From Streptomyces prunicolor NBRC 13075 (GTDB lineage Bacteria; Actinomycetota; Actinomycetes; Streptomycetales; Streptomycetaceae), in assembly GCF_000367365.1 (NCBI RefSeq), contig NZ_BARF01000074.1, forward strand, positions 62,001 through 126,000: DNA of 64,000 nt, read 5' to 3'. The notes below the pieces were generated by a model, which saw only the letters and a list, made by a program, of their open reading frames with translations, searched no databases and was not told where the DNA came from. A program made the translations under genes and the position numbers. How positions within the stretch are numbered: the stretch's first letter is position 1; each line of letters starts with the position of its first letter. This document shows, in pieces, positions 1 through 64,000 of this stretch.

Positions 1-565
1 TGGCGGACCAGGTCTCGGGCGGCGTGATATGTACCTCGTCGTAGAGACAGAGGCTCACGGGCACACCCTGAAGACCCTGAGCGTTCTTGGCGAACACCTT
101 GTAGGAGCCGCCCCGCTTGGTCGACATACCTCGTGTCTTGGTAGGCGCCTTCTCCATCCTGCGGAGCAAAGAAGGGTTCTCATCAATGACGTGCTTGACG
201 CGCTTATAGATGATGTTCGCCTGAGGCACCGTGGAGGCGACAGAGACAACCTCGGGACCAGGCTCATGCATGAACAAGCCAAAGACACCGAAGATGGCAC
301 CGAGGACTGACTTCCCGTTCTGCCTACCGACTGAGATAACTACCTGACGGAACCTAAGCGTTCCCGCCTTAGGATGTCCCTCGGGATAGACCTCAAGGAC
401 ATGGCGGATGACCCATCTTTGCCAGGGAAGTAGTTCGAACTTCTCTCTTTGGTCTTGGGCTTTCCAAGCCTTATCGACTAGCTCTAGTAGCTTGTCGCCC
501 GCGCTCGGGAAGTTCTCGTCTCCGGTTAGTGATGGGGTGTAGGTCTTAGGAAGCCAGAGGCTCAA
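1..565 (-). CDS. Phage terminase large subunit, 5' part (cut by window edge)
   Basis: A reading frame of 188 codons without a stop runs off the left edge. It would be the ATPase motor that packages phage DNA into proheads. Seen: a Walker A-like motif VISVGRQNGKS near residues 76-86 and a Walker B-like stretch LCLYDEVH near residue 175, the usual spacing for the N-terminal ATPase domain; the nuclease domain would lie outside the window. The start is taken as TTG (565-563), which overlaps the TGA stop of the preceding small gene (TTGA), suggesting translational coupling. A GTG a few bases upstream is in another frame and soon hits a stop. Function follows from the family motifs and the position after a TerS-sized gene and an HNH gene. 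Confidence 0.85.
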   Translation of the reverse strand, partial: MSLWLPKTYTPSLTGDENFPSAGDKLLELVDKAWKAQDQREKFELLPWQRWVIRHVLEVYPEGHPKAGTLRFRQVVISVGRQNGKSVLGAIFGVFGLFMHEPGPEVVSVASTVPQANIIYKRVKHVIDENPSLLRRMEKAPTKTRGMSTKRGGSYKVFAKNAQGLQGVPVSLCLYDEVHITPPETWSA

Positions 566-795
566 CTGTCACCAAGGATGGCGTCTAGCTCATCCTCTTC
601 AATAGCGTCCGTTGGCTTAAGACCATGCAAGTAACGGAACGTCTGGTTGTACTGTGTTACCAATGCGGCAGAGAGGTTCTTGTCAAGTGTCTCTGCCATC
701 TTCTCAAGTGCTACTGTTGCTGGCTTCTCATCCTCGCCAAGCCAATAGGCTCTGCCTAGAAAGACTTCAACTGCCTTTGTAAATGTCGTGCTCAT
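562..795 (-). CDS. Small phage protein, probable terminase small subunit
   Basis: This 77-residue protein starts at an ATG preceded by GGAGG six bases upstream. An upstream in-frame start would add a proline/glycine-rich leader with no good ribosome site, so the shorter form is preferred. It is mostly helical and charged, with a core (LDKNLSAALVTQYNQTFRYL) like the helical part of small terminase subunits that bind the packaging site. Its stop overlaps the start of the large terminase gene. The TerS call rests mainly on size, position and this weak resemblance; it could be another head-gene regulator. Confidence 0.55.
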   Translation of the reverse strand: MSTTFTKAVEVFLGRAYWLGEDEKPATVALEKMAETLDKNLSAALVTQYNQTFRYLHGLKPTDAIEEDELDAILGDS

Positions 796-842
796 GCTTC
801 CTCCAAAGTGAAATGTTTTGCTCCCTCCTGTAGCTAATGGTT

Positions 843-975
843 CTGGGGGCGGGGTCAACTAGACCCATTCTCAAAAAAACTGGCCTTCATTCTGCCTTGA
901 ATTCGCCTTCATCTTTGGCTATTCAATGTCGAATGTTTGAGCCTTGGTTGTGCTTATCCGAGCTGGGGGCGGGGT
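843..975. repeat. Two copies of a G-rich 13-mer, possible cos region
   Basis: The 13-mer CTGGGGGCGGGGT occurs at 843-855 and again at 963-975, exactly 120 bp apart, in the non-coding gap between the HNH gene and the terminase genes. On the minus strand each copy follows a small hairpin (GGGTCTAGTTGACCC at the left copy, a GATAG/CTATC stem at the right copy). A G/C-rich motif beside terminase genes is where many actinophages keep their cohesive-end site, so a packaging site is a reasonable guess but is not shown by the sequence. Confidence 0.35.
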
Positions 976-997
976 AGATAGTTGTCTATCCCTACCC

Positions 998-1252
998 TTA
1001 CAGCCATCGTCTATTGATGTAGGTTGTGCGTACTACATCCTTGTCTTGCTTACGTCCATTGCACTTACGACATGCAGCCTGCAAGTTATCCAATGTGTCG
1101 GTGCCTCCATTGTTCTTAGCAATGATGTGGTCTACCTGTGTGGCTTGACCCTCACAGTCTCCGAACTGTAGTTGGCATACGTATTGGTCACGCTGTAGAA
1201 CCTGAAGCCTTAGTGCTTCCCACTTGGCTCCCTTACTGCTGTGCTGGCTCAC
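998..1252 (-). CDS. Phage HNH endonuclease
   Basis: An 84-residue protein with a full HNH signature: CQLQFGDC, then VDHIIAKNNGGTDTLDNLQ, then CRKCNGRK. The DH pair with the later N and H/N positions would form the beta-beta-alpha metal site, and the two CxxC-type pairs would bind a structural zinc. HNH proteins encoded beside terminase genes assist genome packaging in HK97-like phages (family knowledge), which fits its place just upstream of the TerS/TerL pair. Its start overlaps the end of the preceding gene by 20 bp. A selfish homing endonuclease is the main alternative. Confidence 0.85.
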   Translation of the reverse strand: MSQHSSKGAKWEALRLQVLQRDQYVCQLQFGDCEGQATQVDHIIAKNNGGTDTLDNLQAACRKCNGRKQDKDVVRTTYINRRWL

Positions 1253-1424
1253 TGGTCTTACGTGCCCTTGTCTGCTTTGGCGCTACCTTCAGTTCTCGCT
1301 TGAAGTACCAGGTTGTACCCACAATGTGGATAAGCTCCCATCCCTCAGCGCCGAGGGTGTTTAGCTCTGGCTCTGTTAGTAGCCTGCCTAGGCTTGATAC
1401 CAAGCGCTTGTATTCGTATCTCAT
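1233..1424 (-). CDS. Small DUF4177-like phage protein
   Basis: This 63-residue protein has the pattern YEYKRLV...LNTLGAEGWELIHIVGTTWYFKRE, typical of small DUF4177-type proteins (a short beta hairpin around an LN.LG.EGWEL core). No enzymatic function is known for the group. It starts in an ATGA overlap with the stop of the upstream gene and its 3' end overlaps the HNH gene, so the row is probably translated from one mRNA. Confidence 0.6.
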   Translation of the reverse strand: MRYEYKRLVSSLGRLLTEPELNTLGAEGWELIHIVGTTWYFKRELKVAPKQTRARKTSEPAQQ

Positions 1425-1618
1425 ACTTCCTCCTTGTTCTCTCCGGACTTCATTCCTGAACCATCAATGCCGGTGAATTCTAGCCATCCGTTCTTCTTTA
1501 CAAACCGAATAACCCCCGGCCTTAGTTCAATGCGTGTTACCTCCGTGTCTGGCTGACCGAATACCAGGCAGAGCTTTTCCATGACTACCATTAGCTGGTT
1601 CATATCCTTTGTCTCCAT
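1421..1618 (-). CDS. Small phage protein of unknown function
   Basis: A 65-residue acidic/basic mixed protein with no motif I recognise. It begins at an ATG overlapping the TAA of the preceding 26-codon gene by one base (TAATG) and ends in an ATGA overlap with the next gene. These tight junctions are the main evidence that it is real and part of the leftward early-gene row. Confidence 0.6.
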   Translation of the reverse strand: METKDMNQLMVVMEKLCLVFGQPDTEVTRIELRPGVIRFVKKNGWLEFTGIDGSGMKSGENKEEV

Positions 1619-1698
1619 TACTTATTCATCTCCAATAGGGTGTGTGTTAGTGCGTATGCCCAAAGCATGGCCACAATGAGGAACAGTGCAAAGCTCAT
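1618..1698 (-). CDS. Tiny membrane peptide (26 aa)
   Basis: A 26-residue peptide beginning MSFALFLIVAMLWAYAL, essentially one hydrophobic segment followed by a short polar tail. The ATG overlaps the TGA of the upstream gene (ATGA) and its TAA overlaps the next ATG (TAATG). These two couplings, with no other explanation for the gap between two phage genes, support a real gene. The role is unknown; tiny membrane proteins are common in phage early regions. Confidence 0.5.
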   Translation of the reverse strand: MSFALFLIVAMLWAYALTHTLLEMNK

Positions 1699-2288
1699 GC
1701 TGCCATCTCGTAACCGAAGCCAAGGCGACTGTAGAACGCTTCCATAAGCGTCTCAGGCTCTTCTAGCTTGTAGACGTGTCGTAGGTCGTTAGAGATGTAC
1801 TGACCGATATCAAAGCCTCTTACTGCCTCTCTCCATCCTTGGATGTAGACATAGGGCTTGAAGCTAAATACCCGGCCGTTTTCTGCCTCAAAGTCAATGT
1901 AGGTCTTGACGTTAAGCGCATTGTCTCTTACGTCCTTGCGGAACACCTTCAAAGGGTTGCCAGAGCTATTAACCCTGCGTACCTCAAGGAACCACATAAT
2001 TTCTGGGAGCTTGTAGCGGTTATCTTCCACGTAGTAGCTCCAGTTACCGAGGTCAAAGGTAGGCAGTCCCATAGCCTTGACTACTGCCATCTCTGCCATT
2101 ACGCCTAGGGCGTCCTGGTCTGCTCCCATGACCCGGAAATTCTTTCCAGCGTATTCGGGGTTATCTACATTCCCCTTAACGACCTTCTGATAGTGCGTAC
2201 GCTGTTGACCCACTACCTTGCAACGGTCCTTCTCATCCTTTGTTACTGGCACCTTTAGCCAGCCTTCTTGTGTCACTTCAAACATCAT
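1695..2288 (-). CDS. Phage protein of unknown function, possibly nuclease-fold
   Basis: A 197-residue protein starting at a double ATG behind GAGGA. I do not recognise the family. The order of a buried acidic residue (GVMAEMAVVKAMG, around residue 65), then an EVR strand (WFLEVRRV, near 103) and a lysine-containing strand resembles the layout of PD-(D/E)XK restriction-like folds, but this is a weak impression only. It is the first gene after the leader at 2338-2457 and is coupled to the tiny membrane peptide downstream. Confidence 0.6.
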   Translation of the reverse strand: MMFEVTQEGWLKVPVTKDEKDRCKVVGQQRTHYQKVVKGNVDNPEYAGKNFRVMGADQDALGVMAEMAVVKAMGLPTFDLGNWSYYVEDNRYKLPEIMWFLEVRRVNSSGNPLKVFRKDVRDNALNVKTYIDFEAENGRVFSFKPYVYIQGWREAVRGFDIGQYISNDLRHVYKLEEPETLMEAFYSRLGFGYEMAA

Positions 2289-2337
2289 GTTTCCTCTATT
2301 CCTTTAGTATCCGGCCCTTTTCTTTGCCGGTAATACC

Positions 2338-2343
2338 ATTATA
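2338..2343 (-). promoter_or_regulatory. Possible -10 element for the leftward phage operon
   Basis: On the minus strand TATAAT occurs about 50 bases upstream of the 197-residue gene. No convincing -35 lies at the right distance, so this is only a candidate promoter. Confidence 0.35.
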
Positions 2344-2427
2344 AAGGAATTTGCGTTAGTGGGCTTGAAGAAATGTCTCCAGCTAGTAGCGCCTTTTATT
2401 CTGTTACATAAACGTGACAAAAGGAAA

Positions 2428-2457
2428 GGAGCCTAAGAGCATCAGCTCTTAGGCTCC
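2428..2457 (-). terminator. Intrinsic terminator in the phage early region
   Basis: A perfect 13-bp stem (GGAGCCTAAGAGC and its complement) closes a 4-base loop, and on the minus strand it is followed by TTTCCTTTT. It lies downstream of the 58-residue zinc-protein gene and about 30 bases after the operator-like palindrome at 2490, so it could end the upstream operon or act as a leader terminator. Confidence 0.75.
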
Positions 2458-2488
2458 CGAAAAGGAATGATGTTGTGTGACTAAGTCT

Positions 2489-2509
2489 ATTGTACCACAC
2501 TTTGTACAA
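2489..2509 (-). promoter_or_regulatory. Operator-like palindrome overlapping a TACAAT -10
   Basis: TTGTAC-N8-GTACAA is a perfect inverted repeat. Its left arm with the adjoining base reads TACAAT on the minus strand, a good -10 hexamer. A close relative lies at 3474-3494, and both share the minus-strand string GGTACAATAGA. A repressor-controlled phage promoter is the simplest reading. Confidence 0.5.
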
Positions 2510-2530
2510 AGGCTAGCCGGGCCGGCACTT

Positions 2531-2707
2531 CTATGGCTGCAAATTTAGGGTCTCAAACCAGGCCATGAACCGGTCGTATGCTGGGTTTTCTCTGCCGTTC
2601 TCCTTGCCCTCGTAGGTACATCCCTTACAGACGCCCCGCCGCTTCTCACCGCGCTTGGGGAAGTCCTCTAGAGCCTTCTCCTTCCTGCACTTGATGCAAG
2701 TCTTCAC
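2531..2707 (-). CDS. Small phage zinc-finger protein
   Basis: A 58-residue protein with two CxxC pairs (CIKC near the start and CKGC about 24 residues later), the pattern of short actinophage zinc-ribbon proteins that begin M-K-x-C-x-x-C. The start is placed at GTG 2707-2705, which overlaps the TGA of the previous gene (GTGA) and gives MKTCIKC directly; a longer in-frame version would add ten residues that do not fit the family. The family is related to the zinc site of endonuclease VII-like proteins, but the catalytic part is not seen here. Confidence 0.6.
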   Translation of the reverse strand: MKTCIKCRKEKALEDFPKRGEKRRGVCKGCTYEGKENGRENPAYDRFMAWFETLNLQP

Positions 2708-2829
2708 TTTTTGCCCTTCTCTATCTTCTCGGCACATTTCTTGTGGTAGACCGCACCATCAATGACTGCCCACTTCTCGTACGGCCCTAGACCCTTACCG
2801 CATCGAGCGCATCTAGCTGTTCCGCCCAA
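2704..2829 (-). CDS. Tiny phage zinc-binding protein (41 aa)
   Basis: Starting at TTG directly after the TAA of the previous gene and preceded by AAGGG, this 41-residue frame contains CARCGKGL and, further on, HKKCAEKI. These could hold one zinc ion in a CxxC...HxxC finger. Its stop overlaps the GTG of the next gene. The zinc residues and couplings make a real gene likely; the function is unknown. Confidence 0.5.
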   Translation of the reverse strand: MGGTARCARCGKGLGPYEKWAVIDGAVYHKKCAEKIEKGKK

Positions 2830-2955
2830 TTATCCCTTCTTCTCCTTAACGACAATGACATGCTTACATCCTTCTGTCTTCCTCTTGTTATATCCATTGG
2901 CCTTACCTACTTGGTAAGCGATGAAGACAAGTGCAACAACTATCAGTAGGTTCAT
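2830..2955 (-). CDS. Small phage membrane protein (41 aa)
   Basis: A 41-residue frame begins at ATG behind AAGGAG and starts MNLLIVVALVFIAYQVGKA, a single membrane-spanning helix, followed by a basic cytoplasmic-looking tail. It is the first gene of a three-gene coupled run ending at 2531. Function unknown. Confidence 0.55.
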   Translation of the reverse strand: MNLLIVVALVFIAYQVGKANGYNKRKTEGCKHVIVVKEKKG

Positions 2956-3384
2956 TTTCTTCTCCTTGTTTGTAGCTAGCTTCTTTAACTTCTAAATAAT
3001 TTATCCCCCCCCAGCGTGCCTAGAGACATCAGCCAAAGTTGATGACTGATGATGTCTCGCCGTTGTGTTTTTCGTTGCTGCCATGCAAAGGGCCTCACGG
3101 TCACACGCGCCTTTGCCTCTGGTCCTAGCCGTTGCTAGGTTCTTTCTCCTGATGTACGTCTAACCCGTACTGCTGTAGAGGATGGACCGTAGAAAGAATG
3201 GGTAAGAAATACGCACACTTCAATGGGACAGCAACACCACTAAAGGTGTCCATCCTCCCCGCAAGTCTTGGCATTACCCTCTTGCTGTTGGCTCCATCTC
3301 CCATGCCTTTTCCCTTGGGGCAAGTTCCGTATTGTTTCAACGGCAGGCATTCGCAGTTTCTTAAACTGTTTGGGCGTATAAAAA

Positions 3385-3414
3385 GGCCCTAGGTTCGGGA
3401 AGTAACCTAGGGCC
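3385..3414 (-). terminator. Intrinsic terminator in the prophage control region
   Basis: A perfect 11-bp stem GGCCCTAGGTT/AACCTAGGGCC with an 8-base loop is followed on the minus strand by TTTTTAT. No minus-strand gene lies immediately upstream; the nearest upstream element is the operator/-10 at 3474, so it would end a leader of about 80 bases. Confidence 0.75.
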
Positions 3415-3473
3415 AAGAGCTTGAAGTCTGTGGTGTTCTTGTCCTTCCCGAGACGCTTTAACGAACTAGTTCT

Positions 3474-3494
3474 ATTGTACCATGGTCTGTATCA
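3474..3494 (-). promoter_or_regulatory. Second operator-like element with TACAAT -10
   Basis: TTGTAC-N8-GTATCA is a degenerate copy of the palindrome at 2490, again giving TACAAT on the minus strand in the shared context GGTACAATAGA. It would drive leftward transcription into the terminator at 3414-3385 and, on readthrough, the small-gene row. Confidence 0.45.
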
Positions 3495-3598
3495 GGGCGT
3501 CGGCTTTGAGCCCGGTTTTCAAGGCTTTTTATGTAACAATTCTGTGACGTCTATCACGTTCTGCTATCCTTGAGGCTCGCTCAATGAAGGGAACGCAA

Positions 3599-4147
3599 GT
3601 GGCCACTAACGCCAACCCGGTAGATGCCTCTCGTAAGGACGAGGAGGGCGTGCGGGAAGTCAACACGCACATCCCTGGTGTAGGGGATGTAACGGCGTAC
3701 TTCCTTGTCGAGACGGTTGACGACGTTGACCAGAAGACCAAGGAAGACGTTCAGACGCTCAAGCTCTCTGTTCCGGTTGAGGCCGAGGAAGAGGTGGAGG
3801 AGCTTGACGCTGAGGGTGACCCGGTGAAGAACGAGGATGGCTCTACCAAGCTCAAGACTGAGACGTATTGGAAGACCGTTCACTATGAGGTGGACTTGGG
3901 CCAGGCGTCCCGAGAGAAGCTTGAGAAGGCTCTCGCTCCCTTCCTGAAGAACGCGCGTGAAGCTCAGGCTCCTGCTGTCGCTCGTGGTGGCTACAAGCCT
4001 CAGGCGCTTCCCTCTGGCGTGGACACTGCCGCTGTCCGTAAGTGGGCTGTGGACAACAACATCAAGGTTGATGGCAAGGGCATTAACGACAAGGGTCGTG
4101 TTCCTGCTGCTTTCATCGAGAAGTACGAGGAAGCCCACAAGGGATAA
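3599..4147 (+). CDS. Phage Lsr2-like nucleoid-associated protein
   Basis: A protein of 182 residues that looks like a complete Lsr2 with an insert. The N-terminal part has a VDDVD...LKLSV strand pair and then HYEVDLGQASREKLEKALAPF, the dimerisation-domain pattern. Between them is an acidic insert (roughly residues 50-80) absent from host Lsr2. The C-terminal 38 residues (VRKWAVDNN...KGRVPAAFIEKY) match the AT-hook-like domain that binds A/T-rich DNA. Host Lsr2 silences foreign DNA; phage copies could mimic or counter it (inference). GTG 3599 is preferred because AAGGGA lies six bases upstream; ATG 3584 is the alternative. It is transcribed away from the leftward phage genes. Confidence 0.8.
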   Translation: MATNANPVDASRKDEEGVREVNTHIPGVGDVTAYFLVETVDDVDQKTKEDVQTLKLSVPVEAEEEVEELDAEGDPVKNEDGSTKLKTETYWKTVHYEVDLGQASREKLEKALAPFLKNAREAQAPAVARGGYKPQALPSGVDTAAVRKWAVDNNIKVDGKGINDKGRVPAAFIEKYEEAHKG

Positions 4148-4182
4148 ACCCTTCTCGGGTGTGCAGTAGTGCAGACATGCAA

Positions 4183-4212
4183 AAAGGGCCCTAGGTCGAC
4201 CTAGGGCCCTTT
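4183..4212. terminator. Bidirectional terminator between convergent phage genes
   Basis: A perfect 30-bp palindrome (AAAGGGCCCTAGGTC and its complement) with A-rich and T-rich flanks lies between the 3' ends of the Lsr2-like gene and the XRE-type gene. It shares the GGGCCCTAGGT arm with the terminator at 3385. Confidence 0.85.
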
Positions 4213-4221
4213 GTCTTGCCT

Positions 4222-5004
4222 TCATGCTTCCGGCTGGATGTTCCACTTCTCTAGAGCCGCCTTGTTGGTGTTGGCGTCTTTGAATTCAAGTGTCCATGGT
4301 CCCGTGTTCACATCGAATTCCTTGCCGAACCCCAGCCACTTGCCGACCATGCGCCTACCGGTCGGCTCAATGAGCATCTGTATGGCTCCGTGATACCTAG
4401 CCCCTGCGTAGTACCCCTCAGAGGCAGTCTCCTCAACCCATGTTCCCGTGACCACGTTCCCGTCAAGGGTCAAGTCCATGGTGAGCGGAGAATTGGGGTT
4501 AAGTGAAGCACCCGGCAGAGACCTAACCGTGAGCTTGTTGCCGTGCTGCAAGAGCACGACGTAATGCTTACCGGTGAATGTGTTCGCCCGGCCACTTGAG
4601 AAGAATTCATAGTGACTAAGCCAGATACCGGAATAGTTGCCATTCTGGGTTCTCGTGGCTGTCTGTGCCGCTGGTGTGGTGGAGCTGGGAGCTGTCGCCG
4701 TTGACGGCTCAAGGTCATGACCGCCGTGTCCGTCGCTCTGGACGCTTGCCAGGGTGAGAGGGGCAGCGAACCCCAGGGCGTCGATGGGGAGCCCTGTGAC
4801 GCGCTCCAGGGCCCTTGCGTAGACCGGTCGGGGTGCTGCGGTCGTACCGCCCTCCCAGCGCTGTACAAGCCGCTTGTTGGCGTCATTGGGTTCCCCTGCT
4901 GATGCTCCTGCCTCCCTGAGCGCTCTTGCCATGTCGTCTTGGCTCATGAGCAAGCCCATGCGGACCGCCCGGAGCTTGGCGTTCGGTGTGTTCATGGTCA
5001 TCAC
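4222..5004 (-). CDS. XRE-type HTH regulator with unusual C-terminal domain
   Basis: A 260-residue protein. Residues 8-75 form a lambda-repressor-like helix-turn-helix (LRAVRMGLLMSQDDMARALREAG, then NKRLVQRWEGG and a following helix). A Ser/Thr/Ala-rich linker (about 90-115) leads to a beta-rich C-terminal domain (GNYSGIWLSHYEFFSS, GKHYVVLLQHGNKLTVRSL, GRRMVGKWLGFG), which I cannot assign to a named family and which might bind a ligand or oligomerise. Being divergent from the GHKL gene and close to the integrase, it is a candidate immunity repressor. An internal ATG three codons downstream is an alternative start. Confidence 0.65.
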   Translation of the reverse strand: MMTMNTPNAKLRAVRMGLLMSQDDMARALREAGASAGEPNDANKRLVQRWEGGTTAAPRPVYARALERVTGLPIDALGFAAPLTLASVQSDGHGGHDLEPSTATAPSSTTPAAQTATRTQNGNYSGIWLSHYEFFSSGRANTFTGKHYVVLLQHGNKLTVRSLPGASLNPNSPLTMDLTLDGNVVTGTWVEETASEGYYAGARYHGAIQMLIEPTGRRMVGKWLGFGKEFDVNTGPWTLEFKDANTNKAALEKWNIQPEA

Positions 5005-5034
5005 GGTAGCTCTCTCTGGCTCCGAATGACACCG

Positions 5035-5090
5035 AATTGACGCCCTGTCTGTCGCCGCTCTGACGTCTTGACTGACATCACGTCAACTGC
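5035..5090. promoter_or_regulatory. Divergent control region with nested inverted repeats
   Basis: Between the XRE-type gene and the GHKL gene lie TTGAC-N9-GTCAA (5068-5086) and the overlapping TGACGT-N13-ACGTCA (5061-5085), plus another TTGACG at 5037. These are plausible operators for the XRE protein, overlapping -35-like sequences. No clean -10 partner is evident. Confidence 0.4.
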
Positions 5091-5137
5091 CTTTGGTTCG
5101 CTATCTGTTGGGCACTGTCGGACGCAAGGGAGACGCA

Positions 5138-5572
5138 GTGGCCACGGTGAACGTTGAGCTTCCGGAGAAACCGGGGGTTAAAGAATGGCGGTGGGCAGCA
5201 ACAGCAGGATGCGCCCCGCTCTCAAGAAAGGTGTTCCGGAAATGGCTCTTCAGGGTCGGTGCCTCCCATCTTGAGGATGACGCATGTGTTCTCTTCTCGG
5301 AGCTGTTCGCTAACGCTCTGAGGTATCCGGCACCCGACATGCTTATTGCCACCAGGTGGCTTGTCCTCTCGGACGGCATCCGTGTTGAAGTAGACGATGC
5401 CTCAAGCCAAGACCCGGTAGTAGAGGGTCCACCGGATGACGCCGAGCACGGTAGGGGTCTCATCCTCGTTCACCTGATGTCGGCACGCTGGGGCGTGAAG
5501 CACCGCCGTTTCAACGACGGACACGGCAACTACCTGAACGGCAAGACTGTTTGGTTCGAGATGAAGGCGTGA
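5138..5572 (+). CDS. Phage GHKL ATPase, RsbW-like anti-sigma type
   Basis: A 144-residue single-domain protein with the Bergerat ATP fold: N box ELFANALRY, G1 box VEVDDAS and G2 box HGRGLILVHLM. Proteins of this size and type in Streptomyces act as RsbW/SpoIIAB-like serine kinases or anti-sigma factors (family knowledge). A phage copy might redirect host sigma factors (inference). GTG 5138 is chosen because AAGGGAG lies five bases upstream; a TTG 45 bases earlier is possible. It is divergent from the XRE gene and convergent with the integrase. Confidence 0.75.
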   Translation: MATVNVELPEKPGVKEWRWAATAGCAPLSRKVFRKWLFRVGASHLEDDACVLFSELFANALRYPAPDMLIATRWLVLSDGIRVEVDDASSQDPVVEGPPDDAEHGRGLILVHLMSARWGVKHRRFNDGHGNYLNGKTVWFEMKA

Positions 5573-5580
5573 GAGAACAG

Positions 5581-5622
5581 CAAAGGGCCCGGTTACCTAT
5601 CTTCAGGTAACCGGGCCCTTTG
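5581..5622. terminator. Bidirectional terminator before the integrase gene end
   Basis: A perfect 18-bp stem (CAAAGGGCCCGGTTACCT and complement) with a 6-base loop lies between the convergent GHKL and integrase genes. It is flanked by short A and T runs. Confidence 0.85.
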
Positions 5623-5631
5623 TGTTACGGC

Positions 5632-6417
5632 TTAGTCTTCGCCGTAGAGGTCTTCAACGATGCTGTCTAGCTGCTCCTTACTGAAGTTCGTGTAGTACTT
5701 CAGTGTTGTTGTGATGTCCGAATGCCTCGCTTGCTTCTGGGCTATCTTCGGACTGACTTTGTTGTTGACCATTTTGCTGATGTACCAGTGGCGTAGCATT
5801 CCGGGGTTGATGTGGATACCCACCTTCTTCCCGTTGCGCCAAATGCTCTCTCGGAGAGAACCAGACGTGATGATGGTTGGCTCATGCCTTGAGAGCCTGT
5901 CTGCGAGCCATTGAGGCAGAACCACTTGCCCGGCTGTCTTTGCGGTTACTAGCCGCCCGTTCTTGATGCGCTGCTTATGAACCATCAGGATGTTGCCCTT
6001 AAGTTCATTCTTGCTTGCTGCGCATGCCTCACCAGGGCGCAGACCGCCGTACATCATGAGGAGCCCCTGAAGCTCAAAAGGACTGAGCATCATGACGAAC
6101 CTCAATGTTTCCTCGGGCGGGAAGTCGTATACCCGAGGAATGGAGGCGGGAATTTTCAGCTCACGTATCCAGGGTGTTTCCCGGAAGATGGAGCGGTAAG
6201 CAATGGTGTGCTTACGGCGCGTGTTCTGGTTGAGCTGTTCCTGTGTGCGCTCGTAGATGAGCTGGAGAGACACGTTCTCCAGTGCCTCGTCCCAGAGGTC
6301 GTCATACAAGACACAGCCGAGGTAGCTGTCGACGGTAGACTGTCGTATCTGCCGTGTTGCCAGCGTAGTGAGGGCGAATTCCCCGATGGTTCCTGAGGTT
6401 GTCTCCAGTGTCGGCAC
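5632..6417 (-). CDS. int: Prophage tyrosine integrase
   Basis: A 261-residue tyrosine recombinase that would insert and excise the prophage. The N-terminal half is a core-binding domain ([13 protein letters not shown]...). The C-terminal catalytic domain shows the first arginine (GGLRPGEA), the second arginine ([12 protein letters not shown]), the late histidine (ARHSDITTT) and the tyrosine (LKYYTNF). The usual histidine three residues before the second arginine is a glycine here. The start is placed at GTG 6417, ten bases after a strong GGGGAGG; longer in-frame starts reach 6453. Its ribosome site lies inside the codons of the present miaB, marking this as the attachment-site end of the prophage. 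Confidence 0.85.
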
Positions 6418-7915
6418 GACCGATGAACCTCCCCGAACGTACGAAGTGCGCACTTATGGGTGCCAGATGAACGTTCACGATTCCGAGCGGCTCTCCGGTC
6501 TCCTGGAGGGTGCCGGTTATGTGCGCGCGCCCGAAGGTTCGGACGGGGACGCGGACGTCGTCGTCTTCAACACCTGCGCCGTGCGCGAGAACGCCGACAA
6601 CCGCCTCTACGGCAACCTCGGCCGGCTCGCCCCGATGAAGACGAAGCGGCCCGGGATGCAGATCGCCGTCGGCGGCTGCCTCGCCCAGAAGGACCGCGAC
6701 ACCATCGTGAAGAAGGCGCCCTGGGTGGACGTCGTCTTCGGCACGCACAACATCGGCAAGCTGCCGGTCCTGCTGGAACGCGCGCGCGTGCAGGAAGAGG
6801 CGCAGGTCGAGATCGCGGAGTCCCTGGAGGCTTTCCCCTCGACGCTGCCGACCCGGCGCGAGAGCGCCTACGCGGCCTGGGTGTCGATCTCCGTCGGCTG
6901 CAACAATACGTGCACCTTCTGCATCGTCCCGGCGCTGCGCGGCAAGGAGAAGGACCGCCGCACCGGCGACATCCTCGCCGAGATCGAGGCCCTGGTGGGC
7001 GAGGGCGTCTCCGAGATCACGCTGCTCGGCCAGAACGTCAACGCGTACGGCTCCGACATCGGCGACCGCGAGGCCTTCAGCAAGCTGCTCCGCGCGTGCG
7101 GCGCGATCGAGGGCCTGGAGCGAGTCCGGTTCACTTCGCCGCACCCGCGCGATTTCACGGACGACGTCATCGCCGCGATGGCCGAGACGCCGAACGTGAT
7201 GCCGCAGCTGCACATGCCCATGCAGTCCGGTTCCGACCCGATCCTCAAGGCCATGCGCCGGTCCTACCGCCAGGAGCGCTACCTGGGGATCATCGAGAAG
7301 GTCCGCGCGTCCATCCCGCACGCCGCCATCACCACCGACATCATCGTGGGCTTCCCCGGCGAGACCGAGGAGGACTTCGAGCAGACGATGCACGCGGTCC
7401 GGGAGGCGCGCTTCGCGCAAGCGTTTACGTTCCAGTACTCCAAGCGGCCCGGCACCCCGGCCGCGACCATGGAGAACCAGATCCCCAAGGAGGTCGTCCA
7501 GGAGCGCTACATGCGTCTCGTCGCCCTCCAGGAGGAGATCTCCTGGGACGAGAACAAGAAGCAGGTCGGCCGCACCCTGGAGCTGATGGTCGCCGAGGGC
7601 GAGGGCCGCAAGGACGGCGCCACCCACCGCCTCTCCGGGCGCGCCCCCGACAACCGCCTCGTCCACTTCACCAAGCCGGACCAGGAGGTCCGCCCCGGTG
7701 ACGTGGTGACGGTCGAGATCACGTACGCCGCCCCGCACCACCTCCTCGCCGAAGGCCCCACCCTGAACGTGCGCCCCACGCGCGCGGGCGACGCCTGGGA
7801 GAAGCGCAACGCGGCCGAGGCCGCCAAGCCGGCCGGCGTGATGCTGGGCCTGCCGAAGATCGGCGCACCCGCGCCGCTGCCGGTCGCCACGGGGAGCGGT
7901 TGCGGCTGCGACTGA
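6386..7915 (+). CDS. miaB: tRNA-2-methylthio-N6-dimethylallyladenosine synthase MiaB
   Basis: A radical-SAM methylthiotransferase that converts i6A37 to ms2i6A37 in tRNA reading UNN codons, acting after MiaA (encoded 3 kb downstream). Seen: UPF0004 domain cysteines ([22 protein letters not shown]), the radical-SAM cluster CNNTCTFC near residue 170, and a C-terminal TRAM domain ([13 protein letters not shown]...). Its length of 509 residues is normal. The first 16 residues are not host-like and appear to come from the prophage inserted upstream, so the start (ATG 6386 behind GAGGG, or GTG 6368) and the promoter are probably phage-derived. The tail GSGCGCD is cysteine-rich. Confidence 0.95.
6434..6540. 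other. Likely prophage/host junction (att site) in miaB
   Basis: The integrase ribosome site (6428-6434) abuts codons for the conserved MiaB start [14 protein letters not shown]. Third codon positions remain A/T-rich (ACT, TAT, GTT, GAT, GGT) until about 6540, then become typical of Streptomyces. The strand-exchange core should lie in this interval. Its exact position cannot be fixed without the other prophage end. Confidence 0.5.
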
Positions 7916-8125
7916 GGGACGCATCTCCAGGTCCGCGAGGGCTTCTTGGTGAGTGGGCACGCTCCCGCCCCCCCTTCGCCTGTCCGGCTGCGGTCGCCGA
8001 GCTGTTGCACGACGGCGGTGCCCTGACCTGGGCGGGGCCGGAACCAACCCGACCAGTACTTGTACGTCCGCCCGTGTCCCCACGCGGGCCGTCGCTGCCC
8101 GTGCCCGCTTGTTAGTGTTCCGGCC

Positions 8126-8851
8126 ATGCTCGTAGCCGCCGCAGTCTGCCCCTGCCCGCCGCTCCTCGTCCCCGATGTCGCCGCAGGTGCCGCGCCCGAG
8201 CTGGCCGCCGCGCGGGCCGCGTGCACCGACGCGCTGGGCGTGCTCGCCGCCGCCCGACCCGACCGCCTGGTGGTCGTCGGACCCGCCGAGCAGAGCGGGC
8301 GCGGGCCGCATCCTGAAGGCACCCGGGGTTCGTTCCGCGGCTTCGGAGTGGAACTCGACGTACGGCTGGGCGGCGACGGGGCCGAGGACGGGGGCGCGGC
8401 GTCGGAGCGTGAGCTTCCGCCCTCGCTCGCCGTCGCCGCGTGGCTGCTGGAGCGGACCGGGTGGTCCGACGCCCCGATCGAGGGGCTCGGCGTGGGGGAA
8501 CCTCTTGAGGCCGAGCGGTGTATTCAAACCGGGAGGGACATCGTCGCGCAGGCCGACAGGGTCGCGCTGCTGGTGATGGGCGACGCCAGCGCGTGCCGGA
8601 CGCTCAAGGCGCCGGGTTATCTCGACGAGCGGGCGGCCCCCTTCGACGCGGAGGTTGCGCGTGCGCTGGGGGCGGCGGACGTGGCGGCCCTCAAGGTGCT
8701 GGACGCCGAGCTGGCGTACGAGCTGAAGGCCTCCGGCCGCGCGCCCTGGCAGGTCCTCGCGGGCGCGGCGGAGGGCGCGGACCTGGGCGGCGCGCTGCTG
8801 TACGAGGATGCGCCGTACGGGGTCGGGTACCTGGTCGCGACCTGGTCGTAG
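8126..8851 (+). CDS. Class III extradiol dioxygenase-like (LigB/MEMO fold) protein
   Basis: A conserved actinobacterial protein of 241 residues in the class III extradiol dioxygenase superfamily. It begins MLVAAAVCPCPPLLVPDV and has a LVVVGPAEQSG strand-loop and a VALLVMGDAS strand. The substrate is unknown, and the metal-ligand histidines of true ring-cleavage enzymes are not evident, so a non-enzymatic MEMO-like role is possible. ATG 8126 is chosen over earlier starts because the family starts here. It lies between miaB and miaA and may be co-transcribed with miaB. Confidence 0.7.
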   Translation: MLVAAAVCPCPPLLVPDVAAGAAPELAAARAACTDALGVLAAARPDRLVVVGPAEQSGRGPHPEGTRGSFRGFGVELDVRLGGDGAEDGGAASERELPPSLAVAAWLLERTGWSDAPIEGLGVGEPLEAERCIQTGRDIVAQADRVALLVMGDASACRTLKAPGYLDERAAPFDAEVARALGAADVAALKVLDAELAYELKASGRAPWQVLAGAAEGADLGGALLYEDAPYGVGYLVATWS

Positions 8852-9551
8852 GTGTAGACGCGCAAGGGGCGGGCCGGGTGGGGATGGCGTGCTCTTCGTG
8901 ACGTCGCCCGTGGGCGCGTCGGGGGCTGAGCGTTGCCCGAGCGGAGCGTCTTGGGGTGTCCGGGCGACGCGCCGCCCAGGCGTGGCGATGCGGGGCGGGC
9001 ATCGCGCCCGCGTGTGGCGGGGCGGTAAGCACGGTGGTGCGGCTGGGGAGGCATTACCTCCGGGGGCGGCGGGGCCCCTGCGCGACGCTTGTGCGGGCGT
9101 CGTGGGCTGTCTGCGCGTCGCCCAGTTGTGGCCCTGTGTGGCAGTGCGTGTGCGCTCGCGAATGGTGGGGCGGCTGAGGAGGCGCTACCTCCGTGGGCGT
9201 CGGCGGGGTGGCGTGCCCCGCGCCGGGCGTCCGCGCGCGGCTCGGGCGTGGCACAGGGCGGCGGTGTGTGTCCGATCGGGAACGGCGGGCGGCTGAGGAG
9301 GCCGTACGCCCTCCGGCGGCGGCCGTGACACATGCGTGGGGGGCGCGGGCAGCACGCGCGCGTGCCGACGTGGCCGTCGCGCAGGCGACGGGTGCGCGCG
9401 AGGCGGTCGTAGCGCTCGCGAACCGCGTCCACCCCCCCCCGCCCTGAATTGCAACGTGTCCTCCTGGGGCCTACCTCCGCCTCACGAAACGGCGGACGGC
9501 CGGGGAGCCGTGCGCTCCGCGGCCGTCCGCCGATCGATGTGCGGGTGTCGT
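8852..9551. other. Intergenic region with degenerate repeats
   Basis: About 700 bp of very G/C-rich sequence without a credible gene; long frames exist on both strands but have no family signal. It contains three spaced copies of a GGAGG-spacer-CCTCC mini-palindrome (listed separately). Confidence 0.5.
9047..9314. repeat. Three degenerate repeats with GGAGG/CCTCC cores
   Basis: Copies at 9047-9061 (GGAGG-CATTA-CCTCC), 9178-9192 (GGAGG-CGCTA-CCTCC) and 9297-9314 (GGAGG-CCGTACG-CCCTCC) lie about 131 and 119 bp apart. The latter two share the preceding CGGCTGAGGAGG. Flanks are loosely similar, suggesting old tandem duplication of a unit of about 125 bp. Confidence 0.5.
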
Positions 9552-9851
9552 TCAGGAAGCCGGCGGGGTCGAGCCCGGCGGGGTGGTCGGGCCGCTGCCC
9601 TCCGGCCCCGTAGTCCCTGGGCTTCCGGCGCTTCCCGGCTCGTCCTTGTGGGCGAGTCGGTCCATGGCGTCCTTGGCCTTGCCCGTGCCCGTCTGGATCC
9701 TGTCGCTGTACTTGCCCTTGGTCTTCTCGTCGACCATCTTCGCGGCCTTGTCCAGCCCGTTCCCGATCTTGTCTCCGTGTTGCTGAGCGAGACCCGAGAC
9801 CTTGTCCTTCGCCGGGCCGAGCTTGGCCTTGAAGTTGTCCATCAGACCCAT
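9552..9851 (-). CDS. MT0933/Rv0909-type small antitoxin-like protein
   Basis: A 99-residue protein beginning MGLMDNFKAKLGPAKDKV, followed by a helical Lys/Asp-rich stretch (DKIGNGLDKAAKMVDEKTKGKY) and a Pro/Gly/Thr-rich disordered tail from about residue 70. The helical part matches the actinobacterial family named after the Mycobacterium MT0933/Rv0909 antitoxin. No toxin gene is adjacent, so the antitoxin role is only by family name; such Streptomyces proteins may be general small stress proteins. Confidence 0.7.
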   Translation of the reverse strand: MGLMDNFKAKLGPAKDKVSGLAQQHGDKIGNGLDKAAKMVDEKTKGKYSDRIQTGTGKAKDAMDRLAHKDEPGSAGSPGTTGPEGSGPTTPPGSTPPAS

Positions 9852-9875
9852 GGTTCACCTTTCCACGCGGGGCAG

Positions 9876-10172
9876 TTACGTGCGGGCGCCTTCACCGGCC
9901 TCGTTGTCGGCGGCCTCTACGGCGGACTGCTGCTTGGGGATCTCGACGCTGTCGACGCCGTCCGCGGCACCGGCAGCTTCGACGGGTTCGCCGGCCTCCG
10001 GCTCCTTCGTCCCTGCCGCTTCCTGGACCCCTGCCCCTGCCTCGGACTCCGACACCTCGTCCGCCGCTTCGGCCGTCAAGTCCTCGGCCGTGTGTGCGTC
10101 GGCCTGAGCTTCGGCGGTTGACGCCTCCTCCGTAGCCTTCGACCTCCGAAGAAACCGGTCAAAAACGCCCAT
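9876..10172 (-). CDS. Small acidic conserved protein (often misnamed gliding motility protein)
   Basis: A 98-residue, Ala/Glu-rich protein: MGVFDRFLRRSK at the start, a long low-complexity middle and the conserved end SVEIPKQQSAVEAADNEAGEGAR. Streptomyces homologues sit beside miaA and are annotated as gliding motility protein without evidence. The ATG at 10172 follows GGAG; a longer in-frame version is unlikely. It precedes the MT0933-like gene in the same direction. The role is unknown. Confidence 0.65.
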   Translation of the reverse strand: MGVFDRFLRRSKATEEASTAEAQADAHTAEDLTAEAADEVSESEAGAGVQEAAGTKEPEAGEPVEAAGAADGVDSVEIPKQQSAVEAADNEAGEGART

Positions 10173-10355
10173 ATCAACTCCATACGTTACTCGTGCGGGC
10201 GAAATCCCGCGTAGCCCGGTGCGTCCGTTTGCGTCGCCCGGGTCACCGCCTCCCGAAACCGGCGGCGGGATACCTCGCAACGGGCAACGACCCCACGCAC
10301 GCGCTGTCACGTAACTCGTTCGAGGCCAGGGTCAGACGTTTGCGAGACTGGGAAC

Positions 10356-11294
10356 GTGAGCAGCGCACCCCCCGCCCCCCGAGTCATCGCCGTCGTCGGA
10401 CCGACCGCGGCCGGAAAGTCCGATCTGGGCGTCTTCCTGGCCCAGCGTCTAGGTGGTGAGGTCGTCAACGCCGACTCCATGCAGCTCTACCGAGGGATGG
10501 ACATCGGCACCGCCAAACTGACGCCAGAGGAGCGCGGCGGCGTCCCGCACCACCTCCTGGACATCTGGGACGTGACGGTCACGGCGTCCGTCGCCGAGTA
10601 CCAGCGGCTCGCCCGTGAGCGCATCGACGCACTGCTCGCCGAGGGGCGCTGGCCGATCCTGGTCGGCGGCTCCGGGCTGTACGTGCGCGGGGCGGTCGAC
10701 AACCTGGAGTTCCCCGGCACCGACCCCGAGGTCCGGGCCCGCCTGGAGGAGGAGCTCACACTGCGCGGCTCGGGCGCCCTGCACGCCCGCCTGGCCGCCG
10801 CCGACCCCGAGGCCGCGCACGCGATCCTGCCCAGCAACGGCCGCCGTATCGTCCGGGCCCTGGAGGTCATCGAGATCACCGGCAAGCCCTTCACCGCCAA
10901 CCTCCCCGGCCACGACTCGGTCTACGACACCGTCCAGATCGGCGTCGACGTGGCGCGCCCCGAACTCGACGAGCGCATCGCGCGCCGGGTCGACCGGATG
11001 TGGGGCGCGGGGCTCGTGGACGAGGTGCGGGCGCTGGCGGCGCGCGGACTGCGCGCGGGGGTCACGGCGTCCCGCGCGCTCGGCTATCAGCAGGTGCTCG
11101 CGGCGCTCGCGGGGGAGTGCACGGAACAGGAGGCGCGCACGGAGACCGTGCGTGCCACCAAGCGCTTCGCGCGCCGCCAGGATTCGTGGTTCAGACGCGA
11201 TCCCCGGGTGCACTGGTTGAGTGGGGCCGCGGCGGATCTCACAGAACTGCCGGACCTGGCACTGGCGTTGGTCGAACGACCGGTCACAGCCTGA
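10356..11294 (+). CDS. miaA: tRNA dimethylallyltransferase MiaA
   Basis: Transfers the dimethylallyl group of DMAPP to N6 of A37 in tRNAs reading UNN codons, making the substrate for MiaB. Seen: P-loop GPTAAGKSDL at residues 15-24, the DSMQLYRGMDIGTAK substrate motif, HHLLDIWD, VGGSGLYVRG, and the C-terminal ASRALGYQQ and TKRFARRQDSWFRRD tRNA-binding stretches. Length 312 is normal. It starts at GTG. The downstream membrane-protein gene follows after 100 bp. Confidence 0.96.
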   Translation: MSSAPPAPRVIAVVGPTAAGKSDLGVFLAQRLGGEVVNADSMQLYRGMDIGTAKLTPEERGGVPHHLLDIWDVTVTASVAEYQRLARERIDALLAEGRWPILVGGSGLYVRGAVDNLEFPGTDPEVRARLEEELTLRGSGALHARLAAADPEAAHAILPSNGRRIVRALEVIEITGKPFTANLPGHDSVYDTVQIGVDVARPELDERIARRVDRMWGAGLVDEVRALAARGLRAGVTASRALGYQQVLAALAGECTEQEARTETVRATKRFARRQDSWFRRDPRVHWLSGAAADLTELPDLALALVERPVTA

Positions 11295-11396
11295 TCACGT
11301 CATGGCATCGGGACGCTCCGGCCGCCGTTGTGGCCTTCGGGGGCGTGCCATCATCGAGCTTCGATCGACCAAGTGGAGTCCGAGTTGGGAGGGCGC

Positions 11397-11903
11397 GTGG
11401 CGATGGAGGCCGGCCCTCGCGACACCGCAGAAGGCATCGAGCAGGTCACTACGGACCGTGGTGAACCGGAAGAGGGCGACGGCCTACTGAGCCCGGACGG
11501 CCCGGACGAGATCCAGGGCGGCGTGACCGCCGACGGTCCCGGGCCTGACGAGATGTTCGCCGGACCCGAGGTCGAGGTCGAGCTACGCCCGCAGCGCCGT
11601 CTGCGGATCTGGCAGCTCGCCCCCATCGTGGCCCTGGCCGCGGTCGGCTCCCTGATGTTCGCCTTCCCGCTCGCCTTCGACTTCGGCGACAGCGGGGCCG
11701 TGGTCGCCATGCTCGGCCTGCTCATCTGCTCCTGCGCGGCCGGCTGGGGCATGACGGCCGCCCGCCGCGTCGGCCACATCTGGCCCGGCTTCCCGCAGCG
11801 CGGCTCCGGACGCCGCCTGGACTGGCGGGTCGTCATCGCGTACGCCCTGGTGGTGGCCGTGGTGGTGGTCCTGGCCGTGTGGCGCGTGGCCCGGCTGCGC
11901 TAG
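11397..11903 (+). CDS. Conserved integral membrane protein
   Basis: A 168-residue protein with an acidic cytoplasmic N-terminal region (about residues 1-75) and three predicted membrane helices (IVALAAVGSLMFAFPLAF, VVAMLGLLICSCAAGW, VVIAYALVVAVVVVLAV). GTG 11397 is chosen because GGGAGG lies five bases upstream; an earlier GTG lacks one. It sits between miaA and dapF as in other Streptomyces. No function is known. Confidence 0.7.
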   Translation: MAMEAGPRDTAEGIEQVTTDRGEPEEGDGLLSPDGPDEIQGGVTADGPGPDEMFAGPEVEVELRPQRRLRIWQLAPIVALAAVGSLMFAFPLAFDFGDSGAVVAMLGLLICSCAAGWGMTAARRVGHIWPGFPQRGSGRRLDWRVVIAYALVVAVVVVLAVWRVARLR

Positions 11904-11961
11904 GCGCGAGGCCGGTCACCGGGGTCGTCGGGTTGTCATAGCCACCCCGTACGATCGAGGA

Positions 11962-12831
11962 ATGAGCACGCGGATCGCCTTCCTCAAGGGGCACGGCACC
12001 GAGAACGACTTCGTGATCGTCCCGGACCCCGAGAACGTCATCGACCTCTCCCCGGCCGCCGTGGCCGCCCTGTGCGACCGTCGCGCGGGCATCGGCGGCG
12101 ACGGACTGCTGCATGTGGTGCGGTCCGCCGCGCACCCCGAGGCGCGGGACATGGCGGCCGAGGCGGAGTGGTTCATGGACTATCGCAACGGCGACGGCTC
12201 GGTCTCCGAGATGTGCGGCAACGGAGTGCGAGTGTTCGCGCGTTATCTCCAGCGCGTCGGACATGTGGCCGAAGGGGATATCGCGGTCGCCACGCGCGGG
12301 GGAGTCAAGACCGTCCACGTCGCCAAGGACGGTGACGTCACCGTCGGCATGGGCAAGGCCCGCCTCCCCGAAGGGGACGTCACGGTGAGCGTCGGCGAGC
12401 GCAGTTGGCCCGCGCGGAACGTGAACATGGGCAACCCACACGCCGTCGCCTTCGTGGACGACCTCGCGCACGCCGGTGACCTGTACTCCCCGCCGCCCTT
12501 CAGCCCGCCCGCCGCGTATCCGGAGGGCGTGAACGTGGAGTTCGTGGTCGACCGTGGCCCCGGGCACGTCGCCATGCGCGTGCACGAGCGCGGTGCCGGT
12601 GAGACCCGCTCGTGCGGCACGGGAGCGTGCGCGGTCGCCGTGGCCGCGGCCCGCAGGGACGGCGCAGACCCAGCCGTGACCGGGACGCACGCGACGTACA
12701 CCGTCGATGTGCCCGGTGGAACGCTGGTGATCACCGAGCGGCCCGACGGTCAGATCGAGATGACGGGTCCCGCGGTGATCGTCGCCGAAGGCGAGATCGA
12801 CGCGGAATGGCTGGAAAACGCCATCCGCTGA
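11962..12831 (+). CDS. dapF: Diaminopimelate epimerase
   Basis: Interconverts LL- and meso-diaminopimelate for lysine and peptidoglycan synthesis in the cytoplasm. Both catalytic cysteines are visible: EMCGNGVR (about residue 80) and RSCGTGACAVAVA (about residue 220). Other family marks are FLKGHGTENDFV near the start, GIGGDGLL and NMGNPHAV. Length 289 is normal. Streptomyces cell walls contain LL-DAP made in the same pathway, and the gene stands apart from other dap genes as usual for the genus. Confidence 0.96.
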   Translation: MSTRIAFLKGHGTENDFVIVPDPENVIDLSPAAVAALCDRRAGIGGDGLLHVVRSAAHPEARDMAAEAEWFMDYRNGDGSVSEMCGNGVRVFARYLQRVGHVAEGDIAVATRGGVKTVHVAKDGDVTVGMGKARLPEGDVTVSVGERSWPARNVNMGNPHAVAFVDDLAHAGDLYSPPPFSPPAAYPEGVNVEFVVDRGPGHVAMRVHERGAGETRSCGTGACAVAVAAARRDGADPAVTGTHATYTVDVPGGTLVITERPDGQIEMTGPAVIVAEGEIDAEWLENAIR

Positions 12832-13114
12832 ACGGGTGAATCGCAGCATTGGCCGCTCCGGGCACCTTGATTCGAAGTCTCCGGTGTCCGGTGCGGCTGG
12901 AAACCACGGCTGACGTCCTATGGCGTGGCGCGAAACCGTAAACCTCCTGACCTTCGCTCGAATGGGTGATCCGTTTCACGCTCGGCGAGAGGCGGTCAGT
13001 CGCACGTGGTGGGCTCGGTAGCATCAAGCACCGGCCCGGACGGGGGATCGAAGATCCCCTGAGCCGAGTACGCCATGGGGCACCCGTCCGCCGGTCAAGC
13101 AGCCGGAGGTGCCC

Positions 13115-15262
13115 ATGAGTGCGGAGGCCACGAACCCTGCGAGCCCAGGCCCTGTGATCAACACAGTGCCCCGCAGGAAGGCCCGCCCCCGGATCGACCT
13201 GCGCCGGCTCGGCCGGGCCGCCCTGCTCGGCCCCACCGCGCGCGACCGGCTGCCCGACGCCATCGGCCATGTCGCCGAGGCGCATCGCGCCCACTATCCC
13301 GACGCCGATCTCGAACCGCTGCGCCGCGCCTGGGTGCTGGCCGAGTCCTCGCACCGCGGTCAGATGCGCAAGAGCGGTGAGCCATACATCACACACCCGC
13401 TCGCGGTGACCCTGATCCTCGCCGAACTCGGCGCCGAGACCACGACGTTGACGGCCTCTCTGCTCCACGACACCGTCGAGGACACGGAAGTGACGCTCGA
13501 TCAGGTCGGCGAGGAGTTCGGCGCGGAGGTGCGCTATCTCGTCGACGGCGTAACGAAGTTGGAGAAGGTCGACTACGGGGCCGCGGCCGAGCCCGAGACC
13601 TTCCGCAAGATGCTCGTCGCCACCGGCAGCGACGTCCGCGTGATGTCGATCAAACTCGCCGACCGGCTGCACAACATGCGCACCCTGGGCGTGATGCGCC
13701 CCGAGAAGCAGGCCCGCATCGCCAAGGTCACCCGGGACGTCCTCATCCCGCTCGCCGAACGGCTCGGCGTACAGGCGCTCAAGACCGAACTGGAAGACCT
13801 GGTCTTCGCGATCCTCCACCCCGAGGAGTACGACCACACACGCGAGTTGATCGTCGACAACTCCTCCCGCGCGGACGATCCGCTCGCCGAGGTCACCGAC
13901 GAGGTACGCACCGTCCTGCGCGACGCCGGCATCCAGGCCGAAGTCCTCATCAGGCCACGGCACTTCGTCTCCGTGCACCGCGTGGCCCGCAAGCGCGGCC
14001 GACTGCGCGGCGCCGACTTCGGCCGCCTCCTGGTGCTGGTGAACGAGGACGCGGACTGTTACGGCGTCCTCGGTGAACTGCACACGTGCCTGAAGCCGGT
14101 CGTCTCGGAGTTCAAGGACTTCATCGCCGTCCCCAAGTTCAACCTGTACCAGTCGCTGCACACCGCCGTCGCCCACACGGACGGCCAGGTCGTCGAAGTC
14201 CTCATCCGCACCCACCAGATGCACAAGGTCGCCGAGGCCGGCGTCATCGCGCTCGGTAATCCCTACGCTCCTCCTTCGGAGGAGCAACAGGCCGCGAACG
14301 ACGGCGAGCGCGCCGACCCCACCCGGCCCGGCTGGCTCTCCCGCCTCCTCGACTGGCAGGAGGGCGCGCCCGACCCCGACACCTTCTGGTCCACGCTCCG
14401 CGAGGACCTCGCCCAGGACCGCGAGATCACCGTGTTCCGGCCCGACGGCGGCACGTTGGGCCTGCCAGACGGCGCGACCTGTGTGGACGCCGCGTACGAG
14501 CAGTACGGCGAGGACGCCCACGCCTGCATTGGCGCCCGCGTCAACGGCCGTCTGGCGACGCTCAGTACGGTCCTGAAGGACGGCGACACCGTCCAGCTCC
14601 TCATGGGCCAGGACCCGGCCTCCGAGCCCTCCAGAGAGTGGCTGGAGCACGCGCACACCCCCGCCGCCCGGATCGCCATCCAGCGATGGATCGCGGCGCA
14701 CCCGGGACGCGCTGACGGAGCGGGCGCCGAGGTGGCCGAGGAGGCGCAGAGCACCCGGTCGGCGCCCCCCGCCCCCGAAGACACCCCGGAGACGTCCACC
14801 GCACGCCCCGCCACCCCGGTCGTGGACCAGCCCGGCGCGACCGTACGGCTCGCGGGCTGCTGTACGCCCGTACCGCCCGACGAGGTCACCGGATTCTCGG
14901 TACGCGGCGGCGTCGTGACCGTCCACCGCGTGGAGTGCAGCGCGGTGGCGCACATGAAGGGCGTGGGGCGCGCGGAAGTCGGTGTGCGCTGGGGTGACAC
15001 CACCGAGTGCCGGGTCACGCTGGTAGCCGAATCGTTCGGCCGCCCGCATCTGCTCGCCGACCTCACCGAAGCGATTGCCCTGGAGGGCGCGGAAATCGTC
15101 TCGGCGACCGTCGAACCACCGACCCAGCAGCGCGTCCGGCACACCTACACACTCCAACTCCCGGACGCGGCCCACCTCCTGACCCTCATGCGGGCGATGC
15201 GCAACGTACCGGGCGTCTACGACGTGAGCCGGGCGCAGCACCACAACGCGCCCGCTTTCTGA
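13115..15262 (+). CDS. rshA: RelA/SpoT homologue RshA
   Basis: A 715-residue RelA/SpoT-type protein, the second homologue known in Streptomyces as RshA. Domains in order: an HD hydrolase domain with LLHDTVEDT (HD at residues 118-119) and LVDGVTKLEKV; a synthetase-like domain around 270-380 (FKDFIAVPKFNLYQSLHT, VEVLIRTHQMH); a TGS domain near 425-490; and a C-terminal ACT domain. In the synthetase part the usual YDLVGIRV stretch is replaced by ADFGRLLVLV, so synthesis of (p)ppGpp may be impaired and hydrolysis may dominate. ATG 13115 with GGAGG is preferred over GTG 13109. It lies directly after dapF. Confidence 0.9.
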   Translation: MSAEATNPASPGPVINTVPRRKARPRIDLRRLGRAALLGPTARDRLPDAIGHVAEAHRAHYPDADLEPLRRAWVLAESSHRGQMRKSGEPYITHPLAVTLILAELGAETTTLTASLLHDTVEDTEVTLDQVGEEFGAEVRYLVDGVTKLEKVDYGAAAEPETFRKMLVATGSDVRVMSIKLADRLHNMRTLGVMRPEKQARIAKVTRDVLIPLAERLGVQALKTELEDLVFAILHPEEYDHTRELIVDNSSRADDPLAEVTDEVRTVLRDAGIQAEVLIRPRHFVSVHRVARKRGRLRGADFGRLLVLVNEDADCYGVLGELHTCLKPVVSEFKDFIAVPKFNLYQSLHTAVAHTDGQVVEVLIRTHQMHKVAEAGVIALGNPYAPPSEEQQAANDGERADPTRPGWLSRLLDWQEGAPDPDTFWSTLREDLAQDREITVFRPDGGTLGLPDGATCVDAAYEQYGEDAHACIGARVNGRLATLSTVLKDGDTVQLLMGQDPASEPSREWLEHAHTPAARIAIQRWIAAHPGRADGAGAEVAEEAQSTRSAPPAPEDTPETSTARPATPVVDQPGATVRLAGCCTPVPPDEVTGFSVRGGVVTVHRVECSAVAHMKGVGRAEVGVRWGDTTECRVTLVAESFGRPHLLADLTEAIALEGAEIVSATVEPPTQQRVRHTYTLQLPDAAHLLTLMRAMRNVPGVYDVSRAQHHNAPAF

Positions 15263-15673
15263 GCGGGCCGCGGGCGTTGCCGCCGGCCCGTTGAGGTGGG
15301 GGTGGGGCTTGAGCGGCCCTTGGCCTCCGGAGACCCGCGTCCGCCTTGGTCCCCCGTCCCGTTGAGATACACACCGACGCTGAGCGCCCGGTCCTCCGAG
15401 GTGTGCGCCGACGTGAAACGGCCCGCCCCGCTGAGGCGCGCTCGTCCTGAGTGCCCCGGCGCCTTGAAACCACGCGCGGGCCTCTCCTCCGGCGCTCCGA
15501 TGCGGCACGCGCGGGCGTACGCCACCCCCGGCACCCGGAAAGTCCGCGCCGGTGCGGCCCGCCCGCACGCCCCGGTGTGCCCAGCGCCCCGTGAGCCCCC
15601 GGGAGGACCCCGTTCGAGTGGGCCGGGCGCGAGTCGGCGCCGTGGGGCACGCGCGCGCTGGTAGCGGTGGGGC
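15263..15673. other. Intergenic region, nothing recognised
   Basis: About 410 bp between rshA and the peptidase gene. All frames look like G/C-bias artefacts. No clear terminator, promoter or repeat is seen. Confidence 0.5.
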
Positions 15674-17203
15674 ATGCTGCTCACCCCTCGCACCGGCACG
15701 ACCGGCATCGGCATCCCCCGCACCGGCTCCGGTGATCCGGCTCCCCGTTCGCGCACCAGGAACTCCCGACGGCTGAAGGCGGCGCTGCTCGCCTCCGCCG
15801 TGTCCGTCTGTCTCGTCGCCGCGAGCGCGCCGCCCGCGCCCCTGGGTGTCGGTGACCGTCTCTTCCCGACCCTGGGCAACCCGGGCTACGACGTGGCGTC
15901 GTACGACCTCGCGTTCACGTATCCCGGCAGCAACACCAAGCCGCTCCAGGCCGTCACCACGATCGACGCGTGGACGACCGAGACGCTGGACCGGATCAAC
16001 CTCGACTTCGCGCACGGGACTGTTGACACGGTCGAGGTCGACGGGCGGCCCGCCACCTTCGCCAGTGCCGGCGAGGATCTGGTCGTGACTCCGGAGAGGC
16101 CGATTTCCGAGGGGAGTTGGACGCGGATCACCGTGCGGCACACCAGCGACCCGGTGTCGGCCAAGGGCCAGGACGGCGGCTGGGTGCGCACCAAGGACGG
16201 GCTCGCCATGGCCAACCAGGCCGACGCCGCGCACCTGGTGTTCCCGTGCAACGACCATCCCTCCGACAAGGCGATGTTCACCATCAGGGTCACCGCCCCC
16301 AACGCCTACACGGCCGTCGCCAACGGACTGCCGGCCGGCGTCGACAAGGTCGGCAGGAACACCACCTGGACGTACCGCACCCAGCACCCCATGGCCACCG
16401 AACTCGCCCAAGTGTCCATCGGCCGCTCCGCCGTGCTGCACCGCACCGGACCGCACGACCTGCCGATGCGCGACGTCGTACCCGCCAAGGACGCCAAGCA
16501 GCTCGAACCGTGGCTCAAGAAGACCCCCGACCAGATCGCCTGGATGGAGAGCAAGGTCGGCCGGTACCCCTTCGAGACGTACGGGCTGCTCATGGCCGAC
16601 GCGTCCACCGGCTTCGAACTCGAGACGCAGACGATCTCTCTCTTCGAGAGAGATCTCTTCACCGAGCCCGCCTACCCCAAGTGGTACGTCGAGTCGATCA
16701 TGGTGCACGAGCTGTCCCACCAGTGGTTCGGCGACAGCGTCAGCCCCCGCGCGTGGTCCGACCTGTGGCTCAACGAGGGACATGCCACCTGGTACGAGGA
16801 GCTGTACGCCGAGGAGAAGGCGCACCGGCCGATGGAGACGCGCATGAAGGCGGCCTACGCGGCCTCCGACCGCTGGCGCGCCGTCGGCGGACCGCCCGCA
16901 CTCCCCAAGGCGCCCGCGCCCGGCCAGAAGATCAGCATCTTCCGCCCCAACGTCTACGACGGCGCTGCCCTGGCCCTCTACGCCCTGCGCCAGGAGATCG
17001 GCCGCCCGGCCTTCGAACGCCTGGAGCGCACCTGGGTGAGCGTTCACCGGGACGGCACGGCCACCACCGCCGACTTCGAGGAACTCGCCTCCGCGATCTC
17101 CGGCCGCGACCTGAGCGACTTCTTCCAGGGCTGGCTCTACGGCGAGAAGACCCCGCCGATGCCGGGTCACCCGGACTGGAAGTCGCAGGCACCGGTGAAA
17201 TAG
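15674..17203 (+). CDS. Secreted M1-family zinc metallopeptidase
   Basis: A 509-residue exported protein. A long basic N-region (RTRNSRRLK) precedes a hydrophobic signal segment (AALLASAVSVCLVAASAPPAP). The aminopeptidase N-like catalytic domain carries HELSHQWFGD (HExxH, about residue 345) and the third zinc ligand in NEGHATWYEE, 18 residues on. The typical GAMEN exopeptidase motif is replaced by TGFELETQT, so N-terminal specificity may differ from classical aminopeptidases. A tyrosine (DGAALALYALRQ region) and a helical end follow. It stands alone between rshA and hflX. Confidence 0.88.
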   Translation: MLLTPRTGTTGIGIPRTGSGDPAPRSRTRNSRRLKAALLASAVSVCLVAASAPPAPLGVGDRLFPTLGNPGYDVASYDLAFTYPGSNTKPLQAVTTIDAWTTETLDRINLDFAHGTVDTVEVDGRPATFASAGEDLVVTPERPISEGSWTRITVRHTSDPVSAKGQDGGWVRTKDGLAMANQADAAHLVFPCNDHPSDKAMFTIRVTAPNAYTAVANGLPAGVDKVGRNTTWTYRTQHPMATELAQVSIGRSAVLHRTGPHDLPMRDVVPAKDAKQLEPWLKKTPDQIAWMESKVGRYPFETYGLLMADASTGFELETQTISLFERDLFTEPAYPKWYVESIMVHELSHQWFGDSVSPRAWSDLWLNEGHATWYEELYAEEKAHRPMETRMKAAYAASDRWRAVGGPPALPKAPAPGQKISIFRPNVYDGAALALYALRQEIGRPAFERLERTWVSVHRDGTATTADFEELASAISGRDLSDFFQGWLYGEKTPPMPGHPDWKSQAPVK

Positions 17204-17390
17204 GGCGGTGACGGGGCAATAAAGCGGTGACAGGGCAATAAATAAGGCAGTGACGTGGCGATCCGCGCCGTGCGACCATCGTCAGGTCGGCGGCGCGGGT
17301 CACCGGGGACACACCCGGCAGCCACCGGGAATCTCCGGAGGCGCCCGAACGTTATGACCTTTGCAGGACTCCCATCGACGTAAGGACCCA

Positions 17391-18884
17391 ATGACCTCCT
17401 CTTCTTCCCCTTCCCAGGACACTGAGCGCCTCGCGCACGCCTACCCCGAAGGTCTTCGGGCCGATGCCCTGATGGAAGAGGACGTCGCCTGGAGCCACGA
17501 GATCGACGGAGAGCGGGACGGCGACCAGTTCGACCGCTCCGAGCGCGCGGCCCTGCGCCGCGTCGCCGGCCTCTCCACCGAACTCGAGGACGTCACCGAG
17601 GTCGAGTACCGACAGCTCCGCCTGGAGCGCGTTGTACTCGTCGGCGTCTGGACCACGGGAACGGTGCAGGACGCGGACAACTCGCTCGCCGAGCTGGCCG
17701 CCCTCGCGGAGACCGCGGGCGCGCTCGTGCTCGACGGTGTCGTCCAGCGCCGCGACAAGCCTGACGCGGCCACCTACATCGGCTCCGGCAAGGCCAACGA
17801 ACTGCGGGACATCGTCCTGGAGACCGGCGCCGACACCGTCATCTGCGACGGTGAGCTCAGCCCGGGCCAGCTGATCCACCTCGAAGACGTCGTCAAGGTC
17901 AAGGTCATCGACCGGACGGCCCTGATCCTCGACATCTTTGCCCAGCACGCCAAGTCCCGAGAGGGCAAGGCACAGGTCGCGCTCGCGCAGATGCAGTACA
18001 TGCTGCCGAGGCTCCGCGGCTGGGGCCAGTCGCTGTCCCGTCAGATGGGCGGCGGCTCGGGCGGCGGCCTCGCCACCCGTGGTCCCGGTGAGACCAAGAT
18101 CGAGACGGACCGGCGTCGTATCCGCGAGAAGATGGCGAAGATGCGCCGGGAGATCGCGGACATGAAGACCGGCCGCGACATCAAGCGCCAGGAGCGCCGT
18201 CGCCACAAGGTGCCCTCGGTCGCGATCGCCGGCTACACCAACGCCGGCAAGTCGTCCCTGCTCAACCGCCTCACGGGCGCGGGCGTGCTGGTCGAGAACG
18301 CGCTGTTCGCGACCCTCGACCCGACCGTGCGCCGGGCCGAGACCCCGGGTGGACGGCTCTACACGCTGGTCGACACCGTCGGATTCGTCCGGCACCTGCC
18401 GCACCACCTGGTCGAGGCCTTCCGCTCCACGATGGAGGAGGTCGGCGACGCCGACCTGATCCTGCATGTGGTGGACGGTTCGCACCCGTTCCCGGAGGAG
18501 CAGCTGGCCGCCGTACGCGAGGTGATCCGGGATGTCGGCGCCACCAAGGTGCCCGAGATCGTGATCATCAACAAGGCGGACGCGGCCGACCCGCTGACGC
18601 TCCAGCGGCTGATGCGGAAAGAGAAGCGCTCCATCGCGGTCTCGGCCCGCACCGGCCAGGGCATGGACGAGCTGCTCGCGCTCATCGACAGCGAACTGCC
18701 GCGCCCCTCGGTCGAGATCGAGGCGCTCGTGCCGTACACCCACGGCAAGCTGGTCGCCCGCGCCCACTCCGAGGGCGAGGTGATCTCCGAGGAGCACACC
18801 CCGGAGGGCACCCAGCTCAAGGCGCGGGTCCACGAGGAACTGGCGGCGGAGCTCGCGCCGTACGTCCCGGCACCGCTGGCCTGA
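17391..18884 (+). CDS. hflX: Ribosome-associated GTPase HflX
   Basis: A 497-residue Obg-HflX superfamily GTPase that binds ribosomes, splits stalled or heat-damaged ribosomes and hydrolyses GTP. Seen: the N-terminal HflX domain (ERVVLVGVWTTG, YIGSGKANELRDI), a glycine-rich turn GGGSGGGLATRGPGETKIE before a basic coiled coil, then the G domain with GYTNAGKSS (G1), DTVGF (G3) and NKAD (G4). ATG 17391 lies behind AAGGA; a TTG 30 bases earlier is unlikely. A strong hairpin follows the gene. Confidence 0.95.
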   Translation: MTSSSSPSQDTERLAHAYPEGLRADALMEEDVAWSHEIDGERDGDQFDRSERAALRRVAGLSTELEDVTEVEYRQLRLERVVLVGVWTTGTVQDADNSLAELAALAETAGALVLDGVVQRRDKPDAATYIGSGKANELRDIVLETGADTVICDGELSPGQLIHLEDVVKVKVIDRTALILDIFAQHAKSREGKAQVALAQMQYMLPRLRGWGQSLSRQMGGGSGGGLATRGPGETKIETDRRRIREKMAKMRREIADMKTGRDIKRQERRRHKVPSVAIAGYTNAGKSSLLNRLTGAGVLVENALFATLDPTVRRAETPGGRLYTLVDTVGFVRHLPHHLVEAFRSTMEEVGDADLILHVVDGSHPFPEEQLAAVREVIRDVGATKVPEIVIINKADAADPLTLQRLMRKEKRSIAVSARTGQGMDELLALIDSELPRPSVEIEALVPYTHGKLVARAHSEGEVISEEHTPEGTQLKARVHEELAAELAPYVPAPLA

Positions 18885-18904
18885 CGGGTCGTAGCACAGC
18901 AAGT

Positions 18905-18938
18905 CCTGAGGGCCGCCCCACATGGGGCGGCCCTCAGG
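18905..18938. terminator. Bidirectional terminator after hflX
   Basis: A perfect 15-bp stem CCTGAGGGCCGCCCC with a 4-base loop between the convergent ends of hflX and the serine protease gene. It lacks a T-run, as is usual in Streptomyces. Confidence 0.8.
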
Positions 18939-18972
18939 CGTGTGTGCGGGTCACCGACCGCCGTCCGTCCGC

Positions 18973-20202
18973 CTACTGGTCGGCGAACTTCTTGCTGACC
19001 GAGTCGTACACGCCCTTGGCCACATCGCCCAGCCGCGGACCCGCCAGCCAGCCCGAAGTCACCGGGCCGATCGAGGTGTTGGACACCAGCGTCGGCTTGC
19101 CGTCGGAGCCTGTCTCGACCCAGCCGCCACCGGACGAACCGCCGGTCATGGTGCAGCCGATGCGGTACATCGTCGGGTCCGAGGCGTTGATCGACAGCCG
19201 TCCCGGCTTGTCCGTGCACTGGTACAGCGTCGAACCGTCGTACGGCTTCGCCTCGGGGTAGCCGGTCGCCGTGATGCTGGACACCTTCGGCACGGCCGGC
19301 GCGTTGAAGTTCACCGGCAGCGCCGAACCGACCGTCTCCTCAAGGGACTTGCCCCCACTGCCCTTCTCGGGCGTCACATGGATCACGGCGTAGTCGTACG
19401 ACGAACCCTGCCCGCCCGTCTCGCCGCCCTGGTCGATCCACTGCTGCGAGGTCCGCGCCCAGTCGGCCCACCAGACACCGTACGGAGCGACCTGCTCCCG
19501 GGTCGCGGTCTCCAACTGGGCTGCTGACTGGCCCGAGTTGTTGTACGACGGCACGAACGCGATGTTGCGGTACCAGCCGCCCTTCTTGCCGGCGTGGACG
19601 CAATGGCCCGCCGTCCACACCATGTTGGACTTGCCCGGGTGCGCCGGGTCCTCCACGACCGTCGCCGAGCAGACCATGGTGCCCTCGGGGGAGTCGAAGA
19701 ACACCTTGCCCGCCGTCGCCGCGTTGGCGTGGTACGTAGGCGTCACGGCCTTCGCGTCCACCGCCGCGGGCGTCGGGTCGGTCACGCCCTGGTCACCGGA
19801 GATGTCGTTGGTGTCGACGCCCGTGTCCGGGTCGTTGGCGTCCCGCATCCGGCCGGAACTCCACAGTCCCTGGATGATCGGGTTGATGTAGTCGTCGGCC
19901 TCGCGCAGCCAGTCGTCCTTGTTCCAGTTCTTCCACGCGCCGCCCTTCCACTTGTCGATGTCGATCCCGCGCTCTTTGAGCTTGTCCTTGATGTCGTCCG
20001 GGATCTTGATCTTGCCGTCACCGGTGTCACTGCTGGTGGCGGACGCGGTGGACTTGCCATCGGCCTTCGTGTCACTGGAGCCGCACGCGGTCGCGGTGAG
20101 CGCGAGCGCCGAGGCGAGGGCAACGGCGGCCAGGGCGGGGGAGGTTCCGCGACGCGCGCCCCTCCCACGACGGGCGGTGAAGGACGGCCGTATCGATCGC
20201 AT
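18973..20202 (-). CDS. Putative lipoprotein trypsin-like serine protease
   Basis: A 409-residue exported protein. The basic start, a hydrophobic stretch and ALTATACGSS suggest a lipoprotein signal with the cysteine near residue 40, followed by a Ser/Thr/Asp-rich linker. Trypsin-fold catalytic residues: His in WTAGHCVHAG, a likely Asp in SYDYAVIHV, and Ser in TGGSSGGGW. The last is GSSGG rather than GDSGG, as in glutamyl endopeptidase-like members. It would act at the cell surface. A palindrome upstream (20258-20274) may regulate it. Confidence 0.85.
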   Translation of the reverse strand: MRSIRPSFTARRGRGARRGTSPALAAVALASALALTATACGSSDTKADGKSTASATSSDTGDGKIKIPDDIKDKLKERGIDIDKWKGGAWKNWNKDDWLREADDYINPIIQGLWSSGRMRDANDPDTGVDTNDISGDQGVTDPTPAAVDAKAVTPTYHANAATAGKVFFDSPEGTMVCSATVVEDPAHPGKSNMVWTAGHCVHAGKKGGWYRNIAFVPSYNNSGQSAAQLETATREQVAPYGVWWADWARTSQQWIDQGGETGGQGSSYDYAVIHVTPEKGSGGKSLEETVGSALPVNFNAPAVPKVSSITATGYPEAKPYDGSTLYQCTDKPGRLSINASDPTMYRIGCTMTGGSSGGGWVETGSDGKPTLVSNTSIGPVTSGWLAGPRLGDVAKGVYDSVSKKFADQ

Positions 20203-20673
20203 GGTCTTGACTCCCCCTGGGTGTACGGATGGTGCGTCACGGCTGTGATCTCAGCCGGAACTCATGGTGAGTTCACACTGAACTCACGGCCTTCGGGAAC
20301 GGCATCACACACTATGCGCTCGCTGTGGGGGACTTCCCACGGAACGGCAACGGTTCCGTCACGGCAAGGATCTTGAGGCGACCCGTAACTCCGTGAGCGG
20401 TGCGGGGTTTGTACCGACAGGGGCCTGCTGTCGATGCGCGGTGCCCCGCGCCCCTGGCGACGCGAGACCTCAACTCGCCCATGGACAGCGGGAGGGACGA
20501 GAACCGTGGCCAACTCTGCGCCTGCGTACGGGAGATGGGGGTTCGCGGGGGGCGGGGCGAGCGGACTTGGCGGTGTGTCCGCGGCGGTGCGGGTGGCGCC
20601 GGAGGGCTACGAGGGGAGGCTCTGGCGGCGGTCGGCGTGTGAGGAACGCCAGGGGAACCGGCGGCGTCGGTCG
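20203..20673. other. Intergenic region between protease and aminotransferase remnant
   Basis: About 470 bp. The protease-proximal part holds the GAACTCA palindrome described separately. The rest shows no gene; a frame extending the aminotransferase remnant upstream looks spurious. No iron-box-like palindrome was seen. Confidence 0.45.
20258..20286. promoter_or_regulatory. Candidate operator upstream of the protease gene
   Basis: GAACTCA-TGG-TGAGTTC is a perfect 17-bp palindrome about 55 bp upstream of the protease start. A further half-site TGAACTCA follows at 20279-20286. The binding protein is unknown. Confidence 0.5.
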
Positions 20674-21297
20674 ATGCGTGAGTCGGCGGCACGGACCTAC
20701 GCACGGGCCCTTCCTGCCGTGTCGGCGCGGACGCGTGGCCTGACCGTGGAGGGCACTGACGGCCGCCGTTTCCTGGACTGCGTTTCCGGCGCCGGGACTG
20801 CGCCTCTCGAGCACAACCACCCCGTGGTCCTGGAGGCGATCGGCAACGTCGTCGACTCGGGCGCCCCGCTCCGCGCGCTCAACCTCGCGACTCCCGTCAG
20901 GGACGCCTTCGTCGTCGCCGAACTGTTCCGTGCGCTGCCGCCCGAACTCGCCGACCACGCACTCGTGCGGGTCTGCGGGCCGACGGATACCGAAATCGGC
21001 GTGGTCGGGGCCGAGTTCAGGATCCTCCCGGGGGCGACCGGGCGCACCGGAGTCCACGCCTTCGCCAGCACTCACCACGGCATGAGCGTCGGTGGTGCGG
21101 GCGAGCCTGAGCGTGGCCTCGATGGCCCCAACCCCGGGGTGCCGAATCTCGCCGGAATTTCCTCGAACCCGTCCAGGCCGACGGCGGTCCAGGCAACCGC
21201 TACAGAGGACGGAGCGCCACCAGACGTCAACTCGACTGACCTGCAACACGAGTTGCGCAACGCCCAAGCCCAACGTCCGCCAGAAGACCGGGACTAG
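20674..21297 (+). pseudogene. Truncated class III aminotransferase (siderophore locus remnant)
   Basis: Residues 1 to about 130 of this 207-residue frame match the N-terminal part of diaminobutyrate/acetylornithine-type aminotransferases: RESAARTYARALP, GRRFLDCVSGAGT, HNHPVVLEAI, then ATGRTGVHAFASTHHGM. A functional enzyme needs about 400-480 residues, including the pyridoxal-phosphate lysine in a later domain. Here the frame drifts into a polar low-complexity tail and stops. Even the conserved part has unusual changes (CGPTDTEIGVVGAEF). It sits just before the siderophore synthetase gene, where relatives carry a full-length aminotransferase, so it looks like a decayed copy. Confidence 0.7.
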
Positions 21298-21341
21298 ACC
21301 CCACACGCTTCCCACTCCGAATCACCTCCCGAGGAACAGCC

Positions 21342-23540
21342 TTGAATCCCACGCCCACCTCTGACGGTCACTCTCTTGACGGCCCCTCCCACGAGGCGAG
21401 CCCTCGACACACGCAGACCCTGGCGGCGGAGTCGGCCGAGTCCGTTCCCCGGCAGCGACCCCGCAGCCCGGAAACAGGCCAGCCGCGCGGCACGATCACC
21501 GACCTCCTGGAGCACCCCGACCCCCACACCGCCGCCCAGGCAGCAGCGGTCGAGAACCTCCTGCGCTGCTGGGTACGCGAAACGAACCTCCCCGCCCCCA
21601 CCAACGGCACCCTGCGCATCCCCCTACCCGCCAGCAACACGGCCCTGCTTGCCCAGGTCCACTACTGGTCCCCGACGGGCTGGCACCGCTTCGGCCTTCC
21701 GTACCTGTCGGACGCTCCCCACGGCGCCCCATCGGCCGACGCGGTGACGGTCGCGGCGCTGCTCGCCAGGGAGACGGATGTGCGCGACGGCAGTTCCGCA
21801 ACGGGTGCTGCTACGGCGACCGTTGCCTCCGCGGCAGGGGCGTCGCAGGCGGCCGGCCGCGACGCCCGAGTTGCTGACGAGCCGATGACAGCGGCAGCGA
21901 CACAAGCGCCCGCAACAGCGCCCGCAACGGCACCCGAAACCGTGACCGACCTGGTGGCCCGCGTAGCCGACTCCGTCCGTCGTACCGTCACCTTCCTCAC
22001 CGACCGCCGCGCCCGCCCGGCCGACGGCCCCGATCTCTTCCTCTCCGCCGAACAGGCACTCCTGCTCGGCCACCCGCTGCACCCGACCCCGAAGAGCCGC
22101 GAGGGTCTCTCCGAGGCCGAAGCTCGCCTGTACTCACCGGAGTTGCGCGGCTCCTTTCCGCTGCACTGGCTTGCTGTCACCCCTTCCGTACTCGCCACCG
22201 ACTCGGCCTGGACCGAACGCGGTCGCCCTGTCCCCGCCGCCCACCTCACCGCCCGACTCGCCGGCCCCGAACTGCCGTTGCCCGAAGGCCATGCCGCTCT
22301 TCCCCTGCACCCGTGGCAGTGGCGCGAGATCCAACACCGTGCCGATATCGCGGCCTTGCTCGACGCCGGCTCGATCCAGGACCTTGGCACTCATGGCGCC
22401 CCGTGGCACCCCACCTCCTCCGTACGAACCGTCCACCAATCCGGCGCCCCCGCCATGCTCAAACTGTCCCTGGGCCTCCGCATCACCAACTCCCGCCGCG
22501 AGAACCTCCGCAAGGAACTCCACCGCGGCGTCGAGGTACACCGCCTGCTGCGTACCGGCCTGTCCCAGCACTGGCGTGCCGCCCACCCGGGCTTCGACAT
22601 CGTCCGCGACCCGGCGTGGCTGGCCGTCGACGCGCTGGACGACGAGTGCGGCGCCGACTCGGGGGAGCGGGGTGCGGGTGAGTGTGCTGCCGACCCGGGT
22701 AGGAGCGGCGGCGCGCAGGTTGGCCGTGGCGAAGGGGGCGCCCGTCTGCCCTTGGCCGGACTCGACGTGGTGATCCGGCACAACCCGTTCAGCCCGTCCG
22801 ACGACGTGTCCTGCATCGCCGGGCTCGTCTCACTCCGGCCGTACGCCGGACGGCGTGCTACTGCCGGCGGACCGGCGACAACCTCGCACACCAGCCACTC
22901 CGCGTCCGGCACACCCGTGTTGCGGTCCCGCCTGGCCGAGGTCGTCACCGGCCTCGCCGCGCGGACCGGCCGGTCGCGCGGAGCTGTCGCCGCCGAGTGG
23001 TTCCTGCGCTACCTGGAGCAGGTCGTCCGCCCTGTGCTGTGGCTGGACAGCGAAGTGGGGATCGCCCTGGAGGCGCACCAGCAGAACACGCTGCTTCTGC
23101 TGGACGGCGAAGGCTGGCCCGTGGGTGGCCGCTACCGCGACAACCAGGGCTACTACTTCCGTGCATCCCGGCGCGAGGAACTCGATGCCCGGCTGCCCGG
23201 CATCGGCGAACACAGCGACACCTTCGTCTCCGACGAGGTCACCGACGAACGCTTCGCGTACTACCTCGCGATCAACAACGTACTCGGTCTCATCGGAGCG
23301 TTCGGATCGCAACGTCTCGCCGACGAGCGGCTGTTGCTCTCCGCCTTCCGCCGCTTTCTCGGCGACGTGGCCTCCGGCCCTGCCCGGCTGCGCACCTCCC
23401 TGCCGGCCCGCCTGCTCGACTCACCTGTCCTGCGCTGCAAGGCCAACCTGCTGACCCGGCTGCACGGCCTCGACGAGCTCGTCGGCCCGGTCGACACCCA
23501 GTCGGTCTACGTCACCATCGCGAACCCCCTTATGGCGTGA
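21342..23540 (+). CDS. IucA/IucC-family NRPS-independent siderophore synthetase
   Basis: An ATP-dependent ligase that condenses a carboxylate with an amine or hydroxylamine in siderophore assembly. Family marks: GHPLHPTPKSREGLS, LPLHPWQW, SSVRTVHQSG with LKLSLGLRITNSRRENL, HQQNTLLLLDGEGWPVGGRYRDNQGYYF and a FhuF-like C-terminus. At 732 residues it is longer than usual because of an Ala/Thr-rich insert around 150-200 and a Gly/Ala-rich one near 435-470. The TTG start follows GAGGAA. Neighbours are a broken aminotransferase and a GNAT acyltransferase; whether a product is made is uncertain. Confidence 0.88.
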   Translation: MNPTPTSDGHSLDGPSHEASPRHTQTLAAESAESVPRQRPRSPETGQPRGTITDLLEHPDPHTAAQAAAVENLLRCWVRETNLPAPTNGTLRIPLPASNTALLAQVHYWSPTGWHRFGLPYLSDAPHGAPSADAVTVAALLARETDVRDGSSATGAATATVASAAGASQAAGRDARVADEPMTAAATQAPATAPATAPETVTDLVARVADSVRRTVTFLTDRRARPADGPDLFLSAEQALLLGHPLHPTPKSREGLSEAEARLYSPELRGSFPLHWLAVTPSVLATDSAWTERGRPVPAAHLTARLAGPELPLPEGHAALPLHPWQWREIQHRADIAALLDAGSIQDLGTHGAPWHPTSSVRTVHQSGAPAMLKLSLGLRITNSRRENLRKELHRGVEVHRLLRTGLSQHWRAAHPGFDIVRDPAWLAVDALDDECGADSGERGAGECAADPGRSGGAQVGRGEGGARLPLAGLDVVIRHNPFSPSDDVSCIAGLVSLRPYAGRRATAGGPATTSHTSHSASGTPVLRSRLAEVVTGLAARTGRSRGAVAAEWFLRYLEQVVRPVLWLDSEVGIALEAHQQNTLLLLDGEGWPVGGRYRDNQGYYFRASRREELDARLPGIGEHSDTFVSDEVTDERFAYYLAINNVLGLIGAFGSQRLADERLLLSAFRRFLGDVASGPARLRTSLPARLLDSPVLRCKANLLTRLHGLDELVGPVDTQSVYVTIANPLMA

Positions 23541-23705
23541 CCATCGCCGGCTCCGAACACGACCACTACCAACCACCTCCTGATCCGATTCCCGCCAACG
23601 GCCTCCGGCTTCGAACTCCACCAGCTTCTTCCGACTTCGACCGGCGCCAACTCCCTTCACACCTAAGGAACATGACCCACCCCATCTCCTGAGAGGAGCG
23701 TCACC

Positions 23706-24686
23706 GTGCCTCCCACCGATGTGAACGCCGACACCGCGACTGTCCCCGGCTCCGCCCCCAGCCCCACCGCTAGTGCGAGCCAGATTCCAGATGCGGACGG
23801 AGAGGACACCCTCGAGCTCCGCCTGCCCGAGGAGTTCATCGCGCTCTGCGCCGAGGCGGACGCTGCCGATGCGGCTGACGCGGTAGCCCACCGCGCGGCA
23901 GCTCACGACGCGACAGACCACCACGCATCCGCCCCGGATCCTGCCGCCTCCGACGAGGCCGACACCATCGGTCGCCGGAACCCAGCGGAGCGCGCGGAAG
24001 GCCCGGCCCAGCCCAGCTTCGCGCTCCCGCCCAGCCCCGCGCTCCCACCCAACTCCGACTCCGAGGCCCTGCCCGCCTTGGGTATCTCGCCCAACTCCTA
24101 TATCCCGCCCGGCGACGACCTCCTCGACCACGTCGGCGACTGGGGGCCGACCCACACACCCGCAGGCACCTTCCACCTCCTCCCCGTCCGCATCGAACGC
24201 GACCTTCCACTGATCAACCGCTGGATGAACGACCCTGCTGTCGCGGAGTTCTGGGAACTGGCCGGACCTCAGGCGCTGACCGAGGACCACCTGCACGCCC
24301 AACTCTCCGGCGACGGACGCAGCGTTCCCTGTCTCGGCGTGCTGGACGGCACCCCGATGAGCTACTGGGAGATCTACCGGGCGGACCTCGACCCCTTGGC
24401 CCGCCACTACCCCGCCCGACCGCACGACACCGGCATCCACCTCCTCATCGGTGACGTCACAGACCGAGCACGAGGGCTGGGCGGCGCTCTCCTCCGAGCC
24501 GTCGCCGATCTCGTCCTCGACAAGCGCTCCACCTGCGCCCGCATCGTCGCGGAACCCGACATTCGCAACACCCCTTCCGTGTCCGCTTTCCTGAGCGCCG
24601 GTTTCCGGTTCTCCGCCGAGGTCGACCTGCCCGGCAAGCGGGCCGCTCTCATGGTCCGAGACCGTTCCTTGCGCGATCTGCTGTAG
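23706..24686 (+). CDS. GNAT acyltransferase of siderophore type
   Basis: A 326-residue protein whose C-terminal 190 residues form the IucB/AlcB/MbtK-like acyltransferase domain: FHLLPVRIERDLPLINRWMNDP, AEFWEL, SYWEIYRADLDPLA, GIHLLIGD, RGLGGALLRAVADLV and EPDIRNTPSVSAFLSAGF. It would acylate a hydroxylamine intermediate before condensation by the upstream synthetase. The N-terminal 140 residues are Ala/Pro/Asp-rich and look disordered. It starts at GTG behind GAGAGGAG and probably shares a transcript with the synthetase. Confidence 0.82.
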   Translation: MPPTDVNADTATVPGSAPSPTASASQIPDADGEDTLELRLPEEFIALCAEADAADAADAVAHRAAAHDATDHHASAPDPAASDEADTIGRRNPAERAEGPAQPSFALPPSPALPPNSDSEALPALGISPNSYIPPGDDLLDHVGDWGPTHTPAGTFHLLPVRIERDLPLINRWMNDPAVAEFWELAGPQALTEDHLHAQLSGDGRSVPCLGVLDGTPMSYWEIYRADLDPLARHYPARPHDTGIHLLIGDVTDRARGLGGALLRAVADLVLDKRSTCARIVAEPDIRNTPSVSAFLSAGFRFSAEVDLPGKRAALMVRDRSLRDLL

Positions 24687-25171
24687 CGCCACGTGGCAGC
24701 GCCATCACTTTTGGTACACCGCTCGGCCCGATCCGGTTCCCACTCGCTCGAATCGGATTTCGGCGGTCGTCGGACCGACCTTCACGCCCCGACCGACTGG
24801 CCCCGCCGACCGAACCCACCGACTAGTCCCACCGACCGAACCCACCCCACCCCCAACTGACTCCACCCAAATCCGACCGGATCCCCGAACAATCCGAGCC
24901 CCCGCGGAGCCCCCGAACCAGCCCGAGCCGCCGAATCGATCGGCCCCACCTCAACAACCCACCCTCAACAACCCACGCCCACCTCGAACCAACCCAGCCG
25001 CCGACCGAGCAAACCAATCTCCACCGAAACCAAATCGACCTGATCCCCACCAACCCCGATCGCCACCCGAATAAAAAGAACCCCCATCCCAAAGCCCCCG
25101 GTCTTGATCCGCCCCCTCCCTCCAGCCTTGATCGCCCGGTTGTCAGTCCTGCCCCGTAGGGTGGTCGGGCT
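24687..25171. other. Intergenic C/A-rich strand-asymmetric tract
   Basis: No gene. From about 24773 to 25100 the plus strand is unusually rich in C and A and poor in G, with irregular ACCGAACCCA-like motifs and a direct repeat CCTCAACAACCCA at about 24946-24972. The tract ends just before the dinG promoter region. Confidence 0.5.
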
Positions 25172-27154
25172 ATGACGAAGCCCTCACTCCCCGAACTCCT
25201 GCATGCTGCCGTCACTGCCGTTGGCGGTTCGGAGCGCCCCGGCCAGGTGACCATGGCCGAAGCCGTCGCGGAGGCGATCGACGACGGCTCCCATTTGCTG
25301 GTCCAGGCCGGCACCGGCACCGGCAAGTCGCTCGGCTACCTTGTGCCCGCGCTCGCGCACGGGGAGCGTGTGGTCGTAGCGACCGCCACCCTCGCGCTCC
25401 AGCGCCAGCTCGTGGAGCGCGACCTGCCGCGCACGGTCGACGCGCTGCATCCCCTGCTGCGCCGCCGCCCTCAGTACGCGATGCTCAAGGGCAGGTCGAA
25501 CTACCTGTGTCTGCACCGGCTCCACGAGGGCATGCCGCAGGACGAGGAGGAGGGCCTCTTCGACCAGTTCGAGGCGGCCGCCCCCACCAGCAAGCTGGGT
25601 CAGGACCTGCTGCGGCTGCGCGACTGGACGGACGAGACCGAGACCGGCGATCGCGACGACCTCACACCCGGAGTCTCCGACCGCGCGTGGGCGCAGATTT
25701 CGGTGTCCTCCCGCGAGTGCCTGGGCGCCCAGAAGTGCGCTTACGGAGCGGAGTGTTTCGCAGAGGCGGCCCGCGAGCGCGCCAAGCTCGCCGATGTCGT
25801 CGTCACGAACCACGCACTGCTCGCGATCGACGCCATCGAGGGCGCCCCCGTCCTCCCGCAGCACGAGGTGCTGATCGTCGACGAGGCCCATGAACTGGTC
25901 TCCCGAGTCACCGGAGTTGCCACCGGCGAGCTCACCCCCGGCCAGGTCAACCGCGCGGTGCGCCGCGCCGCGAAGCTGGCCAACGAGAAGGCCGCCGACC
26001 AGCTCCAGACCGCCGCCGAGGGCTTCGAGCGGCTGATGGAGCTCGCCCTGCCGGGCCGCCTGGAGGAGATCCCGGAGGACCTCGGTTACGCCCTCATGGC
26101 GCTGCGCGACGCCTGCCGTACGGTGATCTCTGCGATCGGCGCCACCCGCGATAAGTCCGTGCAGGACGAGGACGCGGTCCGCAAGCAGGCGCTGGCCTCC
26201 GTGGAGTCCGTCCACGACGTGGCGGAGCGCATCACCAACGGCTCCGAGTGGGACGTCGTCTGGTATGAACGCCACGACCGCTTCGGCGCCTCCCTGCGCG
26301 TCGCCCCCATGTCCGTGTCGGGCCTGCTGAGGGAAAAGCTCTTCACGGACCGCTCGGTGACGCTGACCTCCGCGACGCTGAAGCTCGGCGGCGACTTCAA
26401 CGGCGTAGGCGCCTCCCTGGGGCTCGCCCCCGAGGGCACCGCCGGCGACGACCTGCCGCAGTGGAAGGGCGTCGACGTGGGCTCACCCTTCGACTACCCG
26501 AAGCAGGGCATCCTGTACGTCGCCAAGCACCTCGCGCGCCCCGCGCGGGACGGCGATCGCGCCGACATGCTGGACGAGTTGACGGAGCTGATCCAGGCGG
26601 CCGGCGGTCGCACCCTCGGCCTCTTCTCCTCGATGCGGGGCGCCCAACTCGCCGCCGAGGAACTGCGCTCCCGCATCCCCGAGTACCCGATCCTCCTCCA
26701 GGGCGAGGAGACGCTCGGCGAGTTGATCAAGAACTTCGCGGCCGACCCGAAGACCTGTCTCTTCGGGACGCTGTCGCTCTGGCAGGGCGTCGACGTCCCC
26801 GGAGCCAGCTGTCAGCTGGTCGTCATGGACAAGATCCCGTTCCCGCGCCCGGACGACCCGCTGATGAGTGCCCGCCAGAAGGCAGTTGAGGACGCCGGGG
26901 GCAACGGCTTCATGGCGGTGGCCGCCACGCACGCGGCACTCCTCATGGCCCAGGGCGCCGGCCGTCTCGTCCGCGCGTCGGGAGACAGGGGTGTGGTCGC
27001 CGTTCTCGATCAGCGGCTCGCCACCGCCCGATACGGCAGCTATCTCAAGGCGTCACTGCCCGACTTCTGGTACACGACGGACCGTAACCAGGCCCGGAGG
27101 TCGCTGGCCGCGATCGACGCGAAGGCGAAGCAGGAGGAAGCCGAAGCGGAGTGA
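25172..27154 (+). CDS. dinG: ATP-dependent DinG/XPD-like DNA helicase
   Basis: A 660-residue superfamily 2 helicase of the DinG type that unwinds forked or R-loop DNA. Seen: Walker A QAGTGTGKS (about residue 48), cysteines suited to an iron-sulfur cluster (YLCLH, then CLGAQKC...ECF), VVVTNHALL, DEAHEL, SATLKLGGDF, FGTLSLWQGVDVPG and QGAGRLVRASGDRG. It lies next to lexA, divergent in reading direction, consistent with a DNA-repair neighbourhood; no LexA box is apparent directly before it. Confidence 0.9.
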   Translation: MTKPSLPELLHAAVTAVGGSERPGQVTMAEAVAEAIDDGSHLLVQAGTGTGKSLGYLVPALAHGERVVVATATLALQRQLVERDLPRTVDALHPLLRRRPQYAMLKGRSNYLCLHRLHEGMPQDEEEGLFDQFEAAAPTSKLGQDLLRLRDWTDETETGDRDDLTPGVSDRAWAQISVSSRECLGAQKCAYGAECFAEAARERAKLADVVVTNHALLAIDAIEGAPVLPQHEVLIVDEAHELVSRVTGVATGELTPGQVNRAVRRAAKLANEKAADQLQTAAEGFERLMELALPGRLEEIPEDLGYALMALRDACRTVISAIGATRDKSVQDEDAVRKQALASVESVHDVAERITNGSEWDVVWYERHDRFGASLRVAPMSVSGLLREKLFTDRSVTLTSATLKLGGDFNGVGASLGLAPEGTAGDDLPQWKGVDVGSPFDYPKQGILYVAKHLARPARDGDRADMLDELTELIQAAGGRTLGLFSSMRGAQLAAEELRSRIPEYPILLQGEETLGELIKNFAADPKTCLFGTLSLWQGVDVPGASCQLVVMDKIPFPRPDDPLMSARQKAVEDAGGNGFMAVAATHAALLMAQGAGRLVRASGDRGVVAVLDQRLATARYGSYLKASLPDFWYTTDRNQARRSLAAIDAKAKQEEAEAE

Positions 27155-27324
27155 TCCGGGGCGGTGTTGGCCCGGTGCGCCGGGTCAACACTGGATCGAC
27201 GACAGGCGCTAGATCGGCGCCCGGCCGCCACCGGGATCGGGACAGCACAGGACCCCGGAACCGGCGCAGGGGTCCCGGGGTCCGGTCAGGGGGCCGGGCC
27301 GATGAGGCCCGCCCGCCGCAGCCG

Positions 27325-28104
27325 TCACACGCGCCGCAGCACTGCCACCACCTTGCCGAGGATCGTCGCGTCGTCGCCGGGGATCGGCTCGTAGGCCGAG
27401 TTGTGCGGGAGGAGCCAGACGTGGCCGTCCTCGCGCTTGAAGCGCTTGACGGTGGCCTCGCCCTCCAGCATGGCGGCCACGATGTCGCCGTTCTCGGCGA
27501 CCGGCTGGCGGCGCACGGTGACCCAGTCGCCGTCACAGATCGCGGCCTCGATCATCGAGTCACCGACGACCTTGAGGACGAACAGCTCACCGTCACCGAC
27601 CAGTTGGCGGGGGAGGGGGAAGACGTCCTCGACCGACTCCTCGGCGAGGATCGGGCCACCGGCGGCGATCCGGCCGACCAGCGGGACGTACGACGCGGCC
27701 GGTTTGCCCGCGGTGTCCGTGGGCTGCACCGACGAGGACTGGTCCGAGCCGCGGACCTCGTACGCGCGCGGGCGGTGCGGGTCGCGGCGCAGGAAGCCCT
27801 TGCGCTCCAGTGCCATCAGCTGGTGTGCGACCGAGGATGTGCTGGACAGGCCCACGGCCTGGCCGATCTCGCGCATCGACGGCGGGTAGCCCCGTCGCTG
27901 CACCGAGTCCCTGATGACCTCGATCACCCGGCGCTGCCGATCCGTGAGCCCGGAGCTGTCCGCCCGGATACCGGGAGGTCGGCCCGGCAGGGAGCGCTTG
28001 TGTCCCTCGGGATTCGCGGCTTCGTTCATTGCATGCACCGGCTCGAGTCGGCCCTGGGAGCGATCCTGGGCAGTGATGGTGGCACTGTCTGCGGTGGTGG
28101 TCAC
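27325..28104 (-). CDS. lexA: SOS repressor LexA
   Basis: A 259-residue repressor of the SOS regulon that cleaves itself when RecA is activated. The N-terminal winged helix is [17 protein letters not shown]...[17 protein letters not shown]. The cleavage site is AAGGP (Ala-Gly), the catalytic serine is in VVGDSMIEA and the lysine in [12 protein letters not shown] 28104 gives the typical actinobacterial N-terminal extension and follows GAGG; a longer frame is disfavoured. A matching LexA box lies 61 bp upstream, so autoregulation is expected. Confidence 0.96.
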
Positions 28105-28164
28105 GTCGGCCCCTCTCGATGGTCTCCCTGCTGGACAACGGTAGTTGCTTTCGAAAGGTTGCGC

Positions 28165-28178
28165 CAAACACACGTTCG
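28165..28178 (-). promoter_or_regulatory. LexA box upstream of lexA
   Basis: The minus strand reads CGAAC-GTGT-GTTTG, a full match to the actinobacterial/Gram-positive SOS box pattern CGAAC-N4-GTTYG, 61 bp before the lexA start. Confidence 0.85.
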
Positions 28179-28515
28179 AGTGAAAAAGTGCAGATAGCCT
28201 GTTGCGATCACGCGTCTGGGTGTATGGCTAACGCGGCACCTGGCGGACAAAAGGGCCCTTTGTTGTGCTCTTCGCCGCCGGGGCGGTGGCCTCGTGGGTT
28301 GTCGCCTCAGTCTGCCACCCGGTGTCCCGGCGGTCAGGGGCCGGTCCCGTTCTGTGCGGGAGCCCCACGCCTCCTCCGTGCCGCGCTCACGGTATCTCCG
28401 TAAGTGGCCTGGCGGTACGGCTGTGCGCCCGCGTGTTCGGGGTGGCGGGACGGTCGTATGGCACATGCCAATACCGGTGCGACACGCGCGTGTGGCGTGT
28501 TTGTGTGAGCCAATC

Positions 28516-28562
28516 ACCACATCTAGTGGTTGGATTGCGGCAGCAGCCCAGAAGTTGTGGTC
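28516..28562 (+). promoter_or_regulatory. Tandem NrdR-like boxes upstream of nrdR-nrdJ
   Basis: Box 1 is CACCACATCTAGTGGT (28516-28531) inside a longer CCAAtCACCA/TAGTGGTTGG palindrome. Box 2 is GCCCAGAAGTTGTGGT (28547-28562), matching box 1 at 10 of 16 positions. The 31-bp offset (three helical turns) is typical of paired NrdR sites. They lie 110-150 bp upstream of nrdR. Confidence 0.7.
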
Positions 28563-28669
28563 CCCCGGGTCTCCAGAGTCTCGGTCATCGCCTATGCTTG
28601 GGGCTGCTTCGAGAGGCCCAAGGGGTCTCACGAGGCTATTGAGTCTGCTGTGAGGGAGGGTTGGAGACC

Positions 28670-29221
28670 ATGCACTGCCCCTTCTGCAGGCACCCCGACA
28701 GCCGTGTCGTCGACAGCCGTACGACCGACGACGGCACGTCGATCCGCCGGCGCCGCCAGTGCCCTGACTGCTCCCGTCGTTTCACGACCGTGGAGACGTG
28801 CTCGCTCATGGTGGTCAAGCGGTCCGGAGTCACCGAGCCTTTCAGTCGTACCAAGGTCATCAACGGTGTGCGCAAGGCATGCCAGGGACGGCCTGTCACC
28901 GAGGACGCACTCGCTCAGCTCGGCCAGCGGGTCGAAGAGGCGGTGCGGGCCACCGGAAGTGCCGAACTGACCACCCATGACGTCGGGCTGGCCATACTCG
29001 GCCCGTTGCAGGAACTCGACCTCGTCGCCTATCTGCGATTCGCCTCCGTCTACCGGGCGTTCAACTCGCTCGAGGACTTCGAGGCCGCGATCGTGGAGCT
29101 GCGCGAAGTGACCCCAGGCCCCGCCGCGGACGACGAAGACGCGGTATCGGGGAGCCAGGAAGACGACGGCGGGACCGGAGGGACTCTTCAGGTCCCCGTG
29201 CCCGCCCACTCCGCCGACTGA
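28670..29221 (+). CDS. nrdR: Ribonucleotide reductase repressor NrdR
   Basis: A 183-residue repressor that senses ATP/dATP and represses ribonucleotide reductase genes. The zinc ribbon [17 protein letters not shown]...CPDCSRRF occupies residues 1-35, and an ATP-cone domain follows ([20 protein letters not shown]). The Asp/Gly-rich C-terminus beyond about 150 is variable in the genus. ATG 28670 gives the invariant start; a TTG three codons upstream is ignored. It is followed after 164 bp by nrdJ, and the paired boxes upstream suggest autoregulation. Confidence 0.96.
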
Positions 29222-29385
29222 CTGACGGGCCGGAACCGGGTGGAGACCCCGGGTCCGGCCGGGCGGCGGTGAATCAGGACTTGTTGCGGGGCCATGAGCT
29301 GTGGGCGCCCGCGGCATCAGACAAACACTCTGCCACGGGAACATCGTGGCATTTTCGGGCGTTTTTGCCTGTAGAGGGAGGCGGC

Positions 29386-32286
29386 ATGACAGAGACGGCG
29401 AGCGGTCCGGCACGAGGTTCCCGCGCGAAGGGAACCAAGACCACCAAGGGACTGCGCATCGAGCGTATTCACACCACCCCCGGCGTGCATCCGTACGACG
29501 AGGTGGAGTGGGAGCGTCGTGACGTCGTCATGACCAACTGGCGCGACGGCTCGGTCAATTTCGAGCAGCGTGGCGTCGAGTTCCCCGCCGAATGGGCGGT
29601 GAACGCGGTCAACATCGTCACCAGCAAGTACTTCCGCGGTGCCGTGGGCACCCCGCAGCGCGAGGTGAGCCTCAAGCAGCTCATCGACCGCATCGTGAAG
29701 ACGTATCGGAAGGCCGGCGAGGACCACAAGTACTTCGCCTCGCCCGCCGACGCCGAGATCTTCGAGCACGAGCTGGCGTACGCCCTCCTGCACCAGGTCT
29801 TCAGCTTCAACAGCCCTGTCTGGTTCAACGTCGGGACCCCGCAGCCCCAGCAGGTCTCGGCCTGCTTCATCCTGGCCGTCGACGACTCCATGGAGTCGAT
29901 CCTCGACTGGTACAAGGAAGAGGGCATGATCTTCAAGGGCGGCTCTGGCGCCGGCCTGAACCTCTCCCGCATCCGCTCCTCCAAGGAGCTGCTCTCCTCC
30001 GGTGGCAACGCTTCCGGACCGGTCTCCTTCATGCGCGGCGCCGACGCCTCCGCGGGAACCATCAAGTCCGGTGGCGCCACCCGCCGCGCGGCCAAGATGG
30101 TCATCCTGGACGTCGACCACCCCGACATCGAGGACTTCATCCAGACCAAGGTCAAGGAAGAAGAGAAGATCCGCGCCCTGCGTGACGCGGGCTTCGACAT
30201 GGACCTGGGCGGCGACGACATCACGTCGGTGCAGTACCAGAACGCCAACAACTCGGTCCGCGTGAACGACACGTTCATGAAGGCCGTGGAGAACGGCGAC
30301 AAGTTCGGCCTGACGTCCCGCATGACCGGCGAGGTCATCGAGGAGGTCGACGCCAAGGAGCTCTTCCGCAAGATGGCCGAGGCCGCCTGGGCCTGCGCCG
30401 ACCCGGGCATCCAGTACGACGACACCATCAACCAGTGGCACACGTGCCCGGAGTCCGGCCGTATCAACGGCTCGAACCCGTGCAGCGAGTACATGCACCT
30501 GGACAACACGTCCTGCAACCTCGCCTCGCTGAACCTGATGAAGTTCCTCAAGGACGACGGCAAGGGCCTCCAGTCCTTCGAGGTCGAGCGCTTCGCCAAG
30601 GTCGTCGAGCTCGTCATCACCGCGATGGACATCTCCATCTGCTTCGCCGACTTCCCGACGCAGAAGATCGGTGAGAACACGCGCGCGTTCCGCCAACTCG
30701 GCATCGGCTACGCCAACCTCGGCGCCCTGCTGATGGCGACCGGCCACGCGTACGACTCCGACGGCGGCCGTGCCCTCGCCGGTGCCATCACCTCCCTGAT
30801 GACCGGCACCTCGTACAAGCGCTCCGCCGAACTCGCCGCGGTCGTCGGCCCGTACGACGGCTACGCCCGCAACGAGCAGCCGCACCTGCGCGTCATGAAG
30901 CAGCACGCCGACGCCAACGCCGTGGCCCCGCGCGCGGACGACCTGGACACGCCCATCTGGGCCGCGGCCACGGAGTCCTGGCAGGACGTGCTGCGCCTCG
31001 GCGAGAAGAACGGTTTCCGTAACTCGCAGGCGTCCGTCATCGCGCCGACCGGCACCATCGGTCTCGCGATGTCCTGCGACACCACCGGACTTGAGCCCGA
31101 CCTCGCCCTGGTCAAGTTCAAGAAGCTGGTCGGCGGCGGCTCGATGCAGATCGTCAACGGCACCGTCCCGCAGGCCCTGCGTCGCATGGGCTACCAGGAG
31201 GAGCAGATCGAGGCGATCGTCGCCCACATCGCCGACAACGGCAATGTGATCGACGCCCCGGGGCTCAAGCAGGAGCACTACGAGGTGTTCGACTGCGCCA
31301 TGGGCGAGCGCTCCATCTCCGCGATGGGTCATGTCCGCATGATGGCCGCCATCCAGCCCTGGATCTCCGGCGCGCTCTCCAAGACGGTCAACCTGCCGGA
31401 GACGGCGACCGTCGAGGACGTCGAAGAGGTCTACTTCGAGGCGTGGAAGCTGGGCGTCAAGGCGCTCGCGATCTACCGCGACAACTGCAAGGTCGGCCAG
31501 CCCCTCTCCGCCAAGACCAAGGAGAAGGAGAAGATCGAGGTCACCGCCAAGGCCGAGGAGACCATCCGTACCGCGGTCGAGAAGGTCGTCGAGTACCGCC
31601 CCGTCCGCAAGCGCCTCCCCAAGGGCCGCCCGGGCATCACGACCTCCTTCACGGTCGGCGGCGCCGAGGGTTACATGACCGCCAACTCCTACCCGGACGA
31701 CGGTCTCGGTGAGGTCTTCCTGAAGATGTCGAAGCAGGGCTCGACCCTCGCGGGCATGATGGACGCCTTCTCGATCGCCGTCTCCGTAGGCCTGCAGTAC
31801 GGCGTGCCCCTGGAGACGTACGTCTCCAAGTTCACGAACATGCGCTTCGAGCCGGCCGGCATGACGGACGACCCGGACGTGCGGATGGCGCAGTCGATCG
31901 TCGACTACATCTTCCGCCGCCTGGCGCTCGACTTCCTGCCCTTCGAGACGCGCTCCGCGCTCGGCATCCACTCCGCCGAGGAGCGCCAGCGTCACCTGGA
32001 GACCGGTTCGTACGAGCCATCCATCGACGATGTCGAGGTCGACGTAGAGGGCCTGGCCCAGTCGGCGCCGCGCGCCCAGGAGTTGAAGGCCGTGGCCGCG
32101 CCGAAGGCCGTGGTCGAGGCGGCCAAGCCCGCTCCGCAGCAGGCGCACACCAGCGCCGAGCTGGTGGAGATGCAGCTGGGCATCCAGGCCGACGCCCCAC
32201 TCTGCTTCTCCTGCGGTACGAAGATGCAGCGGGCCGGTTCCTGCTACATCTGCGAGGGGTGCGGCTCGACCAGCGGCTGCAGCTGA
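29386..32286 (+). CDS. nrdJ: Class II (B12-dependent) ribonucleotide reductase
   Basis: The adenosylcobalamin-dependent reductase of 966 residues makes deoxynucleotides with or without oxygen. Seen: FNSPVWFNVG, GGSGAGLNLS, NPCSEYMHLDNTSCNLASLNL (active-site region), TGTIGLAMSCDTTG, and a C-terminal zinc/redox tail CFSCGTKMQRAGSCYICEGCG. ATG 29386 follows GAGGGAGG. It is the partner of nrdR and is the aerobic/anaerobic alternative to a class Ia enzyme elsewhere in Streptomyces genomes. Confidence 0.96.
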   Translation: MTETASGPARGSRAKGTKTTKGLRIERIHTTPGVHPYDEVEWERRDVVMTNWRDGSVNFEQRGVEFPAEWAVNAVNIVTSKYFRGAVGTPQREVSLKQLIDRIVKTYRKAGEDHKYFASPADAEIFEHELAYALLHQVFSFNSPVWFNVGTPQPQQVSACFILAVDDSMESILDWYKEEGMIFKGGSGAGLNLSRIRSSKELLSSGGNASGPVSFMRGADASAGTIKSGGATRRAAKMVILDVDHPDIEDFIQTKVKEEEKIRALRDAGFDMDLGGDDITSVQYQNANNSVRVNDTFMKAVENGDKFGLTSRMTGEVIEEVDAKELFRKMAEAAWACADPGIQYDDTINQWHTCPESGRINGSNPCSEYMHLDNTSCNLASLNLMKFLKDDGKGLQSFEVERFAKVVELVITAMDISICFADFPTQKIGENTRAFRQLGIGYANLGALLMATGHAYDSDGGRALAGAITSLMTGTSYKRSAELAAVVGPYDGYARNEQPHLRVMKQHADANAVAPRADDLDTPIWAAATESWQDVLRLGEKNGFRNSQASVIAPTGTIGLAMSCDTTGLEPDLALVKFKKLVGGGSMQIVNGTVPQALRRMGYQEEQIEAIVAHIADNGNVIDAPGLKQEHYEVFDCAMGERSISAMGHVRMMAAIQPWISGALSKTVNLPETATVEDVEEVYFEAWKLGVKALAIYRDNCKVGQPLSAKTKEKEKIEVTAKAEETIRTAVEKVVEYRPVRKRLPKGRPGITTSFTVGGAEGYMTANSYPDDGLGEVFLKMSKQGSTLAGMMDAFSIAVSVGLQYGVPLETYVSKFTNMRFEPAGMTDDPDVRMAQSIVDYIFRRLALDFLPFETRSALGIHSAEERQRHLETGSYEPSIDDVEVDVEGLAQSAPRAQELKAVAAPKAVVEAAKPAPQQAHTSAELVEMQLGIQADAPLCFSCGTKMQRAGSCYICEGCGSTSGCS

Positions 32287-32320
32287 TCAACTGTAGCTGC
32301 TTGAAGTGAACTAGCTGGTC

Positions 32321-32356
32321 AGGGCGGCGGAGTCGGTATCAGGACTCCGCCGCCCT
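32321..32356 (+). terminator. Terminator after nrdJ
   Basis: A perfect 14-bp stem AGGGCGGCGGAGTC with an 8-base loop, 34 bp after the nrdJ stop. No T-run. Confidence 0.8.
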
Positions 32357-32456
32357 CAGCATGTCCCGGCCCACGGCGAATCCGGTTTCCCAGCGGAACG
32401 ATCAGCGGTTAATCTCCCTCGACGCGCATAGCGTGCGCACAGGGGAGGGTGGGGGC

Positions 32457-33152
32457 ATGGTCGACGATTCCGTCGAACCCGAAAGAGGTATCAGGGCGGG
32501 GGCCCAGGCAGTCGCGGCGGTGGTGGTGGTCGGTGGTGTCGTGGGCGGTATGTGGGGACTTGGGGGAGTCCTGCCGAAGACGACGTCACGAGACAGCGCA
32601 CCGGCGACCTGCTCGGCGAGCGCGGACAACGCCCTGCCGGCGAAGTACGTCTCGCCGACGGCGCTCTGTACGGCGCTGAACCGCACGGACCTTCCGGCGC
32701 TGCTGGGGACTCCGGACGAACACGCGGAGACCGCGTCGGGCAGCGCGGGCTGGATGACGCTCGCCGGCGGCACCAAGATCGCCAGCCCCGAGGCCGACGT
32801 AGACCTGACGACCTACTCCGTGCGGCTGTCGGCGTCCTACGACGACGTTCCCGTCGCACAGGCGGCCCGGTACGTGGACTCCAGCTCGGAGGTGAAGATG
32901 GTCCTGGGGCACCCGGCCGTTCTCTACTCGGACCAGACCATCGCGATCAGCTTCAACCTCGGCGGCGGGAAGGCCAGTACGGGCCCTGGGGGCATCGCCC
33001 GCAGCTTGCTGGTCTCCACGACCGCGAAGGATGGCGGCGACTCCTTCGAGATATCCATCTGGCGTCAGGACGACGTGCCGCCCGATGACGAGGCGCTGTT
33101 CCGCATCGCCGAGGAGGTGCTGCCGACGGTCCCGGGCTGGACCGCCGGCTGA
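32457..33152 (+). CDS. DUF6215-like membrane-anchored protein
   Basis: A 231-residue protein with an N-terminal membrane anchor (AVAAVVVVGGVVGGMWGLGGVLP) and an extracellular domain with paired cysteines (CSASADNALP, ALCTALNRTDLPALLGTP). Conserved blocks are LTTYSVRLSASYDDVPV, VLGHPAVLYSDQTIAISF and SLLVSTTAKDGGDSFEISIWRQD. It resembles the Streptomyces DUF6215 group; no function is known. ATG 32457 lies behind GGGGGAGGG-like sequence. Confidence 0.65.
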   Translation: MVDDSVEPERGIRAGAQAVAAVVVVGGVVGGMWGLGGVLPKTTSRDSAPATCSASADNALPAKYVSPTALCTALNRTDLPALLGTPDEHAETASGSAGWMTLAGGTKIASPEADVDLTTYSVRLSASYDDVPVAQAARYVDSSSEVKMVLGHPAVLYSDQTIAISFNLGGGKASTGPGGIARSLLVSTTAKDGGDSFEISIWRQDDVPPDDEALFRIAEEVLPTVPGWTAG

Positions 33153-33170
33153 CGCGCCGTCCCGATGGGC

Positions 33171-33707
33171 TCAGGGCTGCTGTGGCCTGCCCATCGTCCT
33201 GGTGAAGGTCGCGGGGTCGTCCTCGAAGCCCCGGATGCCGGGATGGAAGTCCCAGCTTCCGGAGTCGTCCCGGACGAACTCCCCGACCGTCGCCGCCGTA
33301 GCGCCGAGGACGTCACCGAAGTCGTCCTCGGTGAGGATGGTGTACCCCTCGCGGATGCGCAGCTTCGGGTTGAGGACATTGACGAACGTGCGGTGGGTGA
33401 CCCGCTGTTGGATGACGACACCGACCACCACGCGCGCGTACCGGTCGGCGAGCCGGTCGAGCTCCAGCGTCATGACCTCGTCCCAGCCGAAGCCCTTGCC
33501 GTCCTTGCTGTCCCGGTTGAGATAGATGGTGCCGTCGGGCGAGCGGCTGTCGAAGTGCACCGCGTACGCGGGAGCGCCGTACAGATCGCCCGCCACATAC
33601 GTGGTGGCGACGATGTCCAGATCGACGGGCGGCTGCCCGGTGGGACTCGGATCCCACTGGAGCCCGACTTCGGCCTTGCGGATCCCCTTGTTGAGGCCGT
33701 TCACCAC
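33171..33707 (-). CDS. TerD-family protein
   Basis: A 178-residue protein with the TerD beta-sandwich pattern: KAEVGLQWDPSP, VDLDIVATTY, YAVHFDSRSPDGTIYLNRD, a GWDEVMTLELDRL acidic calcium-binding-like stretch, and VVVGVVIQQ. Relatives are linked to tellurite resistance, calcium binding and stress. GTG 33707 follows AAGGGGAA. It is convergent with the DUF6215-like gene and is a stand-alone copy here. Confidence 0.8.
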   Translation of the reverse strand: MVNGLNKGIRKAEVGLQWDPSPTGQPPVDLDIVATTYVAGDLYGAPAYAVHFDSRSPDGTIYLNRDSKDGKGFGWDEVMTLELDRLADRYARVVVGVVIQQRVTHRTFVNVLNPKLRIREGYTILTEDDFGDVLGATAATVGEFVRDDSGSWDFHPGIRGFEDDPATFTRTMGRPQQP

Positions 33708-33859
33708 GGTTCCCCTTCCCCGTTCGCCTCGATCGCGCGCCCCAACTACTGGGCGATCAGCGTGCGTTGTCCATCGTGCCACGCGCGCGGGGGCGCATGC
33801 GCCGACGATCTCAGCCGGAGCGTGACCGGGGCCACGCTCCGTGGCCTTACGATGGCGCG

Positions 33860-34465
33860 GTGCTGGTCAAGTGGATTCGCTGCACCGTGATGGACCGCCG
33901 CGGCTTCGAGCGCGGGCAGCGAAAGTGGGCGGGGCTTCTGGGGGAGCCGGGATTTCGGGGACAGGGGGGAGGCTGGAGCAGAGCGCGGCCAAGGGTGGCA
34001 CACATTTTCGCGTTCTGGGAAAGCCGTGCCTTCTACGACTCCTTCATGGCCCGATCCCACGACCGGCTGGCGTCGGCCCAGGCGGGCACCTTCAAGGATG
34101 CGCAGGTCAAGCTGTTCGATCACCGCTTCGACGTGAAGACCGGCTTCGAACCGCGCTTCACCGACGCCGACCTGGTGCGGGTGGCCCTGTGCCGTGTCCA
34201 CGAGGAGCGCGCCGAGCACTTCACGCTGATGCAGGAGAAGGTCTGGAACCCGGCGATGGCCGGTTCCCCCGGCATGCTCCGCGGGCTGTTCGGCGAGGCC
34301 CCGGAACACGAGTTCATGGTGCTGTCGATGTGGCACTCGGCCGCAGAGCACGGCAAGTACCGCTCCGAGCGGGTGGAGCGGCTCGCACTGCGGGCCCAGA
34401 TCGAGGCGGACGTCGTGTCCCTCACGGGGGACATCGTGCAACTGGAACCGTCTTGGACGGTTTGA
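33860..34465 (+). CDS. YdbC-like/DUF4937 domain protein
   Basis: A 201-residue protein beginning MLVKWIRCTVMDRRGFERGQRKW, followed by HIFAFWESRAFYDSFMARSHDR and a later repeat-like half (HEFMVLSMWHSAAEHGKYRSER). This fits DUF4937 (YdbC-like), a small alpha-beta barrel family without known activity. GTG 33860 is preferred over upstream starts with no homology. It is divergent from the TerD gene. Confidence 0.65.
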   Translation: MLVKWIRCTVMDRRGFERGQRKWAGLLGEPGFRGQGGGWSRARPRVAHIFAFWESRAFYDSFMARSHDRLASAQAGTFKDAQVKLFDHRFDVKTGFEPRFTDADLVRVALCRVHEERAEHFTLMQEKVWNPAMAGSPGMLRGLFGEAPEHEFMVLSMWHSAAEHGKYRSERVERLALRAQIEADVVSLTGDIVQLEPSWTV

Positions 34466-34605
34466 AATCCGAACTGACGTCGTCGGCGTCGCGATGTGTG
34501 AATCGTGCGTCCCTATGTGGCTCATCGGGCACAATTCGTGTGACCTACGCCGTATGGAGCCCGTACGAGTGCTCGATATCCCGTCACTCGATCTAGGGTT
34601 TTGGC

Positions 34606-35265
34606 ATGGCACGACCACGGCGCATCGTCCTTGTCCGGCACGGCGAGTCAACGGGCAATGTTGATGACACCGTCTACGAGCGTGAACCCGACCATTCTCT
34701 GGCGCTGACCGACCAGGGCTGGCGGCAGGCGGAGGAGACCGGAAAGCGGTTGCGGGAGGTGTTCGGCCGCGAGCGCATCAGCGTGTACGTCTCCCCGTAC
34801 CGCCGCACGCACGAGACCTTCCGCGCCTTCCATCTCGATCCCGACCTCGTCCGCGTACGCGAGGAACCCCGGCTGCGCGAACAGGACTGGGGGAACTGGC
34901 AGGACCGCGACGACGTACGCCTCCAGAAGGCGTACCGGGACGCGTACGGGCACTTCTTCTACCGCTTCGCGCAGGGCGAGTCCGGCGCCGACGTCTACGA
35001 CCGGGTGGGCGGCTTCCTGGAGAGCCTGTACCGCAGTTTCGAGGCCCCCGACCACCCGCCGAACGTGCTCCTGGTGACGCACGGCCTGGCGATGCGGTTG
35101 TTCTGCATGCGCTGGTTCCACTGGACGGTCGCCGAGTTCGAGTCGCTGTCGAATCCGGGGAACGCCGAGATGCGGATGCTCGTTCTGGGAGACGACGGCA
35201 GGTACGCGCTGGACCGGCCGTTCGACAGCTGGCGAGACCCGAAACCGTACGGGATCACCGGATAG
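34606..35265 (+). CDS. Histidine phosphatase (phosphoglycerate mutase-like)
   Basis: A 219-residue member of the histidine phosphatase superfamily. The catalytic VLVRHGESTGN (His phosphorylated during turnover) is at residues 6-16. PYRRTHETFRAF, EEPRLREQDWGNW and the second histidine in LLVTHGLAMR complete the pocket. Substrate unknown. The next gene begins 12 bp downstream, so the two are probably co-transcribed. Confidence 0.85.
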   Translation: MARPRRIVLVRHGESTGNVDDTVYEREPDHSLALTDQGWRQAEETGKRLREVFGRERISVYVSPYRRTHETFRAFHLDPDLVRVREEPRLREQDWGNWQDRDDVRLQKAYRDAYGHFFYRFAQGESGADVYDRVGGFLESLYRSFEAPDHPPNVLLVTHGLAMRLFCMRWFHWTVAEFESLSNPGNAEMRMLVLGDDGRYALDRPFDSWRDPKPYGITG

Positions 35266-35277
35266 AGTTGCCGACCG

Positions 35278-36228
35278 ATGATCCCTGACTCCTCTTCCGA
35301 CACTCCCGACCCTTCTGTTTCTCTTACCTCTGCCAGCTCGCCCGATGTGCGCCTGGACCGCGCCCTGGCGAGCTTGCGTGGACTCGCCGTGGGCGACGCG
35401 CTGGGCTCACAGTTCTTCGTCCCCGTTAACTACCCGCTGCTCAAGCGCCGCGAACTACCCCCAGGGCCTTGGCAGTGGACGGACGACACAGAGATGGCCT
35501 GCTCCGTAGTAGCCGTCCTGGCAGCTCACCACCGCATCGACCAGGACGCCCTGGCGCACTCCTTCGCGGAACACCACGACTTCGACCGCGGCTACGGCCC
35601 CGCCGTCAACCGGCTGTTGCGCCTCGTCCGCGAGGGCGGCGACTGGCGTGAACTGTCCGCCGCGCTCTTCAACGGACAGGGGTCATGGGGCAACGGCGCG
35701 GCGATGCGCATCGCACCCCTGGGCGCCTGGTACGCGGACGACCCCGAACAGGCGACCCACCAGGCGGAGATCTCCGCCTACCCGACGCACCAGCACCGTG
35801 AGGCCGTGGTCGGTGCCATGGCCGTCGCCGCGGCCGCCGCGCTGGCCGCGGCCCCCGGTGGTCCGCCCGGCCCCGGAGAACTCCTCGACGGCGTCATCGC
35901 ACTCGTACCGAAGAGCGCCGTCGGAGCGGGCCTGCGGCGCGCCCGGGACATGCTCGACTACGCCGATCCGGGCACCGTCGCGGCCGTACTGGGCTGTGGA
36001 CGCCGTACGTCCGCTCACGACACGGTCCCCTTCGCGCTCTGGTCGGCGGCGCGCGGCCTCGGCGACTACGAGGGGGCGTTCTGGGCCACCTCCCAGGTCG
36101 GCGGGGATGTGGACACCAACTGCGCCATCGTGGGCGGTGTGATCGCCGGTGGGAAGGCGGGGACGCCGCCCGCCGGGTGGGTGGGGCAGACGGAGGCGCT
36201 GCCGGGCTGGGTTCCGACGTCCGTCTGA
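35278..36228 (+). CDS. ADP-ribosylglycohydrolase-like protein
   Basis: A 316-residue protein of the DraG/ARH fold, which removes ADP-ribose from proteins or small molecules using a binuclear magnesium site. Seen: LRGLAVGDALGSQF, WTDDTEMAC (metal-binding TDDTE), GSWGNGAAMRIAPLG and GGDVDTNCAIVGGVIAG (the second metal aspartates). An N-terminal 25-residue Ser/Asp/Pro-rich stretch precedes the domain. It follows the phosphatase gene closely. Confidence 0.85.
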   Translation: MIPDSSSDTPDPSVSLTSASSPDVRLDRALASLRGLAVGDALGSQFFVPVNYPLLKRRELPPGPWQWTDDTEMACSVVAVLAAHHRIDQDALAHSFAEHHDFDRGYGPAVNRLLRLVREGGDWRELSAALFNGQGSWGNGAAMRIAPLGAWYADDPEQATHQAEISAYPTHQHREAVVGAMAVAAAAALAAAPGGPPGPGELLDGVIALVPKSAVGAGLRRARDMLDYADPGTVAAVLGCGRRTSAHDTVPFALWSAARGLGDYEGAFWATSQVGGDVDTNCAIVGGVIAGGKAGTPPAGWVGQTEALPGWVPTSV

Positions 36229-36441
36229 CGTCTTCGACTGCTCACCCGGGCGGTACCGCCCGCACGCGCTGAAACTCTCTGTGCTTGCCGGGAACTCTCC
36301 GTGACCGACCGGCCGTTGTCCTGGTAGCTGCTGTGTGGCACATGAGTCCGCACGGGCAGACAGGACACGACAGTTGCAGGGGGGCGAGGTATGAGGATTT
36401 CGTCGGCGACTCTCGGCCGGGCCCTGATCGGGCCCGGCCGG

Positions 36442-37989
36442 TCAGCCGATCCCCGGACCCGCCGTGCCCGCGAGGGCCTCGAGGTCGCTCTTGCGGACCC
36501 GGATCACCAACCAGGCGGTGACCAGGGCGAGTACGGCCATCGCGGCGGCCGGGATGAAGGCCGTCGAGATTCCGTGCGCGAGCACCTCGTGCCCCCACGG
36601 CGCCGGCAGTTGGTGCGTCTTGGAGAAGGTCTCCTTCTGCTCCGCCGATCCGTCGGCCAGGAACTTCGGCAGCTGCTTCTTCGCCTCGTCCTTGCCGGCC
36701 GAGCCGAACACCGTCGTGAGGATGGACAGACCGAGCGAACCGCCCACCTGCTGCATGGTGTTGAGCAGCGCGGACGCCGCGCCCGCCTCGTGCTGGGCGA
36801 CACCGGAGACGGCGGTTACCGTCAGCGTGACGAAGTTCAGACCCATCCCGAAGCCGAACACCAGCATCGGGCCGAGCACCCCACCGGCGTACGAACTGTC
36901 CGAGCTGATCAGGGTCTGCCAGGTCAGCCCGATGACCGCGAGAGCCGAGCCGACGAGCATGAACGGCCGTGGCCCGAACGTCGGCAGGAACCGTTGGGAC
37001 AGTCCCGCGCCGGCCGCGATCACGACGGTCACCGGCAGGAAGGCGAGACCGGCCTGGATCGGGGTGTACCCCAGCACGTTCTGCACGAAGAGCACGATGT
37101 AGAAGAACATGCCGAACATCGCGGCGGCCAGGCTCAGCATGATCACGTAGGTGCCCGAGCGATTGCGGTCGGCGAACATCCTGAGCGGGGTGATCGGTTC
37201 CTTCGCCCGGTTCTCGGTGATCACGAAGGCCAGCAGCAGGACGGCGGCCGCGGCGAAGGATCCGATGGTCAGGCTGTCGCGCCAACCCTGGTCCGCCGCG
37301 CGGATGAAGCCGTACACGAGCGACGCCATGCCCGCCGTCGAGGTCAGCGCGCCCGTGATGTCGAAGCGGCCGGTGTGCCGTTCGGACTCGCTGATGTACA
37401 GCGGCGTGAGGACGGCGATCAGCAGGCCGATCGGCAGGTTGACGAAGAACACCCAGCGCCAGTCGAGCCACTCGGTGAGCATGCCGCCCGCGAGCAGGCC
37501 GATCGCGCCACCGCCCGCCGAGACCGCGGCGAAGACTCCGAACGCCCTGTTCCGCTCCGGGCCTTCGGGGAACGTGGTGGTGATGAGCGCCAGCGAGGTG
37601 GGCGACGCGATCGCGCCACCCACGCCCTGCAGGACGCGTGCGGCCAGCAACTGCCAGGGCTCCTGGGCGAGGCCGCCGAGCAGCGACGCGAAGGTGAAGA
37701 GCAGGATGCCGGTCATGAACACCCGGCGTCGGCCGAGGATGTCGCCGGCCCGGCCGCCGAGAAGCAGCAGGCCGCCAAAGGTCAGCGTGTAGGCGCTGAC
37801 GACCCATGTGAGGTCGGTGGTGCTGAAGCTGAGCGCGGCTTGAATGTGCGGAAGGGCGATGTTCACAATCGTCGCGTCGAGTACGACCATGAGTTGGCAG
37901 GCCGCGATGACCGCGAGTGCGATGCCGGGATGTCCCTCCCGGCGGGCCGCTCCTGGTTTTGGGTCCTTCATCAACTGAGAGGTTGTCAC
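36442..37989 (-). CDS. MFS drug efflux transporter (EmrB/QacA, DHA2)
   Basis: A 515-residue, 14-helix transporter of the drug:proton antiporter type. Marks include VVLDATIVNIALPHIQAAL in helix 1, LLLLGGRAGDILGRRRVF in the first loop and ARVLQGVGGAIASP. It is divergent from the tetR gene, and two perfect palindromes lie between them, so it is very likely repressed by that regulator. GTG 37989 is used; ATG 37971 is an alternative. Confidence 0.9.
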   Translation of the reverse strand: MTTSQLMKDPKPGAARREGHPGIALAVIAACQLMVVLDATIVNIALPHIQAALSFSTTDLTWVVSAYTLTFGGLLLLGGRAGDILGRRRVFMTGILLFTFASLLGGLAQEPWQLLAARVLQGVGGAIASPTSLALITTTFPEGPERNRAFGVFAAVSAGGGAIGLLAGGMLTEWLDWRWVFFVNLPIGLLIAVLTPLYISESERHTGRFDITGALTSTAGMASLVYGFIRAADQGWRDSLTIGSFAAAAVLLLAFVITENRAKEPITPLRMFADRNRSGTYVIMLSLAAAMFGMFFYIVLFVQNVLGYTPIQAGLAFLPVTVVIAAGAGLSQRFLPTFGPRPFMLVGSALAVIGLTWQTLISSDSSYAGGVLGPMLVFGFGMGLNFVTLTVTAVSGVAQHEAGAASALLNTMQQVGGSLGLSILTTVFGSAGKDEAKKQLPKFLADGSAEQKETFSKTHQLPAPWGHEVLAHGISTAFIPAAAMAVLALVTAWLVIRVRKSDLEALAGTAGPGIG

Positions 37990-38012
37990 TATGGGTCCCC
38001 CACAAGTGTGTT

Positions 38013-38032
38013 AGTGAACGCTCGCGTTCACT
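38013..38032. promoter_or_regulatory. TetR operator candidate 1
   Basis: AGTGAACGC-TC-GCGTTCACT, a perfect palindrome 24 bp upstream of the efflux gene. Both arms are identical to the second site at 38061. Confidence 0.85.
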
Positions 38033-38060
38033 GTCGCGTCAACGGTAGTGAGTCCCCGCT

Positions 38061-38080
38061 AGTGAACGCAAGCGTTCACT
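38061..38080. promoter_or_regulatory. TetR operator candidate 2
   Basis: AGTGAACGC-AA-GCGTTCACT, a perfect palindrome 48 bp (centre to centre) from the first and about 97 bp before tetR. Confidence 0.85.
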
Positions 38081-38176
38081 TAAGCCGCTTTCGCGCGGCG
38101 CCTCCCCCGTCGCTGCCGCGTGATGTGTCCCCGTTCCCCGGAAGCCCCACTTCCACTGCTCGCTGGAGATATCTAG

Positions 38177-38800
38177 ATGGTTACCTCGGGCTGGACGGCC
38201 GCTCCCGCTCAGACGGCCTCCCTCCGCCGCCGCGGCGCCGTGCTCGAACGCGCGATCCTGGACGCCGCGTTGGAGCAACTCAGTACGGTCGGATGGAACG
38301 CCCTCACGATGGAGGGCGTCGCCGCCGGTGCTCAGACGGGCAAGGCCGCGGTCTACCGACGCTGGTCCTCCAAGGAGGACCTGGTCGCGGACGCGCTGCA
38401 GGCTGGACTGCCACGTCTGGAGGAGGCGCCCGATCTCGGGAACGTGCGTGAGGATCTGCTGGCGTTGTGCGTGCAGGCGCGCGACGCGATGTACTCGCGC
38501 CCCGGATACGCCTTGCGCTCGGTGATTCACGAATGCGACACGGCGCAGGCGGAGCGCTTCCACGGCGTGATCTTCGAAGGGGTCGTGGAACCGGTGATCC
38601 GCCTGCTCGGCGAGGTGGTCAACCGCGGAATAGGGCGAGGCGAGGTCCGCTCCGACGCCTCCAACGGCTATGTGCTGGACGCCATTCCGGCGATGATGAT
38701 GTACCGCTCGAAGATGTGCGGCAGCGAATGGACCGACGGCGACATCGAGGAAATGCTCGACCAGTTGATGCTTCCGCTGCTCCGGCCCGGCGGTGCGTGA
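38177..38800 (+). CDS. TetR-family repressor of the adjacent efflux pump
   Basis: A 207-residue TetR-type regulator. The helix-turn-helix is AILDAALEQLSTVGWNALTMEGVAAGAQTGKAAVYRRWSSKEDLV, split over residues 25-70; the C-terminal ligand domain ends with DIEEMLDQLMLPLLRP. It starts at ATG behind GGAGAT. Divergent orientation with the MFS gene and the paired palindromes support local control; the inducer is unknown. Confidence 0.9.
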   Translation: MVTSGWTAAPAQTASLRRRGAVLERAILDAALEQLSTVGWNALTMEGVAAGAQTGKAAVYRRWSSKEDLVADALQAGLPRLEEAPDLGNVREDLLALCVQARDAMYSRPGYALRSVIHECDTAQAERFHGVIFEGVVEPVIRLLGEVVNRGIGRGEVRSDASNGYVLDAIPAMMMYRSKMCGSEWTDGDIEEMLDQLMLPLLRPGGA

Positions 38801-38882
38801 AGCCGGCTCGGCACGGACTCGCGGGGGCCTCGGGGAACCCGGGTGTCGCAGGGGGTTCCGGGCGGCGTAGGCTGAGCGCGCC

Positions 38883-39584
38883 ATGCCGTACGAACCACCT
38901 ACTCATGCCGTCGAGCGCTCACTCCGCGCCACGACCGGGGCCAAGGTCATTGCCGGCGTCGACGAGGTGGGGCGCGGCGCGTGGGCCGGCCCCGTCACCG
39001 TCTGCGCGGCGGTCACCGGACTGCGCCGACCCCCCGAAGGCCTCACCGACTCCAAGCTCATCGCGGTCAGACGACGCACCGAACTCGCCGAAGAACTCCG
39101 CAAGTGGGTCACGGCGTACGCCTTGGGGCATGCCTCCCACGAAGAGATCGACGACCTGGGGATGACGGCCGCGCTGCGGCTCGCCGCGGTGCGTGCTCTG
39201 GAGGCCTTGCCCGTTCGCCCCGACGCGGTCATCCTCGACGGGAAGCACGATTACCTCGGGGACCCCTGGCGGGTCCGTACGGTGATCAAGGGCGACCAGT
39301 CGTGCGTGGCGGTCGCGGCCGCTTCGGTGATCGCCAAGGTTCAGCGCGACAAAATGATGGCCGAACTGGGCATCGACCATGCAGACTTCGCTTTCGCGGC
39401 CAACGCCGGGTATCCCTCGCCCGTGCACAAGGCCGCACTGGAGGAGCGGGGCCCCACCCCGTACCACCGGTTGTCGTGGGCGTATCTTGATGCGCTGCCC
39501 CAGTGGCGGCACCTCAAGAAGGCCCGCAGCTGGGCGGAGGGAAGCGTTCCGAAGATCGAGGGCCAGCTCGGTTTCGACTTCTGA
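38883..39584 (+). CDS. rnhB: Ribonuclease HII
   Basis: A 233-residue nuclease that cuts RNA at RNA-DNA junctions and removes misincorporated ribonucleotides. Motifs: [16 protein letters not shown] (DE pair), [20 protein letters not shown] and [10 protein letters not shown], ending [22 protein letters not shown] short N-terminal extension is present. It lies between tetR and a conserved hypothetical gene. Confidence 0.95.
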
Positions 39585-39652
39585 CCGTTCCGCTCGCACT
39601 CATGTGCCACCCGCTGCCGCAAGCCGCACCAGCGTTTGATAAAAATCAGCCC

Positions 39653-40294
39653 ATGCCTCTCATTCCCGAGGAGCCTCAGATTCACGAGAGCGCCCAGGGT
39701 CCCAGCGCCACTCCGGCCAGCAGCCGCGTCGCGCCGACCCCCCGCCCTGTACCCGGTCCCCGCCCCGCGGCTCCGTCGCGTCCCGGTCGTCCCGGCCCCC
39801 TGCGGCCCACGGCACCGGCGCAACGTACGCCGCGCGACGTGGCCGTGGCCAAGCCCGGACCCTCGGGTCCGGCTGTTCCCGCCTCTTCCGACACCGCTGT
39901 GGCGACCCCGCAGATCCAGCTGCTCCCCGCCTCGGCCGAGGGCGCGCTGGACGCTGCCGAGGAAGCCGTGGACCTGCTCCTGGAGTCGGGCCGTGCCCCC
40001 GGTGACGTGCTGGTGATCACCACCGGCGAGCCGCACCCGTGGGCCGCCCACGAACTGTCCTTCGGAGAAGCCTCCTACTGGGCGCAGCACGACGCGCGCG
40101 ACGACGTCTTCTACGCGGACGCCGCCGTCGCGGGCCGGGCGGCGTCCCGTCCCGTCGTCGTGGTCGCCGTCAACGGAGGCACAGCCGCCGTTGCCACCAC
40201 CGTCCTGCCCCTGGCCCTCGGCCGGGCCGGCACCCTGCTGATCGTCTGCGGCGACCCACAGCAGATCAACTCGGTGCTGGGCGCGGGCGTCTGA
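39653..40294 (+). CDS. Conserved protein with P-rich start and helicase-like tail
   Basis: A 213-residue protein. The first 80 residues are Pro/Ala/Arg-rich. The rest (SAEGALDAAEEAVDLLLESGRAPGDVLVITTGEPHPWAA ... PVVVVAVNGG ... TLLIVCGDPQQI, split here) resembles the C-terminal domain of superfamily I helicases, but without the motor domain or Walker motifs. ATG 39653 is chosen over an upstream frame overlapping rnhB. Function unknown; it keeps its place beside rnhB in Streptomyces. Confidence 0.6.
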   Translation: MPLIPEEPQIHESAQGPSATPASSRVAPTPRPVPGPRPAAPSRPGRPGPLRPTAPAQRTPRDVAVAKPGPSGPAVPASSDTAVATPQIQLLPASAEGALDAAEEAVDLLLESGRAPGDVLVITTGEPHPWAAHELSFGEASYWAQHDARDDVFYADAAVAGRAASRPVVVVAVNGGTAAVATTVLPLALGRAGTLLIVCGDPQQINSVLGAGV

Positions 40295-40553
40295 GCCGTT
40301 CCGGGAACTCCCGGAAGGCTTTCGGAGCGCGACGGCGGTCAGGTGAACGCCGTCGCGGCGGTCTGTGCACGGTGACGCGTTCGGCGTGCGCGGATTTGTG
40401 GCGGGGTCGGTCAAGTGGGCCTACTGCGGCCGTACTTCATGGCCCGTGTACAGGCACCGGAGTGTGCCTGACTCGGCGTCGTAAGGACTCCGTAGTGGTG
40501 GGGCCGTACGGTCCGGGCGTGGAGCCCGGACCGGTTTCAGCGGGCCGCGACCT

Positions 40554-41189
40554 TCAGCGGGCCGCGACGCGGCGCAGGACCTCCGAGGCGGCGCCGCCGG
40601 TGCGCGGCAGCAGGGGCGGTACCTCGGACATGGCGAAAGGTTCCGGCGTGGAGTCCGCGCTGGGCCGACGGCCGCCGCGCCCCTCGCCGAGCACCTGCCA
40701 GCCGTCCCGGGTCAGCGTGATGTAGGCCCCGCAGCGCAGCCCGTGCAGGGTGCAGGCGTCACGCAGCCCCCACATCCACGCGCCGTCCTCCTCCGTCCAA
40801 CGCGCGTCGCCCTCACGGCAGTAGAGCAGCACGGCCGTGCGCACCGGGGTACGGCGGCGCAGATCGTGCGGGATGACCCGGCGCAGCTGCGCGAGCAGCG
40901 CGTTGCGGAACATCCAGCCGTCGGCCGGTGCGGGCCGTCGGACGAACGAGGCGCTCGCGAGCAGTCGCTCGTCCGGGTCGAGGACGGCCACGATCGCGGT
41001 CGCCGGTCTCAGACCGTGCCGGGAGTGCAGCCCGCTGACGACCTCACGGGGATTGCGCAGCAACGGGATTCCGGCGGCGGCCCATTCGGAGGGTTCGAGC
41101 AGACGGGCGAGAGGGTTGGCGGAAGCGGCGGACAGGTCGGCAGACGTCGACGTGGATGCCGCGGAGGACGGAGCGAATCCGAAGGTCAC
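40554..41189 (-). CDS. Conserved Streptomyces protein of unknown function
   Basis: A 211-residue protein with a Ser/Ala-rich start and then a conserved core: ATAIVAVLDPDERLLASASF, RTPVRTAVLLYCREGDARWTEEDGAWMWGL (split), CTLHGLRCGAYITLTRDGWQVL. The layout hints at a RadC/JAB-like or similar alpha-beta domain, but the metal-binding residues are not clear. It is convergent with the preceding gene and divergent from the RecQ-like gene. Confidence 0.55.
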   Translation of the reverse strand: MTFGFAPSSAASTSTSADLSAASANPLARLLEPSEWAAAGIPLLRNPREVVSGLHSRHGLRPATAIVAVLDPDERLLASASFVRRPAPADGWMFRNALLAQLRRVIPHDLRRRTPVRTAVLLYCREGDARWTEEDGAWMWGLRDACTLHGLRCGAYITLTRDGWQVLGEGRGGRRPSADSTPEPFAMSEVPPLLPRTGGAASEVLRRVAAR

Positions 41190-41560
41190 GGTCCTCCCTT
41201 CGGCTACGCGCCCACACTACGGGCGGGGTCGGATTCGGGGGAGCGCGCACCGCAGCAGAGCCCTACCGGGTCAGGGGCGAGCCGTGCGGGGAGCGGACTT
41301 CAATTCTTCCTGTCGAACTGGGATGCGGCAACGAGCAAATGGGGCCACGGCCCCTTATCTGATGTTCTGTGGCTTATATCCCTACCCAATGCGTCGCCCG
41401 GCGACGCCTGGGACGTTCGGGCACGACACTTTCGTACGCCATTGATGTGCGGGAGGTCCATAGGGAGCCGGTCGGCCCTGGTGCGGGACCAGGGTCTCCG
41501 CGCGCTTCGCCACGGCGGGGGATTGGGCCGTTGTCAGTGGCGTGCGGTTGCATGGGGGGT
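41190..41560. other. Intergenic region upstream of the RecQ-like gene
   Basis: About 370 bp between divergent genes. No gene, box or repeat is recognised. Confidence 0.5.
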
Positions 41561-43720
41561 ATGAGTAACCAGGAGCTGCGTGCCGAAGCCGACGCCATCC
41601 TCGCCGAGCTGGTCGGTGATCCGAGCGGTACGGCGCGGCTGCGCGAGGACCAGTGGCAGGCGGTGGAGGCACTGGTGGAGGAGCGCCGGCGCGCGCTGGT
41701 GGTGCAGCGCACCGGCTGGGGCAAGTCGGCGGTGTACTTCGTCGCCACCGCCCTGCTGCGTCGGCGCGGCTCCGGTCCCACTGTGATCATCTCGCCGTTG
41801 CTCGCGCTGATGCGCAACCAGGTCGAGTCCGCGGCGCGGGCCGGCATCAGGGCGCACACCATCAACTCGGCCAACCCGGAGGAGTGGGACAGCATCTACG
41901 GAGAGGTCGAACGGGGCGAGACCGACGTGCTTCTCGTGAGCCCGGAGCGGCTGAATTCCGTGGACTTCCGTGACCAGGTGCTGCCCAAGCTCGCGGCCAC
42001 GACCGGCCTGCTGGTGGTCGACGAGGCGCACTGCATCTCCGACTGGGGACACGACTTCCGCCCCGACTACCGCAGGCTGCGGGCGATGCTGACCGAACTG
42101 CCCGCCGGCGTACCGGTGCTGGCCACCACCGCGACCGCCAACGCGCGCGTGACCGCCGATGTGGCCGAGCAGTTGGGCACGGGCGCGGGCGAGGCCCTGG
42201 TGCTGCGCGGCCCGCTGGAGCGGGAGAGCCTGCGGCTGGGAGTGGTCCAACTGCCGGACGCCGCGCACCGTTTGGCCTGGCTCGCCGAGCACCTGGACGA
42301 GCTGACCGGCTCCGGGATCATCTACACCCTCACCGTGGCCGCCGCCGAGGAAGCCACCGCCTTCCTGCGCCAACGCGGCTTCAAGGTGGCCTCGTACACC
42401 GGGAAGACGGAGAACGCCGACCGCCTGCAGGCTGAAATCGACCTCCAGGAGAACCGGGTCAAGGCCCTGGTCGCCACGTCCGCGCTGGGCATGGGCTACG
42501 ACAAGCCGGACCTGGGCTTCGTGGTCCACCTCGGCTCGCCCTCCTCGCCGATCGCCTACTACCAGCAGGTGGGCCGTGCGGGGCGCGGTGTGGCCCACGC
42601 CGATGTGCTGCTCCTGCCGGGCCGCGAGGACGAGGCCATCTGGCGCTACTTCGCCGATACGGCCTTCCCGCCCGAGACGCAGGTTCGGCAGACCCTCTCG
42701 GCCCTCGCCGACGCGGGACGGCCGCTGTCCGTGCCTGCCCTGGAGACGGCGGTCGACCTACGACGCGGCCGCCTGGAGACGATGCTGAAGGTCCTGGATG
42801 TCGACGGGGCGGTCAAGCGAGTGAAGGGCGGCTGGGCGGCCACGGGCGCCGAGTGGGTGTACGACGCCGAGCGGTACACCTGGGTGGCCAAGCAGCGCGC
42901 GGCCGAGCAACAGGCCATGCGCGACTACGTGAGTACGTCACAGTGCCGGATGGAGTTCCTGCGCCAGCAGCTGGACGACGAAGGGGCGGTGCCGTGCGGC
43001 CGCTGCGACAACTGCGCGGGCGCCTGGATCGATGCCTCGGTCTCGGCGGAGACGTTGACAGGGGCGACGAAGGAACTGGACCGCCCGGGCGTGGAGGTCG
43101 AGCCGCGCCGGATGTGGCCGACCGGGATGGCCGCGCTGGGCGTCGACCTCAAGGGCCGTATCCCCGCGAAGGACCAGTGCTCCACGGGGCGTGCCCTGGG
43201 ACGGCTCTCCGACATCGGCTGGGGCAACCGGCTGCGCCCGCTGCTGGCCGACAACGCGCCCGACGGTCCGGTCCCCGACGACGTCCTGAAGGCCGCGGTG
43301 GCGGTACTCGCCGACTGGGCGCGCTCTACGGGCGGTTGGGCGCCGAATGTCGAGGACGCCTCCGCCCGCCCGGTGGGGGTCGTGGCGGTACCGTCCTTGG
43401 CCCGCCCGCAACTGGTCGGTTCCCTCGCCCAGGGCATCGCGAGCATCGGCCGCCTTCCCCTCCTGGGCACCCTGACGTACACCGGACCGGACGGCACGCA
43501 CGCGGCACGGCGCAGCAACTCCGCCCAACGCCTCAGGGCACTGTCCGACGCCTTCGCCGTCTCGGGGGAGCTGGCCGAGGCACTGGCCGCCTCGCCCGGC
43601 CCCGTCCTGCTCGTGGACGACTACACCGACTCCGGCTGGACACTCGCGGTCGCTGCCCGACTGCTCCGCCGGTCAGGCAGCGAACAGGTTCTTCCGCTGG
43701 TTCTCGCCGCGGCGGGCTGA
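41561..43720 (+). CDS. RecQ-like helicase with phosphoribosyltransferase-type C-terminus
   Basis: A 719-residue protein. The N-terminal half is a RecQ helicase: QRTGWGKSAVYF (Walker A), DEAHCISDWGHDFRPDYRRL, TATANARVTADV, ATSALGMGYDKPDLGFVVH and QQVGRAGRG, then a zinc-binding tail (CRMEFLRQQL...CGRCDNC). From about 555 it continues into a domain ending VLLVDDYTDSGWTLAVAARLLRRSG, the PRPP-binding motif of type I phosphoribosyltransferases. ATG 41561 follows a run of G. The helicase would unwind DNA in repair; the transferase-like part may bind nucleotides. Confidence 0.85.
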   Translation: MSNQELRAEADAILAELVGDPSGTARLREDQWQAVEALVEERRRALVVQRTGWGKSAVYFVATALLRRRGSGPTVIISPLLALMRNQVESAARAGIRAHTINSANPEEWDSIYGEVERGETDVLLVSPERLNSVDFRDQVLPKLAATTGLLVVDEAHCISDWGHDFRPDYRRLRAMLTELPAGVPVLATTATANARVTADVAEQLGTGAGEALVLRGPLERESLRLGVVQLPDAAHRLAWLAEHLDELTGSGIIYTLTVAAAEEATAFLRQRGFKVASYTGKTENADRLQAEIDLQENRVKALVATSALGMGYDKPDLGFVVHLGSPSSPIAYYQQVGRAGRGVAHADVLLLPGREDEAIWRYFADTAFPPETQVRQTLSALADAGRPLSVPALETAVDLRRGRLETMLKVLDVDGAVKRVKGGWAATGAEWVYDAERYTWVAKQRAAEQQAMRDYVSTSQCRMEFLRQQLDDEGAVPCGRCDNCAGAWIDASVSAETLTGATKELDRPGVEVEPRRMWPTGMAALGVDLKGRIPAKDQCSTGRALGRLSDIGWGNRLRPLLADNAPDGPVPDDVLKAAVAVLADWARSTGGWAPNVEDASARPVGVVAVPSLARPQLVGSLAQGIASIGRLPLLGTLTYTGPDGTHAARRSNSAQRLRALSDAFAVSGELAEALAASPGPVLLVDDYTDSGWTLAVAARLLRRSGSEQVLPLVLAAAG

Positions 43721-43913
43721 GGTTTCGTTACGGGGACTCTTGCCCGAGGCGTGCGGTCCGGGCAAGGGAGTGATCGCGTGATCGCCGAGGCGGTCCAGGT
43801 GTCCGGGGCGCGTGGGCCGAGTTGGTTCCGTGCCGAACCCCATGTGGCGTGTCCCTGACCGGACTTATCCACAGGCTCAAGCGGAACATCGCGATTCGCG
43901 AGATCGTCAAGGC

Positions 43914-45635
43914 ATGACGAACCACAGCGAAACGACCGGATCATCCGGAAACCGTGAAAACGGCGACATCGACCCCACCGCGTACGACCGACACGGCGCC
44001 GAGCACCAGGTCACCCTGCGCACCCCCGCCGAACTCGCCGACGCGCTGCCCTATTTGCTCGGGTACCGTCCCGAGGACAGCATCGTCCTCGTCGCCCTGC
44101 ACGACAAAGACGGCCGGGGCCGGTTCGGCGGCAGGGCCCGGCTCGGCATTCCCGCCGGCGCGGACGACTGGGCCTCCGTGGCACGGCAGTTGGCCCACGG
44201 CCTCGTGACCGGCAGCGAGCGCAGGGGAACCAAGCCCGAGCAGATGATCGCCTACGTCTGTCAGGAACCGGCGCCGGGAGAGTCGGGTCGCCAGGTCATG
44301 GAACGACTGGGCCCGCTCGTGCAGAAGCTGCGCACCGAGTGCGGCCGACTCGACGTGACCGTGATCGAGGCGCTCTGCATCTCGGACGGCCGCTTCTGGT
44401 CGTACTGCTGCGCGACCGAGGGGTGTTGCCCGGTCGACGGCTCCCCGATGGGCCTGCCCGGCACCTCCGTACTGGCCGCGGCGGCGACCTACGCGGGGCT
44501 CCAAGTGCGCGGCACGCTACGGGAGTTGCGGACCCGGCTGCTGCCCTGGGAGACGGCTGCCGCGCTTCAGCAGGAAGTCGCCCTGGACGCCGCCGGTATG
44601 GATCTGGTCCCGAGGATCCTCGACGATGTCAGCCGAGTGGATGTGGCGCAGGAGACTCTGGACCTCGCCCAGCGGATCCTGAGGCGCTTTGCCGCGGCAT
44701 CGCACGTGTCCGGCGCACTCCACTCGGACTTCCGCGACGACGCACTGCTCGCCCACGATGAAGCCGCCAGGCTGATCCTCGGCCTCCAGGACCGTACGAC
44801 CCGCGACCGCGCCGCCGAATGGATGGAGGGCGACGACGCGGTACCGGCCCTGCGCCTCTGGCGCGCACTGGCCCGCCGCTGCGTCGGACCGTACGGCGAG
44901 CACGCCGCGGCTCCGCTCACACTCGCCGGCTGGGTCGCCTGGTCGACCGGCGACGACCTGGAGGCGAGGGAGGCCCTGGCCATGGCCCTGGGCGCGGACC
45001 CCGACTACCTGTTCGCCCGCCTCTTGCACCAGGCCTGCAACGAGGGCCTGGACCCGGAGTCGATTCGGCGGTGTTTGCGCGCGGAGCGGGTGGGACGGGC
45101 AGGGGCGGCGGAAGTTGGAGAGGTGGCGGGCGCTGGCAGGTCGGCGGGGGTTGGAAAGGTGACAGGCGCTGGAGGGGTGACGGAAGCCGGAGAGGTGGCG
45201 GGAGTTGGAGAAGCGACGGGAGTCGCACAGACAGCGGGAGTTGGCAAGGCGACGGGCACTGGAGGGCCGACGGGTGCTGGAGAGGTGACGCGCGCTGGAA
45301 GGCAGGCCGCCGCCGCTGAGGCCGCCGATGGTTCCCTCAGGCAGGGTGCGGGCGATCCCGGCGACGGTCCGGCACCGGCGGAAGCCTCACCCGCAGCCTC
45401 CCGCCGTCGGCGACGTGCGCGGACCGCCGACGGAGCCGAGGGCCGTCCCCGTCCCGCGAACGCGGACGGCCGCCGATCCGGGACGGACGGAACCCATCCG
45501 CGCACACCGGCGCAGCGCACCGCACGCCCCGGCACCACACGTGCGCGCGCTCCTAGGAAGGGTGAGTCGCAGCGTTACGACACCTGCTCGGAGGCGCCGC
45601 AGCCGGGGAGCAACGGCGTTGAGGGGGACGGGTGA
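43914..45635 (+). CDS. DUF4192-domain protein with repetitive insert
   Basis: A 573-residue protein. Residues 30 to about 395 form the actinobacterial DUF4192 domain (LADALPYLLGYRPEDSIVLVAL near the start, LTLAGWVAWSTGDDLEAREAL near the end). From about 397 to 465 a Gly/Val/Ala/Thr-rich stretch repeats units like VGEVAGAG and VGKATGTG. It is followed by a basic, disordered tail rich in Arg, Pro and Thr. The function is unknown. ATG 43914 is preferred over an upstream frame. Confidence 0.75.
   Translation: MTNHSETTGSSGNRENGDIDPTAYDRHGAEHQVTLRTPAELADALPYLLGYRPEDSIVLVALHDKDGRGRFGGRARLGIPAGADDWASVARQLAHGLVTGSERRGTKPEQMIAYVCQEPAPGESGRQVMERLGPLVQKLRTECGRLDVTVIEALCISDGRFWSYCCATEGCCPVDGSPMGLPGTSVLAAAATYAGLQVRGTLRELRTRLLPWETAAALQQEVALDAAGMDLVPRILDDVSRVDVAQETLDLAQRILRRFAAASHVSGALHSDFRDDALLAHDEAARLILGLQDRTTRDRAAEWMEGDDAVPALRLWRALARRCVGPYGEHAAAPLTLAGWVAWSTGDDLEAREALAMALGADPDYLFARLLHQACNEGLDPESIRRCLRAERVGRAGAAEVGEVAGAGRSAGVGKVTGAGGVTEAGEVAGVGEATGVAQTAGVGKATGTGGPTGAGEVTRAGRQAAAAEAADGSLRQGAGDPGDGPAPAEASPAASRRRRRARTADGAEGRPRPANADGRRSGTDGTHPRTPAQRTARPGTTRARAPRKGESQRYDTCSEAPQPGSNGVEGDG
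45105..45300 (+). repeat. In-frame tandem repeats within the DUF4192 gene
   Basis: About ten imperfect 18-21-base units of the type GTTGGAGAGGTGGCGGGC, each encoding VG-E/K-V/A-A/T-G plus one or two residues. Low complexity and in frame, probably expanded by slippage. Confidence 0.7.
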
Positions 45636-46069
45636 TCAAGGGCTTGGGGAGCAGAGAACGGCCCCGCCGGTCCAGTGGTCGACTCGGTGTGTTCGGAGCT
45701 TGGTTCCACCGGGCCGTACGGTTGCGGGCGGCGACTTCACACACGGTCAGTGTTCCCAACATGCGGGGCGGCGCTGGACTCACCGAGGGGCACGCGGCGC
45801 GAGAAACGGGCGCGTCTGGAGGACGGACCGTGCGCCGGGTCGGCGGCCACCGGGACGGAGTGACTGGCGCCAGCTGTCCGTCCCCGCCACCGAGCCGCCA
45901 TTCGGTCGGCTTCCCAGGCCGTGGGCGTGACCAGGACGAGCCCGGCTCCGTTCACCTGAGTGGCGGAACGCCTGAACGGGTCGTGTCGCCGGACAGCCCT
46001 TGTCCTTCCGGAACCGTCCAACCGGCGCCGAACACGTCTGCGGCGCACAGAGCGCAGAAGAAGCCGCCC
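45636..46069. other. Region upstream of the debranching-like gene
   Basis: About 430 bp. The frame of the next gene is open through here, starting at GTG 45632, but the encoded sequence has no homology signal and is Arg/Gly-rich. It is probably non-coding leader. Confidence 0.45.
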
Positions 46070-48349
46070 ATGCACCAGCCGACTCCGCCCTCCGCTGCCG
46101 ACGACCGCCCTGACTCCGGTGACCCCGAGCCGCGCCCGAGCCGGGGCGCCGGCTCATCGCCGCCGTACACGGGCACAGCCGATCCCGAACATGCACCGCA
46201 ACCGTCCCATCGGCTGAACGCGCCGGTGAACTTGCCGCCGACGGCCACCAGCAGGCCAGAAGGGCGGACACCCGGCCAGATCCGCCGCCCGCCCCAGCCC
46301 GCATCCCCACGCCAGTCGCCATCCATCGCCTCGCCCGTCTCCCCGCCGAAAAACTCTCCGCCGCACCTGCCGCACCCGTCCCGCCCGGCACCCCGCCGCT
46401 CCCTCGAACTGCCTCCCACCCACACCACCCTGATCTGCGTGGCCCTCCCGGGCCTCGCCGTCTCCACGGAGCAAGGGCAGCTGAACGGCCGGGGGTTGGA
46501 GGGGTTCTACCGCGCGGGTCGGCGCGTGCTCTCCCGCTGTCAGGTACGGGTGGCCGGACGCGAACCACTGGCAGTGCAGGCCAGGATGACGGCGGCCGAC
46601 CGCGCCCGTTTCGTGGGGACCGTACGGGTGTCCCCGGACTGCGGCCCGGACCCGGACCTCGTCGTCGAGCGGACCCGGCACGCCGAGGGCACCGAGCGCA
46701 TCACCCTGCGCAGCGTCTCCCGGCGCCCGCTGCGCCTGCCGGTCGAGGTGGCGCTCGGCACCGACATGGCCGATCTGGGCGCGATCGCCGCAGGCAACAC
46801 GGGACCCGAACTGCCTGCGAGCGTGCACGACTCCGGCCTGCGCTGGTCCGGAGCCGCCGGCACCTCGGCGGTCACGGCCGACCCACCGCCCGCCGACGCA
46901 CTGGCCTCCGCAGGACTCCTGCGCTGGGAGTTCAAACTGCCGCCGGGTGGCACGGTGAGCGTGGAACTCCGGGTACGGCCGGACGGCGCGGGACCGGTAC
47001 GGGCCGTGGGTCACGGGGCGACCAGTCCCTTGGCCTCCGCACAGGCGACCGGCGACGACCCACGGGTCCACGTGCTCCTGCGGACCAGCGTCGAGGACCT
47101 CCAGGCACTGCTGCTGCGTGACCCAGCGCACCCGTCCGACACCCACCTCGCGGCAGGGGCACCCTGGCGCTGCGGTCTGGCGCCGGTGGAGTCGCTCACG
47201 GCGGCGCGGATGACGCTGCCTCTCGGCACGCGGCTCGCCGCAGGCACGCTGCGGACTCTCGCCGGCACCCAACTCCAGCGCGCTGGAGCGCAGTTGGGCA
47301 TGATTCCCGGGCCGCGCCGTGATGCCGGCGCCCATTTGCCGCCGAGTTGCACGGGGACAGAGGCGACCCTGCTCTTCCCGGTGCTGCTCGCGGAGGCCCG
47401 CCGCTGGGGGCTCCCGGAGCAGGAGACACGGGAGTTGCTCCCCGCCGCCGAGCGCTGTCTGACCTGGCTGCGGATCACCGTGGGCGACGGCACGTATCTG
47501 CGCGACCCGCACCCGAGCGGCCCCGCCCGCTGCGAGACACAGGCCCACGCCCACCGGGCGGCGCTGCTCGGCGCCGATCTGCTCGACGCGTTCGGCAGAC
47601 CCGGTGGCGCGGAACTGCGGCAGTGGGCCCAGGAGTTACGCACCGCCTTCCGCGCGGACTTCTGGATCGGAGACCTGGGCGGCGGCCGCCCGGCAGCGGC
47701 CCGGGCCCCTGATGGACGCCTCGTACCGCACCTCGGCGCGACCGCGGCCCACCTCCTCGACACCGGGCTCCTGGGCGGCGGCGAGTACGCGCCCGGACTG
47801 CTCGACAAGGTGCGGGCCGAACAACTCGCCCGGCTGCTCGGCGGTCCGGCCATGGACTCGGGCTGGGGACTGCGCGGCCTGGGCGTGAAGGAGCCGGGAT
47901 ACAGCCCGTTCAGTCACCGGGGCGGAGCCGTGCGGGTGGCGGAGACGGCGATCGCCGTCGCGGGCCTGGCCGCAGCCTCGTACGAGAAGGAGGCGAGCTC
48001 ACTGCTGCGGGGCGTCCTCGCCGCGGCCGAGGCGTTCGGGCACCGGCTCCCCGAGATGTACGCGGGGGAGCAGCGCACGGACGGCAGCGCTCCCCTTCCG
48101 CACCCGGCGGCCTGCCGCCCGGCGGCCACGGCGGCGGCTGCCGGAGTGCTGCTGCTGACCACCCTCGCGGGCATCCGCCCCGACGCTCCCGCCCGCACGG
48201 TCACCCTCCGCCCGGTGCGCAGTGCGCCCCTGGGCGAGATCGGCCTGACCGGGCTGCGGATCGCGGGCGCCCCCTTCTCCGTACGGGTCGGCCGACTCGG
48301 TGTCGCCATGGTCGAGGAGGCGGCCGACGGCCTGCAATTGGGAGCGTGA
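46070..48349 (+). CDS. Glycogen debranching enzyme-like (amylo-1,6-glucosidase N-terminal type) protein
   Basis: A 759-residue protein. The first 120 residues are Pro/Ser/Arg-rich and probably disordered. Then comes a beta-sandwich of the glycogen-debranching N-terminal type (HTTLICVALPGLAVS, QGQLNGRGLEGFYRAGRRVLSRCQVRV, LVVERTRHAEGTERITLRSVS), followed by an (alpha/alpha)6-like region (SGWGLRGLGVKEPGYSPFSHRGGAV, PEMYAGEQR). Catalytic acids are not obvious to me, so the substrate is open. The start is uncertain; the frame is open back to GTG 45632. Confidence 0.7.
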   Translation: MHQPTPPSAADDRPDSGDPEPRPSRGAGSSPPYTGTADPEHAPQPSHRLNAPVNLPPTATSRPEGRTPGQIRRPPQPASPRQSPSIASPVSPPKNSPPHLPHPSRPAPRRSLELPPTHTTLICVALPGLAVSTEQGQLNGRGLEGFYRAGRRVLSRCQVRVAGREPLAVQARMTAADRARFVGTVRVSPDCGPDPDLVVERTRHAEGTERITLRSVSRRPLRLPVEVALGTDMADLGAIAAGNTGPELPASVHDSGLRWSGAAGTSAVTADPPPADALASAGLLRWEFKLPPGGTVSVELRVRPDGAGPVRAVGHGATSPLASAQATGDDPRVHVLLRTSVEDLQALLLRDPAHPSDTHLAAGAPWRCGLAPVESLTAARMTLPLGTRLAAGTLRTLAGTQLQRAGAQLGMIPGPRRDAGAHLPPSCTGTEATLLFPVLLAEARRWGLPEQETRELLPAAERCLTWLRITVGDGTYLRDPHPSGPARCETQAHAHRAALLGADLLDAFGRPGGAELRQWAQELRTAFRADFWIGDLGGGRPAAARAPDGRLVPHLGATAAHLLDTGLLGGGEYAPGLLDKVRAEQLARLLGGPAMDSGWGLRGLGVKEPGYSPFSHRGGAVRVAETAIAVAGLAAASYEKEASSLLRGVLAAAEAFGHRLPEMYAGEQRTDGSAPLPHPAACRPAATAAAAGVLLLTTLAGIRPDAPARTVTLRPVRSAPLGEIGLTGLRIAGAPFSVRVGRLGVAMVEEAADGLQLGA

Positions 48350-48450
48350 CCTCGTGCGAAGCAGCATCGGCCGGCGCTCGGAGCGCAGGACCGGCCACGC
48401 ATCGCACCGAAGTGGATCAGTCATGGCGGTACCGGCGAAGGGAGTGTTTA

Positions 48451-48465
48451 TCGTCAGGCAGACGA
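48451..48465 (+). promoter_or_regulatory. Candidate operator before the NUDIX regulator
   Basis: TCGTC-AGGCA-GACGA, within the longer TTATCGTC/GACGACTA context, lies 14 bp upstream of the NUDIX regulator start. It resembles autoregulatory sites of NrtR-type proteins in position and symmetry. Confidence 0.5.
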
Positions 48466-48478
48466 CTATGATCGCCGC

Positions 48479-49237
48479 ATGTCCTACGACCCGTCAGCGT
48501 ATCCGCCCTTCGCCGTCACCGTGGACCTGGTCGTGCTGACCGTGCGCCGCCATGCTCTGTGCGGGCTGGCGGTACGCAGGGGCGAGCCGCCGTTCCAGGG
48601 GCGGTGGGCGCTGCCCGGTGGCTTCGTGCGGGCCGACGAGGATCTGTCGCAGGCCGCCGCGCGCGAGTTGGCCGAGGAGACGGGACTGCGCGCCCACGAC
48701 CCGGCCGTCCCGGTCCAGGACAACGGAGCGCATCTGGAGCAGCTCGCGACCTACGGCGACCCCAAGCGTGACCCGCGGATGCGTGTCGTCAGCGTCGCCC
48801 ATCTCGCGCTCGCTCCCGACCTGCCCGCACCCCGCGCCGGCGGCGACGCCAGCAACGCGCGCTGGGCGCCTGTCGAGGAGCTGTTGCAGCAAGCGGGGTT
48901 CGCACGCGACGGCGACCCTGTGGCACCCCTCGCCTTCGACCACACGCAGATCCTGTCCGACGGGGTGGAGCGCGCCCGTTCGAAGATCGAATACTCGTCC
49001 CTGGCCACGGCGTTCTGCCCCACCGAGTTCACCGTCGGCGAGCTGCGCCGCGTCTACGAGGCGGTGTGGGGCGTGGCGCTCGACCCGCGCAACTTCCACC
49101 GCAAGGTGACCGGCACGCCCGGGTTTCTCGTCCCGACGGGCGGTACGACGACCCGTCAGGGCGGGCGCCCGGCACAGTTGTTCCGGGCCGGCGGGGCCAC
49201 GTTGCTCAACCCGCCGATGCTGCGCCCCGAGGTATGA
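48479..49237 (+). CDS. NUDIX hydrolase with winged-helix tail (NrtR-like)
   Basis: A 252-residue protein. The complete NUDIX box GGFVRADEDLSQAAARELAEETGL (split here at residues 39-62) would bind and perhaps cleave a nucleoside diphosphate linked to another group. The C-terminal part (FTVGELRRVYEAVWGVALDPRNFHRKV) matches the winged helix of NrtR regulators, which sense ADP-ribose and control NAD metabolism. No NAD gene is adjacent, so its regulon is unknown. ATG 48479 is overlapped by a possible operator just upstream. Confidence 0.8.
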   Translation: MSYDPSAYPPFAVTVDLVVLTVRRHALCGLAVRRGEPPFQGRWALPGGFVRADEDLSQAAARELAEETGLRAHDPAVPVQDNGAHLEQLATYGDPKRDPRMRVVSVAHLALAPDLPAPRAGGDASNARWAPVEELLQQAGFARDGDPVAPLAFDHTQILSDGVERARSKIEYSSLATAFCPTEFTVGELRRVYEAVWGVALDPRNFHRKVTGTPGFLVPTGGTTTRQGGRPAQLFRAGGATLLNPPMLRPEV

Positions 49238-49341
49238 CGCCGCAGCACCTCGACCGAGGCGGTCGACCGAGGCGATCAACCGTTGTGGAGCGGGCCGTTC
49301 GGTGCCCGGAAAAACGGACATAGCGCGCTATCTTGCTGTGG

Positions 49342-51528
49342 GTGATCCAGGCCTTCGGACTGACCAGCAACGCCCGCAAGGAGCATCCGCCCGCCGTCGA
49401 CGACGTCTCCTTCGAGGCCCGTGCGGGCCGTGTCACCGCACTCCTCGGAGCGCCGGGCGCGGGCAAGACGGCCGCGCTCAGGCTCATGCTCGAACTCCAA
49501 CAGGGACGTGGAATCACCTACTTCAGGGGCCGTCCCCTGTACCGCATCGCCCACCCGTCGCGCGAGGTCGGCGTCCTCCTGGGCGATGTGCCGGGTCATC
49601 CGGCGCGATCGGTCCGCGGCCACCTCCGCATGCTGTGCGCCGCGGCGGGTGTTCCGGCCCGGCGCGCTGACGAAGTCCTCGAAGTGGTCGGCATCGTCAG
49701 CCTGCGCGACGAGCGCCTCGGCAGTCTCGCGCGCGGCATGGACCGCCGCCTCGGCCTCGCCTGCGCTCTGCTGTCCGACCCGCACACACTCGTGCTGGAC
49801 GAACCCGCGGACGCCCTCTCCGCCCGCGAAAGCCGTTGGCTGTACGGCATGCTGCGCGCACACGCCGCCCAGGGTGGCACGGTCCTGTTCACCACCGCCG
49901 ACCCCAAGGAGGCCGCCCGCAGCGCCGACCGGGTCGTCACCCTGGAGCAGGGCAGACTCGTCGCCGACCAGGATGCCGGAGACTTCGCCCGCACCCGGCT
50001 GCGCCCCCGCGTCGCCGTCCGCAGCCCGCACGCCAACCGCCTTGCCGCCCTCCTCACCAAGGAGGCCCGCACCGCACACCGCTCCGTCGAAGTCGTACGG
50101 GAGGACGGCAACCGCCTTTCCGTGTACGGCAGTACATGCGCCGACGTCGGCGAGACGGCGTTCCGGCACGACATCCTCGTACACCAACTCGCGGACGAGA
50201 TCGGGGACATGGGGCCGGGCGCCGGAACGACCCTGCGGAGCGAGGCGGAAGTCGTCGACGAGCCGCGAGTGCCGGACACCTCGTCGACGGCCGAACTTCC
50301 ATCGGCCCGCGCTGACGCATCACTTGCCGAGCTGCCGACGCGACTCGCGGATGCGCCGCTCGCGGAGATGCCGCCGCCCTGCACAGTCCCGCTGCCTGCC
50401 GAGGCTCCGCCGCACTCCACCGACCCGCTGCCTGGCGAGACGCCGACGCCGTCCACTGGCACGCTTCCGGCCGAGACCGCACAGCCCCACATCGCCGCGC
50501 CCCTCGCCCACAGTCCGCAGCCGCTCACCGCCCCGCTGCCCGTCGCCGAGGAACCGGCACCCGCCGCCGCACCCCACCCGCCGTACGAGACCCACACAGC
50601 CACTGCAAGCCCCGCCACCACAACCTCCCGGCTGGTTCCCCTCATCGACCCCGAGAAGTCGGCCGGTACTCATCCCCGCGCGCGTGCCTCACGCCCCTCG
50701 CAAGCCCTCACCCTCGACACCCTGCCCCCGCTCCCGCCCCCCATCTCCGTCCGCTCCGCCCCCAGCCCGCTGCGCCCGCTCCGCTACGAGTTGCGTCGTG
50801 CCGCCGGTATCGGCACCGGGTTTCTGACCGGGGCCGCCGTGCTCGTCGTGTCCGCTCTCACCGCGCTGCTGTTGGCCCGCATCGGTCACACCCCGCAGCC
50901 GCGTCTGCTGGCCGCGTGGCCGCGGGAGTTGCCCCTGCCGCCCGCGGCGCTCGGTGCGGGACTGCTCGGGGCGTTCGCGTTCGGTGACGAGTTCCGCCAC
51001 CCCGCCCTGGCGGCGGACCGCGGCACCGTGCCCCGCCGGATGGGGCTGCTCGTCGCGAAGCTCCTCGTCTCCGCGGCCACCGCGCTGCTGCTGGCCTTCC
51101 TCACGGTGGGCTGCGACGCCGAGGTGCTCTACCTCGTCTACGGACGGGAGCTCGCGCAAGTTCCCGCCGACTGGCTTTCGATGAGCGCGAGTTGGCTCGG
51201 CCTGGTCGTCGGCTGCGCCTGGGCCGGCGTTCTGGCCGCGGGCATCTTCCGGTCCACCACGGCCGGGCTCGCCGCGGTGGTCGCCGTACCGATTCTCGTC
51301 GTACCCCTCGTGCACAAGGCGTTGGACGGGCCCGCCGTGCGAACCGCGGAAGGCTTTCCGCTGCGGTTGCGGAAGGTGTTGCTGCTGCAGTGGCCCTTCG
51401 GGGGAGAGCGTTACCTCTCCGCGGCGGCGCGGGTGATCGCCCAACCCGTGGGCGGGGCACTGACGTTGTCGCTGACCGCCCTGCTCTGCGCGTATCTGCT
51501 CACGACCCTGCGGAGCAGGGTCCGATGA
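49342..51528 (+). CDS. ABC transporter ATPase-permease fusion with disordered linker
   Basis: A 728-residue protein. Residues 1-215 are an ABC ATPase: GAPGAGKTAALRL (Walker A), LGSLARGMDRRLGLACALL (degenerate signature) and TLVLDEPADAL (Walker B). Residues about 300-460 are a Pro/Ala/Thr-rich linker with repeats like PLPAEAPPHSTDPLPGE. The C-terminal 260 residues carry about six membrane helices (GFLTGAAVLVVSALTALLLA, LLVSAATALLLAFLTVGC, GVLAAGIF, etc.). GTG 49342 matches the conserved start IQAFGLTSN. It lies just before whiH; a role in development is possible but unproven. Confidence 0.85.
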   Translation: MIQAFGLTSNARKEHPPAVDDVSFEARAGRVTALLGAPGAGKTAALRLMLELQQGRGITYFRGRPLYRIAHPSREVGVLLGDVPGHPARSVRGHLRMLCAAAGVPARRADEVLEVVGIVSLRDERLGSLARGMDRRLGLACALLSDPHTLVLDEPADALSARESRWLYGMLRAHAAQGGTVLFTTADPKEAARSADRVVTLEQGRLVADQDAGDFARTRLRPRVAVRSPHANRLAALLTKEARTAHRSVEVVREDGNRLSVYGSTCADVGETAFRHDILVHQLADEIGDMGPGAGTTLRSEAEVVDEPRVPDTSSTAELPSARADASLAELPTRLADAPLAEMPPPCTVPLPAEAPPHSTDPLPGETPTPSTGTLPAETAQPHIAAPLAHSPQPLTAPLPVAEEPAPAAAPHPPYETHTATASPATTTSRLVPLIDPEKSAGTHPRARASRPSQALTLDTLPPLPPPISVRSAPSPLRPLRYELRRAAGIGTGFLTGAAVLVVSALTALLLARIGHTPQPRLLAAWPRELPLPPAALGAGLLGAFAFGDEFRHPALAADRGTVPRRMGLLVAKLLVSAATALLLAFLTVGCDAEVLYLVYGRELAQVPADWLSMSASWLGLVVGCAWAGVLAAGIFRSTTAGLAAVVAVPILVVPLVHKALDGPAVRTAEGFPLRLRKVLLLQWPFGGERYLSAAARVIAQPVGGALTLSLTALLCAYLLTTLRSRVR

Positions 51529-51690
51529 CGACCGTCCGCACCCTTCGGATGCCGCTCTGCGCACAACTCCCCGCAGAAAGCCCATTTCTTTCCGATAAGG
51601 CGTCAATTGCGACGGTGTGAGCGATCACCCTTTCGTGTGCTTTTCACCAAAGACCTCAAGGGAGTTGGAGACAGCGCCGACAAAGGATCC

Positions 51691-52578
51691 GTGAGTACCC
51701 TTGCGCACACCATGATGACCGCCGCCCGCTCCGCAGACTCCGGTCTGGCCGGCCCGGGCGGACTCGACCGCTACCCCTATGCCGAGGCGCCCGTCACCGA
51801 GCGCCTCGGAGCCCCTTCCTGGGACGGTTCCGACCCCGAGCTGGGCCGCGTGGGCCGGCGTGCCGCGGGCAGCCGCGGACGCGGGCTGCACGGCCAACTC
51901 GTCCAGCAGCTGGGCCAGATGATCGTCTCCGGGGACCTGGGTGCCGACCGCCCTCTGGTGCCCGAGGAGATCGGCCAGCGTTTCGAGGTCTCCCGCACCG
52001 TCGTCCGTGAATCGCTCCGCGTCCTGGAGGCCAAGGGCCTGGTCAGTGCCCGGCCGAACGTCGGCACGCGCGTGCGTCCCGTCAGCGACTGGAACCTCCT
52101 GGACCCGGACATCATCGAGTGGCGCGCCTTCGGCCCGCAGCGCGACAATCAGCGCCGTGAGCTGAGCGAGCTGCGCTGGACGATCGAGCCGCTCGCCGCG
52201 CGCCTCGCCGCCGGGCACGGGCGCGAGGATGTCCAGCAGCGCCTCTCCGACATGGTCGAGATCATGAGCCACGCCATGGGGCAAGGGGACGCGCTGACCT
52301 TCTCCCGCGCGGACGCCGAGTTCCACTCGCTGCTCATCCAGGTCGCGGGCAACCGGATGCTGGAGCACCTTTCGGGGATCGTCTCCTCGGCCCTTCAGGT
52401 CTCCGGCGGCCCGGTCACGGGCTGTGACCGCCCGACCGACGCCTCCGTGGGGCACCACGCCCGGATCGCCGACGCCCTCGCGGCCGGCGACGGTGCGACG
52501 GCCGAGGCGGCCATGCGGCAGCTGCTCATCGTGCACCCCGAGCCGGAGCGTGTGGTGCCCGCCCCGCGCGAACACTGA
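51691..52578 (+). CDS. whiH: Sporulation regulator WhiH (GntR family)
   Basis: A 295-residue GntR/FadR-type transcription factor required for septation of aerial hyphae in Streptomyces. The N-terminal winged helix (LHGQLVQQLGQMIVSGDLGADRPLVPEEIGQRFEVSRTVVRESLRVLE, split over residues 60-115) is followed by RPNVGTRVRPVSDWNLLDPDIIEWR and an FCD ligand domain with DAEFHSLLIQVAGNRML. GTG 51691 follows AAAGGA; the frame extends further upstream without homology. It precedes hrdB in the same direction, as in S. coelicolor. Confidence 0.95.
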   Translation: MSTLAHTMMTAARSADSGLAGPGGLDRYPYAEAPVTERLGAPSWDGSDPELGRVGRRAAGSRGRGLHGQLVQQLGQMIVSGDLGADRPLVPEEIGQRFEVSRTVVRESLRVLEAKGLVSARPNVGTRVRPVSDWNLLDPDIIEWRAFGPQRDNQRRELSELRWTIEPLAARLAAGHGREDVQQRLSDMVEIMSHAMGQGDALTFSRADAEFHSLLIQVAGNRMLEHLSGIVSSALQVSGGPVTGCDRPTDASVGHHARIADALAAGDGATAEAAMRQLLIVHPEPERVVPAPREH

Positions 52579-53012
52579 CGCGCGCGGGATGGCCGGCGCG
52601 GTCGAGGTGTGCCGCGTTCTCCTGGCGGCGCCCGGCCGGGGCGCCCGTCTTCCGCCGGACCCCGCAGGATCCTTCAGGGAATCCGGCGGGGTCCGGCGGT
52701 GCGACGGGGTGTCGGATCTCCTGGAGGAGCGCTTGTCGCGGCCGCGGGTGACCTCCTCTGTCCGTGTCTGACCGTTTTTGAACGCTTACGGGGTGTGACT
52801 CGGGCCACGCAGATTGGGCGTAACGCTCGCGGGCACTGCGCGATGACCTAAGAGGTGACAGCCGCGGAAGGGAATACGGACGCCGTTCAAGGCGCTGTGT
52901 TTCTTCCCGGCCCCAGCCCGCGCCGTCGGCCCATCCCCAGTCGGCGGTCGTCGGTTCCTGTCCGTACCGGACGGGGCCGGAAGCCGTTTTCCATCGTTCC
53001 GAGAGGTTGTTC
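52579..53012. other. whiH-hrdB intergenic/promoter region
   Basis: About 430 bp. It contains the terminator above and must hold the hrdB promoters. A GGGAAT at 52870-52875 resembles a sigma-R -35, but no correctly spaced GTT is clear, so I do not assign a promoter. Confidence 0.45.
52652..52699 (+). terminator. Terminator after whiH
   Basis: A 13-bp perfect stem CCGCCGGACCCCG with an inner GGATCC/GAATCC-like stem, 74 bp after the whiH stop. Confidence 0.65.
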
Positions 53013-54554
53013 GTGTCGGCCAGCACATCCCGTACGCTCCCGCCGGAGATCGCCGAGTCCGTCTCTGTCATGGCGCTCATCGAGCGGGGAAAGGCTGAGG
53101 GGCAGATCGCCGGCGATGACGTGCGTCGGGCCTTCGAAGCTGACCAGATTCCGGCCACTCAGTGGAAGAACGTACTGCGCAGCCTCAACCAGATCCTCGA
53201 GGAAGAGGGTGTGACGCTGATGGTCAGTGCCGCGGAGCCCAAGCGCACCCGAAAGAGCGTCGCAGCGAAGAGTCCGGCCAAGCGCACCGCCACCAAGACG
53301 GTCGCCGCGAAGACGGTGACCGCCAAGAAGGCCACCGCCACCGCCACTCCGGCGGCACCCGTCGCCGACGCTTCCGTCGAGGACGACGCCGCCCAGAAGG
53401 TCGCTGCCAAGAAGACCGCGCCCGCCAAGAAGGCGGTCGCCAAGAAGGTCGCCGCCAAGAAGACGACGGCGGCGGCCAAGAAGACCAGTGCCAAGAAGGA
53501 CGACGCCGAGGTAGTCGACGAAGAGGCGACCGAGGAGACCCCCGGTAAGACCGGGGACGAGCCCGAGGGTGCCGAGAGCGCCGGGTTCGTGCTCTCCGAC
53601 GAGGACGAGGACGACGCGCCCGCCCAGCAGGTCGCCGCGGCCGGCGCCACCGCCGACCCCGTCAAGGACTACCTCAAGCAGATCGGCAAGGTCCCCCTCC
53701 TCAACGCCGAGCAGGAGGTCGAGCTCGCCAAGCGCATCGAGGCCGGCCTGTTCGCCGAGGACAAGCTGGCCAACGCCGACAAGCTCGCCCCCAAGCTCAA
53801 GCGCGAGCTGGAGATCATCGCTGAGGACGGCCGCCGCGCCAAGAACCACCTCCTGGAGGCCAACCTCCGTCTGGTGGTCTCCCTGGCCAAGCGTTACACC
53901 GGCCGCGGCATGCTCTTCCTGGACCTCATCCAGGAGGGCAACCTCGGTCTGATCCGCGCGGTCGAGAAGTTCGACTACACCAAGGGCTACAAGTTCTCCA
54001 CGTACGCCACCTGGTGGATCCGTCAGGCGATCACCCGCGCGATGGCCGACCAGGCCCGCACCATCCGTATCCCGGTGCACATGGTCGAGGTCATCAACAA
54101 GCTCGCGCGCGTGCAGCGCCAGATGCTCCAGGACCTGGGCCGCGAGCCCACCCCGGAGGAGCTGGCCAAGGAACTCGACATGACCCCGGAGAAGGTCATC
54201 GAGGTCCAGAAATACGGCCGCGAGCCCATCTCGCTGCACACCCCCCTGGGTGAGGACGGCGACAGCGAGTTCGGTGACCTCATCGAGGACTCCGAAGCCG
54301 TCGTCCCGGCCGACGCGGTCAGCTTCACCCTTCTCCAGGAGCAGTTGCACTCCGTCCTGGACACCCTGTCCGAGCGTGAGGCCGGTGTGGTCTCGATGCG
54401 CTTCGGTCTCACCGACGGTCAGCCGAAGACCCTCGACGAGATCGGCAAGGTGTACGGGGTCACCCGTGAGCGCATCCGCCAGATCGAGTCCAAGACCATG
54501 TCGAAGCTGCGCCACCCGTCGCGTTCGCAGGTGCTGCGCGACTACCTCGACTAG
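53013..54554 (+). CDS. hrdB: Principal sigma factor HrdB
   Basis: The housekeeping RNA polymerase sigma factor, 513 residues. A lysine/alanine/threonine-rich N-terminal region (about 75-160; units such as AAKK, TAKK) is typical of Streptomyces HrdB. Region 1.2 begins [16 protein letters not shown]. Region 2 includes [20 protein letters not shown] and [11 protein letters not shown]. Region 3 follows, and region 4 has [24 protein letters not shown] 53013 gives the known start [14 protein letters not shown] and follows GAGAGG; a TTG two codons upstream is ignored. Confidence 0.98.
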
Positions 54555-54573
54555 GTCGTAGTCGTACGACACG

Positions 54574-54608
54574 GAAGGCCCGGTCTCCCCTCGGGGAGCC
54601 GGGCCTTC
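54574..54608 (+). terminator. Terminator after hrdB
   Basis: Stem GAAGGCCCGG-T-CTCCCC paired with GGGGAG-CCGGGCCTTC, 20 bp after the hrdB stop, with one unpaired T. Confidence 0.85.
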
Positions 54609-54685
54609 GTGTTGGCGCGGGTGCGGGGCGCGGTGCACTGGATCACTCTGGGTCTTCAATGACCATCCCAGAGTGAGGAACGTGC

Positions 54686-55543
54686 ATGCGTCGTCCCCTT
54701 GCCCGGGCGCTGACCCGGCCGCTGGTCCTGGCGGCCGCCGCGTCCGCCATACCGCTGGTCTCCGCGGCCCCCGTGGCCGCCGACAGCATCGTCGTCGGCG
54801 GGTTCCCGGTCGATGTCTCCGTGAGCCCCTGGACGGTGGCGCTGTCCAGTCGTGACCGGTTCGGGGGTACCCGGGCGGGCCAGTTCTGCGGCGGTGTGGC
54901 CGTGAGCCGGACCGCCGTGCTGACCGCGGCCCACTGCATGGGCGACGACGTCCTGGGGGCGCCGCCGCACCGGGCGCGCGATCTCAAGGCCGTCACGGGC
55001 CGTACGGACCTGCTCTCGGCCCGGGGCCGGGAGATCGCCGTACGCGATGTGTGGGTCAATCCGGGTTACGACGCCGTCAGCAACGCCGGCGACTTCGCCG
55101 TGCTCACCCTCGCCGAGCCGCTGCCCCAGAGCTCGGTCATCGGGATGGCGGCCGCGGGCGACCCGGCCTACGAACCGGGCACGGCCGCGACGGTCTACGG
55201 CTGGGGCGATCTCACCGGCAGCGGCGACTACGCGGGCAGCCTGCACGCGGCACGCCTGCACGTGCTGTCCGACGCGCGCTGCGAGGAGGCGTATCCGGGC
55301 GGCGCCGACGGCGCCTACCTCCCCGAGTCCATGCTGTGCGCCGGAGAGGCTCAGGGGGGCCGTGACGCCTGTCAGGGGGACAGCGGGGGGCCGCTGGTCG
55401 CCCAGGGGCGGCTGATCGGGCTGGTGTCGTGGGGCAGCGGGTGCGGGCGGGCCGGGAGTCCTGGCGTCTACACCCGGGTCTCGGACGTCCTGCGGACACT
55501 CGGCCGCCACCGCGGCTCGCCAGGGCCGCACAAGGGCGTCTGA
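54686..55543 (+). CDS. Secreted trypsin-like (S1) serine protease
   Basis: A 285-residue exported protease. Signal peptide: MRRPLARALTRPLVLAAAASA...APVAA, then the mature start SIVVGGFPVDVSVSPW resembling an activated trypsin N-terminus. Catalytic triad: His in LTAAHCMG, Asp in NAGDFAVLTL, Ser in CQGDSGGPL; cysteine pairs fit S1 disulfides. ATG 54686 follows GAGGAA. It is a single gene between strong terminators. Confidence 0.92.
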   Translation: MRRPLARALTRPLVLAAAASAIPLVSAAPVAADSIVVGGFPVDVSVSPWTVALSSRDRFGGTRAGQFCGGVAVSRTAVLTAAHCMGDDVLGAPPHRARDLKAVTGRTDLLSARGREIAVRDVWVNPGYDAVSNAGDFAVLTLAEPLPQSSVIGMAAAGDPAYEPGTAATVYGWGDLTGSGDYAGSLHAARLHVLSDARCEEAYPGGADGAYLPESMLCAGEAQGGRDACQGDSGGPLVAQGRLIGLVSWGSGCGRAGSPGVYTRVSDVLRTLGRHRGSPGPHKGV

Positions 55544-55575
55544 CGGCGTCTGGGAGGCGTTTGCGGGCATGAAAG

Positions 55576-55618
55576 ACGGGCGGCCCCGCTCCTGTGGTTC
55601 AGGAGCGGGGCCGCCCGT
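55576..55618. terminator. Bidirectional terminator after the protease gene
   Basis: A perfect 18-bp stem ACGGGCGGCCCCGCTCCT with a 7-base loop between the convergent protease and DUF7455-like genes. Confidence 0.85.
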
Positions 55619-55660
55619 CGCCGGCCTGGGCCGGTGCTGGCTCGTCGTGGACGCGAAGTG

Positions 55661-55894
55661 TCAGCGGTCTTCTTCAGGAACGCTTGCAGCAGGAGCGGAG
55701 GTCAGCCGCTCCGACTCGTCCTGTATCTCAGCGGCGATCTTCTTGAGTTCCGGCTCGAACTTGCGGCCGTGGTGGGCGCAGAAGAGCAGTTCTCCGCCGC
55801 TCAGCAGGACGACGCGCAGGTATGCCTGGGCGCCGCAGCGGTCGCAGCGATCGGCGGCCGTCAGTGGGCTCGCGGGGGTCAGAACAGTAGTCAC
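55661..55894 (-). CDS. Small zinc-binding protein (DUF7455-like)
   Basis: A 77-residue protein with CDRCGAQAYLRVVLLSG followed by LLFCAHHGRKFEP, a CxxC...CxxH zinc site found in many actinobacterial small proteins (DUF7455-like). A short acidic tail follows. The function is unknown. It stands alone, convergent with the protease and divergent from parE. Confidence 0.75.
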   Translation of the reverse strand: MTTVLTPASPLTAADRCDRCGAQAYLRVVLLSGGELLFCAHHGRKFEPELKKIAAEIQDESERLTSAPAASVPEEDR

Positions 55895-56337
55895 GTCGCC
55901 TCTTCTCTAGCTCGACGAGCTGTCGTACCAGGGTCAACATCCAACCAGGCCGAAAACGTTCCCGCTCGTGGCCTTTTCTCGAAAAATTCTTCCGGGGCGG
56001 CTGTCTGCTGCCGGTTGGCGGCGAATGTGCCGTATTGCGTGTCTATGTGTCTGTACGGGTTCGCGCTGTGGGGTCAGGGTCGGGTCCACCCGGCTGGATT
56101 GCCGGTTGTTGATGAGGACGTGCCCGGAGCCTAAATGGTTCATGCCCCGAAGGGAACGTGATATGTACTTCACTCCATCGAGGGATCGAACAGGTATACG
56201 ACCCTGGACTAGTGTGAGGAGGAGACGAGGGTGGCGTTACAACGGCTCTACCAGGCCTCGGTACCCTCTGAGCGGCAACCGAAGCCGGGCCCTTACCCAA
56301 AAGGGCCTCATCTGAAATTCAGCGAGGAGCGAACCGC
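55895..56337. other. Upstream region of parE
   Basis: About 440 bp between divergent genes, noticeably richer in A/T than its neighbours. No gene or defined promoter is recognised. Confidence 0.5.
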
Positions 56338-58458
56338 GTGACCGCCGAAACGTCCGTGCCGTCGACAGCGCTGCTGGCAGGAGCAGACCGGGACGGTTCC
56401 AACTACACCGCGCGGCACCTGCTCGTCCTTGAGGGGCTAGAGGCCGTACGCAAGCGCCCGGGCATGTACATCGGGTCGACCGACAGTCGTGGCCTGATGC
56501 ACTGTCTGTGGGAGATCATCGACAACTCCGTGGACGAGGCCCTCGGGGGCTACTGCGACCACATCGAGGTGATCCTGCACGACGACGCCTCGGTGGAGGT
56601 CCGGGACAACGGCCGGGGCATCCCGGTCGACGTCGAGCCCAAGACCGGCCTCTCCGGTGTCGAGGTCGTCATGACCAAGCTGCACGCCGGCGGCAAGTTC
56701 GGCGGCGGCTCGTACGCCGCCTCCGGTGGTCTGCACGGCGTGGGCGCCTCCGTGGTGAACGCCCTGTCCGCGCGGCTGGACGTCGAGGTGGACCGCAGCG
56801 GCAACACCCACGCCATCAGCTTCCGGCGCGGTGTGCCGGGCTCCTTCTCGACCGCCGGTCCGGACGCCACGTTCGAGCCCGGAGGCCTGCGCAAGACCAA
56901 GCGGATTCCCAAGACCCGCACCGGCACGCGCGTGCGCTACTGGGCCGACCGCCAGATCTTCCTCAAGGACGCCAAGCTCTCCCTGGAGGGCCTGCACCAG
57001 CGGGCCCGGCAGACCGCGTTCCTGGTGCCCGGACTGACCATCGTCGTCCGCGACGAGTACGGCCTCGGCGAGGGTGGCAGCAAGGGGGAGGAGTCCTTCC
57101 GCTTCGACGGCGGCATCAGCGAGTTCTGCGAGTACCTGGCGAACGACAAGCCGGTCTGCGACGTACTGCGCCTGTCGGGCCAGGGGATCTTCAAGGAGAC
57201 GGTGCCCGTCCTGGACGACCACGGCCAGATGACGCCCACCGAGGTCACGCGCGAGCTCGGCGTCGACATCGCCATGCGCTGGGGGACCGGTTACGACACG
57301 ACGCTCAGGTCGTACGTGAACATCATCGCCACTCCCAAGGGCGGTACCCACGTCGCCGGCTTCGAGCAGGCCGTCGTCAAGACGATGAACGAGGTGGCGC
57401 GCGCCAAGAAGCTGCTGCGCGTCGCCGAGGACGACGTCGTCAAGGACGACGCCCTGGAGGGCCTCACCGCGGTCGTCACCGTCCGGCTCGCCGAACCGCA
57501 GTTCGAGGGTCAGACCAAGGAGGTGCTCGGTACGTCGGCGGCCCGCCGGATCGTCGCCAACGTGGTCGCCAAGGAGCTCAAGGACTTCCTGACCTCGACG
57601 AAGCGTGACGCGGCGGCCCAGGCCCGTGTGGTCATGGAGAAGGCCGTCGCCGCCGCACGCACGCGTATCGCGGCCCGGCAGCACAAGGACGCGCAGCGCC
57701 GCAAGACGGCCCTGGAGTCCTCCTCGCTGCCGGCCAAGCTCGCCGACTGCCGCAGCGACGACGTGGAGCGCAGCGAGCTGTTCATCGTCGAGGGAGACTC
57801 CGCGCTCGGTACGGCCAAGCTCGCCCGGAACTCCGAGTTCCAGGCGCTGCTGCCGATCCGGGGCAAGATCCTCAACGTTCAGAAGTCGTCCGTCACCGAC
57901 ATGCTGAAGAACGTCGAGTGCGGGGCGATCATCCAGGTCATAGGAGCGGGATCGGGCCGTACCTTCGACATCGACGCGGCCCGCTACGGCAAGATCATCA
58001 TGATGACCGACGCCGATGTGGACGGCTCCCACATCCGGTGTCTGCTCCTGACCCTGTTCCAGCGCTACATGCGGCCCATGGTCGAGGCCGGCCGGGTGTT
58101 CGCCGCGGTGCCGCCGCTGCACCGCATCGAACTCGTCCAGCCCAAGAAGGGACAGGACAAGTACGTCTACACGTACTCGGACCGTGAGCTGCGCGAGAAG
58201 ATGATGGAGTTCCAGAGCAAGGGTGTCCGGTACAAGGACTCCATCCAGCGCTACAAGGGTCTCGGTGAGATGGACGCCGACCAGCTGGCCGAGACGACGA
58301 TGGACCCCCGTCACCGCACCCTGCGCCGGATCAACCTTTCCGATCTGGACGCGGCCGAGCAGGTCTTCGATCTGCTGATGGGCAATGACGTGGCACCGCG
58401 CAAGGAGTTCATCTCCAGCTCGGCCGCGACGCTGGACCGGTCGCGGATCGACGCCTGA
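56338..58458 (+). CDS. parE: DNA topoisomerase IV subunit B (GyrB-like)
   Basis: A 706-residue type IIA topoisomerase ATPase subunit that works with ParC to separate daughter chromosomes. Seen: GLEAVRKRPGMYIGS, the N box IIDNSVDEAL, the G1/G2 boxes VRDNGRGIPVD and SGGLHGVGASVVNALS, the Toprim motifs VEGDSALG and DADVDGSH, and the C-terminal YKGLGEMDADQL. In Streptomyces a separate gyrB lies near oriC, so this copy, known near hrdB, is best called parE. It starts at GTG; the AGCGAGGAG-like ribosome site lies just upstream. Confidence 0.9.
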   Translation: MTAETSVPSTALLAGADRDGSNYTARHLLVLEGLEAVRKRPGMYIGSTDSRGLMHCLWEIIDNSVDEALGGYCDHIEVILHDDASVEVRDNGRGIPVDVEPKTGLSGVEVVMTKLHAGGKFGGGSYAASGGLHGVGASVVNALSARLDVEVDRSGNTHAISFRRGVPGSFSTAGPDATFEPGGLRKTKRIPKTRTGTRVRYWADRQIFLKDAKLSLEGLHQRARQTAFLVPGLTIVVRDEYGLGEGGSKGEESFRFDGGISEFCEYLANDKPVCDVLRLSGQGIFKETVPVLDDHGQMTPTEVTRELGVDIAMRWGTGYDTTLRSYVNIIATPKGGTHVAGFEQAVVKTMNEVARAKKLLRVAEDDVVKDDALEGLTAVVTVRLAEPQFEGQTKEVLGTSAARRIVANVVAKELKDFLTSTKRDAAAQARVVMEKAVAAARTRIAARQHKDAQRRKTALESSSLPAKLADCRSDDVERSELFIVEGDSALGTAKLARNSEFQALLPIRGKILNVQKSSVTDMLKNVECGAIIQVIGAGSGRTFDIDAARYGKIIMMTDADVDGSHIRCLLLTLFQRYMRPMVEAGRVFAAVPPLHRIELVQPKKGQDKYVYTYSDRELREKMMEFQSKGVRYKDSIQRYKGLGEMDADQLAETTMDPRHRTLRRINLSDLDAAEQVFDLLMGNDVAPRKEFISSSAATLDRSRIDA

Positions 58459-58857
58459 CCGCCGAGCCGGGCCCGGGCCCGGGTCCGGGTCCGGGTCCGA
58501 CCTGACCTGACCGTTGAGCCGGGCCCAGGTCCGAACTGGGCCCGGGCCGCGGCTCGGAGGTTTGGACCCGGGCTCGACCCTCGACTCGGAGGCTTGGACC
58601 CGGGCCGGGCCCCTGTGCTCGGAAGGTTCGGCGAGGGCCTGGCGCGATCGCCCCGCTCCTGACACGGACCGTTGTCGCCCCGCCTGGCCTCGGAGCGCTG
58701 CCACCGGTCGGCTCCACCCGTGGGTGGAGATCCGGGCGGGCCGGAGATCCACCCACGATCCACCCTGGCGCCGATCTGCCCACCTGCGAATTTCCGTAGC
58801 GTCGAAGGCGTCGGCAGCGCTCGCCGCCGGCATCCTCTTCCGCTCACGGAGGCTCTG
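58459..58857. other. Repeat-rich intergenic region
   Basis: About 400 bp without a gene. It begins with (GGGTCC)3 at about 58480-58497 and contains two near-identical 21-mers (listed separately). Confidence 0.5.
58553..58605 (+). repeat. Direct repeat in the parE downstream region
   Basis: CTCGGAGGTTTGGACCCGGGC at 58553-58573 and the one-base variant with GGC at 58585-58605, 32 bp apart, inside a G/C-rich low-complexity stretch. Confidence 0.7.
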
Positions 58858-59382
58858 ATGTCCGGGCTGGTCAACGCGTTGGTGATCGTGGCCGTCGTCG
58901 CGGTGGTGATCGTGCGGCAGTTCCGCGCCCGTCGGATCGACACCGACCGGCGCTGGTGGCTCCTCCCCGCGATCCTCGCCGTCGTGGCGCTGCGCGAGCC
59001 CGGCATACTCGACGCCTACCACCACACCGAGTCGGCCCTCCTGCTCGCCGTCGAACTGGTCGTCGGGCTGGCCACCGGAGCCGGCTGGGCCTGGACCACG
59101 CGCCTGTGGGTCGAGACGGACGGTTCCGTATGGAGCAAGAGCACCAAGGCGAGCGGGGGCGTCTGGATCGTCGGCATAGCCCTGCGCGTCGGCCTCGTCG
59201 CCCTGGGCGCGGTCGTAGGTGTGCACCAGGACAGCTCGGCCCTGATGCTCGGCCTCGCGGCAACGCTGCTGGTCCGCTCCGGTGTCCTGGCCTGGCGGGC
59301 CCAGTCGTTCACCGGGTCGGCAGGGTCGGCCCCGGCGTACGGTTTCGGCGTGACGCGGCCCACCGGGAAGGAGCGCGTGTGA
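58858..59382 (+). CDS. DUF1453 (CcdC-like) membrane protein
   Basis: A 174-residue protein with about four membrane helices (NALVIVAVVAVVIVRQF, WWLLPAILAVVALREPG, ALLLAVELVVGLATGAGWAW, VGIALRVGLVALGAVVGV). The RRIDTDRRWWLLP and TTRLWVETDGSVW stretches are typical of the DUF1453 group found in Streptomyces. Its TGA overlaps the GTG start of the histidine kinase, so it belongs to the same operon. Function unknown; it may be a partner of the sensor. Confidence 0.7.
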   Translation: MSGLVNALVIVAVVAVVIVRQFRARRIDTDRRWWLLPAILAVVALREPGILDAYHHTESALLLAVELVVGLATGAGWAWTTRLWVETDGSVWSKSTKASGGVWIVGIALRVGLVALGAVVGVHQDSSALMLGLAATLLVRSGVLAWRAQSFTGSAGSAPAYGFGVTRPTGKERV

Positions 59383-60530
59383 CGGAGAACGCCTGGACGC
59401 GCTGGCCCTCGCGGGAAGCGCTGGGCCGAGAGGGAGTCTCACGGCCCCGGCGTGTGCTCGCCTGGGCCGTCCGACTGCTGGTGATCGGCGTGCTCCTGGG
59501 GGGCGCGCTCACCGGCAATCACGTCCACGGCTGGGCGCTGGCCGGAGGTGCGGTCGGCATCGTGCTGGCGGCGGTCGTCGGCTGGGCGTTCTGGCGCACG
59601 ACTCTCGCCCACAGGCTCTGGCCGTCGGTGGCACTCATGGCCGTGCTCCTCGGGATGGCGGTCGGGGGACAGGCAGCCGGTTTCACGGTCCCGGCCCTCG
59701 TCATCTGGTGCGGTTGTGCCGTCAGCTCTCTGGAGCGGCTGCCCATCGCGGTCGCCGTGCCCGTGACCGCGGTGTCCCTCGCGATCTTCGCCGCGGTCAA
59801 CAACGACGTATGGCTGACCACCGCGGTCACCACGGCCGGGCTGGCCCTCGCCGGATACACGCTCCGCCTCGACGCCGAGGCCCGGGGCAACGCCCAACGG
59901 CTGCTCACCCAGGAGCGCATGGCACGTACTGCCGAGGCGGAGTCCGCCGCGCTCGCCGAACGGGCCCGTATCGCCCGGGAGATCCACGACGTGCTGGCCC
60001 ACAGCCTCTCGGCGCAGCTTGTGCACCTGGAGGCGGCCAGGCTGCTGATCGAGCGGGGCGCCGACCGGGAGACGATCCTGGAACGGGTCGTGGCGGCACG
60101 GGGGATGGCCCGCGACGGCCTGGTGGAGACCCGGCAGGCACTGTCCGCGCTGCGGGGCGAGATGAGCCCGCTGGAGGACTTCCTGACCGAGATCGTCGGT
60201 ACGACGGGCCGTGCCGAGGTCACCGTTACGGGTGACCGCAGGCAACTGCCCGCCGAGGCCTCGCAGGCCGTGCGCCGGGTCGCCCAGGAGGCCCTGACGA
60301 ACGTCCGCAAGCACGCCCCGGGCGCCAAAGTGCTGCTCACGCTGGACTACGGCGAGCACGAAGTGACCCTGGACGTACGGGACTCGGGCGGCTCGCCGGG
60401 CGAACTGACCGGCGCGGGAGGTGGATACGGTCTGCTGGGCATGCGGGAACGCGCCGAGCTGCTGGGCGGTTCCTTGCGAGCCGGGCCGGACGAGGAGGGA
60501 TTCGTGGTGACGCTGAAGGTGCCGGCATGA
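59379..60530 (+). CDS. NarL-type sensor histidine kinase
   Basis: A 383-residue membrane sensor kinase. The N-terminal 150 residues hold about five helices. The dimerisation/phosphoacceptor part is AERARIAREIHDVLAHSLSAQL (His in the REIHD motif, split here). The ATPase domain shows AQEALTNVRKHAPG, VRDSGG and GGYGLLGMRERAELLGG. Start GTG overlaps the preceding stop (GTGA) and its TGA overlaps the regulator's ATG (ATGA). Signal unknown. Confidence 0.9.
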   Translation: MTENAWTRWPSREALGREGVSRPRRVLAWAVRLLVIGVLLGGALTGNHVHGWALAGGAVGIVLAAVVGWAFWRTTLAHRLWPSVALMAVLLGMAVGGQAAGFTVPALVIWCGCAVSSLERLPIAVAVPVTAVSLAIFAAVNNDVWLTTAVTTAGLALAGYTLRLDAEARGNAQRLLTQERMARTAEAESAALAERARIAREIHDVLAHSLSAQLVHLEAARLLIERGADRETILERVVAARGMARDGLVETRQALSALRGEMSPLEDFLTEIVGTTGRAEVTVTGDRRQLPAEASQAVRRVAQEALTNVRKHAPGAKVLLTLDYGEHEVTLDVRDSGGSPGELTGAGGGYGLLGMRERAELLGGSLRAGPDEEGFVVTLKVPA

Positions 60531-61213
60531 CGGAGGAGGCCGTGAGGAGACCCGCGCGGGTCGTGGTCGCGGACGACCAGACCGTTGTAAGGGAAGGCAT
60601 CGTGATGCTGTTGGGGCTGCTGTCCGGGATCGAGGTCGTCGGTGCCGCCGCCGACGGGAACGAGGCGGTGCAGCTCGTCGCCGAACTCGCCCCGGACGTC
60701 GTCCTGATGGACCTGCGCATGCCGCGCTGCGACGGTGTCGAGGCCACCCGGCGGATCCGCGCGGAGCATCCAGGGACACAGGTCGTGGTGCTCACGACGT
60801 TCGCGGACGACGCCTCGCTGTTCCCGGCGCTGCGTGCGGGGGCGCGCGGCTATCTCACCAAGGACGCGGGCGGCGACGAGATCGTACGGGCCGTGGAGAG
60901 TGTGCTGTCGGGGGACGCGGGGTTGTCGCCGAGCATCCAACGGCGTTTGCTGGAGCGCCTGTCGGAGCCCGAGCCGCAGCCGCAGTCGGGGCCCGCCGAG
61001 CCGCCGGACGGGCTCACCGCGCGGGAGACCGAGGTGCTGCTGCTGATCGCCGAGGGCCTGACCAACCAGGAGATCGCCCGCGCGCTGCATGTCTCCACGG
61101 CGACCGTGAAGACCCACATCAACAACCTGTTCGCCAAGACGGGGCTCAAGGACCGTGCGCAGGCGGTGCGTTACGCCTACGGCAAGGGACTGGTGCGGCC
61201 ACCAGCGGGTTGA
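60527..61213 (+). CDS. NarL/LuxR-family response regulator
   Basis: A 228-residue regulator paired with the kinase. Receiver: VVVADDQTVVREGI (acidic pair), VVLMDLRMPRCDG (phosphorylated Asp) and LTKDAGG (Lys). The C-terminal LuxR helix-turn-helix is LTARETEVLLLIAEGLTNQEIARALHVSTATVKTHINNLF, split over residues 160-205. A Pro/Glu-rich linker lies between. Targets unknown; the downstream symporter pair is a candidate. Confidence 0.92.
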   Translation: MTEEAVRRPARVVVADDQTVVREGIVMLLGLLSGIEVVGAAADGNEAVQLVAELAPDVVLMDLRMPRCDGVEATRRIRAEHPGTQVVVLTTFADDASLFPALRAGARGYLTKDAGGDEIVRAVESVLSGDAGLSPSIQRRLLERLSEPEPQPQSGPAEPPDGLTARETEVLLLIAEGLTNQEIARALHVSTATVKTHINNLFAKTGLKDRAQAVRYAYGKGLVRPPAG

Positions 61214-61282
61214 GTCACCTGATGGGGTGAAGACAGCGGAGAAGAAGAGTCGGGGATCTTCCCGTTCTGTCCATCCTTGGGC

Positions 61283-61852
61283 ATGCAGTCAAGCAACGGT
61301 CGTTCCCGCGGTGGCGGGAGTGGTCACGAGAGTCCGGCCGAGAACCACGAAGGTCATGACCTGACCCCTGCCGAGGCAACCGGAAAGGTGAGGTACCACG
61401 ACCCTTGGTACGACGCGCTCGCGTCCGGCTGGGGCGAGACGGACGGCACGGACGGCACGGGCGGGCCCGCGCCCGAGGTGCCCGCCGCGCGCCGGGAGGA
61501 CGCGGACCACGCCGTCCGCGCGGGCGATGTCTATCTGGAGGTGCAGCGCAGCGCGGCCTTCCAGGAGGTGCGCGGCCGGTATCTGCGGTTCGTGGTGCCG
61601 GCCACCGTCGTCTTCTTCACCTGGTACGTGGCCTATGTGGTGACGGCGACGACGGCACCCGGATTCATGGCCCGGCCGGTGGCCGGCGCGGTGAACGTGG
61701 GGATGGTCGCGGGACTGGGGCAGTTCCTCACCACCTTCCTGCTCACCTGGGCCTACGCCCGGCACGCGCGGCTGCGCAGGGACCGGGCCGCGCTCGAACT
61801 GCGCTGGGACACACAGGAACTGACACGAGGCATTCGAGGCGGTACGTCGTGA
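61283..61852 (+). CDS. DUF485 membrane protein, symporter partner
   Basis: A 189-residue protein. The Gly/Asp-rich N-terminal half is cytoplasmic. The DUF485 core has two helices (LRFVVPATVVFFTWYVAYVVTA and VNVGMVAGLGQFLTTFLLTWAYA, split here). Such proteins are the small partner of ActP-type acetate symporters. ATG 61283 is used. Its stop overlaps the GTG of the symporter gene (GTGA). Confidence 0.85.
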   Translation: MQSSNGRSRGGGSGHESPAENHEGHDLTPAEATGKVRYHDPWYDALASGWGETDGTDGTGGPAPEVPAARREDADHAVRAGDVYLEVQRSAAFQEVRGRYLRFVVPATVVFFTWYVAYVVTATTAPGFMARPVAGAVNVGMVAGLGQFLTTFLLTWAYARHARLRRDRAALELRWDTQELTRGIRGGTS

Positions 61853-63441
61853 CCGGGAACCATCAGACGCTGGCGCTGCTGCTGTTCAGCGCGTTCATCG
61901 CGGTCACCCTCGGGATCACCACCTGGGTGAGCCGCAACCGGCATGGTTCGGAGGAGGAGTTCTACGCGGGCGGGCGGCTCTTCTCCCCGATGGAGAATGG
62001 TTTTGCCATCTCGGGTGATTATCTGTCCGCGGCCTCGTTCCTCGGGGTCACCGGGCTCATCGCGCTGTTCGGCTACGACGGCCTGCTGTACGTGGTGGGT
62101 TTCTTCGTCGCCTGGCTCATGGTGTTGTTCCTCGTCGCCGAACTGGTGCGCAACTGCGGGCGGTTCACGCTCGCCGACGTGGTCGCCGCCCGGATGAGCG
62201 AGCGGCCGGTGCGGATCGCGGCGGGAACTTCCTCGGTCACCGTGTCCGTTCTCTACCTGGTGGCGCAGATGGTGGGCGCGGGCAGCCTGGTCTCGCTGCT
62301 GCTGGGCGGGACGAGTCCGGCCGCGCGGGCCTGGACCGTCATCGGCGTCGGGGCGCTCATGGTGATCTATGTGTCGATGGGAGGGATGCGGGCCACCACC
62401 TGGATCCAGATCGTCAAGGCGGTCCTGATGATGAGCGGCACCATCGCGCTGACGGTGCTGACCCTGGTGCGCTTCCACGGGAACCTGAACCACCTGCTGC
62501 TCACGGCCGCCGCGCGCAGCGGTCGCGGTGCCGCCTTCCTGGCGCCGGGGCTCAAGTACGGCGGGGACTGGACCGCGCGGTTCGACTTCATCAGCCTGGG
62601 CCTCGCGCTGGTGCTGGGCACGGCCGGGCTGCCGCACATCCTGTCCCGCTTCTACACCGTGCCGACCGCACGGGCCGCGCGCCGATCGGTGGTGTGGTCG
62701 ATCGGCCTCATCGGTGCGTTCTACCTGATGACGATCATCCTCGGCTTCGCCGCCGCGGCGGTCGTGGGACCGGACACCCTTCGGAAGTCGAACGAAGCAG
62801 GGAACACGGCGGTCCCGCTGCTCGCCCTCGACCTCGGCGGAGGAGCCGATTCCACCGGAGGCACCGTCCTGTTCGCGATCGTCGCGGCCGTGGCCTTCGC
62901 CACGATCCTGGCGGTGGTGGCCGGGATCACCCTGGCCTCCTCGGCATCCGTGGCGCACGACCTGTACGCGTCGTTGCGGCGCCCGAACGCAAAGCCGCGC
63001 AGCGAGGTGGCCGTGGCACGGGTCGCCGCGGTCGGCATCGGTGTCGCGGCGATCGGGCTCGGCCTCGTCGCCCGGAACCTCAACGTCGCCTTCCTGGTCG
63101 GCCTCGCCTTCGCCGTCGCCGCCTCCGCGAACCTCCCGGTGCTGCTCTACTCCCTGTTCTGGCGCGGCTTCACGACCCGCGGCGCCGTGTGGGCCGTATA
63201 CGGCGGACTGATCCCCGCGCTGGCGCTCGTGCTGCTGTCACCGGTCGTGTCGGGCAGTCCCGAATCGCTGTTCCCGGGCGTCGACTTCCAGTTCTTCCCG
63301 CTGCAGAACCCCGGCCTCGTCTCGATCCCGCTCGGCTTCCTGGCCGGCTGGCTCGGCACGGTCACCTCCACGGAGGTCCCGGACGAGGCCAAGCACGCGG
63401 AGACCGAGGTACGGGCGCTGACGGGGGCGGGGGCCGTCTAA
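61849..63441 (+). CDS. Sodium:solute symporter (ActP-like)
   Basis: A 530-residue transporter of the SSS family with about 13 helices: ALLLFSAFIAVTLGITTWVS, then FYAGGRLFSPMENGFAISGDYLSAASFLG (a typical start of acetate/pyruvate carriers, split here), VVAARMSERPVRIAAG, GLPHILSRFYTVP and the conserved end region. It probably takes up acetate or a similar carboxylate with Na+. It forms an operon with DUF485 and follows the two-component pair. Confidence 0.88.
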   Translation: MTGNHQTLALLLFSAFIAVTLGITTWVSRNRHGSEEEFYAGGRLFSPMENGFAISGDYLSAASFLGVTGLIALFGYDGLLYVVGFFVAWLMVLFLVAELVRNCGRFTLADVVAARMSERPVRIAAGTSSVTVSVLYLVAQMVGAGSLVSLLLGGTSPAARAWTVIGVGALMVIYVSMGGMRATTWIQIVKAVLMMSGTIALTVLTLVRFHGNLNHLLLTAAARSGRGAAFLAPGLKYGGDWTARFDFISLGLALVLGTAGLPHILSRFYTVPTARAARRSVVWSIGLIGAFYLMTIILGFAAAAVVGPDTLRKSNEAGNTAVPLLALDLGGGADSTGGTVLFAIVAAVAFATILAVVAGITLASSASVAHDLYASLRRPNAKPRSEVAVARVAAVGIGVAAIGLGLVARNLNVAFLVGLAFAVAASANLPVLLYSLFWRGFTTRGAVWAVYGGLIPALALVLLSPVVSGSPESLFPGVDFQFFPLQNPGLVSIPLGFLAGWLGTVTSTEVPDEAKHAETEVRALTGAGAV

Positions 63442-63490
63442 CGGGGGTCCGTGTGCCGTAGCCCCGCCCGATTGTGGGGTTGTCGCGTGG

Positions 63491-64000
63491 CTACGGCGCC
63501 ACCCAGGCGTAGCGGTGTTCCGGGCGGCCCGTGTCGCCGTACTTGAGGGAGAGGCGGAGGCGGCCGGCCTGTTCCAGGTGGCGGAGGTAGCGCTGGGCCG
63601 TGGAGCGGCTCAGGCCGGTCTCGGCGGCTACCTCGTGGGCCGAGAGCGGGTGACCGGCGCTGTGCAGGACGCCGCAGATCAGGTCGGTGGTCGGTTCCGA
63701 GTGGCCGCTGGGCAGGCCGGGGGAGGCCGGCGCGGGCGTCGTGCGCAGGGCGCCGAAGATGCGGTCGACCTGCTCCTGGCCGGCGATGCCGCGGCCGCCG
63801 ACGCGGTCGACGGTGCGGCGCAGCGCGGCGTACGAGTCGAGGCGGGTGCGCAGCGCGGCGAAGGTGAACGGCTTGACCAGGTAGTGCAGGGCGCCGAGGC
63901 GCATCGCCCGCTGCACGGTCGTCACATCGCTGGCCGCCGTGATCATGATGACGTCGGTCGTGTGGCCCTGTTCCCGCATGCGGTGGACGAGTTCGAGACC
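63491..64000 (-). CDS. CitB/DcuR-type response regulator, 3' part (cut by window edge)
   Basis: A 170-codon partial frame. The visible receiver end has IMITAASDVTTVQRAMRLGALHYLVKPFTF (conserved Thr/Ser and Lys-Pro, split here). The C-terminal half (HPLSAHEVAAETGLSRSTAQRYLRHLEQAGRLRLSLKYG, split) is a winged helix of the DcuR/CitB group, which controls C4-dicarboxylate or citrate use. It is convergent with the symporter. The kinase gene would lie beyond the right edge. Confidence 0.88.
   Translation of the reverse strand, partial: GLELVHRMREQGHTTDVIMITAASDVTTVQRAMRLGALHYLVKPFTFAALRTRLDSYAALRRTVDRVGGRGIAGQEQVDRIFGALRTTPAPASPGLPSGHSEPTTDLICGVLHSAGHPLSAHEVAAETGLSRSTAQRYLRHLEQAGRLRLSLKYGDTGRPEHRYAWVAP

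Follow-up and report, generated by a model that had tools for sequence, protein, structure and literature searches.

A conserved noncoding unit, with a candidate self-recognising attenuator, in a satellite-like Streptomyces prophage and in BE-type phages

The window, by which we mean the whole 64-kb stretch of Streptomyces prunicolor NBRC 13075 DNA analysed here, contains a prophage with two leftward promoter-terminator modules, and the second of these forms, together with the next 380 nt, a conserved noncoding unit consisting of a promoter, a leader hairpin, a terminator and a structured RNA. The unit is also present in the helper-dependent satellite MulchRoom, in two IMG/VR satellite contigs (L027 and L032) and in BE-type Streptomyces phages, large virulent phages of the kind that elements related to the prophage depend on, in the same order of leftward promoter, leader, terminator, RNA block and genes. 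A sequence-only reading of the window had taken a promoter followed by a terminator ahead of the first gene as a sign of attenuation or antitermination, and for module 2, where the order recurs in these relatives, this is supported. We give an even chance to the proposal that module 2 forms the start of a leftward noncoding unit, common to the prophage, MulchRoom-type satellites and BE-type phages, and works as a self-recognising attenuator.

The prophage is 17.9 kb in size, inserted at the 5' end of miaB, and low in GC (52.9% vs 67.7% and 71.9% in its 6-kb flanks). Its relevant features are as follows.

6436 to 6481, no strand: att, 46-bp direct repeat, right copy, at the 5' end of miaB
G000:C129:50522-50567, no strand given: att, 46-bp direct repeat, left copy
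5632 to 6453, minus strand: tyrosine integrase (Int), 34% identity to the MulchRoom integrase
5093 to 5572, plus strand: HATPase_c_2 protein, 68% identity to the MulchRoom "histidine kinase"
4222 to 5004, minus strand: XRE-like regulator (PHROGs regulator family, E 1.4e-6)
3584 to 4147, plus strand: Lsr2-like protein, 53% identity to MulchRoom Lsr2
2830 to 2955, minus strand: first leftward frame past the RNA, 41 aa, hydrophobic N-terminus, no PHROGs match
2531 to 2737, minus strand: short endonuclease VII-like protein (PHROGs endonuclease families, E 4e-5 to 6e-4), no Pfam match
1695 to 2288, minus strand: leftward gene behind module 1, 197 aa, without a family match

All three members of the integrase-HATPase-Lsr2 cassette were thus found with MulchRoom counterparts. 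The XRE-like regulator had no Pfam match and did not match the MulchRoom HTH protein, and none of the TerS, TerL, portal, scaffold and MCP proteins of MulchRoom was matched in the prophage (tblastn, E 1e-3); L027 and L032 each hold all five of these genes. Tail genes are present in the prophage. An 810-aa protein with a PHROGs endolysin match was read as a tape measure, as about 20 tape-measure matches stood alongside. No replication gene was recognised among 24 prophage proteins compared to PHROGs, nor among 10 of those compared to Pfam, in a scan that took in some but not all of the short frames (the 78-aa frame L005 12691-12927 is an example of those left out). By its cassette, its lack of recognised replication genes and its low GC, the prophage appears satellite-like, with a putative dependence on a helper, and the region that had been called prophage early is more aptly described as a control cassette within such an element.

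The two modules extend leftward from 2509 to 2427 (module 1) and from 3503 to 3385 (module 2), and comprise, with the RNA that follows module 2, the features below.

2486 to 2497, minus strand: extended -10 of module 1, TGGTACAATAGA, from the motif search
2427 to 2458, minus strand: terminator of module 1, 14 pairs, loop of 4, followed by T-rich sequence
3498 to 3503, minus strand: weak -35-like hexamer CCGACG of module 2 (8/12 matches together with TACAAT, 18-bp spacer)
3471 to 3482, minus strand: extended -10 of module 2, TGGTACAATAGA; TGGTACAAT likewise at the equivalent L027 site
3441 to 3454, minus strand: leader hairpin H1, GUCU[CGGGAA]GGAC, presenting S1 (3444-3450)
3385 to 3414, minus strand: terminator hairpin H2 of module 2, 11 pairs, loop of 8, followed by T-rich sequence
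3005 to 3384, minus strand: structured noncoding RNA, type A, with a G8 run at its end, shortly before the ribosome-binding site of the next gene

Both of the promoter-like minus-strand sites claimed earlier are present, as exact copies of GGTACAATAGA at 2486-2496 and 3471-3481 in a search of the 64-kb window that allowed up to one mismatch; two copies compare with 0.09 expected, and 0/100 shuffles gave two, for a motif that was picked post hoc, after the sites had been noticed. Each module has the extended -10 (TGGTACAAT) and is missing a good -35, and a consensus scan of positions 1-9000 found no standard sigma-70 promoter (2.1 expected). The lack of a good -35 at module 2 counts against the start proposed there. 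A TTGAC box occupies the -35 place in 13 of 18 module-2-type leaders, and the equivalent L027 promoter retains only the extended -10. As a motif for helper-phage promoters GGTACAATAGA was rejected, with one copy in MulchMansion and none in MulchRoom or MiniFlayer. In every leader, position ahead of the terminator decided which promoter was selected; all 14 helper-type leaders have a second leftward match (TTGACA-N17-TACGAT or TACTAT) another 67-70 bp upstream, which often scores higher than the chosen one and is missing in the five satellite leaders. Transcription from this match would make the RNA of helper-type leaders longer than proposed here.

Terminators had also been claimed past both sites, and both were found, at 2458-2427 and 3414-3385. 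The tails of the leader terminators in general are only moderately U-rich. The modules had been described as alike, of which the shared -10 core stands; otherwise they differ, since module 1 has neither the structured RNA nor a significant match between terminator loop and leader (5 nt, p=0.23). We take module 1 for an ordinary pair of promoter and terminator that has its -10 core in common with module 2.

In module 2, the stretch S2 in the loop of H2 (3396-3402) is complementary to S1 over 7 nt (p=0.013 vs shuffled leaders). The terminator loop was complementary to the leader loop over at least 6 nt in 18/19 leaders, a count in which some loops were picked by hand once the match had been seen. 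The match averaged 7.8, vs 3.7 for pairs swapped between dissimilar loops, where 1/330 reached 6 nt. When an automatic rule was applied to further phages, 8/11 had the match, those eight representing only six distinct loops, one of them identical to the StarPlatinum loop; Enygma, Wofford and Peebs were missed. Within genomes the property singled out one terminator among 46 in MulchMansion, 9 in MulchRoom, 7 in the prophage and 4 in L027. The loop sequences vary between phages, yet both loops change together, including two exact compensatory changes (MulchMansion vs Warpy, and L025 vs StarPlatinum); the sequences compared are related and hence not independent. An H1 stem of 7 or 8 bp is seen in 13 of the 14 helper-type leaders; in the window, as in MulchRoom and L032, it is no longer than 4 bp. 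The possibility that satellite loops match helper loops was rejected, as a comparison of 5 satellite with 14 helper-type leaders, both window modules included, gave L027-Daubenski as the sole matching pair.

The RNA block past the second terminator covaries on the leftward strand, with 97.4% of cells paired and 31/59 pairs changed on both sides, and 0/500 shuffles equalled either measure. A plus-strand RNA was rejected, having fewer pairs and more A-C mismatches. The minus strand has 70 G-U cells, 38 of them in a questionable helix that involves the G run; in helices seen on both strands, G-U cells counted by eye numbered 9 on the minus and 1 on the plus strand. The window RNA scored 117.4 bits against covariance model R1 of the 3' domain, which was built from 13 sequences with the window among them. 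The earlier reading had missed both these 380 nt of structured RNA and the loop-leader match.

The first gene behind the RNA varies, being a hypothetical protein in MulchMansion, an endonuclease VII in MulchRoom, a membrane protein similar to MulchRoom gp15 in L027 and the 41-aa frame in the window. Genes resembling endonuclease VII follow the unit in MulchRoom and L032 and, as a weak match, in the window; it may therefore exert gene-specific control. In a search for further integrated carriers, an exact pattern returned 0 stretches from 84,980 species genomes (a set that possibly does not include the window's own genome), and a looser pattern returned the same 9 viral loci. Among 392 Streptomyces genomes two matched, the window's own and one with a 1-mismatch site and a model score of 15.7 bits, and no type-A unit was found at 15 of 80 chromosomal loci with a HATPase gene (0/15).

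How such a unit might work can be read from its parts. A promoter near 3480 would start a leftward RNA, whose first hairpin, H1 (3454-3441), would expose a loop complementary to that of the intrinsic terminator at 3414-3385. By default, transcription would end at this terminator and release a short RNA (about 90 nt) whose two loops are complementary to each other; in some rounds, or upon some signal, the polymerase would read through into the 320-380-nt structured RNA, whose role is putative, and into the leftward genes. We infer that the loops pair between molecules, because they differ among phages yet match within one leader, and because the H1-H2 spacer of only 5-7 nt in Warpy, Mandalore, Jay2Jay and Coruscant is too short for both stems plus an intramolecular kiss, a steric argument from four leaders, two of them close relatives. 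The short RNA would then meet its own kind, either by dimerising or by binding the leader while it is being made, and its pairing would set read-through by the copy number of that element.

As an alternative to this attenuator, the block could be an origin of replication, or a primer RNA, belonging to the helper type; its leftward transcript would prime the origin or open it, the short RNA would limit it, and the satellite would keep the block so that helper replication proteins copy it. We consider this possible, though on the doubtful side. It would suit the report, in the main text of PMC10690885, that MulchRoom and MiniFlayer are without key replication genes, as well as the outcome of our prophage scan, and the block is, next to Int, HATPase and Lsr2, the part that MulchRoom and the window prophage have in common. 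In MulchMansion and in the prophage the cumulative GC skew reaches its minimum at the block (17.0 kb and 14.75 kb, respectively), but this minimum is confounded by divergent transcription, and the global minimum of MulchRoom lies elsewhere. In favour of an origin, too, is the G7-9 run that closes the type-A RNA in 13/13 sequences. Against it stand the type-B phages, which carry an unrelated block without a C run over 6, and MiniFlayer, which gave no type-A match by blastn or covariance model, nor a type-B match by blastn with one intergenic stretch. A replication protein tracking the RNA type was not found, and neither was any other convincing protein, among 12 genomes (6 type A and 6 type B) screened for frames of at least 45 aa, with 4 of the 13 loaded genomes represented by 120 kb; the best scores (≤0.34) came from short or antisense frames, and the best annotated genes scored 0.02-0.05.

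We regard it as unlikely that the block acts in cis, as an antitermination or leader RNA, to carry polymerase past terminators further along a long leftward operon, for instance that at 2458-2427. The block does head the leftward gene run in which the prophage virion genes lie and which also contains a strong terminator, and the block's structure is on the transcribed strand; it lies, however, downstream of the first terminator and therefore cannot help polymerase past that one. Types A and B moreover precede alike-annotated genes in BE-type phages (a small hypothetical protein, then an endolysin/hydrolase), and no Rfam family, GOLLD and ROOL included, reached its gathering threshold in window 2200-3700 or MulchMansion 16500-17400 (best 25.8 vs 59 bits), while in Sushi23 and MindFlayer the sole match above threshold was a tRNA gene outside the block.

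The model of the sequence-only reading, a repressor acting directly on TTGTAC-N8-GTACAA at both promoters, now seems quite improbable. The elements concerned are these.

2490 to 2509, no strand: palindrome TTGTAC-N8-GTACAA, perfect, module 1, not matched at the relatives' promoters
3463 to 3472, no strand: inverted repeat GAACTAGTTC at -10/+1 of module 2, possible operator (alone p=0.067)
2479 to 2487, no strand: inverted repeat GACTTAGTC at -10/+1 of module 1 (alone p=0.109)

The perfect palindrome of module 1 and the XRE-like protein encoded nearby agree with such control. At module 2, by contrast, the palindrome (3475-3494) is degenerate, with 2 mismatches, so that its claimed presence at both sites is well borne out for module 1 and weakly for module 2; a third match, also with 2 mismatches, lies at 19208, outside the prophage (0.27 expected). 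Allowing up to 2 mismatches, none was found at the equivalent promoters of MulchRoom, L027 and L032, the close relatives in which its absence was to speak against operator control. The matches that relatives do have sit away from these promoters, one of them, at L027 7322, with a single mismatch. The recurrent feature is instead another inverted repeat, located at -10/+1, for which 17 distinct leaders taken together show enrichment.

That the entire stretch is a stand-alone phage noncoding RNA, its "terminator" an internal hairpin and its kissing loops building GOLLD/ROOL-like oligomers, is no less improbable: intermolecular kissing loops are described for such phage RNAs in the text of PMC12286853 and each of the 10 matching type-A records has a single copy, but there is no Rfam match at threshold, and the long stem and U-rich tail recur in type-A and type-B leaders ahead of unrelated downstream RNAs, which fits a terminator better than an internal hairpin.

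If the attenuator reading is extended, satellites and virulent helpers might share one noncoding "password" RNA, whose short form counts its own copies, recognising only its own kind via 6-7-nt kissing loops, and whose long form signals to the helper machinery to replicate or express the satellite; we hold this to be rather unlikely. Were it true, swaps of the long part (type A/type B) and loop changes would define compatibility groups, as in plasmids. The account of PMC10690885 drawn on here does not state by what sequence Streptomyces satellites use their helpers, and the words intergenic, promoter, noncoding and non-coding were absent from that paper's main text in a word search. Nor was the unit found described among the matches listed in the open-access literature, the scope of that search. 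The unit may be what such parasites rely on to draw on their helpers; it is conserved on both sides of the partnership, its RNA architecture is clear, and its loops lend themselves to mutation and restoration. It offers a small testable handle on helper dependence, and the family of self-complementary terminator leaders is a setting in which to study attenuation via loop-loop pairing.

Among known systems, the satellites MulchRoom and MiniFlayer with their BE-cluster helpers, as described in the main text of PMC10690885, resemble the prophage in the integrase-HATPase-Lsr2 cassette and low GC. As in the prophage, the RNA block of MulchRoom adjoins lsr2, and BE-type phages have the same block; unlike MulchRoom, the prophage has tail genes and no match to the TerS, TerL, portal, scaffold, capsid and HTH proteins. 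IsrK of prophage Gifsy-1 has, in the account of PMC4825925 drawn on here, one promoter and a terminator that yield a short and a read-through RNA, the short form acting in trans on the long form by switching on translation, and by this description only it is similar to module 2. Module 2 differs from IsrK in its loop-loop pairing within one leader and in having no known target. In satellite P4, one of several phage immunity systems built on leader RNAs, the immunity RNA comes from a leader, pairs with its own leader and affects termination; module 2 is similar in its putative leader self-pairing and effect on termination, and P4 differs in using a processed RNA and other sequences. RNA I and RNA II of ColE1 meet through 6-7-nt kissing loops that diverge between self-recognition groups, and the long RNA has a G run; there, the partner is an antisense RNA, whereas the unit has both loops on one strand and a putative origin role. 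The early region of the Streptomyces phage phiC31 has promoters with inverted repeats, close to terminators, and is by description similar to the unit, though we know of no kissing leader or structured RNA in it. GOLLD and ROOL RNAs are larger (659 nt for the ROOL studied in the part of PMC12286853 used here, and over 800 nt for many GOLLDs), and like the unit they are phage-encoded structured RNAs with intermolecular kissing loops, which in the unit are putative.

The prophage early region contains two leftward units, modules 1 and 2, in each of which a promoter-like site precedes a terminator:

2486-2496, minus strand: GGTACAATAGA site of module 1, an extended -10 element
2458-2427, minus strand: terminator of module 1, 14 pairs
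3471-3481, minus strand: GGTACAATAGA site of module 2, an extended -10 element
3414-3385, minus strand: terminator of module 2, 11 pairs
3005-3384, minus strand: noncoding block beyond the module 2 terminator

Both sites and both terminators proposed in the sequence-only reading were recovered, and GGTACAATAGA occurs nowhere else in the 64-kb window. A consensus scan of positions 1-9000 found no standard sigma-70 promoter, and at the -35 place module 2 has CCGACG at best. Eighteen leaders of the module 2 type, their promoters selected by position, run from a leftward promoter through a 34–73-nt leader to a terminator, and 13 of them have a TTGAC -35 box. Those without it are:

Window: CCGACG
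L027 (viral contig): TAGACA
L032 (viral contig): TTGCCT
Paradiddles: TGCACA
Mildred21: no scan match, the -10 box being assigned by likeness

All 14 helper-type leaders have an additional leftward match, TTGACA-N17-TACGAT or TACTAT, 67–70 bp upstream of the leader promoter, which is absent from the satellite leaders; it may be the true start or a second start, possibly of a second, longer leader. In these leaders (L009:16740-17289 and the other 13) the additional match overlaps the rightward glycosyltransferase promoter. A leader hairpin with a 7- or 8-bp stem and a 6–7-nt loop is found in 13 of the 14, Daubenski being the exception, and the stem has just 4 bp in the window, MulchRoom and L032.

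The terminator loop finds its complement in the leader, 13–23 nt past the -10 box. Among 19 leaders (five satellite, counting both window modules, and 14 helper-type), some with loops chosen by hand after the match was seen, 18 have a perfect complement of at least 6 nt, summing over all 19 to 148 nt against 75 nt expected from shuffled leaders; only 1 of 330 swapped pairs of dissimilar loops reached 6 nt. The 19 leaders hold 16 distinct segments, and exact compensatory loop changes were seen in two pairs of relatives, MulchMansion/Warpy and L025/StarPlatinum. Because of the hand-chosen loops, the test was redone with an automatic rule; the 11 additional phages used for it were chosen for diversity among 60 matches listed of 84. 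A complement of 6–10 nt was found in the top-ranked terminator of eight; the misses were Enygma, which has 7 nt in the second-ranked hairpin, Wofford and Peebs. As Braelyn, EGole and Evy have one loop in common and Tribute has that of StarPlatinum, the eight hits represent six distinct loops, five of them new to the test. The complementarity is specific genome-wide, matching 1 of 46 terminators in MulchMansion, 1 of 9 in MulchRoom, 1 of 7 in the prophage and 1 of 4 in L027, with none of 6 in MiniFlayer or of 6 in L032, whose mismatched hairpin escapes the rule.

In a kissing complex the two stems are stacked end to end, so that the spacer must span about 25 base pairs. In Warpy, Jay2Jay, Mandalore and Coruscant only 5–7 nt separate the leader hairpin (7–8 bp) from the terminator hairpin (12–14 bp), which is too short unless a stem melts, whereas pairing between two molecules is free of this constraint. 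On this geometric argument, the loops probably pair between molecules; pairing within one molecule is possible in the other members, with spacers of 11–43 nt.

Module 1 has the same 12-base TGGTACAATAGA with a short inverted repeat behind it; its terminator loop is 4 nt and the leader complement only 5 nt (p = 0.23). Here it counts as a plain promoter followed by a terminator, or else as a remnant, ahead of the gene at 2288-1695. The proposed palindrome TTGTAC-N8-GTACAA is perfect in module 1 (2490-2509) and has two mismatches in module 2 (3475-3494). Its suggested role as operator did not hold up in relatives: with up to two mismatches allowed, five matches were found in MulchRoom, L027 and L032, all away from the equivalent promoters. 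What is enriched instead, across the 17 distinct leaders, is inverted repeats directly after the -10 box: they score 162, where shuffles gave 93.4 (sd 10.7) and at most 135 in 2000 rounds. Taken singly, the window's two are not significant (p = 0.067 for one, 0.109 for the other), and none is present in L027. Since they sit at the expected transcription start, they are a possible repressor site. By eye, the rightward promoters of lsr2 (3535-3583) and the HATPase gene (5060-5140) are also similar (TGACRTC...ATCACGT, then GCTATCnTTG), and might form another pair of operator sites. Long hairpins lie between convergent genes at 5622-5581 (19 pairs) and, by eye, at 4180-4212; they resemble bidirectional terminators parting regulator genes.

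MulchRoom is the best phage match to window 1-6430, and noncoding 2994-3144 also matches large Streptomyces phages including its helper MulchMansion. PMC10690885 assigns MulchMansion and MindFlayer to cluster BE; our label BE-type follows that cluster, most records used being filed under subfamily Boydwoodruffvirinae. The block adjoins lsr2 in MulchRoom, and in the annotated BE-type records examined it has leftward genes on one side and a glycosyltransferase gene, directed rightward, on the other. Nine loci came out of a pattern scan of viral contigs, among them two contigs with MulchRoom-type genes (L027, 14.8 kb; L032, 13.3 kb), two new BE-like contigs (L024, L025) and L031, which agrees with the window both in sequence around the block and in model score. 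In BE-type phages this place is taken by either of two unrelated blocks:

Type A, as in the window: MulchMansion, Paradiddles, Mildred21, Warpy, Mandalore, Genie2, StarPlatinum, Jay2Jay
Type B: Sushi23, Daubenski, Bmoc, MindFlayer, Coruscant

A 3'-domain model matched once in each of the 10 of 19 records with type A and in none of the other nine; over 18 sources it gave nine matches, eight being type-A blocks (one the window copy L031) and the ninth chance-like (15.7 bits). The type-B block (L019–L023) is structured-looking, and on its rightward strand an SRP- or tRNA-like stretch, CAGGTCGAAACTGGAAGCAG, was seen by eye in Sushi23 and Daubenski. Intergenic MiniFlayer L012:11499-11910 has, by eye, two rightward TTGACA promoters with a strong terminator behind the first.

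For thirteen aligned type-A blocks, RNAalifold predicted 59 pairs on the leftward strand, 31 changed on both sides, and 49 on the rightward, 25 changed on both sides. In the leftward structure 97.4% of cells are paired; this, the double changes and the covariation score exceed all 500 shuffles, and its number of further pair types was reached by four, figures that lean towards the structure as it came from the same alignment of related sequences. When the structure was slid, no more than 47.7% of cells paired and no more than 10 pairs were double-changed. The leftward strand has 70 G-U against 2 A-C cells (38 of the 70 from one doubtful helix with a G run), the other strand 16 against 7, and helices found on both strands favor leftward G-U by 9 to 1, counted by eye. 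From these strand signals the RNA is most likely transcribed leftward, the direction of module 2. Rfam gave no match at threshold for the window and MulchMansion blocks.

The prophage (17.9 kb, G000:C129:50522-68481) extends with its right part into the window (G000:C129:62001-126000), where it covers 1-6481. Its ends are marked by a direct repeat of 46 bp, located at the 5' end of a gene that we take from its sequence to be miaB:

G000:C129:50522-50567: left copy
G000:C129:68436-68481 (window 6436-6481): right copy

Its GC content is 52.9% against 67.7% and 71.9% in the flanks, and it encodes a tyrosine integrase, HATPase, Lsr2, XRE-like regulator, HNH protein, terminase, portal, protease-capsid fusion, connectors, tail proteins and tape measure. 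A PHROGs scan of 24 of its proteins revealed neither a replication protein nor a convincing lysis protein; a holin match was weak (E 0.005), and an 810-aa protein was rejected as endolysin, that match coming with many tape-measure matches. Integrase, HATPase and Lsr2 are 34%, 68% and 53% identical to MulchRoom counterparts, while MulchRoom's TerS, TerL, portal, scaffold, capsid and HTH protein have no match in the prophage; the control cassette is therefore common with the MulchRoom satellite family and the virion genes are not, and the prophage was not classed as a MulchRoom-type satellite. MulchRoom is a satellite of Streptomyces phages that needs a helper (PMC10690885), and we infer that the prophage relies on one too. 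The prophage may be a satellite building its own tailed particle: its cassette is MulchRoom-like, its head and tail genes are unrelated, and neither a replication gene nor one for an endolysin is recognizable in it. The MulchRoom 'histidine kinase' (L007:7551-7985) and relatives (window 5093-5572), in the window the best conserved cassette protein, are short anti-sigma-factor-like HATPase_c_2 domains.

On our preferred reading module 2 is an attenuated noncoding unit, yielding a short terminated RNA by default and a long structured RNA on read-through, the balance being set by self-specific loop pairing, probably in trans. The long RNA could be a helper-type replication signal, which would account for its retention by satellites without replication genes and for the GC-skew minimum at the block in MulchMansion and the prophage. 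Against this, the skew is confounded by gene direction and its minimum is not seen there in MulchRoom, type-B phages carry a different RNA, and no convincing protein tracks RNA type in 12 genomes. An antitermination RNA is also possible, as is a stand-alone RNA.

The main text of PMC10690885 nowhere uses 'intergenic', 'promoter', 'noncoding' or 'non-coding', and no earlier report of the block RNA was found in the open-access journal literature searched. According to PMC4825925, the short terminated form of the prophage RNA IsrK acts on its own read-through form, a precedent for what is proposed for module 2. Attenuator leaders are already a known kind, and so are phage noncoding RNAs; a recognition RNA common to satellite and helper would, if true, be more than a variant of them.
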